A model generated the notes under the pieces. The model was not told where the DNA came from. It ran no database searches and saw only the letters and a program-made list of their open reading frames with translations. From assembly GCA_001769655.1 (NCBI GenBank), contig MEPC01000006.1, forward strand, positions 1 through 56,520: a DNA stretch of 56,520 nucleotides, in the 5' to 3' direction. Position 1 is the stretch's first letter. Each line of letters opens with the position of its first letter. This document shows positions 1 through 56,520 of the stretch, in pieces. The position numbers were made by a program, and so were the translations under genes. Source of the stretch: Bacteroidetes bacterium RIFCSPLOWO2_12_FULL_37_12 (lineage in GTDB: Bacteria; Bacteroidota; Bacteroidia; 2-12-FULL-37-12).

Positions 1-485
1 TTATGCAAATTTATGAAGTAAACTGGTAAACTGAAATACGTTAGCTTGAGAAGTCAATGGGACGGTATAGGGAGGATTTCCGCTAACGGCAGTCCGTCTA
101 AAAACTACTTTCACCAGCAAAAATACACAAAAACCGGATAGAATAGAAGCGATATACGGAAGGAAAAAAAAATAGACCGGAATGAAAATTAAAAATTTGG
201 TATCAACCTGTTTTGATATTTTGCTTTTAGGGAAGTCAAAAATCAAGAAAATAAAAAAATAAGTTCTCTCAGGAACTTCTTGAACATATTTTCATAAATA
301 TCGACACTCTTCTTTATTAACGAAATCCCCATAGAGGAAAAAAACACAACAATCAAAGGGAAAAAAACATCCGTCCAGAGGCAGATTTAGTGCAACAGTT
401 GCTGAATTGCAAGTCATAAGGGCGCAACGAGGTCTTGGTTGTTATCGGTGGTGCTTCTTTCATCCAGAACCATGTAGCAATTTTA
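1..485. other. Left-edge stretch with no supported gene
   Basis: No convincing gene is visible. A minus-strand frame over positions 1-246 could encode an 81-residue peptide with a hydrophobic stretch, but it opens only at a TTG, has an in-frame stop a short way upstream and resembles nothing I recognise. The rest, up to the small gene ending at 486, shows no coding frame, RNA gene or repeat that I can identify. It may contain decayed remains of the accessory region that follows. Confidence 0.5.
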
Positions 486-656
486 TTATGCTAATATCAT
501 TTTCTTCCTTGTCGCGATCTTTCGGGTACTTTTTATAGCAACATTTTTTGCCTTCAGTTCTGTCATTAGCTTTCTGAAGTCATGAAGTTCATCTTCTGTC
601 CAAGGTTTTGATTGAACTGTAAAGTCAACATTTTTTGGTTCTCTGATTAGTCCCAT
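486..656 (-). CDS. Small basic protein, partner of the GNAT-like protein
   Basis: A 56-residue protein starting MGLIREPKNVDFTVQ and ending in a strongly basic tail (KSTRKIATRKKMILA). It starts 4 nt after the stop of the GNAT-like gene, so the two are almost certainly co-transcribed. The middle (SKPWTEDELHDFRKLMTELKAK) looks helical. The ATG is preceded only by an A-rich stretch, as is usual in Bacteroidota. I recognise no named family. A tiny basic protein tightly coupled to an acetyltransferase-like gene could be an antitoxin or accessory subunit, but that is inference from arrangement alone. Confidence 0.6.
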   Translation of the reverse strand: MGLIREPKNVDFTVQSKPWTEDELHDFRKLMTELKAKNVAIKSTRKIATRKKMILA

Positions 657-660
657 TTTT

Positions 661-1179
661 TTATGATTTAAAATATTGTGAAATTAATCTCAGTGCTGCA
701 TTTGTTTCAATAAACATTCGAAGTCCACGAAAATGTGTTGCGAAGAGTGTGTCTTGATAGTGTTTGATTAATGCTGTCTTTGCATCAAAAGCAAGAAAAC
801 CTTGATAACCTTTATCTACCGATACCTTGCATGCAAAAGCAACAAGATTTCCCGGAACTCCTAAATATACTTTGTCTTTATGTTTATTGAACTTTGCGCT
901 TTCAATGAGATGCATAAAAATGTGATCTTTTTTGTCTTCAATACTTAGTAGCCCCTGAATAATAGTATGGTTATTTACTGTTGTAAGTTTATAAACCTGT
1001 TTGTCCCTATCTTTAATTTCCTTTGTCCAGTCAAATTGCCAGTCAGCTTTTATAATTTGGCTCAAATCTTTAATAGTAAGTTTTATAATCGCGGTGTCAA
1101 ACACTTCTCCCGTTAAAGTGTTTTCAATGGAGTTTGTTATTTTATCAATCACAAAGTCAAGAGGTCTTGATATTTTCAT
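661..1179 (-). CDS. GNAT-like acetyltransferase
   Basis: A 172-residue protein. The C-terminal half resembles the GNAT fold: YLGVPGNLVAFACKVS around residues 104-119, then a strand (QGFLAFDA), a helix (ALIKHYQDTLFATHF) and a last segment (RMFIETNAALRLISQYF) like the end of small bacterial GNAT enzymes. The acetyl-CoA loop is not a clean R/QxxGxG/A, so activity is uncertain. It is the first gene of a two-gene unit with the small basic ORF 4 nt downstream. Substrate unknown. GNAT-type toxins exist, so a toxin-antitoxin pair is possible but unproven. Confidence 0.6.
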   Translation of the reverse strand: MKISRPLDFVIDKITNSIENTLTGEVFDTAIIKLTIKDLSQIIKADWQFDWTKEIKDRDKQVYKLTTVNNHTIIQGLLSIEDKKDHIFMHLIESAKFNKHKDKVYLGVPGNLVAFACKVSVDKGYQGFLAFDAKTALIKHYQDTLFATHFRGLRMFIETNAALRLISQYFKS

Positions 1180-1278
1180 ATTTCAAAGTTACGAATAAAA
1201 ATAATCATTATTGTTGAAAGTTTAATTTTTACATTGTTAGTTGAGCGATTCAATTGGCATCTCAGCTAACGAAGAAGG

Positions 1279-1401
1279 GATTAAAGAAGTAAAAAAAAGA
1301 AGGGTTTAGAACCACAACTGTTCGTTTACCTGCACTATTTATTAGAAGCTCAACTCTTTGTTTACCTCTCAAAGCCCTTCTTTTTTTTATTTCTTTTAAT
1401 C
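1279..1401. repeat. Long inverted repeat (about 26-bp arms, 70-nt loop)
   Basis: The left arm (1279-1304) and right arm (1375-1401) are reverse complements apart from one mismatch and one extra T. Both centre on AGAAGGG/CCCTTCT next to a run of A or T. The arms enclose 70 nt containing two copies of a TTTACCT-like word. It lies between the stop of the lysozyme-fold gene and the start of the GNAT-like gene. It could end transcription of the defence-like operon, be a small non-autonomous mobile repeat, or encode a structured RNA. Confidence 0.6.
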
Positions 1402-1468
1402 TTACTGTTATGCGAATACTCTACTCTGTTCACGAAACACAATTGTTGGAAGTTCGCAAGAAAGTTTA

Positions 1469-2278
1469 TTAGATGTTCGCTTTATTATCATGATGTTGTT
1501 TCAGTTTGCCTGAAAGCAACCCCGATTTAAGTTCCACATACTTCCCAAAGATGTTCGGCTGGGGAGTAGATTTTGTTTTATTATATTTTGAAATAGATTC
1601 TGAAACTTTGCCAGTATTATACAAGGTGCATAGAACTCCATTGTTATTGCTAATGTCAATTCCTGTTCCTGACTTAAAATTATCTCTAATAGTTTTTAAT
1701 TCAAACGCACAATATTCAATACTACAATTGGGTGTCATTAAGCATTTAATATTTTCCTTTACCGTTCTTTTGGAACGGTTTTCTACAAGTGAAAGCAAGC
1801 TGTCAATTTCAAGACTCTTCATTATTGATATTTGACATAAACCAATTGTCCAAATTAACCCATGCTGTAATCTGAATTTAAACTCTTGTTCAGATTCACC
1901 TGTTAATTTTTTGTTTTCAATCTTGTTTTTAGTAGCCTCTGCAAGTTGTTCTAAATATAAATCAGATTTTTCTAAAAAAACTTTCTGAACATAGTATTCC
2001 TCAAATTGATTTGCTGGACTTTTATGAAGACTTCTTTCTGCAATGATAACTCCCATAATTGCCTCTGGTGAAATCTTATAAAGTTCTGCCCACTTTATTA
2101 TTGTATCAATATTTTCTTCTATGTCCTTTACAGCAGAACTGTCAATCTCAATTTTATTAATGTCTGCTGATTGGTCTGGATATAATAACTTTCGGTAATC
2201 ACTTGACAGAAGTAACCATCCTCCAATTATTAAAAAAGTCAAAAGCAATAATGTAATGTAAATTTTATTCTTGGTCAT
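1469..2278 (-). CDS. Membrane-anchored lysozyme/transglycosylase-fold protein
   Basis: A 269-residue protein with one N-terminal membrane segment (residues about 6-24), so the rest should lie in the periplasm. Several stretches match the pattern of lytic transglycosylase-like domains: ISPEAIMGVIIAERS (candidate catalytic Glu at the AERS), IGLCQISI in place of the usual GLMQ(I/V)-type motif, and LYNTGKV in place of the common AYNAG. The match is remote, so hydrolysis of peptidoglycan is inference. It is the last gene of a four-gene operon; its ATG overlaps the upstream stop in a TAATG junction, implying translational coupling with the OmpA-like protein, which should also contact peptidoglycan. 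Confidence 0.6.
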   Translation of the reverse strand: MTKNKIYITLLLLTFLIIGGWLLLSSDYRKLLYPDQSADINKIEIDSSAVKDIEENIDTIIKWAELYKISPEAIMGVIIAERSLHKSPANQFEEYYVQKVFLEKSDLYLEQLAEATKNKIENKKLTGESEQEFKFRLQHGLIWTIGLCQISIMKSLEIDSLLSLVENRSKRTVKENIKCLMTPNCSIEYCAFELKTIRDNFKSGTGIDISNNNGVLCTLYNTGKVSESISKYNKTKSTPQPNIFGKYVELKSGLLSGKLKQHHDNKANI

Positions 2279-2862
2279 TATATGGCACTTGATATTGCCC
2301 CTCCATTAAATGTTCCTTCCATTAATTCAAATACATCTATTACCATTAGAGCGACATTATGTTTTTTGGTCTTGGGAAAACGAATCGGAACGTTCTGCCC
2401 AAAGCCGTCATAATAGATTCGTGAAGGCTCAATACCTTGTCCAACGATGATGTTTTTAATTCTCTCTGATGCCTTTCTACTTTCAGTTACTTTTTGAAAT
2501 TGGTCATTGTCAAGATTATCATCAGTATAACCGCCTACAACTAAAACGAGGTCGTTTCGTTGCTTTAATCTAAAAACAATATTTTTTATCGCAAGAGTTT
2601 GTTGATACGTAATGTCCTCACCAGTGGTTGATTCAAGGAAAACTGTATTTAATACAATTGGGCTATTACTAAAATTCGTTGTGCCCTTTGTTTTGACTTC
2701 AAGAAGGTCATTCTCTAATGGATTTATTAATGAAAAGACAAACCAAATAAGGATAGCTGTTCCTGATATTACAGAAATCAATGTTGGTATCCAATACTTC
2801 AGTGGCACACTGAATTTTTTATTCTTGTCTGAAAGGAATTCGTCCTCGGTAGTTTCTTGCAT
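2278..2862 (-). CDS. Single-pass OmpA/MotB-like peptidoglycan-binding protein
   Basis: A 194-residue protein with a charged cytoplasmic N-terminus, one transmembrane helix (residues about 25-46) and a C-terminal OmpA-like domain. The domain shows VVGGYTDD, then a helix with SRKASERIKNIIVGQGIEPSRI and YDGFGQNVPI, matching the family pattern GhTD...R...hL...GI...R...GyG...P. This topology is that of MotB and of ZorB in Zorya phage-defence systems, and differs from outer-membrane OmpA. No MotA/ZorA-like partner is encoded nearby. Third gene of the operon; 10 nt separate it from the HEPN-like gene. Confidence 0.75.
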   Translation of the reverse strand: MQETTEDEFLSDKNKKFSVPLKYWIPTLISVISGTAILIWFVFSLINPLENDLLEVKTKGTTNFSNSPIVLNTVFLESTTGEDITYQQTLAIKNIVFRLKQRNDLVLVVGGYTDDNLDNDQFQKVTESRKASERIKNIIVGQGIEPSRIYYDGFGQNVPIRFPKTKKHNVALMVIDVFELMEGTFNGGAISSAI

Positions 2863-2872
2863 TTTATTTTAA

Positions 2873-3673
2873 TTAGCTGTTTGTAAGTTGAACTAATTCT
2901 GGAATTTTTATTGATAGTAAATCAAGAAGAATTTTCTTTCGCTCTCTGCTCAAACCGATGTCAATATTTTCAGCATCTAATCTTTCTTTTGTGAGTAGTG
3001 CTCTTTTAATTGGGATAGCAAGGATTGCATGTTCCTCTTGGAAACACAAAATAAACTTGTCTTGAATATAATCCTTTAAAAGTTTTTCTAAATTTCCTTT
3101 GTTGATTTGTTCGGCAATCAATTTCCAAAATTCTGAATGGTTTGGTTCGTTGAAATGTCGTTCCCTATAATTCACTTGTTCTCTTTTATTCATTAACCAA
3201 TCATAAGCATTTGTGGTGTCAATGTCTTGTGATAATAGAATGTCAGAACTAAAAAGGTCTTTGAAAAAATTAATCGTTCCGCTGTGGTCGGAATTATATT
3301 TTTTGTTTCCTTTTGTCACTGGGGATTCACCGTCAAGTGCTTTTAAATAATAGAGGGACTTTTGTCTGATAAGTGCAACTCCATTAACTGCCATTGTACA
3401 TCTTAAAAAATAATACATGGAGTAATAAAATTTAATTGTTGCCCAAGAGAAAAGTTTTGCCTCAATTGATTTCAACGCCTCAAACAAACTCAAAAGACCT
3501 TTGAAGTAAAGGTCTTTCGCATCTTCTCGCAATTCAGAAGATAAAAGTGACGCTTGTGATTTATCTAATTGCAGACTTTTAAAATCAGCCACATTCCATT
3601 GGTCAAGAGTTTGGCAGTTTAGAATTGTCTCACAACGAAGTTGCGCTCTATGCCTGTCAAAACTTATATTCAT
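2873..3673 (-). CDS. HEPN-like all-helical protein
   Basis: A 266-residue, largely helical protein. Residues about 62-98 contain ATIKFYYSMYYFLRCTMAVNG, the tyrosine-rich second-helix pattern of HEPN domains. Residues 158-175 (WLMNKREQVNYRERHF) place a conserved-looking Arg before an N-Y-R-x-R-H stretch where HEPN families carry their RxxxxH or RxxADY motif. Many HEPN proteins are RNases used in toxin, CRISPR or abortive-infection systems; others only bind nucleotides. Nuclease activity here is inference. Its start overlaps the end of the DGQHR gene by 17 nt, so the two proteins are probably made together. Confidence 0.55.
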   Translation of the reverse strand: MNISFDRHRAQLRCETILNCQTLDQWNVADFKSLQLDKSQASLLSSELREDAKDLYFKGLLSLFEALKSIEAKLFSWATIKFYYSMYYFLRCTMAVNGVALIRQKSLYYLKALDGESPVTKGNKKYNSDHSGTINFFKDLFSSDILLSQDIDTTNAYDWLMNKREQVNYRERHFNEPNHSEFWKLIAEQINKGNLEKLLKDYIQDKFILCFQEEHAILAIPIKRALLTKERLDAENIDIGLSRERKKILLDLLSIKIPELVQLTNS

Positions 3674-4706
3674 CTTGGTCTGGCAATGATTTTAAAAGAT
3701 GACTTTCCAAAAATTCAACAACAGCTTTTCTTTGTGATTTACCTTCAAGGTTTTTAAGGTCTGCTCTAAGAAGCAATTCTCCTTTTGGCAAGTCCAAGAG
3801 TTTTTTAAACTCGGCTACTTGAAAGGATTTATTTTCTGCACATTTTGAAATTAATTTAGAAACTAAATGCTCAATTGCACCGATGAAACCCGCATTAGTG
3901 AAAAATGGATTCTTTGCTCTGTTACTCCATAAATCCTCTTTGTCGTAATAAAATTTCAAAGCGGAAAAGTAATTCAGTATTGCCATTTTTTGATTTTGAA
4001 GATTTGTAAGTTTATGATTTGCAAAAACTCCATCTGTTTCTAAATGTTTTTTTAAACTCGTTACAACTGCTGATAAGTCAATAATTCCAACACCTCTTGC
4101 TTTGCCAGGAAATTTTATCGCACCATAATACGCTGATTCTTCATTATTATTTAAGTCCTCTGCAATATCTGTTGCACGATTGATTGCATGGTTTGTATCA
4201 TCTTCCATCTCGCCAAATAAATCATAGATTAAACTTTTAGGAACAGGTTTTTGCTCGGAGTTGATATTGACAAAAATTAACGCTGCTTCTCTTGTTGTAA
4301 GTCCAATACAAAAAGTTACAAGAATTTCTTGTTCCCCAATCTTCTCATCATCTTTCATAGCTTCCGAAAGTCCGGCAAGCCGGTGTTGTCCGTCTATTAC
4401 TTGGGATGCGGAAGGAACGATTGGAACCGTAATTTCTCCATCAGAAAATTCGGGTTTTACTTTTTCGTTTGTCCAATTAAGAATGAAAGTGTTGAAGAAC
4501 ATATTCCCTTCCAAGACAAAAGATTTTATTGATAGTATCCTTTGTCTGTTTAGCAACCTCTGAACTGCACCTTCTTCATCGTCTTTGCCTCTTACTGCAA
4601 CATACGAAATGTGAATTACATCTTTCACTTTCATTGTCAAATGAAATACAGTCAGTTTCCCAAATTTTGATTTGAGTGCTTTTGTCTTATGCCTTTTAAT
4701 TGCCAT
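3657..4706 (-). CDS. DGQHR-domain protein (DndB-like)
   Basis: A 349-residue protein with the signature VIDGQHRLAGL at residues 103-113 (DGQHR at 105-109) and FVNINSEQKPVPKSLIYDL at 145-163, both diagnostic of the DGQHR/DndB family, which is distantly related to ParB/sulfiredoxin folds. DndB represses or modulates phosphorothioate DNA-modification clusters, and other DGQHR proteins occur in defence islands. No dndA, C, D or E homologue is present in the window, so this belongs to a different architecture. It is the first gene of the operon; a good Bacteroidota promoter lies 28 nt upstream, and the ATG at 4706 follows a short leader. Confidence 0.85.
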   Translation of the reverse strand: MAIKRHKTKALKSKFGKLTVFHLTMKVKDVIHISYVAVRGKDDEEGAVQRLLNRQRILSIKSFVLEGNMFFNTFILNWTNEKVKPEFSDGEITVPIVPSASQVIDGQHRLAGLSEAMKDDEKIGEQEILVTFCIGLTTREAALIFVNINSEQKPVPKSLIYDLFGEMEDDTNHAINRATDIAEDLNNNEESAYYGAIKFPGKARGVGIIDLSAVVTSLKKHLETDGVFANHKLTNLQNQKMAILNYFSALKFYYDKEDLWSNRAKNPFFTNAGFIGAIEHLVSKLISKCAENKSFQVAEFKKLLDLPKGELLLRADLKNLEGKSQRKAVVEFLESHLLKSLPDQDEYKF

Positions 4707-4733
4707 TGTATTTTGTCTATTTAATTATCGTTA

Positions 4734-4763
4734 CAAAGTTAAAATTATGTCTGTCGGATTCAA
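4734..4763 (-). promoter_or_regulatory. Bacteroidota-type promoter of the DGQHR operon
   Basis: On the minus strand a TTG (4763-4761) is followed after 19 nt by TAACTTTG (4741-4734), matching the Bacteroidota consensus TTG-N19-21-TAnnTTTG. It lies 28 nt upstream of the first start codon. The rest of the gap between 4707 and 4995 shows no gene. Confidence 0.65.
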
Positions 4764-4995
4764 GTTACGATGTCACTTGCTACGAAGTGCAAGGGTTTCG
4801 AATAAAATTTTATCTACGTAACCTATTGCGTAAAGCCATCCAAATTTGGGATATATGCGCAACTATTATAGCGTTTATTGCAAGAAAAATTATTTGTTTC
4901 ATCCGCGTTAATTTAGAAAACTTATAAAATGTTGTAGATTTCATATTTCATAAATCCAAAAAATACGCTGTCCGTAGATCTATACTCCGTAGATG

Positions 4996-5187
4996 TTATT
5001 TAAAAAAATCTTTCACCTTATCCAACGATATCATTTCTTTTTTAAAAGTGTAAGCGCCGGTTCTTGGCGATTTAACGCTCCGTACTGCCATTACACGATT
5101 CTTAATAACAGGTCCTTTCTTTTTTTCTTCTTTAGGTGCTTCTACCTTTTTAACTTTTGCGGGTTCTTTTGCGGGTTCTTTTGCCAT
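4996..5187 (-). CDS. DUF4295 family protein
   Basis: A 63-residue basic protein. The N-terminal third is a Lys/Glu/Ala/Pro-rich tail with repeated KEPA. The conserved part is RVMAVRSVKSPRTGAYTFKKEM and DKVKDFF at the end, which is the DUF4295 pattern of very small Bacteroidota proteins encoded directly after ribosomal protein L33. Function unknown; the linkage suggests a ribosome-associated role. The tail is longer than usual for the family. In many relatives the next gene is ftsY; here the accessory operon follows instead. Confidence 0.85.
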   Translation of the reverse strand: MAKEPAKEPAKVKKVEAPKEEKKKGPVIKNRVMAVRSVKSPRTGAYTFKKEMISLDKVKDFFK

Positions 5188-5216
5188 GGGGGTTATGTAA
5201 TTTAAATGGAATAATG

Positions 5217-5294
5217 AATATCGAACAAGGAATAAAGAATGTTGAAGTTTTGGTTACTTCGAAATTCATTATTCCTTGTTCATTATTCGATATT
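5217..5294. repeat. Palindromic intergenic repeat
   Basis: An imperfect inverted repeat: arm 5217-5248 (beginning AATATCGAACAAGGAAT) pairs with arm 5256-5294 (ending in TTCGATATT), separated by about 7 nt. The words ATTATTCCTTGTTC and TTCGATATT resemble an interspersed repeat I associate with Bacteroidota genomes. It lies between rpmG and the DUF4295 gene and would form a long hairpin in their shared transcript. Confidence 0.7.
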
Positions 5295-5374
5295 TAAAAA
5301 AACATTTTGCGAAAATTGGTTGAAATATTATTGATAAGACACTAATGACTAATGGACAACCGCAAGGGTTGCCC

Positions 5375-5557
5375 CTACTTTATCTCCTTGTGTAAGGTCA
5401 TTTTTTTTAACACCGGATTATACTTTTTCAACTCAAGACGATCGGGTGTGTTTTTCTTGTTTTTTGTGGTGATATATCGGGAAGTTCCGGGCATACCGGA
5501 GGTTTTGTGCTCAGTACATTCTAAGATGACTTGTACGCGTGATCCTTTTTTTGCCAT
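5375..5557 (-). CDS. rpmG: 50S ribosomal protein L33
   Basis: A 60-residue protein starting [17 protein letters not shown], with [25 protein letters not shown] and ending in [10 protein letters not shown], the full L33 pattern. The Cys of LECTEH is present, but the second pair of zinc-ribbon cysteines is absent, so this is the zinc-independent form. It is followed by DUF4295 as in other Bacteroidota. The gene for L28 (rpmB), usually just upstream in relatives, is not here: the next gene upstream is nfnB. Confidence 0.97.
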
Positions 5558-5579
5558 TGTTTTTGATAATTAAACGGGG

Positions 5580-5587
5580 CAAAGGTA
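5580..5587 (-). promoter_or_regulatory. Putative -7 box for rpmG
   Basis: TACCTTTG on the minus strand, 22 nt upstream of the rpmG ATG, fits TAnnTTTG. No clear -33 TTG is visible at the expected distance. Confidence 0.45.
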
Positions 5588-5737
5588 CATGAAATTTTAT
5601 AAATTATATATAAACAGGGTAAAAAATCCACCCCCTGCCCCCGCCAGCGGGGGACAATGTATTATCTTAATACTCAATTTATTGAAAGTTTGGCTCTCTT
5701 TAAAAGATACTATAAAAGAAAGGTAAGTGAAAATTGT

Positions 5738-7240
5738 TTAGGAAACAAGAAGATGATTATGGACAACGGAACTGATGTATTTATGCATTCCTGCCGCCGC
5801 CTTTCTACCATCACCCATTGCCAGTACAACTGTAGCTCCCCCCCTAACAATATCCCCTCCAGCAAATATTCCAGGAACCGTTGTCATCATGTTTTCATCC
5901 ACTTTGATGGTGTGCCTTGGCGTCATTTCAAGCTCCGGCATTGATTGTGGAATTAATGGATTTGGCGATACTCCAATGGCAACTATTACCATGTCAACGG
6001 CTACTTCCTCCTCCGATCCAGCCAACGGAACCGGACTTCTTCTTCCGGATTTATCCGGTTCTCCCAGAACCATTTTTTGTAGTATCATGTTCTTCACCCT
6101 TCCTTTTTCATCGGCATTGTATTTTATGGGTGAATACAAATTCAAAAACTCTATCCCTTCATCCAGGGCATGGTGAACTTCTTCTTTCCGTGCCGGCATT
6201 TCATCCCTCGACCTCCGATAGACAATCATCGCTCTTTCTGCTCCCAATCGTTTTGCGGTTCTCACCGCATCCATGGCTGTATTTCCACCTCCTATAACTG
6301 CTACCTGTTTGCCAACATATAAAGGAGTGTCAAAGTCCTTTTTCGAACCTCCCATCAGATTTACCCTTGTCAAAAACTCATTTGCCGATAAAACACCTAC
6401 CGAATTTTCACCGGGAATATTCATAAAATTAGGTAATCCGGCTCCACTTCCTACAAAAAATGCTTCGAATCCCTGCTTTTTCAATTCATCAATCGTTGCA
6501 GTTTTTCCAACTATAAAATTTGTCTTAAATTTTACACCCATTTTACGGATGGTTTCTATTTCTACATCTGCAATCATATTAGGAAGCCGGAAATCAGGAA
6601 TTCCATATTTAAGCACACCGCCTAATTTGTGGAGCGCTTCAAAAACAGTAACGTCATACCCAAATTTTGCAAGTTCACCAGCTACAGTAAGACCCGCAGG
6701 ACCGGATCCAATAATTCCTACTTTAATATGATTTTCAGGCATCATTTCAGGTATGGAAATTTTGCCGCTGTCTCTCTCATAGTCGGCAACAAATCGCTCA
6801 AGATAACCAATCGCGGCTGAGGGTGACTTTAGCTTTATGGTATAAAAACATTGTGCCTCACATTGAATTTCCTGAGGGCAAACCCTACCGCAAACCGCAG
6901 GCAGAGAATTCGTTTCTTTAATCACTTTTGCGGCAGAAAGAAAATCGCCTGATTCTACAAATTTTAGAAATTTAGGAATATTAATCCCAACGGGACATCC
7001 AGTAATGCAAGTCGGGTCAACGCAATCCAAGCATCTTTTTGCTTCCAACAACGCCTGTTCCACACTCAACCCTTTGTTTACCTCCACGTAACTTTTATTT
7101 CTTACCAAAGGATCCTCCTCAGGCATTTTTACCCTTTCAATTTTTGTTCTTTCTTTCGACTTTAACGATTTACGTAATTTGTCCCTCCATTCAGCCATTC
7201 TTTCATTGTGGTAGTATTCATTGTCTTGTGTTGTATCCAT
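5738..7240 (-). CDS. nfnB: NfnB/GltD-like flavoprotein, NADPH-dependent ferredoxin oxidoreductase large subunit
   Basis: A 500-residue protein. The N-terminal domain has two cysteine clusters for Fe-S centres (CLDCVDPTCITGCPVG near residue 70 and CGRVCPQEIQCEAQC near 117). Then come a FAD-binding GSGPAGLTVAGEL motif (about 178-190), an NADPH-binding GGGNTAMDAVRTAKRLGAE (about 316-335) and a second FAD contact (GIFAGGDIVRGGATVV). This is the glutamate-synthase small-subunit-like family. The partner just upstream is NfnA-like, so the pair most likely forms the bifurcating NADH-dependent ferredoxin:NADP+ oxidoreductase. A role as GltD is less likely since no gltB is near. The 5' end is ATG at 7240. 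Confidence 0.88.
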   Translation of the reverse strand: MDTTQDNEYYHNERMAEWRDKLRKSLKSKERTKIERVKMPEEDPLVRNKSYVEVNKGLSVEQALLEAKRCLDCVDPTCITGCPVGINIPKFLKFVESGDFLSAAKVIKETNSLPAVCGRVCPQEIQCEAQCFYTIKLKSPSAAIGYLERFVADYERDSGKISIPEMMPENHIKVGIIGSGPAGLTVAGELAKFGYDVTVFEALHKLGGVLKYGIPDFRLPNMIADVEIETIRKMGVKFKTNFIVGKTATIDELKKQGFEAFFVGSGAGLPNFMNIPGENSVGVLSANEFLTRVNLMGGSKKDFDTPLYVGKQVAVIGGGNTAMDAVRTAKRLGAERAMIVYRRSRDEMPARKEEVHHALDEGIEFLNLYSPIKYNADEKGRVKNMILQKMVLGEPDKSGRRSPVPLAGSEEEVAVDMVIVAIGVSPNPLIPQSMPELEMTPRHTIKVDENMMTTVPGIFAGGDIVRGGATVVLAMGDGRKAAAGMHKYISSVVHNHLLVS

Positions 7241-7281
7241 GTTGAAAATAAATTTTCAATTAAAAAAACCTCATCCCCCGT

Positions 7282-7306
7282 CCCCTTCTCCAAAATGGAG
7301 AAGGGG
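7282..7306. repeat. Short perfect hairpin between nfnA and nfnB
   Basis: CCCCTTCTCCA (7282-7292) and TGGAGAAGGGG (7296-7306) pair perfectly across a 3-nt loop, inside a CTCATCCCC...GGGGTGA context. A related motif occurs at 35002-35021. It lies in the nfnA-nfnB gap and could affect the balance of the two subunits. Confidence 0.7.
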
Positions 7307-7380
7307 TGACGTAAAACAAAAAATTTCTGAAATTATAAATTTTATTTGTATATTCAATTCAGTTAGAGTTTAAAAATATT

Positions 7381-8220
7381 TTATCGTTCGTCAAGCACCG
7401 GTTTAAGAGAGCATTGACTATAACTTTCTTCTTCCATTTCTTTATAAGCATTTAAACGCAAAAGCATCTCTTCAAAATTCACCTGATGAGCATCGAATTC
7501 AGGTCCATCTACACACACAAACGCTGTTTTACCATCAACGGTCACTCTGCAGGCACCACACATTCCTGTGCCATCCACCATAATGGTATTTAAACTTGCC
7601 ATGGTTTTTATTCCATATTTTTTAGTTAACAGCGCCCCGAATTTCATCATGATTGCAGGTCCGATAACAATTGCCAGATCCACTTTCTCCCGGTTAATTA
7701 TTTCCTCCATGCCTATGGTTATTAATCCTTTTTTCCCTCTGCTTCCGTCGTCTGTCATAATAATAACTTCATCAGAACATGCATTAATTTCTTTCTCCAA
7801 TAACAATAAATTAGCAGATTTAGCGGCAAGAACGGAAATCACTTTATTTCCGGCTTTTTTCATGGCGCTTACTATAGGGTACAAAGGGGCAACTCCTACT
7901 CCACCGCCGCAACATAAGACCGTTCCAACTTTTTCAATATGAGTGGATTTACCTAAGGGTCCTGCAACATCCAGAATAAAATCACCTTTCTCTAAAAGTG
8001 TTAATTTATGAGAAGTTACTCCCACTTTTTGTACAATGAGGGTAATAGTTCCCTTCTCAGGATCAGAATCAACTATAGTTAGTGGGACACGCTCTCCGGA
8101 TTCGTCAATCCGGATAATGACAAAATGGCCCGCCTTACGGCTCCTTGAAATTTCCGGCGCCTCAACAACTAATTTTACAACATTGGGAGATTGAAATTCT
8201 TTTTCAGTGATTTTATACAT
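7381..8220 (-). CDS. nfnA: NfnA-like FAD/NAD-binding and [2Fe-2S] subunit
   Basis: A 279-residue protein of the ferredoxin-NADP reductase type (sulfide dehydrogenase / DHODH electron-transfer subunit family). It has an N-terminal beta-barrel FAD domain with GERVPLTIVDSD, a pyridine-nucleotide domain with CCGGGVGVAPLYPIVSAM (about residues 103-120), and a C-terminal cysteine cluster MCGACRVTVDGKTAFVCVDGPEFDA for a [2Fe-2S] centre. The adjacent NfnB gene, 140 nt downstream, supports an NfnAB complex exchanging electrons between NADH, NADPH and ferredoxin. PyrK is an alternative, but no pyrD lies nearby. Confidence 0.88.
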   Translation of the reverse strand: MYKITEKEFQSPNVVKLVVEAPEISRSRKAGHFVIIRIDESGERVPLTIVDSDPEKGTITLIVQKVGVTSHKLTLLEKGDFILDVAGPLGKSTHIEKVGTVLCCGGGVGVAPLYPIVSAMKKAGNKVISVLAAKSANLLLLEKEINACSDEVIIMTDDGSRGKKGLITIGMEEIINREKVDLAIVIGPAIMMKFGALLTKKYGIKTMASLNTIMVDGTGMCGACRVTVDGKTAFVCVDGPEFDAHQVNFEEMLLRLNAYKEMEEESYSQCSLKPVLDER

Positions 8221-8312
8221 TGGAATAAAGTGAGAGAAAAGTGCAATAATACACTATGACTTTTTTTAAAAACAAAACTGAAGTCAGGTGCATGACTGAT
8301 AAAAGTCATTTC

Positions 8313-9836
8313 TTACTGCTCACTCTTCCTCGGCATGGTATGATCCCAGCGGCTTACAATCGTTTTTGTATCAGTATAAAAGTAGATAGAATGTTTGCCA
8401 TGCGCTTTTAAATCGCCAAAAAGTGATTCTTTTGCACCTCCAAAACTAAAGAATGCCATAGGTGCCGGCACTCCCAGATTAATACCAATCATTCCAATAT
8501 CAATTTTATAGGAAAATTCCCTTGCCGCAGAACCGCTGTCTGTAAATATAGAACTTGTGTTTGCGTAAGGATTTGAATTTATGATTGAAATGGCGTGGTC
8601 GAGGTCTTCTACTTTAATAATACAAACTACAGGTCCGAATATTTCTTCTTTCGCTATGGTCATTTCGGGTTTCACGTTATCAAAAATTGTTAACCCAAGA
8701 AAAAATCCGTTTTCATGACCGGGAACAGTGACATTACGTCCATCCATTAATAAGGTAGCGCCTTCTTTAATGCCGGTTTCAATATAACGTAAAACTTTTT
8801 CTTTATGAACTTTTGAAATTACCGGTCCCATGCCGGTATCCGGATATAATCCGTTTCCAACTTTAAATGTTTTAGCGATAGAAACCACTTTGTCACGAAG
8901 GCGCGGGTAAATATCTTTATGAGCTAAGATCACTGAACCAGCCAGGCAACGTTCACCGGCACAACCAAATCCGGAGTCACACATGACTTTAGCGGCTACA
9001 TCAATATTTGCATCGGGCATTGCAACCAGAAAGTTCTTTGCTCCTCCCAATGCCTGAACTCTTTTCCCATGCTTACAACCGGTTTCATACACATGTTTGG
9101 CTACCGGAGAAGAACCAACGAATGACACTCCTTTAACTAAAGGGTGAGTGCAAAAAGTATTTACGACATCTTTAGTTCCATTGACGAGATTGACCACTCC
9201 GGCGGGGAATCCACATTTGTCAATCAATTCAAAAATCTTCACTTGACTTAGTGGCACTTGTTCAGAAGGTTTCAATACAAAGGTGTTACCGCAAGCAACG
9301 GCATAAGGCAAAAACCACATGGGTACCATGGGTGGAAAATTAAAAGGAGCGATAGCAGTAAAAACACCGAGAGGTCTTCTTACACTGCGGCAATCAATTC
9401 CCTTGGCAATATCTTCAAAAGATTCACCCATGATTAAGGAAGGGATTCCGATGACATTATCAATATTATCAATGCCACGCCTTAAATCACCTCTGGATTC
9501 AATCAACGTCTTGCCATGTTCTATGGTACATAATCTTGCTATTTCTTCAAAATTTTCTTCCAGAAGATTTTTCCAACGGAAAAAATATTTTACTCTTTCA
9601 GCCGGTGGAGTTTCTCTCCAGGCGGGAAAAGCGGCTTGTGCCGCTTCAATGGCGCTACTCACATCTTTTCCCGTTGATACCGGAACGTGAGCGATGATTT
9701 CGCCGGTGGCGGAGTTGGTTACATCCAGATACTCGGTGGTTTCGGGTGTCACCCATTTACCATTGACGTAATTTTGAATTTTCTGTATCTCCTTTGCGGG
9801 AGATGTTTTCTTTTGGGGTGCTGTGAGTGTTTCCAT
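8313..9836 (-). CDS. mmsA: CoA-acylating methylmalonate-semialdehyde dehydrogenase
   Basis: A 507-residue aldehyde dehydrogenase. PFNFPPMVPMWFLPYAVACGNTFVLKPSEQ forms the cofactor region, GGAKNF (264-269) carries the Asn found in this subfamily where most ALDHs have the general-base Glu, and the catalytic Cys is C297 in GCAGERCLAG. These features separate it from other ALDHs. It converts methylmalonate semialdehyde (valine, thymine) or malonate semialdehyde (beta-alanine, uracil) to propionyl-CoA or acetyl-CoA. Dihydropyrimidinase and class III aminotransferase genes 7-10 kb away fit the pyrimidine/beta-alanine route. Monocistronic by spacing. Confidence 0.93.
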   Translation of the reverse strand: METLTAPQKKTSPAKEIQKIQNYVNGKWVTPETTEYLDVTNSATGEIIAHVPVSTGKDVSSAIEAAQAAFPAWRETPPAERVKYFFRWKNLLEENFEEIARLCTIEHGKTLIESRGDLRRGIDNIDNVIGIPSLIMGESFEDIAKGIDCRSVRRPLGVFTAIAPFNFPPMVPMWFLPYAVACGNTFVLKPSEQVPLSQVKIFELIDKCGFPAGVVNLVNGTKDVVNTFCTHPLVKGVSFVGSSPVAKHVYETGCKHGKRVQALGGAKNFLVAMPDANIDVAAKVMCDSGFGCAGERCLAGSVILAHKDIYPRLRDKVVSIAKTFKVGNGLYPDTGMGPVISKVHKEKVLRYIETGIKEGATLLMDGRNVTVPGHENGFFLGLTIFDNVKPEMTIAKEEIFGPVVCIIKVEDLDHAISIINSNPYANTSSIFTDSGSAAREFSYKIDIGMIGINLGVPAPMAFFSFGGAKESLFGDLKAHGKHSIYFYTDTKTIVSRWDHTMPRKSEQ

Positions 9837-9888
9837 GGCGCTTGATTCGGATAGTTTACTTTGTTTTCAATTTTAAAATTCGTGCTCG

Positions 9889-9896
9889 CAAATATA
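9889..9896 (-). promoter_or_regulatory. Putative -7 box for mmsA
   Basis: TATATTTG on the minus strand, 52 nt upstream of the mmsA ATG, fits TAnnTTTG. The -33 element is not clear. Confidence 0.4.
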
Positions 9897-9937
9897 CGAT
9901 TTTTATGGGACTATTTCATTTAGATTGCGTAATCTAT

Positions 9938-11206
9938 CTAATATAGCGGAAACCCTTCCGCCAACTTGTGCACTTCCTCTTTTACAGCGTGAATAACACT
10001 TTCATTCGTTGGATTCATCAACGCCTTATCAATTAATTCCACTATTATTTTCATCTCGTTTTCTTTCAATCCGCGGGTAGTGACAGCAGGCGTTCCTACA
10101 CGTATTCCGGAAGTGACAAAAGGCGACTTGTCATCATAAGGAACCATGTTTTTATTTACGGTGATATCGGTTTTTATCAAGGTATCCTCCGCAAGTTTGC
10201 CGGACAGCCCTTTCGAACGCAGGTCAATGAGCATGCAATGGTTATCAGTGCCACCGGAAATAATCTGATATCCACGATTATTAAATTCCTGTGCCATGAC
10301 AGTGGCATTTTTCATAATTTGAATGCAATAATTTTTAAAATCCTCCGTCAGCGCTTCTCCAAATGCCACTGCTTTGGCGGCTATGACATGTTCCAGCGGT
10401 CCACCTTGCGTTCCGGGGAAAACAGCTCCATCCACAATAGCCGACATTTTTTTTATAGTCCCTTTTGGAGTGGTTAAGCCAAAAGGATTATCAAAGTCCT
10501 TTCCTATCATAATCATTCCGCCTCTGGGTCCTCGTAACGTCTTGTGGGTTGTAGTAGTAACAATATGACAGTGTTGCATGGGATTATTTAATAACCCTTT
10601 AGCAATTAGACCTGCCGGATGAGAGATATCAGCCATCAAAATAGCTCCAACCTTGTCAGCTATTCTGCGGAACGAATCATATTCCCAATCCCTCGAATAA
10701 GCGGAAGCGCCGCAAATAATCAATTTCGGTTTTTCTCTTAGTGCAATTTCTTCAATTTCATTATAGTCCACTCTGCCGGTTTCTTTTTTAACACCATAAA
10801 AAACCGGATTATATAATTTACCTGAAAAATTAACCGGAGACCCATGAGTGAGATGACCGCCATGAGACAAATTAAACCCCAGCATTTTATCGCCGGGTTT
10901 CAATACGGCAAGCATGACAGCGGCATTTGCCTGTGCGCCGGAATGAGGTTGCACATTTGCCCACTCTGCCCCGAATAACTGACAAGCACGGTCAATGGCT
11001 AATTGCTCCGATTCATCTACAAATTCACATCCTCCATAATAACGCTTGCCGGGAAGTCCTTCCGCATATTTATTGGTAAGACAACTTCCCATTGCCTGCA
11101 TTACTTGTTGGCTTACAAAATTTTCGGATGCAATGAGTTCAAGCCCGGTTCGCTGGCGGCTGAGTTCTTTTTCAATGATAGAAAATAGTTGGGTGTCTGT
11201 GTGCAT
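9938..11206 (-). CDS. glyA: Serine hydroxymethyltransferase
   Basis: A 422-residue PLP enzyme interconverting serine and glycine while charging tetrahydrofolate with a one-carbon unit. Visible landmarks: [17 protein letters not shown] near the N-terminus, [16 protein letters not shown], the HSGAQAN loop, and the PLP-lysine motif [15 protein letters not shown] near residue 220. Length is normal. It starts 36 nt after the htrA-like gene ends and has its own -7 box in that gap, so it is probably transcribed alone. Confidence 0.97.
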
Positions 11207-11225
11207 AATTCGAAATGATTATGCA

Positions 11226-11233
11226 CAAAGGTA
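11226..11233 (-). promoter_or_regulatory. Putative -7 box for glyA
   Basis: TACCTTTG on the minus strand, 19 nt upstream of the glyA ATG, in the short gap behind the protease gene. The -33 position would fall inside the 3' end of that gene and shows no clear TTG. Confidence 0.45.
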
Positions 11234-11242
11234 AATAAAAAA

Positions 11243-12703
11243 TTATTCCAGTTCTATTCCATAAAAAACTTTTCTACCTCTGGAATAATAACCTTCTATT
11301 AACACGCCCCCTTTGCGGTTTTTAAGACATTTTTTTAAATCATCAGGAGTATAAACCGGACGGTTATCAATCCCGGTGATAACAAAACCGGGTTCAATGC
11401 CAATATCTCTGAATTTAGAACTTCCTGTGCTTTCTACTTTAACTCCGTATTTTAATCCCATCCGGTTTTTTTCATCGGAAGACAAGGTAGAGAAATCTGC
11501 ATTCATAAACGAAAACTTCTCTTCTTTTTCCTTTTTAATTGTTTCTGTGTTCCCCTGAAGATTTTTGAGCACCACATCATACGTTAGGGTTTTCAAATCA
11601 CGGTTAATCGTAATTTTAACTTTCTCACCTGGACGAAATTGACCTACCAATTCCTGCATTTCAGAGGATGAATTAACCGGATGTTCGTTGATGGCTAAAA
11701 TAACATCTCCATTTTTAATGCCGGCGGTTTCAGCGGCTCCACCCTCCAATACATTGGCTACATAAATCCCTTTAATTTCTTTAAGATTTTTTTCCCTGGC
11801 TAAATCTGCGTCCACCGATTGCATTGATATACCAATAAATGCTCTTTGAACGACTCCATACTTTAAAAAATCATCAATTATTTTACGGGCAAGATTACTG
11901 GAAATAGCAAAACCATACCCTGCATAAGAACCTGTCTGGGATGCAATGGCTGTGTTTATGCCAATTAATTCACCTGAAAGATTAACTAAAGCGCCACCAC
12001 TATTCCCGGGATTAATTGCGGCATCTGTTTGAATAAAAGATTCAATTGCATAAGGATAAGCTCCTTTATTAAAGATATTTATGTTTCTACCTTTTGCACT
12101 GATAATACCTGCCGTAACGGTGGACGTAAGATTAAATGGATTTCCTACTGCCAGCGCCCATTCACCTACCTGAACTTTTTCGGAATCACCAAATTTTATA
12201 AATGGGAGTTCTTTGGCATCTACTTTTAGCAGTGCCAAATCTGTATTCGGGTCCGTGGAAATAACATTTGCTTTGAAAGTTCTTTTATCATTTAAAGTTA
12301 CCTGAATTTGTGTAGCTCCTTCTACCACATGATTATTGGAGACAATGTACCCGTCGGGCGAAATGATAACTCCGGAACCGGCGGATACTTTTGGACTTTG
12401 CGGTTGGTTAAAAAACCAGAAAAAGTCACGGTAGTAATCCGGAATAGGACCGTTTGGATTAGTTCCCTCTATAATCGTTTGAATATGAACGACTGCGGGG
12501 GTGCTTACCTGAGCGGCAAGAACGAAATCAGGGGTAACGGCATCCTGACTACGGATTGTGCTGGACTGAGCAGGAAGCTGAACAAGGGCAACCGGAGGAG
12601 TGGAAGAAACAGGTAGTGAATTAGATGTATTATAATTTATTATGTAGGTTCCAAGCCCTCCTCCCAGGATGGCAACAAGGAATATTGCAAAGTATTTACG
12701 CAT
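11243..12703 (-). CDS. HtrA/DegP-family periplasmic serine protease
   Basis: A 486-residue protein with an N-terminal membrane anchor or signal (residues 4-22, GGGLGTY). The trypsin-like domain has an apparent triad H125 (SNNHVVEG), D155 (DPNTDLALLK) and S235 (NPGNSGGAL). PDZ1 covers about 285-385 (FIGISMQSV...GIKNGDVILAINEHPV). A shorter second PDZ-like segment ends the protein (IGIEPGFVITGIDNRPV). It should act in the periplasm in protein quality control under stress. dapF is divergent with about 117 nt between the two starts. Confidence 0.95.
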   Translation of the reverse strand: MRKYFAIFLVAILGGGLGTYIINYNTSNSLPVSSTPPVALVQLPAQSSTIRSQDAVTPDFVLAAQVSTPAVVHIQTIIEGTNPNGPIPDYYRDFFWFFNQPQSPKVSAGSGVIISPDGYIVSNNHVVEGATQIQVTLNDKRTFKANVISTDPNTDLALLKVDAKELPFIKFGDSEKVQVGEWALAVGNPFNLTSTVTAGIISAKGRNINIFNKGAYPYAIESFIQTDAAINPGNSGGALVNLSGELIGINTAIASQTGSYAGYGFAISSNLARKIIDDFLKYGVVQRAFIGISMQSVDADLAREKNLKEIKGIYVANVLEGGAAETAGIKNGDVILAINEHPVNSSSEMQELVGQFRPGEKVKITINRDLKTLTYDVVLKNLQGNTETIKKEKEEKFSFMNADFSTLSSDEKNRMGLKYGVKVESTGSSKFRDIGIEPGFVITGIDNRPVYTPDDLKKCLKNRKGGVLIEGYYSRGRKVFYGIELE

Positions 12704-12820
12704 GATTATTTGGTTAATTGTGAAAAATTAGAACGTGAAAAAATATTTTTGGTTACTTTATTCTTATTCAGAAATATTTATGTTAAAATTGTGGCTCCTT
12801 CTCCAATTGTTCCAACCAAC

Positions 12821-13606
12821 ATGATTTTTCCTTTTATTAAATACCAGGGAACCGGTAATGATTTTATACTTTTTGAATCCTCAAAAATACTGGAAGATTT
12901 TCTAACACAGGCAAAAATAAAAGAATTATGTGACCGGCATCTTGGAATTGGCTCCGATGGGCTAATTTTACTATGTAAAAATGCACAATATGATTTCGAG
13001 ATGAAATTTTATAACCCGGATGGAAAGTTAACAAGTTTATGTGGAAACGGGAGTCGTTGTGCGGTTCATTATGCCATTGAGAGGGGAATAGTAAAATCCA
13101 AAACAGTTAATTTTCTTGCATCCGATGGAGCACATTCAGCCGAATTAATTGGTCCAAACATTATCCGCATTAAAATGAAGAATGTGGAAAAATTCAACAA
13201 AGGAAAGCGATATTTTATTTTTGATACCGGTTCGCCTCATTACATTTTGTTTACAAGGTCTGAAATCAATACCTATAAGTTAATTAATACGGCAAAAAAA
13301 ATACGTTTCTCAGAAAAATTCAAAGCCAAAGGAATAAATGTCAACATTGCCAGAATACGCAAAAAAGGGATTGAGATAAGAACGTATGAAAGAGGGGTTG
13401 AGGATGAAACGTTGTCATGCGGTACAGGAGTGGTAGCTGTTGCGCTGGCATCTTACCTATACTCCGGAAGTGGTGATAATGTAACTGTTTTTACCAAGGG
13501 AGGAGAGTTAAAAGTAAAATTTCTATTTGATGAAGAAAAAAAATTTCATGAAATCTTTCTGGAGGGAGCGGTTGTAAAAATTTTTGAGGGGAAAGTAGAA
13601 TTTTGA
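12821..13606 (+). CDS. dapF: Diaminopimelate epimerase
   Basis: A 261-residue enzyme converting LL- to meso-diaminopimelate for lysine and peptidoglycan synthesis. The two catalytic cysteines are C74 (SLCGNGSRC) and C200 (LSCGTGVVA); the N-terminal FIKYQGTGNDF is typical. I place the start at the ATG at 12821, which gives the family N-terminus. The frame is open further up to 12710, but those 37 residues have no counterpart in the family and overlap the likely promoter region (TATTTTTG at 12744). The gene stands alone. Confidence 0.95.
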   Translation: MIFPFIKYQGTGNDFILFESSKILEDFLTQAKIKELCDRHLGIGSDGLILLCKNAQYDFEMKFYNPDGKLTSLCGNGSRCAVHYAIERGIVKSKTVNFLASDGAHSAELIGPNIIRIKMKNVEKFNKGKRYFIFDTGSPHYILFTRSEINTYKLINTAKKIRFSEKFKAKGINVNIARIRKKGIEIRTYERGVEDETLSCGTGVVAVALASYLYSGSGDNVTVFTKGGELKVKFLFDEEKKFHEIFLEGAVVKIFEGKVEF

Positions 13607-13654
13607 AAATTTTATGACTTGCGGTTCGAGAGTAAATAAAAAATTTCTTGTTAC

Positions 13655-14179
13655 TCAAAAATAAATATTTGCAGCTACCATTGTTGCAGTATTTATTATC
13701 ACTCCTCCAGGATTACCAAAACGATAAGAATCAGCGTTTGATTTAGTAACGTTTCCTTGAAATTCAACATTTATACTGAATTGTCTATCGAAGAAATATT
13801 CTCCTCCCACTGCGATACCTCCATATAAATCAGTTATTGTTTTCTGTTGATTGTAGATTGTTTTATTTGGCATGTTGCTTATAAAACCAATCTTAAAACC
13901 TGCATAAGGAGAAATTTTCTCATGCTTAATATATATTTTTGAAACCAGCCCAAGGCCAATATCTGTTCCAAATTCTTCCGCATATATTAATTGAAAAGAT
14001 GGACCTAATGTTGCACGTTCACCTAACCAAATAGGAAGGTTCATGCCGTATTGGATCCCTTGTAAAGTAGCACTTAAGCCAAAAGTTCTTTTGTTACTAT
14101 CATTTTGCGAAAAAACGATTGATGCAATAGATAATAAATAAAGCACCAAAATTAATGATAAAGTTTTTTTAAAAGTCAT
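13655..14179 (-). CDS. Putative outer-membrane beta-barrel protein
   Basis: A 174-residue protein with a clear Sec signal peptide ending near SIVFSQN (residue 25). Alternating strands rich in Gly and aromatics follow (GPSFQLIYAEEF, GLGLVSKIYI, SPYAGFKIGF, YGGIAVGGEYFF), and the protein ends in a strand with C-terminal Phe, the usual outer-membrane signature. This suggests a small 8-stranded barrel. Function not recognised. It is the last of three envelope genes in one operon (15579 to 13655); the gap to the lipoprotein gene is 6 nt. Confidence 0.7.
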   Translation of the reverse strand: MTFKKTLSLILVLYLLSIASIVFSQNDSNKRTFGLSATLQGIQYGMNLPIWLGERATLGPSFQLIYAEEFGTDIGLGLVSKIYIKHEKISPYAGFKIGFISNMPNKTIYNQQKTITDLYGGIAVGGEYFFDRQFSINVEFQGNVTKSNADSYRFGNPGGVIINTATMVAANIYF

Positions 14180-14185
14180 TTTATA

Positions 14186-14728
14186 TTATTGGTTTGTAAA
14201 ATAAATGTTATCCCATAACAAAACATTGTCAGTTTGTACATAAACTCTATAAAATCCGTCAGGAATTCGTTTCCCATTATTTTTACTACTGCCATTATTT
14301 TCAAATTTCTTCATTTCAATAAAGAAAAAATTCTCAATTGTTTCAAATTCAAGAATTGCTGTTCCACCAATTTTTGCAAGATTAGGATCAATTTCTGATT
14401 CAGAATTTTCTTCTGTATAGTAAATTGCCTGCGTTATCCAGATTCTTTTCAATATGGAATCCGCTGGCATTTTAAAATGAATATAAAGATAATCTGATGT
14501 TGGATTGGGAGTACACCTAAAATAATAATCGGAAGATTTAGAATCATTTGATTTATCACCTAATCTAATGTTTGGTATACCCTTTTTTCCTCTGAATTCA
14601 CCGTTTTCTCCTCTCAATTCAAATCCTGTTATTATTGGAGTGTCAAAACCCGGTAATCTCATTTCAACATCCTTCTTTTCACAAGATAATAGTAACATAA
14701 TAGGCAATAACCCTATATAAAATTTCAT
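14186..14728 (-). CDS. Lipoprotein with a sorting-domain-like beta fold
   Basis: A 180-residue protein. The signal ends in a lipobox (MLLLSCEKKD), predicting a lipidated Cys16. The C-terminal half begins CTPNPTSDYLYIHFKMP and ends IPDGFYRVYVQTDNVLLWDNIYF, which resembles the shape of type IX secretion type A sorting domains (PNP start, G-Y-V strands), but it has a lipid anchor and lacks the usual terminal basic tail. Its ATG overlaps the upstream stop by 4 nt. Role unknown; probably a surface or periplasmic partner of the two barrel-like neighbours. Confidence 0.6.
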   Translation of the reverse strand: MKFYIGLLPIMLLLSCEKKDVEMRLPGFDTPIITGFELRGENGEFRGKKGIPNIRLGDKSNDSKSSDYYFRCTPNPTSDYLYIHFKMPADSILKRIWITQAIYYTEENSESEIDPNLAKIGGTAILEFETIENFFFIEMKKFENNGSSKNNGKRIPDGFYRVYVQTDNVLLWDNIYFTNQ

Positions 14729-15579
14729 TTTTTTAACGTTTTATTGAGTAAATCAAAATTTAAAAATATTCCAAAAAACAAATTAAAAAATCTATACTTT
14801 ACATGTTTACTGTTTAAGCTAATCGTAGGAGTTATATTAAATTGATATTTTATATGTTCAAATCCATCTCTAAAAAAAAAGCCAGGTTCAATAAAAAATA
14901 AATCTAAATTTTTCTTTCCAACAAAATATACATTATCCAAATAAACTTCTGCATTATCAGGTTTAAATATCGTTACATTTATATCCGTATATCTGGTGTA
15001 AGAAAACCTTGAAAACAAACCAAATTCAATTTTATGTTTCGCGTCTGAATATTTATAACCTAAAACCGGCTGAATATATAAGTTTTTCTTGTTAACGGTT
15101 AAGTAAAAACTGTTATATAAATATGTTGCCATAAAGTTATTATAAAACATATCGCCAATTCCTCCAGCCAAAAGTATTTCAGTAAAAAAATTATTGTGTG
15201 TTTTGAAAATGCTTACTCCAAAATTATAATCATTTGATCCATATCTTCCGGAAATGTGCCCATCATGCTCACTTGAAAGCCCCGGCCAATTAGATCTATA
15301 TTCCCGTACCATAAAATCATAATCTCCGAATATGCTAAAATTATTAGATATTGAATACCCAACCTGTAAACCGGTATATGAAATATTAGATTTAAGCTCC
15401 CCTTTTTTCTCATTAACCGGAATATAGAGAGGACTGGAAACATATTGATAACCAACACAACCGGTAAAGAGTATAAAAATAAATATGCAAGAATAAAAAG
15501 ACAAGTTATTTTCAGTACTCTTTAAGTAAAATATCTTACCCAAAACATTAAAATTATTTCTATACTGATAATTACACAT
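14725..15579 (-). CDS. Putative outer-membrane protein with lipobox-like N-terminus
   Basis: A 284-residue protein. A hydrophobic segment (residues about 28-41) ends in LFTGCVGYQYVSSPLY, a lipobox-like site followed by the segment IPVNEKKGELKSNISY that I associate with a Bacteroidota family of unknown outer-membrane proteins. The remainder alternates polar and aromatic residues as in a beta-barrel. The chosen ATG leaves an unusually long N-terminus before the signal, so the true start may lie further in. It is the first gene of the three-gene envelope operon. Confidence 0.55.
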   Translation of the reverse strand: MCNYQYRNNFNVLGKIFYLKSTENNLSFYSCIFIFILFTGCVGYQYVSSPLYIPVNEKKGELKSNISYTGLQVGYSISNNFSIFGDYDFMVREYRSNWPGLSSEHDGHISGRYGSNDYNFGVSIFKTHNNFFTEILLAGGIGDMFYNNFMATYLYNSFYLTVNKKNLYIQPVLGYKYSDAKHKIEFGLFSRFSYTRYTDINVTIFKPDNAEVYLDNVYFVGKKNLDLFFIEPGFFFRDGFEHIKYQFNITPTISLNSKHVKYRFFNLFFGIFLNFDLLNKTLKK

Positions 15580-15663
15580 TTAACATTTCCCAATATATAT
15601 TTTTTTTAATGTTTTTTGGCAGAACCCACCAAAAAAAATATCTAATCTATGAACGTATTATCA

Positions 15664-17043
15664 CTATTCAAACGACTTCCTAACCAGATATTTTCCTCTT
15701 CCAGGTTTACCGAATGCCTTACCGTTTTTAAAAATAGTTTCCCCTCTGCTCAGTACCTCTGCAAATTCTCCCGTAACTTTCCATCCTTCAAACAAAGCAT
15801 AATCACAATTATGAAAATGATTTTTTGCGGAAATAGTCCATTCTGGTTTTGGATTAAAGATTGATAAATCAGCATCGGAACCAACTGTAATCGTACCTTT
15901 CGTCGGGTACATTCCAAAAAGTTTCGCCGCATTGGTAGAACCAAGTTCGACAAATCTGTTCAGATTGATTTTTTTTGTAAGAACTCCATACGTGTATAAT
16001 AAATTCAGGCGATGTTGAACAATAGGCGCTCCGTTGGGAATAAGACAAAAATTATTTTTCCCCATTTCTTTTTTCTTTTTAAAATCAAAGGGACAATGGT
16101 CAGTGCTTACCACAGAAAGATGACCAAGTTTCAAGGCAGACCATAAATAATCCTGGTCTTTTTTCTTACGGATAGGCGGACTCATTACAAATTTTGCTCC
16201 TTCAAAATTTGGTTTTTCATACACAGAATCATCAAGCAGAAGATATTGAATGCAGGTTTCGCCAAATACTAATTGCCCTTTTGCTCTGGCAGAAATTAAT
16301 CGGCTTACAGATTCCTCGCAAGTCATGTGCACGATATAAACGGGCCACTCAAGGTACCTCGCCAAATTAAAAGCACGTCCCGTTGCCTCGCCTTCTATAA
16401 TGGCAGGTCTTGAAAGCGGGTGATATTTTGGTGAAGTACAATCCCCGGCAATAAAATTTTTCTGCAACAGTGCCACTATGTCTCCATTTTCGCAATGAAT
16501 GGTAAGAAGCGCCTTGTGCTTTTTTGTTTGCTCTATGATTCTGAATAATTGTGAATCGTCAACCATCAAAGCGCCTTTATAAGCCATAAAACATTTGAAT
16601 GACTTGAAACCATTTTTAATGACTTCGGGAATTTCCTTTTCGATATAATCATTATAATCGGTGATTGCTACATGATGGCTGAAATCAATAAGCGCTTTTG
16701 GAACTGCCTTTTTTCGCCAGATTTCCAATGTCTCTTTTAGTGTTTGACCTTTTTCCTGAATGGCAAAGTCAATAACACTGGTAGTGCCACCAGCCGCGGC
16801 GGAGCGTGTGCCGGATTCAAAATCATCGGCGGAAGTTGTTCCCATAAAAGGCATGTCGAGGTGTACATGCGGGTCAATACCACCGGGAAAGACATAGTTA
16901 TTTTTTGCATCCAGCACTTCTTCACCGGTTTTAGGTTTTAGACAAGCCGCTATTTCAGAAATTTTTTCGTTTTGGATGCGGATGTCTGCATGAAATGTGT
17001 CATTGGCGGTAATGATAGTGCCATTTTTAATAAGTCGGTTCAT
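15664..17043 (-). CDS. hydA: Dihydropyrimidinase / D-hydantoinase
   Basis: A 459-residue amidohydrolase. Metal ligands: H59 and H61 (GGIDPHVHLD), the lysine likely carboxylated K156 (FMAYKG), H183 (TIHCENGD), a His in VYIVHMTCE and the Asp of STDHCPFD. This is the full dihydropyrimidinase set, opening the ring of dihydrouracil or dihydrothymine. The C-terminus is that of the family. It lies 49 nt downstream of the class III aminotransferase gene and is probably co-transcribed, supporting reductive pyrimidine degradation. Dihydropyrimidine dehydrogenase and beta-ureidopropionase genes are not in the window. Confidence 0.9.
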   Translation of the reverse strand: MNRLIKNGTIITANDTFHADIRIQNEKISEIAACLKPKTGEEVLDAKNNYVFPGGIDPHVHLDMPFMGTTSADDFESGTRSAAAGGTTSVIDFAIQEKGQTLKETLEIWRKKAVPKALIDFSHHVAITDYNDYIEKEIPEVIKNGFKSFKCFMAYKGALMVDDSQLFRIIEQTKKHKALLTIHCENGDIVALLQKNFIAGDCTSPKYHPLSRPAIIEGEATGRAFNLARYLEWPVYIVHMTCEESVSRLISARAKGQLVFGETCIQYLLLDDSVYEKPNFEGAKFVMSPPIRKKKDQDYLWSALKLGHLSVVSTDHCPFDFKKKKEMGKNNFCLIPNGAPIVQHRLNLLYTYGVLTKKINLNRFVELGSTNAAKLFGMYPTKGTITVGSDADLSIFNPKPEWTISAKNHFHNCDYALFEGWKVTGEFAEVLSRGETIFKNGKAFGKPGRGKYLVRKSFE

Positions 17044-17092
17044 TGGATTTTTGTTTTTGGAATATTTTCTATTTGCTATTTTCTATCTTCTA

Positions 17093-18439
17093 TTAAATTG
17101 TTAAATCATCAGCGATTTTCAAACATTCATCTAACACATTCAATCCTTGTTTTATTTCATCTTTGGAAATTATCAATGGAGGTGCAATTACAAAGTGGTT
17201 TACCCAGGAAACAATAAATACTCCTTTTTTCATCATTTCACCGGCAATTTTATCAACTAAAATACTTGCTCCCTGAGTTACTTTATCTTTTTTTTCATTG
17301 AATGGAGTTTTCTTTTCTCTGTTTTTTACCAATTCAACAGCCCAAAACATTCCTTTGCCGCGGATGTCACCGACAGACGGGTGTTTTGTTTTAATTTTTT
17401 CAAGTTCTGATTTAAAAAAACCTTCCATACCGGATGCTCTTTCAATTAAATTTAATCGTTTATATTCGTTAATAGCGGCAACGGCAGGAGCAAGTGTTAG
17501 AGGATGTGCTTCGTAAGTATGACCGTGTGCGAAGTAATGGTCTTCAAAAAAGTCAGCAATTTTCTGAGTCGTTGCGGTTAAACCCAGTGGCACCGCGGCA
17601 GACGTGATTCCCTTTGCAGTATACAAAATATCGGGTTTTATATTCCAGTGATCAACGGCAAACCATTTCCCGGTTCTACCCCACCCTGTCATCACTTCAT
17701 CGGCAATCAATAATACATTATGAGCGTCACATATTTTCCTGAGACGGGGAAAATATTCATCAGGTGGCACTAAGACGCCGTTTGTGCCTACAATGGGTTC
17801 CAGAAGAACAGCGGCAACATTATTCTCGTTTTGTATCATATACTCAATGTACTCAACGCAGGAAATGTCACAGCCCGGATAGCTTTTACCCATAGGACAA
17901 TGATAGCAATTACATTCAGGCGCAAAAATAACTCCGTCAATTTTTCCGGCAGGTTCTGCTGACCATCTTCTCATGTCACCGGTGCAGGAAATTCCCGAAG
18001 CTGTGGAGCCATGATATGAATTATATCTTGATATAATTTTATATTTTCCGGTGTACATGCGGGCAATTTTTACTGCCGCTTCGTTTGCTTCAGTGCCGGA
18101 GGTTGTAAAAAAATATTTAGTAAGTCCTTCGGGTAGAACCTCCAGTAATAATTTTGTAAGTTCAACTCTGGCATCGGTTGCATAACCCGGTGAAATAAAT
18201 GCCAACTGTTCTGCTTGTTTCGCAATGGAATCAACAATGGCTTTATTTTTATGCCCGAGGTTTACGCACATTAATTGCGATGAAAAATCGAGATATTTTT
18301 TTCCGGAATCATCGATAAAAAAACACCCTTCGGCATCTTTTACGTGCAAGGGTTTCCATCCTTTCTGGAATTTCCAGGTTCCGTAGGTATAGCGTGCTGT
18401 AATTTCGGAGGCAGTGCCTTGGGTGAATGTGTTGCGCAT
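17093..18439 (-). CDS. Class III PLP-dependent aminotransferase
   Basis: A 448-residue omega-amino-acid:pyruvate type transaminase. Landmarks: FTTSGTEANEAAVKIAR, SYHGST, ECNCYHCPMGKSYPGC (a Cys-rich segment I associate with taurine/beta-alanine-type enzymes), LIADEVMTGWGRTG, and the PLP Lys in YTAKGITSAAVPLG. Beta-alanine:pyruvate transamination is the likely role given the neighbouring dihydropyrimidinase and the nearby malonate-semialdehyde-type dehydrogenase. Taurine:pyruvate transaminase is the main alternative. Confidence 0.85.
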   Translation of the reverse strand: MRNTFTQGTASEITARYTYGTWKFQKGWKPLHVKDAEGCFFIDDSGKKYLDFSSQLMCVNLGHKNKAIVDSIAKQAEQLAFISPGYATDARVELTKLLLEVLPEGLTKYFFTTSGTEANEAAVKIARMYTGKYKIISRYNSYHGSTASGISCTGDMRRWSAEPAGKIDGVIFAPECNCYHCPMGKSYPGCDISCVEYIEYMIQNENNVAAVLLEPIVGTNGVLVPPDEYFPRLRKICDAHNVLLIADEVMTGWGRTGKWFAVDHWNIKPDILYTAKGITSAAVPLGLTATTQKIADFFEDHYFAHGHTYEAHPLTLAPAVAAINEYKRLNLIERASGMEGFFKSELEKIKTKHPSVGDIRGKGMFWAVELVKNREKKTPFNEKKDKVTQGASILVDKIAGEMMKKGVFIVSWVNHFVIAPPLIISKDEIKQGLNVLDECLKIADDLTI

Positions 18440-18462
18440 GGGGTTAGTTTTAAGGGGCTAAA

Positions 18463-19044
18463 TTAATGAAAATTTTTTAGTTCTTTATATCTGTAACAGC
18501 TAATCAGATGGTCATTGATCATTCCAGCCGCCTGCATGAAGGCGTAACAAATAGTGGAACCCACAAATTTAAACCCTTTCTGAAGAAGGTCCTTGCTCAT
18601 TTTATCAGAAATTATTGTTTTTGAAGGCAATTCTTGTAAGGATTTCCATTTATTTATAATTGTTTTCCCACCGGTAAATTGCCAAATATATTTATCAAAA
18701 GAGCCATAAGATTTCCGGATGGCAATAAATGCCTTGGCGTTTGTAATTGTTGCATTTATTTTCAACCGGTTTCTGATAATGCCGGCATCTTGCATCAGTT
18801 TTTCAATTTGTTTTTTTCCATAAATTGAAATTTTTTCGGGGTCAAAATTTTTAAACGCTTTTCTGAAATTTTCCCGTTTGTTAATAACGGTGCTCCAGCT
18901 TAATCCTGCCTGAAAAGAATCAAGAAGCATGTACTCAAAAAGTTTCCGGTCATCATGCAGTGGCACTCCCCACTCTTCATCATGATAGTTTTTCATTTTT
19001 TCTGAGGAAAGACACCAGGGGCATCGGGTTATTAAGGTTTTCAT
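18463..19044 (-). CDS. tag: DNA-3-methyladenine glycosylase I
   Basis: A 193-residue base-excision enzyme. It opens with TRCPWCLSSEKMKNYHDEEWGVP, has FEYMLLDSFQAGLSWSTVINKRENFRKAF, and ends with GSTICYAFMQAAGMINDHLISCYRY. The Cys and His residues near both ends form the zinc snap of the Tag family. I use the ATG at 19044; the open frame continues to 19152, but that part overlaps the pseudouridine synthase gene and matches nothing in the family. Third gene of a tight operon with hemC and the pseudouridine synthase gene (gaps of 11 nt). Confidence 0.95.
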   Translation of the reverse strand: MKTLITRCPWCLSSEKMKNYHDEEWGVPLHDDRKLFEYMLLDSFQAGLSWSTVINKRENFRKAFKNFDPEKISIYGKKQIEKLMQDAGIIRNRLKINATITNAKAFIAIRKSYGSFDKYIWQFTGGKTIINKWKSLQELPSKTIISDKMSKDLLQKGFKFVGSTICYAFMQAAGMINDHLISCYRYKELKNFH

Positions 19045-19055
19045 GATTTCATATT

Positions 19056-19775
19056 TTACCCCCACTTTTCTAATATCTTCAAACAGGTTGAAAAATCTTT
19101 CGGATAGGGGGCTGAAAAAGATAATGATTTTCCATCTATGGATTCGAAGCAAATTGATAATGCATGTAACGCAGTTCTTTTGATTAAGGGCTTAGGTTCT
19201 TCTTCTTTTTTATGCTTAAAATCTCTTTTTAAATCTGATAATGTCAGATGTTTTCCGCCGTATTCAACATCTCCTAAAATAGAAGAATTAAGGTAGGAAA
19301 GATGAACCCGTATCTGATGCATTCTACCGGTTTTGGGCTTACATTCTATCCATTGGCATTTTCTAAATTTTTTGAGTGAATTTAAAATAGTGACACTCTC
19401 TTTTCCATTGAGAATATCTATTTTTGCGTGGTTTCTGCTTGTAATAGAGATAGGAAAATCTGCTAAAAAATCTATAAAATCACGATTACCTGACGCTATT
19501 GCGTGATATATTTTTTCTATTTTATGATGTTCAAATTGCGCTGAAAGGTGTTTAAAAGAGGCATCGTTTTTGGCAAATACCATAACGCCGGAGGTTTCTT
19601 TATCGAGACGATGACATACTTTCAGCGCAGGGTTATAGTTGAGCAGGTTTTCATATAACGATTCCGGTTCATTTGCACTATTGTCCTGTAATGTCGAAAT
19701 ATAGGATGGTTTATTGATGATGAAATAATTTTCATCCTCAAAAAGAATCGTATTTTTTATAGCGGAAATATTCAT
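19056..19775 (-). CDS. RluA-family pseudouridine synthase
   Basis: A 239-residue enzyme. The catalytic motif is HRLDKETSGVMVFAK (near residue 56, Asp as nucleophile), with KPKTGRMHQIRVHLSYL for substrate binding and ALHALSICFES near the end. There is no S4 RNA-binding domain at the N-terminus, so it is the short form. RNA target not determinable. It sits between hemC and tag with 11-nt gaps on both sides; the three functions are unrelated, so co-transcription is probably of convenience. Confidence 0.92.
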   Translation of the reverse strand: MNISAIKNTILFEDENYFIINKPSYISTLQDNSANEPESLYENLLNYNPALKVCHRLDKETSGVMVFAKNDASFKHLSAQFEHHKIEKIYHAIASGNRDFIDFLADFPISITSRNHAKIDILNGKESVTILNSLKKFRKCQWIECKPKTGRMHQIRVHLSYLNSSILGDVEYGGKHLTLSDLKRDFKHKKEEEPKPLIKRTALHALSICFESIDGKSLSFSAPYPKDFSTCLKILEKWG

Positions 19776-19786
19776 ATAGTTTAGGA

Positions 19787-20692
19787 TTATATCGTACCTG
19801 TAATTTTTCTAATCATTTCCCCCAAACGCTCCCCCAGCCATTCTGCTTTTGACAAACTTCCTGAAATGTTTTCTTTCACCATTCTATCTCCCTCAGGATT
19901 CAGAAAACCTCCAGATAAGGAAATAATCCCTTTTTTAATTGTGCCCAAACAAAAAAACGGTTTACTGCATCCTCCTCCCACTTTCTCAAGGAATGTTCTT
20001 TCAGCGATAACACAAAATTCAGTGGGTTTGTGATTAATAATTTCGCGGATATTATCAAAACCCGCTGATTTTTCTTTCAGACATTCAATTGCCAACGCGC
20101 CTTGTCCGGGAGCCGGTAACCATTTTCCCAATGCAAATTTTTTAACTACCATATTATCAAAGCCCAATCTTTTTACCCCTGCCCCTGCCAGTATTAAAGC
20201 ATCGCACTTACCTTCCTTCATCTTGCGAATCCGTGTTTGAAGGTTCCCACGCATTTCTACAATTTTAACGTGAGGAAAATAATAATTTAAAAGCGCTTTC
20301 CGTCTTGCCGAAGAAGTTCCAATGCATAATTTTTTACTTTTATTTTCTATTTCAATCCCTTTTTTGTGACTAATTAAAACATCATGGGCTATTTCTCTTT
20401 TAGTAAATCCAAGTAGTGCCATGTCATCCGGTAAATCGGTTTGTACGTCTTTTGCGCTGTGAACTGCAAGATCAATTATATTTTTGCGCAACGCATCTTC
20501 CAATTCTATAGTGAATACTCCTTTAGCTCCAATGGCAGGAAGTGGCACTCCTGTTTTTTTATCTCCTAAGGTCTGCATGGAAATAATTTTAACAAAATAG
20601 TTGTGTTTTTCAAGCAATTTCCCCACAAATTGTGTTTGCCAGAGAGCCAATGGACTTTTTCGTGTGCCTATCCGGATTGTTTTGAAAAGCAT
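19787..20692 (-). CDS. hemC: Hydroxymethylbilane synthase (porphobilinogen deaminase)
   Basis: A 301-residue enzyme assembling four porphobilinogens into the linear tetrapyrrole for haem. It shows RIGTRKSPLALWQT, DLAVHSAKDVQTDLP (family usually VHSxKD), GTSSARRKAL for cofactor-binding arginines, PAPGQGALAIE, and the dipyrromethane-carrying Cys in KVGGGCSKPF, where most relatives have GGCxxP. First gene of the operon with the pseudouridine synthase and tag genes. No other hem gene is near. Confidence 0.96.
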   Translation of the reverse strand: MLFKTIRIGTRKSPLALWQTQFVGKLLEKHNYFVKIISMQTLGDKKTGVPLPAIGAKGVFTIELEDALRKNIIDLAVHSAKDVQTDLPDDMALLGFTKREIAHDVLISHKKGIEIENKSKKLCIGTSSARRKALLNYYFPHVKIVEMRGNLQTRIRKMKEGKCDALILAGAGVKRLGFDNMVVKKFALGKWLPAPGQGALAIECLKEKSAGFDNIREIINHKPTEFCVIAERTFLEKVGGGCSKPFFCLGTIKKGIISLSGGFLNPEGDRMVKENISGSLSKAEWLGERLGEMIRKITGTI

Positions 20693-20738
20693 GAGTTAAG
20701 AGTTAAAAGTGAAAAGTTAAGAGTTAAGAGTTAAGGTT

Positions 20739-20879
20739 ACTACTCACCACAGAGGCACGGAGAACACAGATTTGCACAGAGAATAACCTTGGAAATATAT
20801 ATTTTGAATAATCAACTCTGTGTTTCTTTGTGTTCTCGGTGTCTCCGTGGTTTTGTATTTTATTACCTGGCTGAGTAGT
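20739..20879. repeat. Palindromic intergenic element
   Basis: Outer 8-bp ends ACTACTCA (20739-20746) and TGAGTAGT (20872-20879) enclose long imperfect arms: 20746-20781 (ACCACAGAGGCACGGAGAAC...) against 20816-20851 (...TTCTCGGTGTCTCCGTGGT). The central 34 nt is AT-rich. It fills the gap between hemC and the leucine-rich repeat gene. A run of GAGTTAAGAGTTAA-like words (20696-20736) precedes it. The CACAGAG...CTCTGTG type is one of several palindromic families I associate with environmental bacterial genomes. Confidence 0.75.
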
Positions 20880-20885
20880 TACGAA

Positions 20886-21857
20886 TTAAGAATGTAACAC
20901 TTCAACTCCTCGCTCTTTAAGTTCATTTAAAATTTTTAATTGCGATTTTTCCAGCGGATTTCCACTTAAAATGAGTTTTTTCAAGGATAAAAATCCTTTG
21001 CGTAATATTTCTATATTTCTTATGCCGTTCATTTTCAAATCAAGTACTTCAAGATTTTGAAGAGGATGTAGTCCCGAAATGTCCGTGAGATTATTGCTAA
21101 CCATTTTTAATTTTCTAAGATCGTTTAATTTTTCCAACCCACTTATTTTTGTCAGATACCAACAACCGTTAACCGTTAACTCTTCCAGAGTGGGCATTTC
21201 TAAAAATGAATTTATATGAGATAATTCTCTGGATGAAATATGAAGGATTTTTAAATTTTTTAGTTTACTTAGTACTCCGGTTTCAATTTTTTCCCGGGGT
21301 GAAATAAATAATTCTTTCAAATTTTCAGCTGACACCAAACCATCCCACTCAGAAATTAAACAATTTTTCAAGTATAATGATTCGAGAAATGGAAAATGGT
21401 TGAGATTTTCTATGCAATTGATGCCCCTGTTTGAGGACAAATGTAAGGTCTTTAAATGATGAAGTGATGAAATATTCTCAATCTTTTTAATCCGGTTATG
21501 TGTCATTATTAAATGTTCCAGGTCTGTGAGATGTTCTAAGTTTTCTAACCTTAAAATTTCATTAAAAGAAAGGTCTAGCGTTTTAAGTTTTTTAAGTGAT
21601 TCCAGCCCTTCTATTCTCTGAATACCATTATGCGAAATTTCAAGGTGAACTAACGAAGATAAATTTTCTAACTTGTTGATTTTTAGTATATTATGATTAT
21701 TTATTTTAAGTGTTTTTAGCTGAGAAAATTTTTCCAAACTCTCAATTTCTGAAAATTTGTCATTTGCATCGTCTTTTATAAGCTCGTAATCCAGATTAAG
21801 TTCCTGAGTTACCTTAATAACTTCTGGTAAAAAATTATTTTGAATGTAGTTTTTCAA
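20886..21857 (-). CDS. Leucine-rich repeat protein (SDS22-like)
   Basis: A 323-residue protein without a signal peptide. Residues about 40-320 consist of about 12 repeats of 21-25 residues with the pattern LxxLxxLxLxxNxIxxIExL (for example LKTLDLSFNEILRLENLEHL), closest to the 22-residue SDS22-like class. Such proteins bind other proteins; no catalytic domain is attached. The neighbours give no hint of the partner. It stands alone between two palindromic elements. Confidence 0.88.
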   Translation of the reverse strand: MKNYIQNNFLPEVIKVTQELNLDYELIKDDANDKFSEIESLEKFSQLKTLKINNHNILKINKLENLSSLVHLEISHNGIQRIEGLESLKKLKTLDLSFNEILRLENLEHLTDLEHLIMTHNRIKKIENISSLHHLKTLHLSSNRGINCIENLNHFPFLESLYLKNCLISEWDGLVSAENLKELFISPREKIETGVLSKLKNLKILHISSRELSHINSFLEMPTLEELTVNGCWYLTKISGLEKLNDLRKLKMVSNNLTDISGLHPLQNLEVLDLKMNGIRNIEILRKGFLSLKKLILSGNPLEKSQLKILNELKERGVEVLHS

Positions 21858-21947
21858 TATTTTTTGTTAAATTTGTGAATTATAAGGTTCGTTATTGCTC
21901 AGTTCCTCCGCAATTAAACCAAATATTGATTAAGAAAAAAAATTTTA

Positions 21948-22015
21948 GCCACTGATTACACGGATTAAAAATGGTTTTAAGATTTATTATAACAATAATC
22001 CGTGTAATCTGTGGC
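21948..22015. repeat. Palindromic intergenic repeat
   Basis: GCCACTGATTACACGGATTA (21948-21967) is the reverse complement, with one mismatch, of 21996-22015. The loop is 28 nt. It lies upstream of the lipoprotein gene at 22118. Confidence 0.75.
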
Positions 22016-22117
22016 AAAATTGTATTTTTTCATTTTGGACTGAAAAGTGACAAAATTGACTTATAACTTAGATTTAAAATTCCAAATATACTCTTGTTAT
22101 TTTAAAAATTTGCGCTC

Positions 22118-22672
22118 GTGAAAAAATTATTATTTCTGTCATTGATATTTTTAAATGGTTGCTTCCAATTGCGTGATGCAGAAGGTCCGAAGGAAGTGAA
22201 TAGTGATTGGTCCTCTCCTACTGAGCCCTCCATCCTGATGAATAACCTATCACTGGCATTTAAAAAATTCAATTCAGAAAACTATCAACGGTGTTTTTCT
22301 GAAAATTTTACTTTCACACCGGACCCATCTGTTTCAAGGTCAAATCAAGGGGTCTTTCAATCCTGGTCAAAAGAAAATGAAAATGAGTATTTACAGAATT
22401 TAAAAAGCAAATCACCCTCCTCTTCACAAAATACGTTTTACCTCTCTTCATCAACTGAAAAATTCATCAAAGCCGACTCCGTTGAATATTCATCCCGTTA
22501 CAGTATTCAGGTTTTTCATAGTCAAAAAAATTTTTCTACCCAATATTCCGGAAAACTTATTTTTATATTAACAAAAAACAAATTCAGTGAGTGGCAGATC
22601 AGCAAATGGACGGATACTAAAATCAGTAATAAAGAATCGTGGACGGAGTTGAAGTTGAATTTTAGTAATTAG
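22118..22672 (+). CDS. Lipoprotein of unknown function
   Basis: A 184-residue protein with a lipoprotein signal (LIFLNGCFQLRD, lipidated Cys15). The body begins with SPTEPSILMNNLSLAFKKFNSENYQRCFSENFTFTPD, a pattern of lipoproteins with an NTF2-like cone fold in which an initial helix carries the residue run N-Y-x-x-C/S-F. It ends in WQISKWTDTK...SWTELKLNF. No catalytic residues can be assigned. ATG at 22118; no partner in an operon. Confidence 0.65.
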   Translation: MKKLLFLSLIFLNGCFQLRDAEGPKEVNSDWSSPTEPSILMNNLSLAFKKFNSENYQRCFSENFTFTPDPSVSRSNQGVFQSWSKENENEYLQNLKSKSPSSSQNTFYLSSSTEKFIKADSVEYSSRYSIQVFHSQKNFSTQYSGKLIFILTKNKFSEWQISKWTDTKISNKESWTELKLNFSN

Positions 22673-22684
22673 TAAAAATTATCT

Positions 22685-22802
22685 AACCTTCAAGGTTAGC
22701 TGGTGCCTTAAATCTCAAACCTTCAAGGTTAGCTGGCGCCTTAAATCTCAAACCTTCAAGGTTAGCCGGCGCCTCGAATCCTTACTAAACCTTGAAGGTT
22801 TA
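22685..22802. repeat. 33-nt direct repeat array of palindromic units
   Basis: Three head-to-tail copies of a 33-nt unit start at 22685, 22718 and 22751. Each begins with the palindrome AACCTTCAAGGTT followed by AGCYGGYGCCT. A fourth, inverted-looking palindrome AAACCTTGAAGGTTT closes the array at 22787-22801. There are no spacers, so this is not a CRISPR. It lies between converging genes (lipoprotein and ispG) and may act as a terminator. Confidence 0.85.
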
Positions 22803-22818
22803 CCCTATTTTCTATTTT

Positions 22819-24957
22819 CTATCTAATATTTTCCTCCACCCACCTTCCGTCCTCTTTTATTAATTTAATTAATTCATCTACCGATTCTTCGGCGTTTACT
22901 GATTTTGTTACAACCTCTTTCCCTCTGTATAAAGCAATTTTTCCAGGACCTACGCCTACATATCCGTAATCGGCATCCGCCATCTCCCCGGGTCCATTCA
23001 CAATGCACCCCATAATGGCAATTTTTAATCCTTTAAGATGGTCTGTTCTCATTCGGATTCTGCTGGTGGTTTCCTGAAGGTCAAAGAGCGTTCTCCCACA
23101 GGAAGGACAGGAAATGTATTCCGTTTTAAATATTCTGGTTCTGCTTGCCTGCAATATTCCGAATGAAACAAGATTCAATAATTTTATTTCTTCGGGAAGA
23201 ACATTGATTGAATTTATGGGGAGCAAAATTCCATCGCCAAATCCATCAAGCAATAAAGATCCTGTGATCGTAGCCGCCTCCATCTGATAATTCTGAGTCG
23301 TTTTCACTGCCCATTTCTGAGGAATGGTGTTGGGTAAATAAGTTTCGGATTTTAAAGAAGGTGTATTCAAAACGGGTGAAAGAACAACCGGAGCATGAAT
23401 GCCTTTTTTCAATAACAGAAAGAAAAATTTTCTGAATTCTCCTATATGATTTACAGCTGTGCTTTTCAAAATAAATACAACTCGTTTATCATTTTCAAAA
23501 ACATCCAATACATTTTCTTCATAATCGGGTAATGTTATTTCTACAAAAATAATTTTAGCGGGAGCAAGTCCTTTATTTTTAGAAGTGAAATATTCATTAC
23601 TATTGCACAAAGGATAACTAAAATTAGTGTCACTTTGTGTCACCCATGCGCTAAAGTCAACTATAGCCCTCAGTCCGTTTGGAAGCATGAAAGAGGAAAT
23701 ATTTTTTCCTAAATAGATATAATCGCAACCGGCTTCCGACATGTTCCATTTATCTAACCCCGGGGAATAAAAATGCCCTGCTGACTCCAATAATTTGTAG
23801 GATACTCCCCCATTTGAGAAATCAATAATCACTCTCGGTACATTTTTCCCACCTATATTTATAATTTCATGAGTGTTTCTCCTTTTATAATCATAAGGAT
23901 TATAAAATAAATTAGTTTCAGAAATAAAAGAATCATGGTTAGGATTCAAACCATTTCCATTGGTATTGTTTATTGCTATTTCAAAACCTTTAACTGACTG
24001 CTGTTTATCTGATTTCAATTTCCTGTTAATAGTTCTTAAATTCCTGTTAATAGTTCTTAAAGAATCTACAAGTACAAATCCTACAGGCGCTTCAAATTCC
24101 GGGTCCTCGGTCAATGAAACTCTTACCGTATCTCCAATTCCATCTCTTAACAAACTTCCAATACCCATGGCTGATTTAATTCTACCATCAGCGCCATCTC
24201 CTGCTTCAGTTACTCCCAGATGAATAGGATAATTCATTTTTTCCTTCCACATACGGTTTACTAATAAACGATATGCTTGTACCATCACCTGCGGATTACT
24301 TGCTTTCATGGAAAGTACCAAGTCATGAAATCCTTCATCTTCACAAATTCTAATAAATTCCAGAGCGGACTCAACCATTCCCATAGGATTATCTCCATAC
24401 CTGCTCATAATTCTATCAGATAACGACCCATGGTTTGTGCCAATCCTTAAGGCAGTCCCATGTTCTTTACAAATTTTTACAAGCGGTAAAAAACGTTCAC
24501 GGATTCTTTCTAATTCTTCGGAATAGGTCTTGTCAGTATATTCCAAAACCTGAAATTTTTTCTTGTCCGCAAAATTTCCCGGATTAATTCTGACTTTTTC
24601 CACTATGCGGGCGGCAATTTCAGCGGCTCCTGGAGTATAATGGATATCGGCTATTAAAGGTACATGACAACCGGAGGCATTTAAAGATTTTTTTATGTTT
24701 TCGAGATTCCGTGCTTCGTTTAAACTGGGTGCAGTAATCCGAACATATTCAGAGCCCGACTCCACCATTCGTAGAATTTGATCAACACATCCTTTGGTAT
24801 CCATAGAATCTACTGTGGTCATGGATTGAATACGGATAGGATGGTCACCTCCCAGCGGAACATCTCCGATTTTCACAACCCTTGTAGGTATGCGCTGATA
24901 GTTAAAATGGCTCAGGCAATAGCGAAGGTCTGTGAGTATGAGTTCCTGGGTAATCAT
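22819..24957 (-). CDS. ispG: 4-hydroxy-3-methylbut-2-enyl diphosphate synthase, long form
   Basis: A 712-residue enzyme of the MEP isoprenoid pathway. The N-terminal TIM barrel (about 1-295) has VKIGDVPLGGDHPIRIQSMT and LRIGTNHGSLSDRI. A large insertion (about 300-585) separates it from the C-terminal [4Fe-4S] domain, with CPSCGRTLFDLQ and IMGCIVNGPGEMADADYGYVG. The insertion is the form seen in Bacteroidota, Chlamydia and plants. At about residues 300-313 a 21-nt exact duplication gives the sequence RTINRNLRTINRKL; the frame stays open. A TAATTTTG box lies 30 nt upstream. Confidence 0.95.
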   Translation of the reverse strand: MITQELILTDLRYCLSHFNYQRIPTRVVKIGDVPLGGDHPIRIQSMTTVDSMDTKGCVDQILRMVESGSEYVRITAPSLNEARNLENIKKSLNASGCHVPLIADIHYTPGAAEIAARIVEKVRINPGNFADKKKFQVLEYTDKTYSEELERIRERFLPLVKICKEHGTALRIGTNHGSLSDRIMSRYGDNPMGMVESALEFIRICEDEGFHDLVLSMKASNPQVMVQAYRLLVNRMWKEKMNYPIHLGVTEAGDGADGRIKSAMGIGSLLRDGIGDTVRVSLTEDPEFEAPVGFVLVDSLRTINRNLRTINRKLKSDKQQSVKGFEIAINNTNGNGLNPNHDSFISETNLFYNPYDYKRRNTHEIINIGGKNVPRVIIDFSNGGVSYKLLESAGHFYSPGLDKWNMSEAGCDYIYLGKNISSFMLPNGLRAIVDFSAWVTQSDTNFSYPLCNSNEYFTSKNKGLAPAKIIFVEITLPDYEENVLDVFENDKRVVFILKSTAVNHIGEFRKFFFLLLKKGIHAPVVLSPVLNTPSLKSETYLPNTIPQKWAVKTTQNYQMEAATITGSLLLDGFGDGILLPINSINVLPEEIKLLNLVSFGILQASRTRIFKTEYISCPSCGRTLFDLQETTSRIRMRTDHLKGLKIAIMGCIVNGPGEMADADYGYVGVGPGKIALYRGKEVVTKSVNAEESVDELIKLIKEDGRWVEENIR
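24020..24061. repeat. 21-nt perfect tandem duplication inside ispG
   Basis: Positions 24020-24040 and 24041-24061 are identical (TTCCTGTTAATAGTTCTTAA plus A). The length is a multiple of three, so it adds seven residues to the insertion domain of IspG without breaking the frame. Confidence 0.9.
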
Positions 24958-24986
24958 TATGACATTAATGGTTTTGTGCTAAATTA

Positions 24987-24994
24987 CAAAATTA
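24987..24994 (-). promoter_or_regulatory. Putative -7 box for ispG
   Basis: TAATTTTG on the minus strand, 29 nt upstream of the ispG ATG, fits TAnnTTTG. A divergent TAACTTTG (25031-25038, plus strand) could serve the lipoprotein gene at 25206, though at a long distance. Confidence 0.4.
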
Positions 24995-25111
24995 CTCAAT
25001 TTCAGCTATTTATTATTATTAAAATATTATTAACTTTGCAGACAATTTTAAAAAAAGCAGGATACGGCCTGAAAGATAACAAGCACATAACCGTTTGTAT
25101 GTGTAATATTA

Positions 25112-25191
25112 GGGCATCTCTAAAAACAGATATTTTTCCTCTCCCCACCCTCTCCAAGAGAGGGACATAAAGGTTGTTTTTAGAGATGCCC
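25112..25191. repeat. 80-nt palindromic element (GGGCATCTCTAAAAA family), copy A
   Basis: Perfect 17-bp terminal inverted repeats GGGCATCTCTAAAAACA (25112-25128) and its complement (25175-25191), with an inner CCTCTCC...CTCTCCAAGAGAGGGACAT core. The same outer ends and core recur inside a coding sequence at 32391-32479. The small size, terminal repeats and dispersal fit a REP or MITE-like element. It lies 14 nt before the start of the Cys/His lipoprotein gene and may shape its 5' leader. Confidence 0.8.
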
Positions 25192-25205
25192 ATAAATAAA
25201 ACAAA

Positions 25206-25577
25206 ATGAAAAAGTATTTGATAATTTTAGCTACGATGTTGTTTGCGTGTTCTTCAGGCGAACAAAGTTCTACCGAAGGAACCGAAAATGAAACCACTGC
25301 TACTGAACAAACCAGTACCGAATCAACTCCTGAAGCAACCCCCGCAACGGAAGGCACTGCTTCGGCTGACATGGGAGGAATGGAGCATAAATGCTCTGAT
25401 ATGTGTAAAGACGGAAATCATGCTTATGCACATGGAGAAAATGGGCATACTTGTTCCGATGCCTGCATGAACATGGGAGAGCACAAATGTGCAGAAATGT
25501 GCAAAGACGGAAATCATGAATATGCACATGGCGAGAAAGGACATTCCTGCTCGGATGCGTGTAAGAAGACAATGTAG
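25206..25577 (+). CDS. Cys/His-rich repeat lipoprotein
   Basis: A 123-residue protein with a lipobox (MLFACSSGEQ, lipidated Cys15), a Thr/Glu-rich linker (about 20-55) and two copies of a 31-32-residue repeat: HKCSDMCKDGNHAYAHGENG-HTCSDAC and HKCAEMCKDGNHEYAHGEKG-HSCSDAC. Each repeat has four Cys and three or four His, strongly suggesting metal binding (Zn, Cu or Ni) on the outer or periplasmic face. Family not recognised. The next gene (DUF167) starts 41 nt later in the same direction. Confidence 0.8.
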   Translation: MKKYLIILATMLFACSSGEQSSTEGTENETTATEQTSTESTPEATPATEGTASADMGGMEHKCSDMCKDGNHAYAHGENGHTCSDACMNMGEHKCAEMCKDGNHEYAHGEKGHSCSDACKKTM

Positions 25578-25618
25578 GATTGGTTTTTGGAGTTAGTACA
25601 GTTATTATTTGAATTTTA

Positions 25619-25843
25619 ATGATAATTTCTGTTAAAGTAATACCCAATTCGAGGGAAAATAAATGGGTTGAGGATGATAGTGGTCAACTAAGAATAAAAA
25701 TTGCATCTAAGCCCGTAGATGGGAAAGCCAATAAAGAACTTGTACTCTTTTTAGCTGAACATTTTGATGTCCCAAAATCAAGCATCCGGATTATTCACGG
25801 GGAAAAATCCAATTATAAAAGGATAGAGATTGTGGGGAGATGA
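25619..25843 (+). CDS. DUF167 (YggU-type) family protein
   Basis: A 74-residue protein matching the whole DUF167 domain: KVIPNSRENKW, LRIKIASKPVDGKANKELVLFLAEHF and IRIIHGEKSNYKRIEI. Function unknown in the family. The frame of the following gene opens before this one ends, but its likely start at 25869 lies downstream, so real overlap is not needed. Confidence 0.9.
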   Translation: MIISVKVIPNSRENKWVEDDSGQLRIKIASKPVDGKANKELVLFLAEHFDVPKSSIRIIHGEKSNYKRIEIVGR

Positions 25844-25868
25844 AGAATTTTGTACTTTTACCTGTGAA

Positions 25869-28292
25869 ATGACTTCAATTTACAAATTTTCCGTTTTTAT
25901 TATTTTATTTTTCATTCAAGGATACTCCATTAATTTATTTTCCCAATCGCCGGAGAATGATTTATGCAACAATGCCATTGTGCTTTGTCCTGATCAACCT
26001 ATTACAGCAGATAATATAAATGCTAAATGGGAATCAATCAATGACCCTTGTAATCGGAGCAGTACCCATAAAAAATGCGGGGGATCCAACGACATCTCCC
26101 CTTGTTTTTTTATTGATAATTCTGTGTGGTTCAGGTTTACCACAAATTCCAGCGGGGGTCCTGTAAACATTACAATCACCAATATAAAAAACTGCCACGA
26201 TTCATCCTCCGGTAATAGTAATACAAATGGTTTACAAGCTATGTTATTACGATTCAACGGAACTCCTTGCAGTAATGCCACGATAGAGGCAATCCCCTCT
26301 AATCCGGCTGTTCCTAATGCATCCTGTTTTGATAATCCTTTAACAAATACAGACGATATGTTTTTGTCGGGCACTTTACTGCCTAATACAAACTATTATA
26401 TTCTGATAGACGGCGCCGGTGATTCATTAAATCCCACCTACTGCAATTTTACCATAAATCTAAATCCAAGTGCTGGAGTAGATGCTTGTGAAATGCCGCC
26501 TGAACCGGAATTTTCCGTACTTCAAAACAGAGTGGGCTGTTCTCCATATTTAGTTCAGTTTTTAGATCAATCATTAAATAGTCCGAATAGTTTCCGGTGG
26601 GATTTTGGAGACCCCGCATCGGGGAATAATAATACAGATACGGTTCCTAATCCGATTCATTTATTTGCAAATCCTGGTTTTTACTCTGTAAAACTCGTGG
26701 TTAAGAATAATTTCGGAAGCGATAGCTTACTAAAAACAAATTATTTTGAAGTCATTGCTTCTCCAACTATTAATTCAATCAGTAGTGACACAACCATCTG
26801 CAAGGGTGACACTATTTCGATAAATGTCGTTGCGCAAGGAAAAGGGGTTCTTTCTTATCAATGGAGTCCCGCAAAAAACATAAGTAATATTTTAATTCCA
26901 AATCCTTATGTTTTTCCCACAGATTCGGTAGTATATAAAATTATAGTGAAAGATAATACGATACTGGAATGTATAACTAATGACAGTGTCACTCTAAATG
27001 TCATTAATCTTGAAAAAGCCAATGGAGGAAACGATAAGGCAATTTGTCCTCCCTCAACTAAAGTTCAACTTACAGCGTTTGGAGGAAATTATTACCGATG
27101 GTCGCCCGCTACGGGTTTATCTGACTCTACTATTTCAAATCCTATAGCCAATCCATCACAGGCAACCAGCTATATAGTTTTTATTAAAGATACCGTCAAT
27201 CAATGCAGTATTTCAGCCATAGTTAATGTTTTTATTTCTTCTGAGCAGGTAATTGCAACTGCCGGAACTGACCAGATTTCCTGCGAGGGTGATTCAATTT
27301 CTTTACATGCTAAAGGAGGAGAAAACTATGTAGATTTTCCTTCGTTGGCTATCCCTAACTATCGTTGGGAACCCGCTGAGGGTTTGAATGATTCTTTTGC
27401 TTCTGACCCCAGAGTGTTAGTAAACAGTCAGAAAGAATATGTGGTATTTGTTTCAAATGGTTTATGTGTGGATACAGATACTGTTACAGTGACACCATTA
27501 ACAATCACTGTAAATACTTTGGATAATAATGACTGTCAACCGTTAATCACTTCTTTTCAACCGGAGATAAATATTTCTACAGATAGTGTTGCCACATGGG
27601 AATGGAATTTTGGAAATGGCAAAACCTCATCTGAAATGTCGCCTGTTAATGTTGTTTATTCTGATTCCGGTTCGTTTGATGTTGGATTAACTGTAAAATT
27701 AAAAAACGGTTGTTTACAAACATTTACGAACAAATCATTGATAAGAGTTTTTCCTACTCCTGAAATTTCAATTAAGGCATCTCCGAGAGACCCTTTTTTA
27801 AAGGATTCGGTAAAATTTATAAGTTCCACTAAAAATACTACTGACCTAATCTGGGATATGGGGGATGGTAATACGATGAATGGAATGTTTTTTAAATATC
27901 TTTACAGTGACACCGGAAAATACACGTTAAAAATAATTGCATCAAATCAATTTGGTTGCAGAGATACTTTTGTGGCTGAAAATTATATTTATGTAACTCC
28001 TGATTTATGGTTATATTTTCCTACTGCGTTTACTCCGAATAACGATAATTTGAATGAAGAATTTTCTGTAGTAGGACAAATTCCTACTAATTATCTTTTC
28101 AGTTACACCATTTATGACCGGTGGGGGAAGCCCGTATTTACGGGGGATTGGTACACCAATAGGAATTGGAACGGTAGGATTAATAATACAGGACCCAAGG
28201 TATTGCCAGGCGTCTATACCTACGTTATACTTATTGTTGATAATAGAAAAGAGAGGTTAGTGCGGGGAGGAGTTGTGACGGTGATTTATTGA
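25869..28292 (+). CDS. Large PKD-repeat surface protein with T9SS type B sorting domain
   Basis: An 807-residue secreted protein. The signal peptide runs MTSIYKFSVFIILFFIQ to LFSQ; I prefer the ATG at 25869 because the 13 residues encoded upstream (from 25830) overlap DUF167 and precede a complete signal. The body has a lectin-like N-terminal domain (residues about 30-210), PKD-like repeats (FRWDFGDPASG, WEWNFGNGKTSS, LIWDMGDGNT), and repeats with CKGDTISI, CEGDSISL and WSPA/WEPAEGL of the SprB/CHU type. The final about 90 residues (YFPTAFTPNNDNLNEEF...YDRWGKPVF...W-GR...LPGVYTYVI) form the gliding-motility-associated C-terminal domain that directs type IX secretion. Confidence 0.92.
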   Translation: MTSIYKFSVFIILFFIQGYSINLFSQSPENDLCNNAIVLCPDQPITADNINAKWESINDPCNRSSTHKKCGGSNDISPCFFIDNSVWFRFTTNSSGGPVNITITNIKNCHDSSSGNSNTNGLQAMLLRFNGTPCSNATIEAIPSNPAVPNASCFDNPLTNTDDMFLSGTLLPNTNYYILIDGAGDSLNPTYCNFTINLNPSAGVDACEMPPEPEFSVLQNRVGCSPYLVQFLDQSLNSPNSFRWDFGDPASGNNNTDTVPNPIHLFANPGFYSVKLVVKNNFGSDSLLKTNYFEVIASPTINSISSDTTICKGDTISINVVAQGKGVLSYQWSPAKNISNILIPNPYVFPTDSVVYKIIVKDNTILECITNDSVTLNVINLEKANGGNDKAICPPSTKVQLTAFGGNYYRWSPATGLSDSTISNPIANPSQATSYIVFIKDTVNQCSISAIVNVFISSEQVIATAGTDQISCEGDSISLHAKGGENYVDFPSLAIPNYRWEPAEGLNDSFASDPRVLVNSQKEYVVFVSNGLCVDTDTVTVTPLTITVNTLDNNDCQPLITSFQPEINISTDSVATWEWNFGNGKTSSEMSPVNVVYSDSGSFDVGLTVKLKNGCLQTFTNKSLIRVFPTPEISIKASPRDPFLKDSVKFISSTKNTTDLIWDMGDGNTMNGMFFKYLYSDTGKYTLKIIASNQFGCRDTFVAENYIYVTPDLWLYFPTAFTPNNDNLNEEFSVVGQIPTNYLFSYTIYDRWGKPVFTGDWYTNRNWNGRINNTGPKVLPGVYTYVILIVDNRKERLVRGGVVTVIY

Positions 28293-28320
28293 TTATATCA
28301 GTTTCAATTTCATGCAGGTT

Positions 28321-28677
28321 TTAAATCAATGTATGTCTTGAGTGAGCAGGCAAAATACATGTAACACTTTCAGTACCTATTTCAAATTTAGGGTCAGGAC
28401 AACCTTCCTCTCTCATTGTCCTTATAATAGTAGAGACACCTTGCCCTGCTACCTGCGCTAATTCTAATTTATTAAAAAAATAAGCCAACGCCTGATTCCT
28501 CCAAAATAGATTTGCTTTTCCAACAACAAATTTTTCTTTGTCAATTGCCCTCGGAAGCGATCCAGGGGAGTGGATTTCAATCCTGTCTGAAAAAACAGTA
28601 ATTCTGGTTGGTTCATCAATTTCATAATCTCTATGTACAATGGCATTAATAACAGCTTCTTGCAACGCTTTTATTCG
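28321..28677 (-). pseudogene. Truncated ATP-binding regulator (AlbA_2/HATPase_c_4 type), C-terminal fragment
   Basis: The readable frame gives about 118 residues: RIKALQEAVINAIVHRDYE, FSDRIEIHSPGSLPRAI, NQALAYFFNKLELAQVAGQGVSTIIRTM. These are the C-terminal HATPase_c_4 part of RNA/DNA-helicase-like ATP-binding regulators whose full length is about 400-500 residues. The frame begins abruptly after a stop at 28678-28680 with no ATG and no N-terminal AlbA_2 domain. The break coincides with the edge of the palindromic region at 28697-28763, so the N-terminus was probably lost by recombination. Unlikely to be functional. Confidence 0.75.
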
Positions 28678-28696
28678 TTATAGCTACTACGGTTCA

Positions 28697-28763
28697 GTTC
28701 AACAAAGGACTAAATTGCACCTTTGCGAAAAACAAAGCTGTGTTTAATCCTTATATGTTAGGC
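28697..28763 (-). repeat. attC-like imperfect palindrome
   Basis: Read on the minus strand it begins GCCTAAC (RYYYAAC-type) immediately after the stop of the membrane-protein gene and ends GTTGAAC (GTTRRRY-type). Inner arms AAGGATTAAA and TTTAGTCCTT pair with one mismatch, and CTTTG/CAAAG pair around the tip. That is the layout of an integron attC site (67 nt). The structure is weakly matched in places and no integrase is visible, so it may equally be another palindromic repeat. It separates the gene at 28764 from the truncated regulator. Confidence 0.4.
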
Positions 28764-30047
28764 TTAGGGGCTCTTCAATAATTTCTCTAAAACAGAGAAA
28801 TTATTATATATACCACTATTATATATTTTTATTTGGTAAAAGTTCACAAAAATCAATATTATTCCAATGAGAAATATCCAAAGTCTTCTTTTACCATAAT
28901 AATATTTTGTTAAAAAAGAAGCTACAGCAAAAGCATAAACAGCAGACCCTTGTGATAGTGCTCGCCCAGCATAGGACACGCCATACTTCCAGTCTGACCA
29001 AGCTGTGATTATCCATATATTTAATAAGAAAAATGTAATTACTGATTTTTTAAAAGGTTGATGTTTCATGAACCAAAGGCCAGCAATAAAAATTAGTGTA
29101 ATAGGCGTATAAATAAACCATCCGCTATAAAATCCGAATAAAATCCGAAACCAAGGAGACAAAAAATTCCATTTACTTCCTACATCATACACAAAGTTTC
29201 CAGTCACATATTTCCAATATAACAACTGCGGTAAAATACCAATAATTGTTCCTAAGATAGTTATATATACATGAGTATGATTTTGTTTTACCAAATCCCA
29301 TTTTTGTTTAGAAAAATCTTTTGTTTGACACCCCCATAAGAGAGGTATAAATAGTATAATAATTTCTGTCGGACGTGAGATGGTGGCAATACCACAGGTT
29401 AAGCCAATGAAAAAAGCTATAATCATTGATGGTTTTTCATGCCATCTGTATGTTAGCCAAAGCATAAAGCAGTACATAGGAAAAATCCAACTATGACTCA
29501 TAGCCCCATCGATGGATATGTATTGCGGTAGATTGGTAGCTAAAAACAACAGAAGAATTGTTAACCCTGTAATAAAATCAGAATAGAAATGAAGCATTAC
29601 CTTTCTTAAGAAAAGTATGCCAATAAAAAACCAAAAGATTGCTCCAAGCATAATGGAATATTGATATGGCCATGAAAAGCCATCTTGGGGCACATTTTCA
29701 CATTTGGCTATTGTATGGCAAATAAAAAAGAAGGGTAATTGCAAAATGCAAATTCCTCCCAAATACTTGAAGACAAAGTTGCCATTAGATACTTTGTTTG
29801 CTTGATAGAGTATGCCTCCGGTTACATGGTATATAGAATCTATTTGAGTAAGCCATTGCAAATTCTTAACATCCCCATATATTAAAAAACCAGGTTGATA
29901 CATGTAATAACCAAGTGCATCCCATGAAGTTGCATTATACCCATTAGCAGAATTGTTTTCCCAATAACAGAAGCGCAGTGTCATTGCTGTCAATAACACA
30001 GCAACTATAGAAGTGAGAGAAAAGAGAGATTTATTTATCATAAGCAA
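28764..30047 (-). CDS. Polytopic membrane protein, glycosyltransferase-like
   Basis: A 427-residue protein with about 10 hydrophobic helices. An extracytoplasmic loop near the N-terminus (ATSWDALGYYMYQPGF) has the aromatic/acidic character of the first loop of GT-C/ArnT-like transferases, where an Asp is catalytic. GLTCGIATISRPTEIIILFIPLLWG is typical of such polyprenyl-phosphate-sugar-dependent enzymes. No close family recognised. ATG at 30047; downstream is the attC-like palindrome. It has no operon partner and is flanked by a pseudogene, consistent with acquired DNA. Confidence 0.6.
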   Translation of the reverse strand: MLMINKSLFSLTSIVAVLLTAMTLRFCYWENNSANGYNATSWDALGYYMYQPGFLIYGDVKNLQWLTQIDSIYHVTGGILYQANKVSNGNFVFKYLGGICILQLPFFFICHTIAKCENVPQDGFSWPYQYSIMLGAIFWFFIGILFLRKVMLHFYSDFITGLTILLLFLATNLPQYISIDGAMSHSWIFPMYCFMLWLTYRWHEKPSMIIAFFIGLTCGIATISRPTEIIILFIPLLWGCQTKDFSKQKWDLVKQNHTHVYITILGTIIGILPQLLYWKYVTGNFVYDVGSKWNFLSPWFRILFGFYSGWFIYTPITLIFIAGLWFMKHQPFKKSVITFFLLNIWIITAWSDWKYGVSYAGRALSQGSAVYAFAVASFLTKYYYGKRRLWIFLIGIILIFVNFYQIKIYNSGIYNNFSVLEKLLKSP

Positions 30048-30391
30048 TGTAGGATTTTAAATAATGTTGGTCGACTTATATCTATTCTTTAGCAAAATTC
30101 AATAGAAAAATGCTTTAACCATAAAATAAATAACTTTTCTCATCTAAACTTCCATTGTCTGTTGATTTAAAGTTGAAAATTACTAATGTCATTTTGTCGC
30201 ACTTGAACTAACTCATTTATATTTGTAATAATAACACAAAGCATTCGATTACCGGTTGGCTTTATGCAACTATCATCATAATTTATAATTTCAAACAATA
30301 AAAACAATATACTGTTTCGCTCTCTTCAGGGTAAACGCAAGTACGAAATACAAACTCAATATATTACCGCAAATGTAATATAAGGGATTTT
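30048..30391. other. Gene-free stretch
   Basis: No coding frame, RNA gene or clear repeat is visible. The sequence is AT-rich and separates the membrane-protein gene from the DUF6614 gene, both on the minus strand, so it probably holds the promoter of the former and the terminator of the latter. Confidence 0.4.
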
Positions 30392-30727
30392 TTAATGTTG
30401 TCTCACCTCATCCGGAAAATCCCGGTATAGCGCAAATTTTACGTCTTTTACCATAGTATAAATACCAGCATGTAATTTCTCAATTTCCGGTTCACGGGTA
30501 GCCACAAACAAGAATGATTCATCTAACTGAGCCAGATTTTTTATCCCTATTTCTATGCTGAATTCTCCTATTTCTGCCGGTCCAAATCCGAATTTTCTCC
30601 TAGTAATCCGGAAATTTTCAATGTATCCCTTCTTTTGGAGAAAACTCAGATAAGCATTGGCATTGTTTACAAATTCAAGGTCTTTGCGTGAATCGAGTAG
30701 ATTAAACCAGCTTTGATAATAGTTCAT
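30392..30727 (-). CDS. DUF6614-like small protein
   Basis: A 111-residue protein without signal or membrane segment: YYQSWFNLLDSRKDLEFVNNANAYLSFLQKKG at the N-terminus, RRKFGFGPAEIGEFSIEIGIKNLAQLD in the middle and VKFALYRDFPDEVR at the end. I recall this pattern as DUF6614, small ferredoxin-like (alpha/beta) proteins of unknown function. Start is the ATG at 30727. Its transcription unit ends at 30392 in front of a gene-free stretch. Confidence 0.65.
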   Translation of the reverse strand: MNYYQSWFNLLDSRKDLEFVNNANAYLSFLQKKGYIENFRITRRKFGFGPAEIGEFSIEIGIKNLAQLDESFLFVATREPEIEKLHAGIYTMVKDVKFALYRDFPDEVRQH

Positions 30728-30850
30728 GATTTATTGAAGAATTAAAATTTTTGAGGAGTTGTAGAGTTATTGTGTATTGTTTTCAATCAATCACAAATGT
30801 ATGAAAAAATATCACTGTTGTCCGACTAAAATAAGTGATAAGTTCAATTA

Positions 30851-31066
30851 GCCCTGTAAGGGCTTAACTTCATAACACAGGGCACCGCCCTGTGCAGAAT
30901 AAACTTACGTTCTCCTAACCCTGAAAGGGTTACACTTCTAAACCCTTAGGTTACAAAAGCATTTAATGTAAAAGTTACGCCCTTTCAGGGCTAAGCGAAT
31001 CACTGTACTTACATTACACAGGGCGTTGCCCTGTGTTAATATGTTACGCCCTTTCAGGGCTAAACA
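30851..31066. repeat. Cluster of GC-rich palindromic repeats
   Basis: At least six short palindromes stand in 216 nt: GCCCTGTAAGGGC (30851), CACAGGGCACCGCCCTGTG (30876-30894), AACCCTGAAAGGGTT (about 30917), GCCCTTTCAGGGC twice (about 30979 and 31048), and ACACAGGGCGTTGCCCTGTGT (about 31017). They are of two types, GCCCTNNNAGGGC and ACACAGGGC-N3-GCCCTGTGT, alternating, and much more GC-rich than the surroundings. The gap 30728-31202 holds nothing else. They look like interspersed REP-type elements. Confidence 0.8.
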
Positions 31067-31202
31067 AAACCCTATAGTAATCAGGGGGAGTCCACTTTTG
31101 TAAAATAACTTTCTTCAAAGAGAGAATAGTTGTATTTATATGCTTAGTCGGAGAGTAATGAAAAAATATAACATATAAGGTGCTTATATACCCAATTTAC
31201 AA

Positions 31203-32963
31203 CTATTTGTTCTTAGCTAAATAAACCCAATAATTTCCAAATTTTTTCTTCAAGTTAAAATTATTTTCAATACATTTTTGCAATACAGGACAAGCATACA
31301 AAAATTGTAATTCTTTTTTTCCATCAAATCCCCAATCTGGATAATGTATTATCATTTTAGTTGATTTATTCAATAAGGAATTACAAACTTCATTTTGTTT
31401 TTGGATAGATGGTTGGGAAATCAAATCCACCATAGAATCATAATACGTTGGATTTTTTCTGTTTGTCAACGCATAGAGTGGGGGTGAAAACCAAGGAGTT
31501 ACAAAAATATAATCTTTTTCGTCAGAATTTTTATTTATAAACTGTATCAGGTTATTAACATCATCTGCCTCCGGTTTATTATGAAATAATAGTGTACCGT
31601 GTGCTGTACTTACTTTATAAGGAGTTTTTAGTAATGAATATCCTGACTTTGCAAAAAATAAAGGGACCGGAGATAACAGAATAAATGTAATTATCAATAG
31701 ACAGCGTTTAACTAAGTTATCCATTGTATTTTTATTTTTATCAGCACAACGAAAATAAGTTTGCAAAAAATAAATAACTAAGAAAAACAAGGGAGTTATT
31801 GAAGGTGCTAAATGCGACATATCGGATCTTCCCAATGCTTTAGGAAATGAAAAAATTCCCCAGAAAAAAAAGAAAAAAATCAGTGATTTGTTGGTCTCAA
31901 TTAACTTTTTCCCGGCTAAATACCAAATGACTATAGCTGAAACTATGAAGGGCAAAATAGATGCAAGCGATACATTTAATAAATGAATAAAATGATAAAA
32001 TATGATTAATACCATTTTATAATTTCCCGATTCGAACAGAATTTCAAAATCTGTAAAAATTTTATTCCATAGCGTAATCGAATTAGTAAAATAAAATCTG
32101 TTTAAAGAAGTTCCATGTAAAATACTTCCTAAAATAACCTCATTAAACATCTTCTGAATAATATCAATAAAAAAAAGAGAGCCAATACCAAGAACTAATA
32201 AAGTTCCACTTGAAAAACATAAAATAGATTTTAATGAGATAAAAAATGTTTTTTTCTTAGAGTTGCAATCCAAGAAAATTACAAGGACGAGAGCGAAAAA
32301 AAAGGCGAGCGTTTCATAAAATCTGAAAAAAAACGCCAACCCGTTGAATATGCCGGCTAAAAAAAGTAACAGGAAGAAATCATGATTGATGGGCACTTCT
32401 AAAACCTCAATCTTTTTATTTTCCTCCCTCTTTATCTCCCTCCAAAGGGAGACATTTGGCTGAATTTTTAGAAGTGCCCTTATGAAATAAATTGCAGAAA
32501 TAATCAGAAATAAAAAAAATAAATGATTATAAGCATGTCCGGAATAATGAAAAGGAAGACCATTAAAAAATACAAGCAGGGATGAAATCAATGCAAGCCA
32601 ATTTTCTCTGAAAATAATTTTTCCAAGAATATATAAAAAAAATCCAATAAGCGCACTTATTAAGATTGAGAAAACAAGAACATAATTTATATTCAGACCG
32701 AAAATTTTATAAATGAGAGCCGGCAGATACACTTCCCCGGGAGGAAAAGAAAGCCAAAAGTCGCAATAGGGCAAATCGCCATTTATAATCCGTAACGGAT
32801 TGTTTAAATATTCCGAAATATCTCCATCTCCAATAGAATAATTATAAAAAGGTAGTGGAACTATAAAATAAATTAATAAAAGAGCAACACCCGGAATTAG
32901 ATAATTAATTTTATTAACCTTCTCAATGAATGAATTTGCAAATGCGGATATATTTTTAAACAT
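31203..32963 (-). CDS. Polytopic membrane protein, glycosyltransferase family 39-like
   Basis: A 586-residue protein with 10 or more hydrophobic helices and a soluble C-terminal region (about 440-586). Near residues 45-75 it has GDGDISEYLNNPLRIINGDLPYCDFWLSFPPG, a first periplasmic loop with acidic residues like the catalytic loop of GT-C transferases. I start at the ATG at 32963; the frame is open to 33044, but those 27 codons overlap the end of pruA. The gene follows pruA by 16 nt. Residues translated from 32391-32479 come from an inserted palindromic repeat (see that entry). Confidence 0.7.
   Translation of the reverse strand: MFKNISAFANSFIEKVNKINYLIPGVALLLIYFIVPLPFYNYSIGDGDISEYLNNPLRIINGDLPYCDFWLSFPPGEVYLPALIYKIFGLNINYVLVFSILISALIGFFLYILGKIIFRENWLALISSLLVFFNGLPFHYSGHAYNHLFFLFLIISAIYFIRALLKIQPNVSLWREIKREENKKIEVLEVPINHDFFLLLFLAGIFNGLAFFFRFYETLAFFFALVLVIFLDCNSKKKTFFISLKSILCFSSGTLLVLGIGSLFFIDIIQKMFNEVILGSILHGTSLNRFYFTNSITLWNKIFTDFEILFESGNYKMVLIIFYHFIHLLNVSLASILPFIVSAIVIWYLAGKKLIETNKSLIFFFFFWGIFSFPKALGRSDMSHLAPSITPLFFLVIYFLQTYFRCADKNKNTMDNLVKRCLLIITFILLSPVPLFFAKSGYSLLKTPYKVSTAHGTLLFHNKPEADDVNNLIQFINKNSDEKDYIFVTPWFSPPLYALTNRKNPTYYDSMVDLISQPSIQKQNEVCNSLLNKSTKMIIHYPDWGFDGKKELQFLYACPVLQKCIENNFNLKKKFGNYWVYLAKNK
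32391..32479. repeat. Palindromic element (GGGCACTTCTAAAA family), copy B, inside a coding sequence
   Basis: Ends GGGCACTTCTAAAA (32391-32404) and its exact complement (32466-32479) flank an inner region with CCTCCCTC...CTCCCTCCAAAGGGAGACAT, matching the core of copy A at 25112-25191. It lies within the minus-strand membrane-protein gene and is read through without a stop, adding a polar, basic stretch (QPNVSLWREIKREENKKIEV) between two hydrophobic helices. The gene frame is preserved. Confidence 0.8.
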
Positions 32964-32979
32964 AGGACTTCTTGAGCTT

Positions 32980-34611
32980 TCATTCCTCCGCCAAAAATGG
33001 ATACCTGTAATCAACCGGTGACACGAAATTTTCTTTAATGGCACGCGGTGACACCCATCTTAAAAGATTTAACACAGAACCCGCTTTATCGTTGGTACCC
33101 GATGCCCTTGCCCCGCCAAACGGCTGTTGCCCCACAACAGCACCTGTGGGTTTATCGTTAATGTAAAAATTTCCGGCAGAGTGTGTCAGTTTTTTCAACG
33201 CTAAATCAATGGCATGACGGTCGGTGGCAAATACGGCTCCGGTTAACGCATAATTTGAGGTTGAGTCCACGATCTTCAGGGTTTTCTCAAACTCATTTTC
33301 GGGATAAACATAAATAGTCAGCACGGGACCGAAAATTTCTTCGCACATAGTACTATAATAAGGATCTTTCACAATCAAAACAGTGGGCTCGATAAAATAT
33401 CCTACCGACTTATCACATTTACCTCCTGCAATTATTTTTACTCCTTTTGCTTTTTTTGCATTCTCAATGTAATCAGCAATTTTATCGAAAGATGACTCAT
33501 CTATGACGGCATTGATAAAATTTCTGAAATCAACCGGTGAGCCCATCTTCATACTCGCTAAATCACTTTGTAAACGAGTGGAAACTGATTTCCATAAATT
33601 GGAAGGAATATAGGCACGGGATGCGGCTGAACATTTTTGTCCCTGATATTCAAAAGCTCCTCTCGATAATGCTGTTGCTACTTGCTCAGGGTTTGCAGAT
33701 GAATGTGCCACCACAAAATCTTTCCCACCGGTCTCCCCTACTATTCTCGGATAGGTCTTATATTTATGAATATTGTTCCCAATGGTCTTCCAGATGTTTT
33801 GAAACACTTCGGTGCTTCCGGTATAGTGGATTCCCGCAAAATCAGGATGGTTGAAAATCACTTCCCCTGCCGTAGGTCCGCTGACGTGAACCAGATTTAT
33901 TACCCCATCCGGCAATCCTGCTTCCCGAAGAATTTTTACTATCGTCCAAGCTGAATAAATTTGTGTCTTTGATGTCTTCCAGACAACCGTATTTCCCATT
34001 AATGCCATGGAGGTTGGAAGATTTCCGGCAATAGAAGTAAAATTGAAAGGAGTAAGGGCAAACGTGAATCCTTCAAGGGGACGATGTTCCATCCTATTCC
34101 ACATTCCCGCAGAAGAATTGGGCTGTTGGGAATAAATCTCAGTCATGAAGGCAACATTGTATCTCCAGAAATCTGCCAGTTCGCAAACGGCATCAATTTC
34201 TGATTGAAAAGCATTTTTGGATTGCCCAAGCATGGTTGCGGCATTTGCCTGTTGCCTGTAAGGACCCGTTAACAAATCAGCGGCTTTTAGGAAAATACTC
34301 GCTCTATGCTCCCAAGGAAGATTTGCCCAATCCTTTTTAGAAGTTAGCGCTGAATTAATGGCTTTTTTTACATGTTCTTTATCTCCTGCATAATAATAGC
34401 CAAGGGCATACTGATGGTCGTGTGGCTGAGCTATTCTGATTTTATTTTTTGAATCAACCTCATCTCCACCGATAAACATAGGAATCGTTACAGAACTGTT
34501 TACTGCGTTCGTGAGAGCTAACTTTAATTCGGCTCTTTCCGGAGAACCGGGTTTATAATTAAGTACGGGTTCATTTGCCGGGTGCGGAACTTTGAAAAGT
34601 GCGTTGGACAT
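32980..34611 (-). CDS. pruA: L-glutamate gamma-semialdehyde dehydrogenase (P5C dehydrogenase)
   Basis: A 543-residue aldehyde dehydrogenase, the standard length of this type. Motifs: PFNFTSIAGNLPTSMALMGNTVVWKTS, the general-base Glu in VGETGGKDFVVAH, and the catalytic Cys in EYQGQKCSAASRAY. It completes proline degradation to glutamate. No proline dehydrogenase gene is in the window. The following membrane-protein gene starts 16 nt after its stop and is probably co-transcribed without a functional link. Confidence 0.96.
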   Translation of the reverse strand: MSNALFKVPHPANEPVLNYKPGSPERAELKLALTNAVNSSVTIPMFIGGDEVDSKNKIRIAQPHDHQYALGYYYAGDKEHVKKAINSALTSKKDWANLPWEHRASIFLKAADLLTGPYRQQANAATMLGQSKNAFQSEIDAVCELADFWRYNVAFMTEIYSQQPNSSAGMWNRMEHRPLEGFTFALTPFNFTSIAGNLPTSMALMGNTVVWKTSKTQIYSAWTIVKILREAGLPDGVINLVHVSGPTAGEVIFNHPDFAGIHYTGSTEVFQNIWKTIGNNIHKYKTYPRIVGETGGKDFVVAHSSANPEQVATALSRGAFEYQGQKCSAASRAYIPSNLWKSVSTRLQSDLASMKMGSPVDFRNFINAVIDESSFDKIADYIENAKKAKGVKIIAGGKCDKSVGYFIEPTVLIVKDPYYSTMCEEIFGPVLTIYVYPENEFEKTLKIVDSTSNYALTGAVFATDRHAIDLALKKLTHSAGNFYINDKPTGAVVGQQPFGGARASGTNDKAGSVLNLLRWVSPRAIKENFVSPVDYRYPFLAEE

Positions 34612-34667
34612 GGGGAGAAAATTAGAAATTGGTTAAAGACAGGTTTAAAACCCGTCTGTACTTGAAA

Positions 34668-34868
34668 TTAATATTTATTCCATAATTTACTAAGAATTTC
34701 TCTATGTTGCTCATTCATTTGCTCATGGGTATCGCAGGGGATAAGTTCTTCTTTCCCATCGCGATAGATAAGTTTTATTACAAACTTGCTTTTACGTATC
34801 TGGGGATTGTACTTTTTCTCAGCGTAAGCCATTCGCAGTTGTTCGGGATTTATTTCGTTTATGGACAT
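34668..34868 (-). CDS. Small conserved-looking cytoplasmic protein
   Basis: A 66-residue protein: SINEINPEQLRMAYAEKKYNPQIRKSKFVIKLIYRDGKEELIPCDTHEQMNEQHREILSKLWNKY. It has a beta-strand pair (KFVIKLIYRDGKEELIPC) followed by a helix, no signal and no membrane segment. Codon use and the ATG at 34868 look genuine. Family not recognised. It lies 56 nt upstream of pruA on the same strand and may share its transcript. Confidence 0.6.
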   Translation of the reverse strand: MSINEINPEQLRMAYAEKKYNPQIRKSKFVIKLIYRDGKEELIPCDTHEQMNEQHREILSKLWNKY

Positions 34869-35001
34869 AAGTGATACAATAAATTATGTTAATGATCAAG
34901 ATGAAATAAATGCTAAAATTATTCACAAATGTACAAGAAATTTCAATTATACATAAACCCCCATTTGATATTGAAATTATTTATAGGGCTATTTATCATC
35001 C

Positions 35002-35021
35002 CTCTCCACTTTTTTGGAGAG
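35002..35021. repeat. Short hairpin downstream of the ClC gene
   Basis: CTCTCCA (35002-35008) pairs with TGGAGAG (35015-35021), within CATCCCTCTCC...GTTGGGGTGAGGAT. It resembles the hairpin at 7282-7306. It stands 34 nt past the stop of the ClC gene and may serve as its terminator, though no T-tract follows on the minus strand. Confidence 0.5.
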
Positions 35022-35054
35022 TGGTTGGGGTGAGGATTTGAAACGAAATTTTAA

Positions 35055-36812
35055 TTATATCCTCTTCAACGTATTCCTATATGAAGAAAAAATCGCCGCT
35101 TTTGACAGGATTCCAACGTATTTTAGATTATTAGTAACGGGTAAATTCCAGGCATTGGTACTTTCAAATTTAGTCATGACCAAATCAACAGGGTCATGCA
35201 AATCAACGATGGCGGGGGGGTCGTGCATGACTTCAAGCACTTTCACATTTTTGCGATTTTCCTCGTCAAACATGATTTCACGCACATCATCCAATAAAAG
35301 GATCCCCAGCAATTTTTCATCTTCATCCACCACCGGAAAAATATTTCTTTTTGAGCTGGAAATAATCTGTGTCATTTCTTCGATAGTCATGTCTTTAGTA
35401 ACTGTTTTCAGATCTTTTTCAATGAGTTTATCCATATCAATCTGACTCAAGACCTGTTTGTCTTTATCACCAATGTAAAGATTACCCGACATTACTAATT
35501 GTTTAGTATAAATTGAATGGGTCTCAAAATAAGTGAACGTCATATACGATAAAGATGAAACAATCATAAGAGGAATAAATAATTCATACCCCCCTGTAAT
35601 TTCTGCTATAAAAAATATGCCGGTAAGGGGAGCGCTTAACATCCCGCTCATTAAACCGCACATTCCTACCAATACAAAATTGCTTTCAGACAATAGTTTG
35701 AACATGCGTAACTGATTAATGGCATTGGAAAAACAAAATCCGGTGACACCGCCGACAAACAATGCCGGAGCGAATAATCCACCGCTTCCTCCCACAGCAA
35801 TGGTAAGAGATGACGCAAACATTTTTATAAAAACCAATAAAAATGCAAACAATAAAATATAGGATTTATTTTGATTGAATGACTGAAAAAAACTGTTATT
35901 AATTATTTCATTCGCATTACCGGCTAATAAATTTTTAATGCTGGAATACCCTTCTCCGAATATCGGTGGAAAAAACAATATAATGATTCCAAGTATTATA
36001 CCGCCGGTCATGGCTTTCATAAATGGATTTTCAAATTTCCAGAATAATTTATCAACGCCATGATTTATGCGGGCGAAAAACACGGATACTAATCCGGTGA
36101 TGAATCCAAGACAAACGAACCATAATATATCGGAAAATAAAAATTTATCTTTCAATTCGTAGGCGAACATTACATCTTCTCCCAAGAGAATTTTGGAAAC
36201 TATGGTTCCTGAGGCAGAGGCAATAAGCAGGGGGATAAAAGAAGCAATATTGAATTCAATCAGTATAACCTCAAGGGCAAAAAGCACTCCGGCTATGGGC
36301 GCATTAAAAATTGCGGCAAGAGCGCCCGCGGCTCCGCAACTCAGCAAAATGGTTCGTTTTTTATAATCAAGATGGAGAAAAGAAGCCACGTTTGATCCAA
36401 TGGCTGAACCGGTTACCACTATCGGCGCTTCTAATCCTACAGAACCACCGAAACCAACGGTAATAAAACTGGTAACCATTCTCGAATACATCATAAGTGG
36501 TCTCAGGCGACTCGATTTTTTTGAGACAGCATAAATGATGCTCGGAATACCATGTCCTAAATTAACCTTCAGAAATTTTTTCACAATTACTACTGTCAGA
36601 ATAATTCCGATAAGTGGAAACACTGTGTAGATGATATGCTCGTGTTTTATTTCCCAACCCGTCGAAAGAAAAGTGTACAGGTGATGCACAGATGTTTTTA
36701 ACAGTACTGCCGCCAATCCGGAAAAGCATCCTATCACGCTGGCAAGAATAAGCGTGTAGGTACGGGTAGGAAGGTACTTTAATCGCCAATGGTGAATACG
36801 CTGATAGTTCAA
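35055..36812 (-). CDS. ClC-family chloride channel/antiporter with CBS domains
   Basis: A 585-residue inner-membrane protein. Selectivity motifs: LGHGIPSII (GSGIP position), GGSVGLEAPIVVTGSAIGS (GREGP position, gating Glu retained in GLEAP) and GGSGGLFAPALFVGG (GxFxP). Two CBS domains follow the membrane part (about 455-575: LKTVTKDMTIEEMTQII and VLEVMHDPPAIVDLHDPV), which usually bind adenine nucleotides. The start appears to be a TTG at 36812; no ATG gives a plausible N-terminus before helix A. Confidence 0.93.
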   Translation of the reverse strand: MNYQRIHHWRLKYLPTRTYTLILASVIGCFSGLAAVLLKTSVHHLYTFLSTGWEIKHEHIIYTVFPLIGIILTVVIVKKFLKVNLGHGIPSIIYAVSKKSSRLRPLMMYSRMVTSFITVGFGGSVGLEAPIVVTGSAIGSNVASFLHLDYKKRTILLSCGAAGALAAIFNAPIAGVLFALEVILIEFNIASFIPLLIASASGTIVSKILLGEDVMFAYELKDKFLFSDILWFVCLGFITGLVSVFFARINHGVDKLFWKFENPFMKAMTGGIILGIIILFFPPIFGEGYSSIKNLLAGNANEIINNSFFQSFNQNKSYILLFAFLLVFIKMFASSLTIAVGGSGGLFAPALFVGGVTGFCFSNAINQLRMFKLLSESNFVLVGMCGLMSGMLSAPLTGIFFIAEITGGYELFIPLMIVSSLSYMTFTYFETHSIYTKQLVMSGNLYIGDKDKQVLSQIDMDKLIEKDLKTVTKDMTIEEMTQIISSSKRNIFPVVDEDEKLLGILLLDDVREIMFDEENRKNVKVLEVMHDPPAIVDLHDPVDLVMTKFESTNAWNLPVTNNLKYVGILSKAAIFSSYRNTLKRI

Positions 36813-36836
36813 ATTAATAGTGTATGATTGTTTTGT

Positions 36837-36875
36837 AGCGACACGGTGCGCCGTGTCGCTTTACACGGTGCACCG
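36837..36875. repeat. GC-rich palindromic hairpin upstream of the ClC gene
   Basis: AGCGACACGG (36837-36846) and CCGTGTCGCT (36851-36860) form a perfect 10-bp stem with a TGCG loop, followed by a related CACGGTGCACCG (36864-36875). Divergent genes (ClC, barrel-like protein) flank it. It is far more GC-rich than the surroundings. Confidence 0.8.
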
Positions 36876-36941
36876 CATCTTTACGATTGATTTCATTCCC
36901 CCCGTAATAATTCAGTAATTTTCTGTTAATTTGAAGAAATT

Positions 36942-37685
36942 ATGCAAAAGTATTTAATTTATTCTATTTATTTCATACAATTTATATTTCCTGCAAAAAT
37001 ATTTTCTCAGGAAATTAAAGATTCTACTGCAAGATGGTGGAAGAATAAAGATGATGCCTGGTACATTTCGGTGGCACTTGGATTGAATCTTAATTCAATC
37101 GAAATATCAAGAGAGTTTAATTATTCCGGTGAATATTTTAATAACTATGGGAGTCAATTTGGAAATTCCGGCGGTTCATGGGAATGGAAAAACATATATG
37201 AGAAAAGAAACAATTATACCGATACCTTTAATTTGAGAGTAATGCAGTATGATTTATTGATTTCCCCATTTCGCAGGGTTCATTTCGGCTTGAATTACTC
37301 TTTTAATCTTTTAGTGGAAAAATTTGCAGAATATACTCAGGAATATTTTATTTGTATAAACGGAAAACTTGAATACCAACACCCTCTTTTTAACAACGAA
37401 GATTTTTATTTATTTGGAACATTGACGCTTGGTAATTATCAAAGCGATGAATTTAATGAGGGACCAGGTCGTGAAACTGCATTAGGATTTACAGCAGGGC
37501 TTGGTCATGTTTTCTGGAAAGGTTTCTTTTACAGAATTTATTTAGCGGATATGAATTTGTTTTACCGTAATTATTCCGAGAGCCGGGTTTTTAACAAAAA
37601 GCAAACTGACGAAATTGACTGGAGATTTTTATACCTGGGATTTGATATTGGAAGAAGATATAAATTGGTTCCGGATAAGGAATGA
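36942..37685 (+). CDS. Secreted protein with beta-barrel character
   Basis: A 247-residue protein with a Sec signal ending at IFSQE (residue 23). Rich in aromatic residues and in alternating strands (WYISVALGLNLNSIEIS, VHFGLNYSFNLLVEKF, FYLFGTLTLGNYQS, ALGFTAGLGHVFWKGFFYRIYLA). It suggests an outer-membrane barrel, although the C-terminus (YKLVPDKE) is not the usual Phe. Family not recognised; no operon partner. Confidence 0.6.
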   Translation: MQKYLIYSIYFIQFIFPAKIFSQEIKDSTARWWKNKDDAWYISVALGLNLNSIEISREFNYSGEYFNNYGSQFGNSGGSWEWKNIYEKRNNYTDTFNLRVMQYDLLISPFRRVHFGLNYSFNLLVEKFAEYTQEYFICINGKLEYQHPLFNNEDFYLFGTLTLGNYQSDEFNEGPGRETALGFTAGLGHVFWKGFFYRIYLADMNLFYRNYSESRVFNKKQTDEIDWRFLYLGFDIGRRYKLVPDKE

Positions 37686-37690
37686 TGGGG

Positions 37691-37793
37691 AATAGAAGAT
37701 AGGAGATAGAAAATAGAAGATAGAAAATAGAAGATAGAAAATGGAAAATGGAATGATGGAATGATGGAATGATGGAATGATGGAATGATGGAA
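37691..37793. repeat. Simple-sequence tracts between convergent genes
   Basis: First a tract of ATAGAAGATAG/ATAGAAAATAG variants (37691-37740), then five or more copies of the octamer AATGATGG (about 37752-37792). Together they fill the gap between the stop of the plus-strand gene and the stop of the DUF4249 gene. The octamer copies are identical, which predicts length variation between strains. Confidence 0.85.
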
Positions 37794-37794
37794 A

Positions 37795-38805
37795 TTATTT
37801 GCAATAGTAAATCCCTTCCATTTCTTTTGAAGCCGAATACGCTCCAAAAACACCCAATCCACCTTCAATATTTGATTTAACCATCACCGGCTCTGTAAAA
37901 GGACTATCCTCATGTTCCCTTTGTAAAACTAATGATTCAAGATATCTGCCGGTTTCTTCTGTTAACCGTTCTATACTTATTCTGACATGTTTTTTATTCT
38001 TGCTTGCATTTTCATAATAAAAACCACATTCCAGATAACCGTTAATTACTTTATTAATATCACCTAATATGTTACCTGCCGTAACATCGGTTGAATGTGA
38101 GAAAGTGAGCAGGTTGCTGTCAGAAGGGTCAATGTAGGATGGTTCTTTATACCATCCGGTTAATTTTAAACGGTAATATTCATCTTTATTAATGGTCTCC
38201 TTAAAATATGTTTCCGCATAAACTTCCGTTTGAAATCCTTCGTTGTACGGATCTTTTGGTCTTTCTGAATATGCAAATTTTACCGAATCAATTTCTACAG
38301 GAAACGGAACAGTGACGGCTGATGTCACTCTCCGGTTTCCGGAAGTTATTTCCAGTTCAAAATAATCTCCGGGTTTTGGTCTGATTGTATCTGTATAAAA
38401 ATAAACAAGTACTGTATCCGGTTTATATTCATCTCCAAAACCACTATTCATATTATACCTGTTTTTATTAAGTGGCTCATAAGCGCTGTCTGACTTCAGA
38501 AATATTTTAGTGTCATTCCGTTTTAATGTGACTACAGCGTTTGTTATAAAATGAAAGCGGTTGCGGTAATCATCAATATCATAAAAAAAAGTACTTTCTG
38601 AAAGATAAATACGAGGAAATGTATCGGGCTTCAGGATGCCATTCACTACTAATTTTGAATCATAACTTCCTAAGTCCATCTCTACAATTTGCTGACAACC
38701 ATTGAAAGTAATTATTACTATAATAAATAATAAAAATCTGTGCCCAAAGCCGGTAAAGGTTTGTTCGCTTCGAATTCTGATGTTATAATTGATAAAGTTT
38801 AACAT
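37795..38805 (-). CDS. DUF4249 family lipoprotein
   Basis: A 336-residue protein. A signal ends in a lipobox (IITFNGCQQIVEMDLG, Cys37), then the DUF4249 pattern KLVVNGILKPDTFPRIYLSES, AVVTLKRNDT and PGDYFELEITSG. Proteins of this family are encoded beside TonB-dependent receptors in Bacteroidota; their role is unknown, and they may be surface partners of the receptor. The receptor gene ends 7 nt upstream. Last gene of a three-gene operon. Confidence 0.88.
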   Translation of the reverse strand: MLNFINYNIRIRSEQTFTGFGHRFLLFIIVIITFNGCQQIVEMDLGSYDSKLVVNGILKPDTFPRIYLSESTFFYDIDDYRNRFHFITNAVVTLKRNDTKIFLKSDSAYEPLNKNRYNMNSGFGDEYKPDTVLVYFYTDTIRPKPGDYFELEITSGNRRVTSAVTVPFPVEIDSVKFAYSERPKDPYNEGFQTEVYAETYFKETINKDEYYRLKLTGWYKEPSYIDPSDSNLLTFSHSTDVTAGNILGDINKVINGYLECGFYYENASKNKKHVRISIERLTEETGRYLESLVLQREHEDSPFTEPVMVKSNIEGGLGVFGAYSASKEMEGIYYCK

Positions 38806-38812
38806 TTGACAG

Positions 38813-41110
38813 TTAAAAAATAATTGAAAAATTTATAGTTGGAATCACTCCGAAAATTGAAAATTGCCTTAACATCCATTTTTCAGAATTTGTTTTAGGA
38901 TCATACATTTTATCGTTCATTAAGAAAAACGGATTTCTGCGATTATATACATTATAAATATCAAAACTTTCAACAAAAGTAAATCTTTTTTTTACCACAG
39001 TTTTTTTAATTCCCAGATCAAGACGGTTATAGGATTGCATTTTAAACGAATTGCGGTAACCGTAATCACTATACCACGAGAAATAAGGATCCCATCCGTA
39101 ACTGGGATCTGAAAATCTTCCAACAGGAAGTGTCACTGAATTTCCGGTGCCATAAACAAACACTGCGCTGAATGACCATTTCTTGTTGAAGTTATAAAAA
39201 GCCACAACCGATAAATCATGTCTCCGATCATACTTGGCAGGATACGGCTCATTGCCAATGTTAAACCCATCAATCTGACGCATGGACCAAGAGAGCGTAT
39301 AGCCAATCCATCCATTTACTCTTCCTTCATTTTTACGTATAAAAAATTCTCCTCCATACGCCCACCCCTCTCCAAAAAGAATAAAATCTTCGATGTTTGG
39401 ATTCAAAAAGATATCAGCCCCTTCTTTATATTCGGTGATGTTATTCATTTTCTTATAATAGGTCTCAAAACTACTCTCATACTTGTTATCGTTAAAATTT
39501 CTGAAATATCCGATTGCGGCTTGGTCAGCATTCTGAGGTTTTATTTTATCACTGCTTGGCACCCACAGGTCCAAGGGTGTTTCCTGTGCGCTGGTAACTA
39601 ATTGTACAAACTGATCCATGCGGGTGTAACTTAATTTTATGGATGAGGTTTGATTGAGAGAATATTTCATAGCGAGGCGCGGTTCAAAGTTCAGGTAATC
39701 AAAATTTTTATACTTGTAAAATGGTACACGAAGCCCGCTGTTTAAACTTATTACATCGGAAAAACTATAATCACTGTTGATATAACCTGCCGAATGGTTT
39801 ACAAATTTCTGAGGATATTCCGGGAAAGGGATTGGTGTAGTGCCACGGGTTCCTTTTACTAAACTGGGAATAAAAGTATGATACGTGTGATGAAATCCCC
39901 ATTTGATTTTATGGCGTAACGAAGGATAATAATCGAAATCAATTTTACCGGAAACGTCCCTGATTCCAGAAAGCAATTTGGCTTCGGTATTTCCTCTTTC
40001 AATAATAATTCTGAACAAATAATCATTATAAATAAACGTTGTATTTGAAAAAAGTTTTTTTGTAAAAATATGATTCCAACGAGAGGTCAGGGTTTTATTT
40101 CCCCAATCAATCTGAAACAGCATCGAGTCAGAAGGTATTTCAGAATAGAGAACATCTTTACCGAAATAACCGCTTACAAAAACACGGTCGTTTTCAGAAA
40201 TCTTATAATTAAGTTTTGTATTCAAATCGTAAAAATAAACTCCTCCCCCTCCGTCTTCCGGATTAGGATTCAACGCATTTACTAATAGGTCGAGATAAGT
40301 TCTTCTACCGGAAATCATAAATGAGGATTTGTCTTTTATAATGGGTCCCTCCACTGTTAAACGCGAAGCAATAAAACCAATTCCACCTTCACCATGATAT
40401 TCTCTGGCATTTCCGTCTTTCAGTGAAATGTCAACGATGGATGATAATCTTCCACCATATTGAGCTGGAAATCCACCTTTGATAAGCTGTACATTTTTAA
40501 TGGCATCGGAATTAAAGACGCTGAAAAAGTTAAATAAATGAAAAGGGTTATAAAGAACCGCTTCATCAAGCAAGACCAGATTCTGGTCGGATCCTCCACC
40601 CCGTACATAAAAACCGGCAAATGCTTCTCTACCGGATTGGACTCCGGGTAACAGAACCAATGCTTTCAACACATCTTTCTCACCAAATATAGCAGGTAAT
40701 TCTTTTATTTGTTTGGCAGGAAGTTCAATGACGCTCATTTTTGTGCTTTCCACATTTTCACGGTTTCTTACCCCTTTAATTTCTACTTGCTCCAACTGTT
40801 CAGAAGTGGGTTTAAGTGTGATATTTAATTTAATGTCACTTGTTAGAATAAATCGAATTATCTTCAAATCATATCCAATATAACTAATAATTAATTCCAC
40901 GGAATCCTTGCTCTCAGGTAAGGTAATAGAATAAAAACCGTAAGCGTTTGTAGATGTTCCTTTTTTCAGATTATTCACATAGACATTGCATCCGATTAAT
41001 GCCTCACTGCTTTTCTCATCCAACGCATAGCCGCTTATGGTGTGAGTTTGGGAAAACAGGGATGTGCTGAAAACAGAGAGTATGAAAAAAAAATAAAAAT
41101 ATTTCAACAT
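38813..41110 (-). CDS. TonB-dependent receptor with N-terminal carboxypeptidase-like domain
   Basis: A 765-residue outer-membrane transporter. Order: Sec signal (to SLFSQ, residue 20), a carboxypeptidase regulatory-like beta-sandwich (TISGYALDEKSSEALIGCNVYV to about 105), a plug domain (LKALVLLPGVQSGREAFAGFYVRGGGSDQNLVLLDEA), and the barrel ending in NFSIIF with terminal Phe. It lacks the SusC-specific length and no SusD follows, so the substrate is not a classical polysaccharide; siderophore, peptide or other ligands are possible. Operon with a small barrel protein upstream and DUF4249 downstream. Confidence 0.93.
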   Translation of the reverse strand: MLKYFYFFFILSVFSTSLFSQTHTISGYALDEKSSEALIGCNVYVNNLKKGTSTNAYGFYSITLPESKDSVELIISYIGYDLKIIRFILTSDIKLNITLKPTSEQLEQVEIKGVRNRENVESTKMSVIELPAKQIKELPAIFGEKDVLKALVLLPGVQSGREAFAGFYVRGGGSDQNLVLLDEAVLYNPFHLFNFFSVFNSDAIKNVQLIKGGFPAQYGGRLSSIVDISLKDGNAREYHGEGGIGFIASRLTVEGPIIKDKSSFMISGRRTYLDLLVNALNPNPEDGGGGVYFYDLNTKLNYKISENDRVFVSGYFGKDVLYSEIPSDSMLFQIDWGNKTLTSRWNHIFTKKLFSNTTFIYNDYLFRIIIERGNTEAKLLSGIRDVSGKIDFDYYPSLRHKIKWGFHHTYHTFIPSLVKGTRGTTPIPFPEYPQKFVNHSAGYINSDYSFSDVISLNSGLRVPFYKYKNFDYLNFEPRLAMKYSLNQTSSIKLSYTRMDQFVQLVTSAQETPLDLWVPSSDKIKPQNADQAAIGYFRNFNDNKYESSFETYYKKMNNITEYKEGADIFLNPNIEDFILFGEGWAYGGEFFIRKNEGRVNGWIGYTLSWSMRQIDGFNIGNEPYPAKYDRRHDLSVVAFYNFNKKWSFSAVFVYGTGNSVTLPVGRFSDPSYGWDPYFSWYSDYGYRNSFKMQSYNRLDLGIKKTVVKKRFTFVESFDIYNVYNRRNPFFLMNDKMYDPKTNSEKWMLRQFSIFGVIPTINFSIIF

Positions 41111-41122
41111 GCTGAAACTAAA

Positions 41123-41710
41123 TTAAAACTGGAAACCTATTCCGAATATTATCCTGAAAATTTCTCTTTTAATCTGATATTCATTCTGATAATACGATTC
41201 ATAGCTATAGGAAACTGAAGTTTTTTTAAAACCAAAATAATAATTAACTGCATATCTTTCCTGAATCACTTTTTTTACTCCAATACCTACGCTATATACT
41301 TTCGCTCCGTTGGGATTTTTGTAATTTTCGTTTTCAAAAATTACTTTCATATTAAAGCCATAGGATCCGAAAAAATAAGGAACCAAAGGAGTGCCTTTGT
41401 CTAAATGAAAATGCGCAGTAGTATATCCCTGAAAAACGGTAAATTCCATTACATCTGCTGAAATACCGGAACCAATAAAAAAATATGGACAAAGTTGGTA
41501 ACCAACATCAAACTGCCCGCCAAGGTCTTTTCTGTTATTGGATGTTAGCATGTGTATTGCCCAACTACCAAATAGTTTTTTACCGAAGGTATTCTGAGAT
41601 ATTTTAAAGGGTTTCTCTTTTCTTTCTGAATTTAATTTTTCCGCTTCCTGTGAATATAAATTAATATAACAGAGTTGCAGGAAAAATATAACAACAATAA
41701 ATAATTTCAT
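41123..41710 (-). CDS. Small outer-membrane beta-barrel protein
   Basis: A 195-residue protein with a Sec signal (MKLFIVVIFFLQLCYINLYSQE). I use the ATG at 41710 since the open frame up to 41749 only adds a polar leader. Strands such as GGQFDVGYQLCPYFFIGSGISA, LVPYFFGSYGFNMKVIF and the C-terminal IFRIIFGIGFQF (terminal Phe) fit a barrel. First gene of the operon with the TonB receptor and DUF4249 protein; gap 12 nt. Function unknown. Confidence 0.65.
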   Translation of the reverse strand: MKLFIVVIFFLQLCYINLYSQEAEKLNSERKEKPFKISQNTFGKKLFGSWAIHMLTSNNRKDLGGQFDVGYQLCPYFFIGSGISADVMEFTVFQGYTTAHFHLDKGTPLVPYFFGSYGFNMKVIFENENYKNPNGAKVYSVGIGVKKVIQERYAVNYYFGFKKTSVSYSYESYYQNEYQIKREIFRIIFGIGFQF

Positions 41711-41761
41711 ATAATCAGGAATTTTTGTAAATTTACTCCTTTTTAACAAACTAAAAAAACT

Positions 41762-43042
41762 ATGAAAACGAATGCATATATAAACGGAAAAATATTTCTG
41801 ATTGTACCTGTAATTTTATTTTTACTCTATTCCTGTACTCAGGATAAATGTGAAATCACACGAAAAAAAACAACGTATTTTCCACGGTTCTTATCCTGGG
41901 ATAGTTTACGAAAACCGGTTATTTCTAACCCTCCGATGGGTTTGAAAAATCCTGGAAAAATCTATTATTTACCACCATATATATATATAAATGAGCAACT
42001 TACCGGTATTCATGTAGTTGATAATCAGGACCCTACCAATCCAAAATTAATTGCATTTTATAAAATTCCGGGAAACGTGGATATTGCCATTAAAAGCAAC
42101 ATTCTTTACGCCGACAGTTACGTTGACCTTGTAGCCATTGATATTTCAGATCCATTGAATGTTAAAGAAAAATCACGGCTAAAAAAAGTGTTTCCTGAAC
42201 CTTATTCGTACAATCCTGACACTTCTAAGGGCGTGTTTTTTGAATATGATACAAAAGAAGAATTGGTGACAGAACCGGTAGATTGCGATAATGCCAGCCC
42301 AAAACAAAACTTGTATGAATATTCCTATGGTAATGTGGTGAAGTCCGCCGAATCAAGCCCAGGGGGTAGTACACAAAATAATTCCGGGAAAGCGGGTTCG
42401 ATGGCTAAATTTTCAATCATCGGTAACTATCTGTATGGATTAAATAACCGAGATATATGGTTATTTAATCTCAATAATTCTTCTTTGCCGCAGTTAGAAA
42501 GCCGTCTTACTGTGAATCGTACTGCGGAAACACTTTTTCCTTATATGAATTATCTTTTTATTGGTACTACTTCAGGAATGATGGTATATGATATTTCTTC
42601 CCCAGGCAATCCTTCTTTTGTGTCACAGTTCAATCATATTTTAAGTTGTGACCCGGTAGTAGTGGAAGGAAATCTTGCTTACGTTACACAACGAAACGGA
42701 AGCACTTGCCGTAATGGGCAGAATCAACTGGATATTATTGATTTGTCAGATATTCAAAATCCTGTTTTAAAGAAATCTTACACCATGTTAAATCCGTATG
42801 GGTTAGGAATCAGTGACAGCTTATTATTTGTATGCGAAGGTGACTATGGGTTGAAAGTGCTAAATGTTAAAAATCCTATGAGTGTCACTATAATGAAATT
42901 TATCACTGATATGAAAACGTATGATGTCATTCCATTGGGAAATAATTGGATTATTATAGGTAAAGATGGATTATATCAATATGATGCGAGTGATCCGTTT
43001 AATTTAAAATTATTAAGTAAGGTTCCGGTTTCAGGATCTTGA
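41762..43042 (+). CDS. LVIVD-repeat lipoprotein
   Basis: A 426-residue protein with a lipobox (LFLLYSCTQDK, Cys22). Repeats with the pattern ALYVADGxxGLxVxDISDPxNP are visible: GIHVVDNQDPTNPKLIAFYKI, DLVAIDISDPLNVKEKSRL, GMMVYDISSPGNPSFVSQF, QLDIIDLSDIQNPVLKKSY and GLKVLNVKNPMSVTIMKF. These form a beta-propeller-like surface protein typical of Bacteroidota. The middle (about residues 150-220) is unusual: Cys-, Ser- and Gly-rich. Divergent from the TonB operon. Confidence 0.88.
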   Translation: MKTNAYINGKIFLIVPVILFLLYSCTQDKCEITRKKTTYFPRFLSWDSLRKPVISNPPMGLKNPGKIYYLPPYIYINEQLTGIHVVDNQDPTNPKLIAFYKIPGNVDIAIKSNILYADSYVDLVAIDISDPLNVKEKSRLKKVFPEPYSYNPDTSKGVFFEYDTKEELVTEPVDCDNASPKQNLYEYSYGNVVKSAESSPGGSTQNNSGKAGSMAKFSIIGNYLYGLNNRDIWLFNLNNSSLPQLESRLTVNRTAETLFPYMNYLFIGTTSGMMVYDISSPGNPSFVSQFNHILSCDPVVVEGNLAYVTQRNGSTCRNGQNQLDIIDLSDIQNPVLKKSYTMLNPYGLGISDSLLFVCEGDYGLKVLNVKNPMSVTIMKFITDMKTYDVIPLGNNWIIIGKDGLYQYDASDPFNLKLLSKVPVSGS

Positions 43043-43047
43043 TGCAT

Positions 43048-43111
43048 GGTGGAAAGGTATAGGGATATCTCTATACCCTTATACCCTTATACCCTATACC
43101 CCTATACCACC
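43048..43111. repeat. Short inverted and tandem repeat (TATACCCTT)
   Basis: GGTGG...GGTATAGGGATAT is followed by several copies of a TATACCCTT-like word and closes with CCCTATACCCC...CCACC, so the whole can fold. It sits between the LVIVD lipoprotein and the phosphatase gene and reaches to within 6 nt of the phosphatase ATG. Confidence 0.7.
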
Positions 43112-43116
43112 TCTAT

Positions 43117-43602
43117 ATGCTCAAAGTGCTCTTCGTTTGTCTCGGAAATATCTGCCGTTCCCCTTTAGCTGAAGGGATTTTTGCCTCTCTCGTTGAGCAA
43201 AAAAAATTGAATTGCAAAATTTCCTGCGATTCAGCCGGAACCGGCGACTGGCATATAGGTGAAACTGCAGACCCGCGAATGATTAAAACCGCAAGCGAAC
43301 ATGGAATAAACTTAACACACAAAGCAAGGCAAATCAAAAAATCTGATTTCCACGATTTTGATTATGTATTGGTTATGGATCGTTCTGTGATGGAGGATTT
43401 GAAAAAGAACTTTATTCCTGCAAATCCAAAAAGTTCTATTTTATATATGAGAGAATACGATGACACTAAAATGTCCATGGATGTACCTGATCCATGGTAT
43501 GGGGGTGAAGATGGTTTTGAAGTGGTATTTCAATTGCTCGACAAATCTGTCAACAATTTTCTGGAATTTCTGATTCTAAAGCATAAAATTGAAATCTGTT
43601 AA
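43117..43602 (+). CDS. Low-molecular-weight protein-tyrosine phosphatase family
   Basis: A 161-residue protein. The P-loop CLGNICRS (nucleophile Cys8, Arg14) and the acid motif DVPDPWYGG are intact. The gene overlaps the fructosamine-kinase gene by one base in a TAATG junction. Homologues linked to such kinases have been characterised as phosphatases acting on ribulosamine 5-phosphates, which supply substrate for the kinase in protein deglycation. So a sugar-phosphate role is more likely than tyrosine dephosphorylation. Confidence 0.93.
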   Translation: MLKVLFVCLGNICRSPLAEGIFASLVEQKKLNCKISCDSAGTGDWHIGETADPRMIKTASEHGINLTHKARQIKKSDFHDFDYVLVMDRSVMEDLKKNFIPANPKSSILYMREYDDTKMSMDVPDPWYGGEDGFEVVFQLLDKSVNNFLEFLILKHKIEIC

Positions 43603-44480
43603 TGCATAGTGAATTAAAAATAACGATTGAAGATACCCTTTCAAAAAAGTTTAATGTTCCAGTTAAAATTTTGTCTGTTACGGCTATGGGAGGTGGTTGT
43701 ATAAATGAATGTGCCGTTCTTAAAACCGGTAACGGAACTTTTTTCATAAAGTGGAACCGGAGTAAATATTTTCCTGAAATGTTTCTGAAAGAAGTGAAAG
43801 GATTAACTATTCTCAGAAGAGCAAATTGTATAAGCGTTCCAGAAGTAATTGCATGCGGAAATGCGGGTGATGATGATTATTTAATCTTAAAATCTATTTT
43901 CTCATCAGAAAGAAAAAGGAATTTCTGGGAAAATTTCGGTCTATCGCTTGCAAATATTCACCGCAATCATTCCGAAAAATTTGGGCTTGATCATGATAAT
44001 TATATCGGCTCTCTGGTGCAATATAATGAGTTTAGAAATAATTGGGTGGATTTTTTCATTGAACAACGTCTATCGAAGCAAATCAAATTGGCTTTTGACA
44101 AAAAAAATATATCGGACAATACGGTAAAAAAATTTCAAAAACTATTTCCAAAGTTGAAAGACATTTTCCCAGTTGAAAACCCTTCCCTCCTGCATGGCGA
44201 CCTTTGGAACGGAAATTTTATGTCGGGTCCTGATGGATACGCCTGGCTCATTGACCCTGCCGTTTATTACGGACATCGTGAGGCAGAACTCGCCTTTACT
44301 AAACTCTTCGGTGGGTTTGAATATGAATTTTATACATCGTATCAGAATAATTTTCCTCTTGAACCGGGGTTTGATGAAAGATACGATGTTTATAATTTAT
44401 ATCCTTTAATGGTGCATGTAAACCTGTTTGGAGGTGGATATTTATCAAGTGTGGAGGGAATACTGAAAAGATATGTTTGA
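43602..44480 (+). CDS. Fructosamine/ketosamine-3-kinase family protein
   Basis: A 292-residue kinase of the fructosamine kinase family. Landmarks: GGGCINECAVLKTGNGTFFIKWN (nucleotide loop and Lys50), FGLSLANIHR, the catalytic HGDLWNGN (D200) and WLIDPA (D218), GHREAELAFTKLFGGF. In bacteria the family mostly phosphorylates ribulosamines or erythrulosamines on proteins, making them unstable and thereby repairing glycation. Directly coupled to the phosphatase gene. Length is normal. Confidence 0.93.
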   Translation: MHSELKITIEDTLSKKFNVPVKILSVTAMGGGCINECAVLKTGNGTFFIKWNRSKYFPEMFLKEVKGLTILRRANCISVPEVIACGNAGDDDYLILKSIFSSERKRNFWENFGLSLANIHRNHSEKFGLDHDNYIGSLVQYNEFRNNWVDFFIEQRLSKQIKLAFDKKNISDNTVKKFQKLFPKLKDIFPVENPSLLHGDLWNGNFMSGPDGYAWLIDPAVYYGHREAELAFTKLFGGFEYEFYTSYQNNFPLEPGFDERYDVYNLYPLMVHVNLFGGGYLSSVEGILKRYV

Positions 44481-44485
44481 TTTTG

Positions 44486-44493
44486 TATATTTG
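44486..44493 (+). promoter_or_regulatory. Putative -7 box for the isoaspartyl peptidase gene
   Basis: TATATTTG fits TAnnTTTG, 77 nt upstream of the ATG and directly ahead of the 11-nt tandem repeat. The -33 region would lie in the end of the kinase gene and shows no clear TTG. Confidence 0.35.
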
Positions 44494-44570
44494 TATTACA
44501 ATCGTATTACAACCGCATTACAAAGAATTACAACCGTATTACAACTGTATTACAATTGTATTTCAACCGT
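44491..44570. repeat. 11-nt tandem repeat reaching the start codon
   Basis: Seven consecutive copies of NNGTATTACAA (first two bases vary: TT, TC, CC, AG, CC, CT, TT; the third is shortened by variation to CATTACAA and the fourth to GAATTACAA). The last copy becomes TTGTATTTCAA, followed by CCG and the ATG at 44571. The array occupies the whole leader of the isoaspartyl peptidase gene. Confidence 0.85.
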
Positions 44571-45608
44571 ATGAAAATCATATCAAAACATATTGCCCTC
44601 ATAACAATTTTCACTCTTCTTTCCATCCCATTAATTTCACAAACCAGCATGAATAAAATAATTCTCGTAGTTCACGGCGGTGCCGGAACAATCACTAAAC
44701 AGAGCATGACCCCTGAAAAGGAAAAAGCATATACGGAAGGATTGACCGTAGCGCTTGAAGCGGGTTATAAAATTTTAAAAAACAGAGGATCCAGCTTGGA
44801 TGCAGTGTCAGCCGCTGTAGTGACACTTGAAGACAATCCATTGTTTAATGCCGGCAAGGGATCTGTATTCACCAGTGAAGGAAAAAATGAAATGGATGCC
44901 TCTATTATGGATGGCAAAACCCGGAAAGCAGGCGCAGTGGCATCCGTAAATACGATTAAAAATCCCATCAAAGCCGCACGTTTGGTTATGGATAAATCCC
45001 CCCACGTTTTAATGACAGGTAAAGGCGCCATTCGCTTTGCACAGGAAAATGGTTTAGAAATAGTTGATTCCTCTTATTTCCATACCGATTTCCGTTACGA
45101 TCAATGGCAGAAATCCATTAAACATGATAAAATTCAATTAGATCACTCCGGCGATAAGGACCCAAAAGGTTGGCTGAAAACCGAAACGGAAAAAAAATTC
45201 GGTACGGTGGGTGCTGTGGCGTTGGATGCTAATGGTAACCTCGCCGCAGCTACTTCTACCGGTGGAATGACCAATAAAAAATGGGGACGCATAGGAGATT
45301 CGCCCATCATCGGTGCAGGCACTTATGCAAACAATAATACCTGTGCAGTTTCGTGCACCGGTCACGGCGAGTACTTTATCCGCGATGTAGTCGCTTATGA
45401 TATTTCTGCGCTGATGGAGTATAAAAAACTATCCTTAAAAGATGCGGCTGAAGAAGTGGTAATGAAAAAGTTAGTGACTGATGGCGGGGAGGGGGGCATC
45501 ATTGCAGTGGATAAAGATGGCAATTACACCATGACTTTCAATTCAGAGGGAATGTACCGTGGAGTGATTACTGCGGATGGGAAGGTGTGGGTGGGGATTT
45601 ATAAATAA
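44571..45608 (+). CDS. Secreted isoaspartyl peptidase / L-asparaginase (Ntn-hydrolase)
   Basis: A 345-residue exported enzyme. Signal peptide MKIISKHIALITIFTLLSIPLISQ, then the family start VVHGGAGTI, LEDNPLFNAGKGSVFTSEG, and the autocleavage site with nucleophile T212 in KFGTVGAVALD, followed by ATSTGGMTNKKWGRIGDSP. It hydrolyses isoaspartyl peptides and asparagine after cleaving itself into two subunits. The start is the ATG at 44571; an upstream TTG within the repeat is less likely. Downstream is the thiamine operon leader. Confidence 0.93.
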   Translation: MKIISKHIALITIFTLLSIPLISQTSMNKIILVVHGGAGTITKQSMTPEKEKAYTEGLTVALEAGYKILKNRGSSLDAVSAAVVTLEDNPLFNAGKGSVFTSEGKNEMDASIMDGKTRKAGAVASVNTIKNPIKAARLVMDKSPHVLMTGKGAIRFAQENGLEIVDSSYFHTDFRYDQWQKSIKHDKIQLDHSGDKDPKGWLKTETEKKFGTVGAVALDANGNLAAATSTGGMTNKKWGRIGDSPIIGAGTYANNNTCAVSCTGHGEYFIRDVVAYDISALMEYKKLSLKDAAEEVVMKKLVTDGGEGGIIAVDKDGNYTMTFNSEGMYRGVITADGKVWVGIYK

Positions 45609-45633
45609 TTTTTTTTTTTGTATATTCGTGCTC

Positions 45634-45717
45634 TTATTCAACGGGGGTGCTGTTTTATGAACGGCTGAGAACATACCCAATGAACCTGATGCAGGTAATT
45701 CTGACGCAGGGAATTCA
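45634..45717 (+). promoter_or_regulatory. TPP riboswitch (THI element)
   Basis: The conserved aptamer is clear: CGGGGGTGC (45642-45650), GGCTGAGAACATACCC (45663-45678), GAACCTGATGCAGGTAA (45682-45698), and GACGCAGGGAA (45703-45713). ATTC at 45636-45639 can pair with GAAT at 45711-45714 as stem P1. It precedes the thiS-thiC genes and should control the operon in response to thiamine pyrophosphate. A TATATTCG just upstream (45621-45628) is a possible -7 box. Confidence 0.95.
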
Positions 45718-45746
45718 GCTATCTTTTGTATCCCCTGCTTTTTTTT
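45706..45746 (+). terminator. Hairpin with T-tract overlapping the riboswitch 3' end
   Basis: GCAGGG (45706-45711) can pair with CCCTGC (45733-45738), immediately followed by eight T. This looks like an intrinsic terminator for attenuation of the thi operon. Unusually its 5' arm is the conserved GCAGGG of the aptamer itself, so it competes with the ligand-bound fold. Confidence 0.65.
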
Positions 45747-45799
45747 ACCGTTCTTTTTCATTTTAAGGATTGTAACTAACCAGCATAAATAAAAGTTCT

Positions 45800-45892
45800 C
45801 ACGCAAAGACGCAAAGTACGCAAAGAAAAAAATCATTAATGATTTTTTTTCTCTGCGGTCTTTATTCTTTGCGTACTTTGCGACTTTGCGTG
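45800..45892. repeat. Palindromic intergenic repeat in the thi leader
   Basis: CACGCAAAGACGCAAAGTACGCAAAG (split here as positions 45800-45825) pairs with the arm ending ...GTACTTTGCGACTTTGCGTG at 45892; the centre ATTAATGATT/AATCATTAAT also pairs. Nearly the full 93 nt folds into one hairpin. It lies between the attenuator and thiS, so the operon mRNA must include it unless a second promoter exists. Confidence 0.8.
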
Positions 45893-45972
45893 GCATTATA
45901 TTTGTGTGAAATAATACACACTTTCATAGTTATTAAGGATTTGAGATTGAAATATTTTTATTTTTTTAACCC

Positions 45973-46176
45973 TTGAATATTATTATTAATAATGAATCAC
46001 TGCAACTGCATGAAACCATTTCAATTCATCAGTTACTATCCCATTTGAATATTAAACAACTGAATGGAATTGCTGTAGCAATAGACGAACAAGTGATTAA
46101 AAAATCTGATTGGGAAAATGTTAAACTTTTGGAAAACCAGAAAGTAACTATTATAACTGCTTCACAGGGTGGTTAA
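45973..46176 (+). CDS. thiS: ThiS sulfur carrier protein
   Basis: A 67-residue ubiquitin-like protein ending in the diagnostic Gly-Gly (IITASQGG) that is thiocarboxylated to deliver sulfur for the thiazole ring. The N-terminus MNIIINNESLQLHE with LNGIAVAIDEQVI is typical. Start is a TTG; no in-frame ATG is available. First gene of the operon, about 230 nt after the riboswitch. ThiF, which activates ThiS, is not encoded in the operon. Confidence 0.93.
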   Translation: MNIIINNESLQLHETISIHQLLSHLNIKQLNGIAVAIDEQVIKKSDWENVKLLENQKVTIITASQGG

Positions 46177-46205
46177 TTAGTGTTTAGTGTTTATTATTTA
46201 TTTAA

Positions 46206-48068
<1,863 letters not shown>

Positions 48069-48086
48069 TACTAAAACAAAAAATAC

Positions 48087-48692
48087 ATGAAACTTATTAT
48101 CATTTCCAATCCAAAACCTGTAAAAAACGAATCCATTATCATAAATAAATTCTTTGAAAAAGGATTAAAATATTTTCATCTCAGAAAACCGGAATTCAAT
48201 GAAAGCGAAATGGTAAAATGGATCACTGCAGTCCCGTTGGAATTTCATGAAAGAATAATTTTACACTCTCATCATCATCTGCTACATAAGTTTGACTTAA
48301 AAGGAGTTCATTTCACCAGTTGGTTTAACAGCGGTTCTACCATCAAAAGTATGTACCGGAGACCCGTTCAATACAGCACTTCTTATCATTCGTTGGAAGA
48401 AATCAATCTAAATAAAATTTCATTTGATTATGTTTTTCTGGGACCTGTTTATAACAGCATCTCAAAAAAAGAAAGTAAAAGCAAGAAATATAATTTGAAT
48501 GATTTAAAGGAAACCTTACTTAATTCAAAAGCAGATGTAGTTGCGTTAGGCGGAATTTCTTCTGACAAAATTAAAGAAATAAAAAACCTGGGATTTAAAG
48601 GGGTTGCGGTACTTGGTGGTGTTTGGAATTCAGCTAATCCTTTAACTGCATTTTCGAAAATTCAGAAAACATGCACCGCCTTTATGAACTAA
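48087..48692 (+). CDS. Divergent ThiE/TenI-like protein
   Basis: A 201-residue TIM-barrel protein related to thiamine-phosphate synthase: KYFHLRKPEFNESEM, YVFLGPVYNSISKKESK, ALGGISSDKIKEIKNLGFKGVAVLGGVW. The region where ThiE has NDxxxxA...GVHLGxxD reads HSHHHLLHKFDLKGVHFTSWF, so the Asn-Asp and the later Asp are missing. That favours a TenI-like thiazole tautomerase or a specialised form. A canonical ThiE is encoded 0.8 kb downstream. Overlaps thiD by 22 nt. Confidence 0.75.
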   Translation: MKLIIISNPKPVKNESIIINKFFEKGLKYFHLRKPEFNESEMVKWITAVPLEFHERIILHSHHHLLHKFDLKGVHFTSWFNSGSTIKSMYRRPVQYSTSYHSLEEINLNKISFDYVFLGPVYNSISKKESKSKKYNLNDLKETLLNSKADVVALGGISSDKIKEIKNLGFKGVAVLGGVWNSANPLTAFSKIQKTCTAFMN

Positions 48693-49438
48693 GACCTTTT
48701 GTTTTGACCATTGGCGGGTTAGACCCGTGTGGCACTTCAGGAATTGTTGCAGATTTAAAAACATTTGAAACCAACCGCGTGTACGGCATGGCTGTATGCA
48801 CTGCAATAACGTGTCAGAATGATATTTCTTTCTCAAAAATAAAATGGCTCAGCAAAACTGAAATAATATCACAACTGAAAATTTTGCTCGATCGTTTTAA
48901 GTTTGAATCCTGTAAAATCGGAATTATAAAAGATTTTAAAATCCTACTGCAGATTATTTCCATACTCAAAAAATACAATCATAAAATCAAAATTGTCTGG
49001 GACCCTATATTAAAATCAACCTCCGGTCATTTTTTTCACAAAAAGTTTAAAGAAGCGGAAATTAAAAATATTTGTAAAAAGATAAATCTTATTACCCCAA
49101 ACCCGCAAGAGGTAAGTTCTATATATCCTGATAAAAAAAATGATGTTGGCGCATGCATATTAAGTAAATATTGTCCTGTATTATTAAAATCTTCAGAAGT
49201 TTCTTCAAGTTATTGCAATGATTTACTGATTATAGGAAATAATAAAATTGTAATCAAAGGAACCTATCTGAAAAAATTTTCAAAAAGAGGAACCGGATGT
49301 GTGCTTTCTTCAGCCATTGTATCAAATCTCGCAAAAGGATATTCTGTCGCTAATTCATGCATTATTGCTAAAAAGTACGTTCGCAAATATCTCAGAAGCA
49401 ATAAATCATTAATGGGCTTTCATTCCACTGGGGTTTGA
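48671..49438 (+). CDS. thiD: Hydroxymethylpyrimidine (phosphate) kinase
   Basis: A 255-residue ribokinase-fold kinase phosphorylating HMP-P to HMP-PP. It has LTIGGLDPCGTSGIVADLKTFE (family GSDxSGGAGIQADLKT, here divergent), AVCTAITCQND, VWDPILKSTSG, NLITPNPQEV and the catalytic region KRGTGCVLSSAI. The ATG at 48671 overlaps the upstream gene. It is rich in Lys and Ile, and less conserved than usual, but catalytic motifs are kept. Confidence 0.88.
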   Translation: MHRLYELRPFVLTIGGLDPCGTSGIVADLKTFETNRVYGMAVCTAITCQNDISFSKIKWLSKTEIISQLKILLDRFKFESCKIGIIKDFKILLQIISILKKYNHKIKIVWDPILKSTSGHFFHKKFKEAEIKNICKKINLITPNPQEVSSIYPDKKNDVGACILSKYCPVLLKSSEVSSSYCNDLLIIGNNKIVIKGTYLKKFSKRGTGCVLSSAIVSNLAKGYSVANSCIIAKKYVRKYLRSNKSLMGFHSTGV

Positions 49439-49525
49439 TATTAGATGTTTGATATTAGATGTTTGAGAATTGAAGTTTTAAAATTTTTTTACATATATAA
49501 ACATCCTATATCCAAATAAAACAAA

Positions 49526-50155
49526 ATGGAAAACAAAATTGCCCGTTTTCATTATTTAACACAGGATGTTATTTCGGGGAAAGATCACGTTCAGTTGGCT
49601 ATGATTGCCTGTAAGGCAGGCGCAAGGTGGGTGCAATTCAGAAGTAAACTCCTCCCCTACCCAGAATTAATTAAAACCGCAACAGCTATAAAAAAGATTA
49701 CTGACTCAATTGGTGCCGTTCTTATTATTAATGATCATGTTGGGATTGCTAAAGAAGTTATGGCACATGGTGTACATTTGGGAAAGGAAGATGTAAAACC
49801 GGTGGAAGCCCGTAAATCGTTAGGTGCTGATTGTATCATTGGACTTACCATTAATTCTGAAGAAGATGCCATGAAAAATAAAAATGCTCCGGTAAATTAT
49901 TTTGGAATGGGACCTTACCGCTATACAACCACTAAAAAAAATTTAAGTTCAGTACTGAGAAAAAGTGAAATTCAGAATATTTTAGAAATTCTTTCCCCAA
50001 AACCGGTAATTGCCATTGGAGGAATTCAGTTGGAAGATATTAAGGATATAATGAACGCAGGAATTTACGGATTTGCTGTATCTTCGGCAATTAATTTATC
50101 GGAGAATCTGGGTGAGAGCGTGAAGAGATTTTGTGAGGAGATGGAAGATTGCTAA
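49526..50155 (+). CDS. thiE: Thiamine-phosphate synthase
   Basis: A 209-residue TIM-barrel enzyme joining HMP-PP and the thiazole phosphate. The canonical motifs are present: WVQFRSKL (QxRxK), LIINDHVGIAKE, GVHLGKEDVKP, YFGMGPYRYTTTK and AIGGIQLEDI. Fifth gene of the operon, 87 nt after thiD; the gap holds a short direct repeat (ATATTAGATGTTTG twice). Confidence 0.95.
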   Translation: MENKIARFHYLTQDVISGKDHVQLAMIACKAGARWVQFRSKLLPYPELIKTATAIKKITDSIGAVLIINDHVGIAKEVMAHGVHLGKEDVKPVEARKSLGADCIIGLTINSEEDAMKNKNAPVNYFGMGPYRYTTTKKNLSSVLRKSEIQNILEILSPKPVIAIGGIQLEDIKDIMNAGIYGFAVSSAINLSENLGESVKRFCEEMEDC

Positions 50156-50197
50156 ATTGTTACATTGTTACATAGTTTCATTGTTAAAAAAAAAAAA

Positions 50198-50986
50198 ATG
50201 CCCCCACTCATAATCGCCGGAAAATCCTTTAACTCCCGTCTATTCACAGGAACCGGGAAATTCAGTTCCCCTGAAATTATGGAATCAGCCATTCTTTCAT
50301 CCGGCTCAGAACTGGTTACGGTGGCTATAAAACGAATAAACCTGAAAAAGGGAAATGATACAATTTTAGATCACTTAAATCACCCTTTAATAAATATTCT
50401 TCCAAATACTGCAGGAGTAAGAACAGCCCGTGAAGCACTATTTGTGGCACAATTAGCAAGAGAGGCATTAGGTACTAATTGGATTAAACTTGAAATACAT
50501 CCCGACCCCAGGTATTTGCTTCCGGATCCTGTTGAAACACTTATTGCCGCTGAACAACTTGTAAAGGATGGATTTATTGTATTACCCTATATTCACGCCG
50601 ATCCTGTTTTATGTAAAAAATTAGAAGATGTGGGCGTACATGCCGTTATGCCGTTAGGTTCGCCTATAGGAAGCAATTCAGGAATTCAGACAAAACCGAT
50701 GTTAGAAATAATAATAGAACAAAGCACTGTCCCAGTAGTGGTTGATGCCGGGTTAGGCGCTCCATCACATGCCGCAGAGGCAATGGAAATGGGTGCAGAC
50801 GCTGTGTTGGTAAATACCGCCATAGCTGTGTCACAGGATCCTGTTACTATGGGAAAAGCTTTTCGCATGGCAGTGGAAGCTGGGAGAATGGCGTTTGTGG
50901 CAAAGATGGGGATGAAGAGCAAAGAGGCGAATCCGACTAGCATGGTTGATTGGGAAACGCATAGTGTGGTTCCAAAAATTAAATAA
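50198..50986 (+). CDS. thiG: Thiazole synthase
   Basis: A 262-residue enzyme forming the thiazole ring from deoxyxylulose phosphate, dehydroglycine and ThiS-thiocarboxylate. The Schiff-base Lys lies in [11 protein letters not shown], with [41 protein letters not shown] and [29 protein letters not shown] start at the ATG at 50198 (frame open from 50165 only by TTG). ThiH or ThiO, which would supply dehydroglycine, is not encoded after it. Confidence 0.96.
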
Positions 50987-51133
50987 TGAACATTTGAACA
51001 TTTGAATAAAGAATGAAGAAGTAATGAAAATTGTTGATTTGAGCGTATTTACTTCGCTATTCTAAATTCAATTGTTCTATTGTTTTTTTATAAAAAATGA
51101 ATAATTAGAACTGCCCAAAATACAAATATTACA

Positions 51134-52096
51134 ATGAAAACCCCCACACCCCTCGACCACAAAGACACCCGCTCCGGATTTGGAGCCGGACTTCTTGAAT
51201 TAGGTAAATCAAACCCTAATGTAGTGGCACTAACTGCCGATTTAGCCGGGTCGCTAAAAATGACTGATTTTCAAAAAGCATTTCCGGATCGTTTTTTTCA
51301 GGTAGGAGTTGCCGAAGCAAACATGATGGGTATTGCCGCAGGACTGACTATTGGCGGAAAAATTCCTTTTACCGGTACCTTCGCTAATTTTTCAACCGGT
51401 AGGGTATATGACCAGATTCGCCAGAGCATTGCCTATTCAAATAAAAATGTAAAAATATGCGCTTCTCATGCCGGTTTAACGTTAGGTGAAGATGGTGCCA
51501 CTCATCAGATTCTTGAGGATTTAGGTTTAATGAAAATGCTTCCCAATATGACCGTAATCTCCCCCTGTGATTATAATCAAACTAAAGCCGCCACGCTTGC
51601 TATTGCAGAATTTAAAGGTCCGGTATATCTCCGTTTCGGAAGACCTTCTGTCCCGAATTTCACATCTCCGGATTCGAAGTTTACCATTGGTAAAGCTGAT
51701 ATTCTTTGTGAGGGAAAAGATGTATCAATTTTCGCCACCGGACATCTGGTCTGGAAAGCAATCGAAGCGGCAGATGTTCTGGAAAAAGCAGGAATCAATG
51801 CTGAAGTGATTAATATTCATACTATCAAACCCATTGATAAAGAAGCCATCCTAACCTCTATCAGAAAAACAGGGTGTGCTGTGACTGCGGAGGAGCATCA
51901 GTTAAACGGTGGACTTGGTGACACTATCGCACAAATAATGTCACGCTATTTTCCAACCCCTTTGGAAATGGTGGGTGTAGAAGATACGTTCGGAGAAAGT
52001 GGAAAACCGGAGGAGTTGATGGAAAAATATGGGCTGACGGTGGAAAATATTGTGAAGAAAGTGTGGAAGGTAATAGAAAGAAAAGGTAAATCCTAA
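51134..52096 (+). CDS. Transketolase C-terminal subunit (split form)
   Basis: A 320-residue protein covering the pyrimidine-binding and C-terminal domains of transketolase: [65 protein letters not shown] (the E of VAEAN activates the TPP cofactor), [22 protein letters not shown] and [14 protein letters not shown]. The N-terminal (TPP pyrophosphate-binding) half, normally encoded next to it, is absent upstream, where thiG lies. It must pair with a subunit encoded elsewhere. Confidence 0.92.
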
Positions 52097-52098
52097 CC

Positions 52099-52425
52099 CT
52101 ATGCCTGCCCGACTGTGCCACCAAAATTCATAGGAAAATGTGGAGGTGCTTCACTGTGAAATTTTATGGCACCAAAATTTGCTTCGTATTTTTTCACATT
52201 CTCCTGAAGAGCATTAAGCAACCGCTTTGCATGTTCGGGAGTAAGAATTATTCGAGATTTAACTTTCGCTTTTGGTACCCCGGGCATTATCTTGATAAAA
52301 TCCACTATAAATTCACCGCTGGAGTGAGAAATAAGAGCGAGGTTGGAATAATGTCCCTCCGCAATTTCTTCGGTAAGTTCGATGTTAACCTGGTTAGGTT
52401 GTGGTTTGGGTTGCTCTTCAGCCAT
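52099..52425 (-). CDS. DUF3467 family protein
   Basis: A 108-residue cytoplasmic protein: VNIELTEEIAEGHYSNLALISHSSGEFIVDFIKIMPGVPKAKVKSRIILTPEHAKRLLNALQENVKKYE. This is the DUF3467 pattern; function unknown. It follows rpoC by 32 nt as in many Bacteroidota and is probably co-transcribed. Its stop lies 2 nt from that of the convergent transketolase gene. Confidence 0.93.
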   Translation of the reverse strand: MAEEQPKPQPNQVNIELTEEIAEGHYSNLALISHSSGEFIVDFIKIMPGVPKAKVKSRIILTPEHAKRLLNALQENVKKYEANFGAIKFHSEAPPHFPMNFGGTVGQA

Positions 52426-52457
52426 AGTAATTATGAATTCTAAACTTAATTCTCCAA

Positions 52458-55400
52458 CTACCTATCCTCATCTTCTCTTTCAATCTCCACATAATCTTCC
52501 ATATCGGGCTCAGTTTTCCTGTTATTAAAAGCTTCTTTGGATGCCACTAATGCGTCGTACTCACTTTTAGAGTAAACCAGAATATTAGTGTATTCTCTTA
52601 ATCCCGTTCCGGCTGGAATCAAATGTCCCACAATAACATTTTCTTTTAATCCGGCTAATAAATCTACTTTCGCCTGAATAGCTGATTCATTGAGTACTTT
52701 GGTTGTTTCCTGGAATGAAGCGGCGGAAATAAAGCTCTTGGTTCCCAAGGATGCCTGAGTGATCCCTTGCAATGAGGGTGAAGAAATAGCAGGTTTTGCA
52801 TCCCTGTATTTTGCAAGTTTCATATCTTTCCGTTTTAGGTATGAGTTTTCATCCCTTAGTTTCCTCATAGAAACAATCTGACCGGGTCTTAACTTTTTAG
52901 AATCACCTGCTTCTTCGATAACTTTCTTATCGAAAATATCATCATTTACTTGCATAAAACCAAGTTTGTCAATTAACTGATTTTCAAGAAATGTAGTGTC
53001 ACCAGGATCCATAATTCTAACTTTTTGCATCATTTGCCGCACGATAACTTCAATGTGTTTGTCATTTATTTTAACCCCCTGCAAACGGTAAACTTCCTGA
53101 ATTTCATTTACCAGATATTCCTGAACCGCCGCAGGTCCCTTGATGTCGAGGATATCGGATGGCGTAATGGCGCCGTCACATAGAGGGTAACCGGCTTTTA
53201 TAAAATCATTATCCTGAACTAAAATATGTTTAGATAAAGGAACAAGATATTTTTTTGTTTCGCCATCTTTTGTCTCCACAATAATTTCACGATTTCCTCT
53301 CTTAATAATACCGTAGGAAACCACTCCATCAATTTCAGAGACAATTGCCGGGTTAGATGGATTTCTTGCTTCAAAAAGTTCTGTGACTCTCGGGAGTCCC
53401 CCTGTAATATCTCTTGATTTAGTGGTAGCTCTTGGAATTTTTACTAATATATTCCCTGCTTTTATTTTTTGCTCTCTGTCAACAACTAAATGCGCTCCCA
53501 CAGGAATATTATATGACTTAAGTTCATTTTTAGCGGCATGAATAATAAGAGCAGGATTCTTTGTTTTATCTTTCGATTCAATAATCACTTTTTCACGATG
53601 ACCTGTTTGCTCATCAAATTCCTCACGAAAAGTGACATTTTCCTCAATGGCTTCATACTGGACGGTTCCATTTAATTCTGCAACGATAACAGCATTGTAT
53701 GGATCCCAAAAACAAATTTCATCTCCTTTTTGTACTTTTTGTTTCTCTTTCACTAATAAGAATGAACCATAAGGAATATTGTTTGTAGTCAAAACTCTTC
53801 CGGTAGAGGGCTCCAGTATTTTAACTTCTCCCGAACGGGCAATCACCACCTGTACTGTTTTTTGGTCAGTGTCATTTCTTGGATTGTCGGTTTCAACTGT
53901 TTTAATATCTTCAAAAGAAATTATTCCGTCAAATTTTGCTTTTATATTTGCTTCAACTACGATATTACCAGCCGCACCGCCTACGTGGAAAGTTCTTAAC
54001 GTTAATTGTGTACCGGGTTCTCCAATTGACTGGGCGGCAATAACACCTACGGCTTCCCCTCTTTCAACCATTCGCCCATTAGAAAGATTTCTTCCATAAC
54101 ACATGGCGCATACTCCCCTTTGGGAAGCACAGGTAAGCACCGAACGTATCTGGACCGTATCAATTCCGGCGTTATCAATTTTTTTGGCAATGACATTTGT
54201 AATTTCAGTTCCAGCTTTTACGATCATGGAATTGTCGAGTGGATTATATATATCATCCACAGTGACACGACCAATGATTCTTTCTGTTAATGGTTCTACA
54301 ATATCTTCATTATCTTTTAACGCTGAAATATGAATGCCTCTCAACGTGCCGCAATCAAACTCATTAATGATTACATCCTGTGCCACGTCAACCAAACGTC
54401 GCGTCAAGTAACCGGCATCGGCAGTTTTCAACGCGGTATCTGCGAGACCTTTTCTGGCACCGTGAGTCGAAATAAAATATTCCATGACCGACAATCCTTC
54501 TTTTAAATTGGAAAGAACTGGGTTCTCAATAATCTGACCAACACCCCCCGCGATATTTTTTTGTGGTTTTGCCATCAAACCTCGCATAGCTCCAAGCTGA
54601 CGAATTTGCTCTTTTGAACCCCGTGCGCCTGAATCCATCATCATGTAAATTGAATTAAAACCATCTTTGTGTTTTGTGAGTTGCTTGATCAAAGTATCTG
54701 CAAGTTTTGAATTGGTAATAGTCCAGACATCTATGACTTTATTATACCTTTCATTTTCTGTAATAAATCCCATATTGTATAGATTCTGAATTTCTGCTAC
54801 TTGTTTATGTGCCTCCTGCACGAGTTTTTCCTTCTCTATAGGAATGGCAATATCTTCCAGAGCGAAAGAAAGTCCGCCTTTGAAAGCGGCTTTAAATCCT
54901 AACGTTTTTATCTCATCAAGAAAGTCAGCCGTACGGGGAACATCGGTTGTTTGATAAATATTAGAAATGATCTCCTGTAATTTCTTTTTGGTAAGCAATT
55001 CGTTTACATAACCCATTTCCTTTGGAATAAGCTGGTTAATCACAACTCTTCCTACCACCGTTTCAATAATTTTAGAAACAAGTTCTCCATTTTTATCTTT
55101 TACGTTTGCTTTTATTTTAATGAAAGTATGATAATTAACTTTTCCTTCATTAAGAGCAATTATTGCTTCTTCGGGTCCATAAAAAGTAAGACCTTCTCCT
55201 ATTTCACCTTTTCTACCTTTTGTCATATAATAAAGACCCAACACCATGTCTTGAGAAGGTACGGTAATGGGTGCACCATTCGCCGGGTTCAGAATGTTAT
55301 GAGAAGCGAGCATTAATAATTGTGCTTCTAAAACTGCCTCATGTCCAAGAGGTAAATGCACCGCCATTTGGTCACCGTCAAAGTCAGCATTAAAAGCAGT

Positions 55401-56520
55401 ACAAACAAGTGGGTGAAGCTGAATAGCTTTTCCTTCAATCAATTTTGGTTGGAATGCCTGAATTCCCAACCGGTGCAATGTAGGAGCACGATTAAGTAAT
55501 ACAGGATGTCCTTTCATAAGATTTTCCAAAATGTCCCAAACGATAGGTTGTTTTTTATCAACAATTTTTCTGGCTGATTTTACCGTTTTGACAATACCAC
55601 GTTCGATAAGTTTTCTAATGATAAAGGGCTTGAATAATTCAGCCGCCATATCTTTTGGTAGTCCACATTCATGGAGTTTTAGTTCAGGTCCAACAACAAT
55701 CACAGAACGACCTGAATAGTCAACTCTTTTACCGAGCAAATTTTGGCGGAAACGTCCCTGCTTTCCTTTCAACATATCGCTGAGTGATTTTAATGCACGA
55801 TTTCCTTCAGCCCTTACCGCGTTAACTTTTCTTGAATTATCAAATAAAGAATCTACTGCTTCCTGCAACATTCTTTTTTCGTTTCGCAAGATAACCTCCG
55901 GCGCTTTTATTTCTGTCAACCTTTTCAACCGGTTGTTCCGGATAATTACTCTTCGGTATAAATCGTTTAAATCGGAAGTTGCAAATCTACCTCCTTCCAA
56001 AGGTACTAAAGGTCTTAAGTCAGGAGGAATAACCGGAACTAAACGAATAATCATCCATTCAGGACGATTATCTTTATGAGTATTGGCATCGCGAAATGCT
56101 TCTACCACTCTCAAACGTTTCAATGCCTCTGTTTTTCGCTGTTGAGATGTTTCGTTGGATGCACTTTGCCGGAGTGAATATGAAAGTTCATCCAAGTCAA
56201 TTCTTTTAAGCAACATTTCCAACGCTTCTGCACCCATCTTGGCGATAAATTTATTGGGATCAATATCGTCAAGCATTTGATTTTCTTTGGGCAATTTATC
56301 AATGATTTCTACATATTCATCTTCTGTAAGAAAATCCATTTTGGAAATTCCTTCTTCCTGCATTATGCCCGGTTGAATTACAACAAACCTTTCATAATAA
56401 ACAACCTGGTCTAATTTTTTAGTAGGTAATCCAAGCAGGTATCCGATCTTGTTTGGCAGAGACCGCATATACCATATATGAACAACAGGGACAACCAGGG
56501 CTATATGTCCCATTCTACTA
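52458..56520 (-). CDS. rpoC: RNA polymerase subunit beta' (5' end outside the window)
   Basis: At least 1353 residues of beta' are encoded; the frame is open through the window edge, so the true start, with the N-terminal zinc cluster, lies beyond 56520. The catalytic Mg motif [12 protein letters not shown] is near 55355-55392 and the second zinc-site cysteines are in [15 protein letters not shown] near 54100-54140. Other family segments: [50 protein letters not shown]. Downstream on the same strand is DUF3467. No internal break. Confidence 0.98.

Follow-up and report, generated by a model that had tools for sequence, protein, structure and literature searches.

A DGQHR-domain protein and a predicted HEPN-fold protein are encoded by a self-contained gene pair found in about eight phyla

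Do four tightly packed genes behind one promoter-like site constitute one defense system, or do they comprise a smaller module followed by genes of another origin? The question was raised by a locus in the window, i.e., the whole 56,520-nt stretch of DNA analyzed here (contig MEPC01000006.1 of assembly GCA_001769655.1, Bacteroidetes bacterium RIFCSPLOWO2_12_FULL_37_12). The packing of the genes suggested one system, but their relatives indicate that two of the four are passengers.

Layout of the locus

The coordinates of the four genes, designated A to D, and the two overlaps and the gap between them are as the first-pass annotation gave them (Table 1). The pattern TTG-N19-21-TAnnTTTG, which we take to be the Bacteroidota-type promoter consensus, has a single match across both strands of positions 1 to 5400, at 4763-4734, leaving 27 nt to the ATG of A, and none was found there before C or D; a mononucleotide shuffle of the minus strand would be expected to give 0.14 matches. 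The earlier proposal of one promoter for all four genes fits this result.

Table 1. Features of the locus (positions in the window)
Feature	Position	Strand	Remark
Gene A, DGQHR/DndB-superfamily	3657..4706	minus	349 aa
Gene B, predicted HEPN fold	2873..3673	minus	266 aa; 17-nt overlap with A
Gene C, OmpA-like, single-pass	2278..2862	minus	194 aa; 10-nt gap after B
Gene D, DUF1402-family, N-terminal anchor	1469..2278	minus	269 aa; 1-nt TAATG overlap with C
Putative Bacteroidota-type promoter, TTG-N19-TAACTTTG, before gene A	4734..4763	minus	pattern match
Transferable A+B block	2862..4745	minus	90-91% DNA homology with Cyclobacteriaceae MAG (blastn)

Folds and conserved residues of A and B

Protein A matched TIGR03187 with an E value of 1e-30 (107.1 bits versus a cut-off of 58.85) and PF14072 with one of 2e-16 (60.3 bits versus 29.1). 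Its DGQHR pentapeptide, at residues 105 to 109, was invariant in 36/36 aligned members, the alignment being built without L039 (identical to L038), L021 (cut), L055 (5' end cut), L058, and L059. A is certainly a member of the DGQHR domain superfamily, and the TIGR03187 match, above its cut-off, upholds the original DGQHR call. A search of PDB sequences with A gave no match. In the AF2 model of A (pLDDT 88, pTM 0.70), the N-terminal domain (model residues 12 to 153) is ParB/sulfiredoxin-like and of a nucleotide-binding type, with Z scores of up to 9.4 against ParB-family structures; A is therefore predicted by its model to fold as a ParB/sulfiredoxin-type protein. Both NTPases and nucleases are listed as members of the ParB/Srx superfamily in two papers (PMC4619093, PMC10853773).

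The HEPN-like call for B was weak on the single sequence (PF05168, E = 0.027, below the cut-off) and gained support from the family and from the model. PF05168 was matched by 28 of the 37 family members at E up to 1, with a best value of 4e-4. The AF2 model of B (pLDDT 96.1) gave its best structural matches to 2hsb (Z 12.0), 4nqf (Z 10.3), and 1ufb (Z 9.9; TT1696, which we take to be a HEPN protein), spanning 119 to 141 residues at an rmsd of 2.7 to 3.2, and these scores have to be read against the Z of about 13 that helical bundles can reach through arrangement alone. HEPN is named in the PDB titles of 2hsb and 4nqf. Foldseek with the same model returned no HEPN match under E = 0.78, which is not significant; the B profile drew a single weak match from PDB sequences, a phosphohydrolase (E = 0.06), and PADLOC-DB 2.0.0 profiles gave no family for B at E up to 1.

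Alignment of the 37 B members (L039, identical to L038, the cut L021, L058, and L059 being left out) revealed W77, Y83, H130, R164, Y169, and P177 as invariant. The His of the usual HEPN catalytic motif, R-x4-6-H, is missing in all of them; the motif reads R164-x4-Y169 in 37/37, and the separate H130 is likewise present in 37/37. R164 and Y169 close out helix 156-170 of the AF2 model, at a helix end that is presumably the active-site position of HEPN proteins. As modeled, B appears to have a HEPN fold whose active-site motif has changed to R-x4-Y, with an invariant His elsewhere in the protein, and its family would be one of HEPN proteins in which the invariant motif departs from the standard. 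Since the His of the usual motif is lacking throughout the family, RNase activity may be absent.

A could itself be a nuclease or restriction-like effector, as are GmrSD and SspE, with B as an accessory or nucleic-acid-binding partner. GmrSD and SspE have a ParB/Srx-type domain in common with A, the A model matched SspE (Z 4.7 over 114 residues, rmsd 3.5), and GmrSD_N was weakly matched (E = 0.004). However, a search of A at E up to 1 showed no HNH or DUF1524 domain, a match to BrxU (rmsd 14) carries little information, and the invariant R164 and Y169 of B lie at the helix end that bears the active site in HEPN proteins. We consider such a role of A quite improbable.

Pairing and distribution of A and B

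A genome scan with A as bait showed B directly after A at 37 of its 38 closest loci (L020 to L057, of which L038 and L039 are identical); at the exception, L021, A is cut off by the contig end, and B is present on a different contig of that genome. Of 36 distinct loci, 22 have an 11- or 17-nt overlap of the two genes, as counted with starts that a script chose close to where alignment to the window predicts them. Furthermore, A and B distances correlate (Mantel r 0.82 over 36 pairs including the window, with 0 of 5,000 permutations as high), and the hosts, Flavobacterium glycines and a Paenibacillus sp. among them, belong to about eight phyla. These data indicated that A and B are a unit, a self-contained two-gene module that is separate from C and D, and that the module is horizontally moving and widely travelled.

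A Cyclobacteriaceae MAG carries A and B that are 93 to 94% identical to the window pair. Blastn with the A+B block hit two contigs of this one MAG, each matching part of the block, and DNA homology ends at the start codon of C, with different genes beyond. A 114-nt repeat flanks the Cyclobacteriaceae pair and matches that genome 32 times; seven of the 32 are a copy's palindrome on the opposite strand, so about 25 places are involved. The Cyclobacteriaceae copy might be an integron cassette, but no integrase scored above the integron cut-off and the repeat also stands beside ordinary-looking genes.

At remoter DGQHR loci, a B-profile match came next at L058, L066, L071, L078, L082, and L092 (E = 1e-7 to 4e-3), right after the DGQHR gene of a Leptospira plasmid (L007, E = 0.002) and, with E values of 0.03 to 0.04, right after that of L088, L099, and a Providencia plasmid (L006). 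A DGQHR protein of pNL1 matched Swt1-like HEPN in its C-terminal part (E = 8e-4, below the cut-off). Pairs of a DGQHR gene and a HEPN-like gene were also noticed by motif (W..TAYY, RN.WNY) at L015, L016, and L018; the B profile did not reach E = 0.05 at these loci or at L019, and the three pairs are therefore treated as leads and left out of the member count. E. coli genomes yielded no relative of the L016 pair at the DNA level.

Among 395 genomes of the window's phylum, the B profile matched four, and reading of the stretches placed A next to B only in the window and in G099; the match in G190 lies 493 nt from the contig start, and that in G116 is without A. A search with the single B sequence matched 1 of 296, the window itself. 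Plasmid tblastn with B at 1e-5 yielded none, single-protein searches of viral contigs with A, B, or D gave no relative, and a three-sequence DGQHR alignment found four in viral contigs. Inspection covered 8 of the 35 plasmid matches to A and 2 of the 3 phage matches.

Two genes that mostly overlap or nearly touch, remote versions on plasmids, and a copy adjoining a P2-type prophage portal gene (L047) would also suit a plain toxin-antitoxin pair, with B as the toxin and A as its neutralizer, kept for plasmid or prophage stability and protecting from phage as a by-product. Most antitoxins are small, unlike A, which is large and conserved and carries an invariant DGQHR and a predicted nucleotide-binding-type fold; we regard this explanation as unlikely.

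Are C and D part of the system?

The first-pass annotation had coupled A and B, as cytoplasmic phage sensors, to an envelope effector formed by C and D that acts on peptidoglycan. Its call of C as a single-pass OmpA protein was partly sustained: C has one hydrophobic segment (residues 25 to 46) and OmpA-type matches, and the scores of the latter lie under curated cut-offs (NCBIfam YiaD, E = 9e-8; PF00691, E = 8e-5 and 23.4 bits versus 27.2; 19 NCBIfam models, mostly OmpA/MotB-type, below their cut-offs). D, with one N-terminal hydrophobic segment (residues 6 to 26), matched DUF1402 (PF07182, E = 1e-14, 54.7 bits versus a cut-off of 27); the lysozyme fold first assigned to it gained no confirmation. 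In a transglycosylase comparison (GH23, PF01464), the DUF1402 profile against 12 SLT proteins gave an hhalign probability of 0.25 percent, no better than the 0.21 percent of the reversed control. E81, G146-x2-Q149, and Y220-N221, invariant in 3/3 DUF1402 proteins, bear what we take to be a resemblance to transglycosylase motifs. With D, searches of PDB sequences gave nothing but C-type lectins, at E values of 0.6 or worse; with the DUF1402 profile they gave no match.

The tight packing, the sole promoter-like site ahead of A with none before C or D, and the N-terminal hydrophobic segment in each of C and D speak for joint action of all four proteins. However, C and D were detected by tblastn (E 1e-3) at 0 of 80 DGQHR loci, and neither follows the 93 to 94% identical Cyclobacteriaceae pair. 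DUF1402 occurs in 2 of 36 genomes with A, both times on contigs other than that of A+B (read by eye as a stretch for G378 and as a short locus only for G379). No credible relative of D was found in the 395 genomes of the phylum; a weak candidate in G185 (E = 2e-4) was rejected by eye as a 3-dehydroquinate-synthase-like sequence. Plasmid tblastn with D at E up to 1 gave eight records, all rhizobial DUF1402, with a best E of 9e-10, though the search at 1e-5 had listed none, and no OmpA-annotated gene lies near the match in the three of these eight neighborhoods inspected. With C, plasmid tblastn at 1e-5 and a phage search at 0.01 gave none.

No relative examined bears out that the four genes belong together, and neither the four-gene system nor the coupling of A/B to an envelope effector is supported; we consider joint action of A to D very improbable. 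Judged by sequence comparison, these data indicate that C and D are local additions that look like passengers behind A+B in this lineage, and they may be read from the A+B promoter without a part in the mechanism.

Neighborhoods and proposed mechanism of A+B

Defense neighbors were seen at 6 of 37 distinct loci, a raw count without a background rate that comes from 20 neighbor proteins scanned singly. Neighbors include an EcoO109I-type REase and a C5 methylase (L113), Abi_2 and AbiD (L040), Vsr and a type II REase (L041), LmuB of Lamassu (L033), RT UG39 with AbiLi (L056), and a PDC-S60 candidate (L022); PADLOC tallies comprise the best 25 of 232 and the best 25 of 44 families. Other A+B copies lie among housekeeping genes, e.g., polC in L028. 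On the P2-like contig L015, a DGQHR gene and its HEPN-like follower, recognized at the motif level only, are situated between gpA and portal, and this site is an anti-phage hotspot according to Rousset et al. (PMC9122126). For A+B, the data support the original view that DGQHR and HEPN proteins form a cytoplasmic pair in the vicinity of anti-phage genes.

We reasoned that A+B is probably a two-gene, abortive, immune or toxin-antitoxin-like module. Somewhat better than even chances are given to a mobile module in which a nucleotide-using A restrains the HEPN protein B, which is released on infection, with C and D outside the mechanism. Most likely, we infer, A binds or hydrolyzes a nucleotide and keeps B in check. 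Infection would then alter a nucleotide or nucleic-acid state sensed by A, B would be released, and the freed B would act, probably via RNA cutting, such that the infected cell no longer supports the phage. A more specific version remains tentative: a widespread immune system in which a DGQHR nucleotide switch of ParB/sulfiredoxin fold would directly gate a HEPN effector having Tyr for the catalytic His and using a separate invariant His. If true, the swap together with the separate His would amount to an active site arranged in a way new for HEPN nucleases. The pair raises the question of whether a nucleotide-binding-type protein restrains an RNase.

Comparison with known systems

A+B is an unnamed pair without a PADLOC 2023 model. 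No literature naming it was found in a search that had bioRxiv preprints outside its range and covered subscription journals thinly, and 'DUF1402', or 'DndB-like' together with 'HEPN', was absent from the literature searched. Inspection by eye of the ORFs of positions 1 to 9000 agrees with the initial statement that Dnd and Zorya partner genes are lacking beside the locus: there is no dndA, dndC, dndD, or dndE and no candidate for a zorA-like long membrane protein. C is weakly like ZorB3 (E = 0.003), ZorB of Zorya being a single-pass OmpA/MotB protein.

We know of no DGQHR partner for AbiV, which is two-component and of HEPN fold as here (Z 6.1 to the B model) and gave no sequence match when the B profile was run against PDB sequences. 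The titles of PDB entries 9bj6 and 9bj7 describe AbiV as the HEPN RNase in a Lactococcus antiphage system of two components, and the table of Anantharaman et al. 2013 gives it an alternative conserved His in place of the usual HEPN motif (PMC3710099).

That ParB-type proteins team up with HEPN proteins was already noted by Anantharaman et al. 2013 (PMC3710099), where the MAE_28990 and Ribo L-PSP-HEPN families occur in operons with ParB and HEPN is fused to ParB in Saro_3948. Both families have a 'Yes' in what appears to be the motif column, whereas B has R-x4-Y in 37/37. The MAE_28990 model is absent from the 24 Pfam families reported for the family of B, and neither 'DndB' nor 'DGQHR' occurs in the main text of that paper.

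DndB, DGQHR_dnd_1, and DpdB have the DGQHR domain in common with A, and the DpdB profile spans A residues 6 to 304. A scores far under the curated cut-offs of all three (75 of 450 bits for DGQHR_dnd_1, 67.2 of 300 for DpdB, and 27.1 of 328 for DndB). The partners in Dnd and Dpd are dnd or dpd genes, whereas the partner of A is a HEPN gene. The A+B pairing gives one concrete partner to a subset of the DGQHR (DndB-like) proteins, a common group, beyond the Dnd and Dpd systems.

Gene order and recurrence of the A-B pair

The four genes lie on the minus strand in the order A to D between 4706 and 1469; the window begins at base 1 of a contig of a 3.9-Mb genome that is the sole member of its order among the genomes compared. 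Judging by its relatives and its promoter type, this genome is probably of the Bacteroidota. The first-pass annotation had described A to D as one operon with a single promoter and had proposed a defence role for it. ORF coordinates reproduced its spacing of the genes, and the single promoter fits: the only match, on both strands of the first 5.4 kb, to a Bacteroidota-type promoter consensus precedes A, 27 nt from its ATG. By eye, a short lysine-rich ORF and an ORF reading as ribosomal protein L33 lie to the right of A, followed by metabolic genes.

Features at the start of the contig
Feature	Position	Strand	Basis
Bacteroidota-type promoter pattern TTG-N19-TAACTTTG	4763-4734	-	Pattern scan
A, DGQHR gene, 349 aa	4706-3657	-	
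B, HEPN-fold gene, 266 aa	3673-2873	-	
C, OmpA-like gene, 194 aa	2862-2278	-	
D, DUF1402 gene, 269 aa	2278-1469	-	Profile match
Inverted sequence AGAAGGG...CCCTTCT, then T-run	1290-1420	- (T-run)	By eye
TAnnTTTG	1191		
172-aa ORF	661-1179		

The inverted sequence behind D is long and possibly represents a terminator or the edge of an element; a terminator scan did not pick it up. The 172-aa ORF has its own TAnnTTTG, is followed by a short ORF, and gave no match in Pfam, PADLOC, or NCBIfam at E up to 1; by eye only, it appears GNAT/toxin-antitoxin-like.

An alignment of five DGQHR proteins served as bait in a genome scan, and the best 80 of 499 relatives were taken. Among these, B directly followed A in 37 of 38 loci (L020 to L057; tblastn), in which the identity of A is 37 to 94%; L038 and L039 are identical. 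In the exception, L021, A is cut off by the contig end, and the same genome has B (93%) on another contig, C182. By their record titles, we assign the hosts of L020 to L057 to Bacteroidota, Bacillota, Pseudomonadota, Cyanobacteria, Desulfobacterota, Patescibacteria, Ignavibacteriota, and Acidobacteriota. A and B overlap by 11 nt in 12 of the 36 distinct loci and by 17 nt in 10; a script chose each start close to where the alignment predicted it. Distances within A and within B were correlated over 36 pairs (r = 0.82; highest of 5,000 permutations, 0.25). Beyond this set, a B match directly follows A in L058 (E = 1e-5) and in 7 of the 40 remoter loci L060 to L099 (5 at E up to 0.005 and 2 at E of 0.03 to 0.04); one further match, in L096, is not adjacent to A, and in L059 both genes are in pieces. 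When the B profile was used as the reverse bait, it matched 4 of 395 genomes of the window's phylum. A adjoins the match in the window and in G099, where the frames overlap by 17 nt; the match in G190 lies 493 nt from the contig start, and in G116 no A was found beside it in the 3.1 kb read.

Genes C and D as probable local additions

Co-occurrence held for A followed by B and failed for C and D, neither of which gave a tblastn match at E = 1e-3 at any of the 80 DGQHR loci (best 80 of 499), although the sequence of some runs out shortly beyond B. DNA homology with a Cyclobacteriaceae MAG, running from 4745 to 2862 at 90 to 91% over two of its contigs, ends at the start codon of C; in that MAG, B is followed by an EcoO109I-type REase and a C5 methylase. 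These data do not support a four-gene system, and C and D seem to lie outside the A+B module. A simple ORF caller found an ORF of at least 80 aa beyond B in 34 of 36 loci tested, and in 2 this ORF had the same orientation and lay no more than 60 nt away; a third gene close behind B is not the rule.

D is a DUF1402 protein. Only its motifs suggest a lysozyme fold, as annotated at first, and a profile test did not bear this out. No credible relative of D was found in the 395 genomes of the window's phylum, where one weak match was rejected. DUF1402 occurs in 2 of 36 A-carrying genomes, both rhizobial, on contigs other than those of A+B and adjoining hslU (identified by eye).

Predicted folds of A and B

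Profile searches bore out the placement of A in the DGQHR superfamily (TIGR03187, E = 1e-30; PF14072, E = 2e-16), and its DGQHR pentapeptide is invariant (36/36). In an AF2 model from a 36-sequence alignment (pLDDT 88, pTM 0.70), the predicted N-terminal domain (residues 12 to 153) best matches ParB-family domains (Z 9.4 over 95 to 99 residues, rmsd 2.3 to 2.6), followed by sulfiredoxins (Z about 6) and SspE (4.7), Z values under 8 being such as may reflect a common arrangement. The comparison with BrxU (Z 4.4 but rmsd 14) carries little information. Foldseek placed ParB with CTP-gamma-S in its top row (E = 0.005). The ParB/sulfiredoxin-type superfamily is described as including NTPases and nucleases (PMC4619093, PMC10853773).

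For B, the HEPN signal from the single sequence was weak; across the family, 28 of the 37 members matched PF05168 with E no higher than 1, the best at 4e-4. The structures nearest to its AF2 model (pLDDT 96.1, pTM 0.93) are 2hsb (Z 12.0) and 4nqf (10.3), which carry HEPN in their titles, followed by another HEPN protein, 1ufb (9.9), and then by Csm6 (7.4) and AbiV (6.1), with the first unrelated row at 5.4; Foldseek alone ranked 2hsb first (E = 0.78). Since arrangement alone can take helical bundles to Z of about 13, much of the weight falls on the family-level Pfam result and on the ranking of the matches, which support the HEPN-like assignment predicted earlier. W77, Y83, H130, R164, Y169, and P177 are invariant in the alignment. 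The HEPN R-x4-6-H motif is replaced by R-x4-Y in 37 of 37 members, H130 standing apart from it, and this substitution of Tyr for His is the chief ground for doubting an RNase activity.

Neighbourhoods and a possible mechanism

Named defence neighbours were found at at least 6 of 37 distinct A+B loci, a raw tally rather than an enrichment, and a lower bound because only part of the neighbour proteins was scanned (116 of 166 listed proteins plus 2 from L113 in a pooled scan; 20 of those or their like one by one). Within about 5 kb lie an REase and a methylase (L113), Abi_2 and AbiD (L040), Vsr and REase_II (L041), LmuB (L033), RT UG39 and AbiLi (L056), and a PDC-S60 candidate (L022); L036 has an nSTAND NTPase as neighbour, and an SduA match turned up in the pooled scan. 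The first-pass idea of a DGQHR and HEPN pair close to anti-phage genes is supported for A+B. In addition, L047 adjoins a P2-type portal gene, and a motif-level DGQHR/HEPN-like pair (L015) lies between gpA and portal, a site described as the P2 hotspot of old/tin (PMC9122126).

The observed pairing and invariant residues, together with the modelled folds, are consistent with a gating mechanism in which A would sense or hydrolyse a nucleotide and restrain B; infection would release B, which might then cleave RNA or otherwise halt the cell. The nearest rival, toxin-antitoxin behaviour of A+B, overlaps with this gating.

In the Cyclobacteriaceae MAG (G349; L021, L102, L110 to L114), an approximately 114-nt repeat with an internal palindrome gave 32 matches in the genome, corresponding to about 25 places; on several contigs the copies share one orientation, at intervals of 0.5 to 3 kb. 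Between copies lie the A+B genes and a gene for a 408-aa protein, and an R-M pair comes after one copy; no integron integrase scored above the cut-off.

Other DGQHR contexts and relation to known systems

Other partner sets for the DGQHR superfamily are a GIY-YIG nuclease gene (L008) and genes for a second DGQHR protein, a radical SAM protein, and an ATP-binding protein (L012). In filamentous Pseudomonas phage PfAC19 (L018), a DGQHR gene directly precedes that of a 324-aa protein with HEPN-like motifs, possibly a remote version of A+B; this protein matched neither Pfam nor the B profile. In the Acinetobacter phage MD-2021a record (L019), the DGQHR gene is flanked by a methyltransferase gene annotated as rsrIM and by the gene of a 294-aa protein. 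An IMG/VR contig (L014) encodes a DGQHR protein of 542 aa that has a long additional stretch at its N terminus; read by eye, its gene and one resembling a C5 DNA methyltransferase gene converge.

B went without a match in PADLOC 2023 (E up to 1), where A matched only the DpdB and DndB models; A scores far under the cut-offs of DndB, DGQHR_dnd_1, and DpdB. No paper naming the A+B pair was found in the literature searched. The ParB + HEPN theme was known before, ParB-HEPN operons having been noted as such in 2013 (PMC3710099). The same paper lists a ParB-HEPN fusion, Saro_3948, which may be the pNL1 DGQHR protein in which we found a HEPN-type C terminus (E = 8e-4, under the cut-off). Its table gives the usual HEPN motif as absent from AbiV (PMC3710099); AbiV, in this respect like B, is titled an RNase in its PDB entry.

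Follow-up and report, generated by a model that had tools for sequence, protein, structure and literature searches.

The stretch of DNA analysed here, referred to below as the window, comprises 56,520 nucleotides from contig MEPC01000006.1 of Bacteroidetes bacterium RIFCSPLOWO2_12_FULL_37_12, and the contig starts at window position 1. Close to this edge, four genes are packed on one strand between positions 4706 and 1469 (Table 1). The first two overlap by 17 bp and are followed by a 10-bp gap before the OmpA gene. The third and fourth genes are joined by TAATG, such that the OmpA stop codon and the transglycosylase start codon overlap by one base. A sequence-only reading of this locus had described these last two genes as coupled minus-strand open reading frames for an OmpA-like and a lysozyme-like protein, and both the reading frames and the junction were confirmed in the sequence. 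The coupling itself therefore stands, but the pair makes up only the second half of an operon of four genes, and that reading had missed the DGQHR and HEPN genes upstream. In terms of composition, the operon is AT-rich, with a GC content of 33.4% vs 37.6% for window positions 5738-20000, and its genes have a GC3 of 26-29% as opposed to 31-39% in flanking core genes. With respect to anatomy, the sequences and structural models show two predicted cytosolic proteins followed by two predicted single-pass inner-membrane proteins with periplasmic domains.

Table 1. Positions of the operon genes and associated sequence features in the window.
Feature	Position	Strand	Remark
DGQHR-domain (DndB/DpdB, ParB-superfamily) protein, 349 aa	3657..4706	-	operon gene 1
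HEPN-fold protein, 266 aa	2873..3673	-	operon gene 2
OmpA-domain single-pass inner-membrane protein, 194 aa	2278..2862	-	operon gene 3
DUF1402 lytic-transglycosylase-fold protein, 269 aa, membrane-anchored (predicted)	1469..2278	-	operon gene 4
TAATG stop-start junction of the OmpA and transglycosylase genes	2276..2280	-	direct sequence reading
Inverted repeat: 28-nt arms, 89% complementary, 58 nt spacing	1283..1396	n/a	

The inverted repeat separates the operon from the following gene and is a possible terminator or element end; the distance from the operon end to the next ORF is 290 bp. A 172-aa ORF downstream of the operon (window 661-1179, minus strand) has no Pfam, PADLOC or NCBIfam match. 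Further towards the contig edge, positions 73-443 hold a dispersed repeat of ~370 bp with 33 matching places in the genome at roughly 80-91% identity. In those clusters that were examined, copies are interspersed with genes for restriction-modification (MvaI/BcnI and SacI types), a KAP NTPase, an AAA ATPase and PIN proteins, as if the repeat separated gene cassettes, and such surroundings fit a region that has accumulated many acquired defence genes. Repeat copies are also present on contigs C24, C39, C1, C4 and C42 of the same genome (L194-L197). Window positions 1-78 are identical over 78 bp to the end of another contig (C22:27230-27307; L193), and a hairpin-like sequence of similar look is seen at both places.

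The product of the last gene matches Pfam DUF1402 (PF07182) with 54.7 bits, relative to a gathering cut-off of 27. It has an N-terminal transmembrane segment at residues 6-24. As a lipobox is absent, the domain following this anchor is predicted to be periplasmic. Structure prediction, which the sequence-only reading had named as the check on its proposed lysozyme fold, bore the proposal out. Specifically, the top structural matches of the AF2 model (pLDDT 81, pTM 0.72) are solely lytic transglycosylases and g-type lysozymes, with Z-scores of 13.4 for MltE, 13.1 for Tse3, 12.4 for Slt, 11.8 for MltC and 9.9 for goose lysozyme; MltF is also among the leading matches, and MltE superposes with an rmsd of 3.1 over 159 residues. 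As the Foldseek E-value for this model is not below 0.001, the assignment of a transglycosylase fold rests on the VIA Z-scores together with sequence motifs. These motifs comprise the predicted catalytic residue E81 (in IIAERS), GLCQ at residues 146-149 and LYNTG at residues 219-223. When the 269-aa protein was aligned with 29 rhizobial DUF1402 proteins, E81 was invariant in all 30 sequences, as were G146-L147-x-Q149, D208-I-S210, N212, G214 and T218-L-Y-N221-x-G223. Moreover, hhalign places E81 in register with the catalytic E64 of MltE, an alignment that is statistically weak and was used for register only. The earlier suggestion that the Glu of IIAERS occupies the catalytic position is thus in keeping with both its alignment and its invariance.

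The combination of E, GLMQ and YN is a pattern that we take to be characteristic of SLT family 1 transglycosylases, and the invariant residues of DUF1402 fit it. Taken together, the structural model and these residues lead us to predict that the 269-aa protein is a lytic transglycosylase or a close lysozyme-fold relative, and the same probably applies to the whole DUF1402 family. A family of unknown function that is common in Rhizobiales would thereby gain a concrete enzymatic prediction. The residue pattern and the model likewise suggest a family-level reannotation of DUF1402 (Rhizobiales genes L006, L007 and L015-L095), and a literature search did not find a DUF1402 paper. The protein resembles MltE and Slt of family 1 in its predicted fold and in the position of the catalytic Glu, whereas its sequence similarity to them is not significant, and it differs further in having an inner-membrane anchor and in sharing an operon with an OmpA protein. 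With the DUF1402 proteins of Rhizobiales it shares the Pfam family and the E81, GLxQ, DIS.N.G and TLYNxG positions common to all, but it is 22-27% identical to them and does not have part of their central insert. The rhizobial genes compared are also stand-alone, with neither an OmpA nor a DGQHR neighbour, and they adjoin housekeeping and envelope genes rather than defence loci, which counts against a defence reading of the locus described here.

Upstream of the transglycosylase gene, the 194-aa protein matches Pfam OmpA (PF00691) at E=8e-5, just under the cut-off, as well as NCBIfam OmpA lipoprotein models (down to E=9e-8) and OmpA/MotB domains in the PDB, the latter at residues 79-171. It contains a single transmembrane helix at about residues 28-46 (SVISGTAILIWFVFSLINP), which has no Asp. 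In the register taken from HMMER alignments, D114 and R129 are kept at the peptidoglycan-binding positions of OmpA/Pal-type domains. These features agree with the earlier description of a single-pass protein with a domain of the peptidoglycan-binding type. The cytosolic N-terminus preceding the helix, ~22 residues in length, is the only cytosolic stretch of the envelope pair large enough for binding a partner.

The sequence-only reading had gone further and likened the pair to Zorya, with the transglycosylase taking the place of ZorA as partner of a ZorB-like protein. The 194-aa protein does resemble ZorB in being single-pass, in its periplasmic OmpA domain and in its retained peptidoglycan-binding residues, and PADLOC returns a weak ZorB match; this match (E=0.003), however, covers the generic OmpA domain only, and the protein departs from ZorB in its operon and in lacking both a ZorA partner and the transmembrane Asp. 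In Zorya, D24/D21 of ZorB and ion flow are essential (PMC11890865). A profile search found no ZorA beside the pair, as the earlier reading had held, and the only MotA/ExbB-family genes of the assembled genome (97.9% complete) are two ExbB-type PF01618 genes on another contig with ExbD/TonB neighbours. Given the missing Asp and a PF01618 complement of ExbB type only, we conclude that the 194-aa protein is not a stator subunit. A 5:2 ion motor is, moreover, impossible for a single-pass lysozyme-fold protein, and a variant of the Zorya-type stator is accordingly a very improbable account of the pair. Neither of the two outcomes that the sequence-only reading had named as speaking against it, an adjacent MotA/ZorA gene or a non-lysozyme fold, turned up. 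It is the derivation from Zorya that has to be given up, and the "piercing effector" role that it proposed for the pair is best regarded as a putative one.

The first two genes of the operon are the part connected with phage defence. The 349-aa protein matches TIGR03187 (DGQHR) at E=1.3e-30, with 107 bits relative to a cut-off of 58.9, carries the DGQHR motif at residues 105-109 and matches Pfam DndB at E=2e-16. DGQHR proteins belong to the DndB/ParB-Srx superfamily as one of its branches (PMC4619093). Like DndB and DpdB, the protein has a DGQHR domain of the ParB/Srx-type superfamily, but its scores fall well short of the DndB and DpdB equivalog cut-offs. A Dnd/phosphorothioation locus was also considered and ruled out, as the genome has no DndC (no TIGR03183 match).

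For the 266-aa protein, the AF2 model (pLDDT 74) points to a HEPN fold, with 2hsb, 4nqf and 1ufb matching at Z-scores of 11.3, 10.3 and 10.1 and the next match at 6.0. Its Pfam HEPN score of 15.1 bits is below the cut-off of 22, and its relatives reach 19.1. The canonical catalytic His is absent, R164-x4-Y169 replacing the Rx4-6H motif, and this counts against a defence reading; outside the R-x4-Y motif, H130 is near-invariant in the HEPN homologues. Similar motif variation has been described for the HEPN proteins AbiV and AF0298, the latter being the 2hsb protein, and operons that combine genes for HEPN proteins and ParB-type nucleases are a described defence association (PMC3710099).

Near relatives of the DGQHR protein, with 39-56% identity, are found on 12 viral contigs, and all 12 loci have a HEPN homologue (28-36% identical to the 266-aa protein) directly downstream. 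The junctions are similarly tight, the two genes either overlapping by at least 16 bp or lying a few bases apart. With respect to location, the pair adjoins the portal gene of P2-like prophages at L148 and L207 and type I restriction genes at L150, and it lies near integrases at L203 and L206. At L147, its neighbour is the integrase of a P4-like element, which also has an Ogr/Delta gene. The portal and integrase placements at L148, L207 and L147 coincide with published anti-phage hotspots, namely the cos-proximal region by the portal gene of P2 and the integrase-adjacent region of P4 (PMC9122126). The pairs of P2-like and P4-like elements (L147, L148, L149, L201-L207) are thus homologous to operon genes 1 and 2, in the same order and with a similarly tight junction, but where the flank suffices no OmpA or transglycosylase gene follows them. 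Such genes are absent from the 12 near viral loci, two of which (L146 and L150) have too little flank, and from 18 further Bacteroidota DGQHR loci. More distant pairings of DGQHR with a partner gene occur in filamentous phage PfAC19, an Acinetobacter prophage, a Providencia plasmid, a Leptospira plasmid and a Dnd operon, again with no OmpA or DUF1402 neighbour at these loci.

The envelope genes, in turn, are rare. For the transglycosylase, no close relative was found in 394 other Bacteroidota genomes or in viral contigs, and a PF07182 search of 394 other genomes of the class returned no match; the one weak transglycosylase match, in genome G185, was rejected, as it sits in a dehydroquinate-synthase-like ORF. 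The only match in a phage search was to a tail protein at E=0.05, and plasmid and GTDB searches recovered rhizobial DUF1402 proteins only, at 20-33% identity. Similarly, searches of the 394 genomes (E<=1e-10), plasmids and viral contigs gave no close relative of the OmpA protein. Because neither gene has close relatives, the four-gene combination is known from one genome only, and, with the 12 viral and 18 Bacteroidota loci all without envelope genes, the case for a four-gene unit depends on this single genome at a contig edge. Our literature searches found neither a paper joining DGQHR and OmpA nor a transglycosylase as a defence effector, and we know of no defence system with a lytic transglycosylase as its effector.

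What, then, might the operon do? Since counterparts of its first two genes in phages and satellites are located at known anti-phage sites, the operon may be anti-phage. We infer joint action of the four genes, a function directed against phages and a role for the transglycosylase as an OmpA-tethered envelope effector. More fully, we tentatively propose, as a reading that is quite possible but short of probable, that the operon is an anti-phage system acquired by horizontal transfer, a mobile DGQHR-HEPN pair having gained an envelope arm in this lineage. The more specific version, in which the cytosolic pair controls the membrane-tethered transglycosylase via the OmpA anchor and infection is answered by cutting the host wall from the inner-membrane side, is unlikely enough that we offer it as speculation. 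In such a mechanism, the DGQHR/HEPN pair would sense invading nucleic acid or act on it. The OmpA protein would tether the envelope arm to the wall and position or license the transglycosylase, which would, upon infection, cut glycan strands from the membrane side. The outcome could be death of the infected cell or a local wall spoiled for phage entry or orderly lysis. The cytosolic part of the transglycosylase, just 7 residues, leaves almost nothing for control and counts against the four-gene reading.

The leading alternative is that a defence pair and an envelope pair have come to lie side by side by chance. Here, a mobile DGQHR-HEPN defence pair would neighbour an unrelated OmpA/transglycosylase pair, for example a wall-remodelling pair or what is left of a secretion or conjugation apparatus, with proximity as the sole link. 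Transglycosylases often accompany trans-envelope machines, the relatives of genes 1 and 2 never carry genes 3 and 4, and the DUF1402 relatives in Rhizobiales stand alone near envelope functions. The layout of the operon argues the other way, as genes 2 and 3 are just 10 bp apart, all four genes share a single strand and a uniformly low GC content, and none of the ORFs read around the operon is a secretion or conjugation gene. On balance, we regard two independent neighbours as somewhat unlikely.

Alternatively, the envelope pair may be a sensor rather than an effector, signalling the wall disturbance of phage entry to DGQHR/HEPN nucleases inside the cell. This would suit the retained peptidoglycan-binding residues of the OmpA protein, and it has a precedent in the published model of Zorya, in which ZorB-peptidoglycan binding is proposed as the trigger and wall damage is coupled to cytosolic nucleases (PMC11890865). 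In the present case, however, there is no ion channel or rotor partner and no transmembrane Asp, the cytosolic tails of about 22 and 7 residues are short, and the transglycosylase retains a catalytic Glu that a pure sensor would not need; a sensing role is distinctly unlikely.

Under the reading of the operon as one acquired system, an unclassified mobile pair of phages and satellites, found at defence hotspots, would here have been joined to a wall-cutting envelope arm. Taken by itself, the DGQHR-HEPN pair is also a candidate stand-alone two-gene defence system, testable as such and with many homologues. As to the wider set of DGQHR and HEPN-like pairs (L147, L148, L149, L201-L207 and, distantly, L142, L143, L008, L011 and L124), none of the proteins tested gave a PADLOC system match as a pair. 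These pairs lie at variable sites of prophages and satellites and, once, inside a Dnd operon. In a different setting for the domain, larger DGQHR proteins of ~760-800 aa adjoin D12-class DNA-methyltransferase-like genes (L129, L131, L155, L157, L165 and others).
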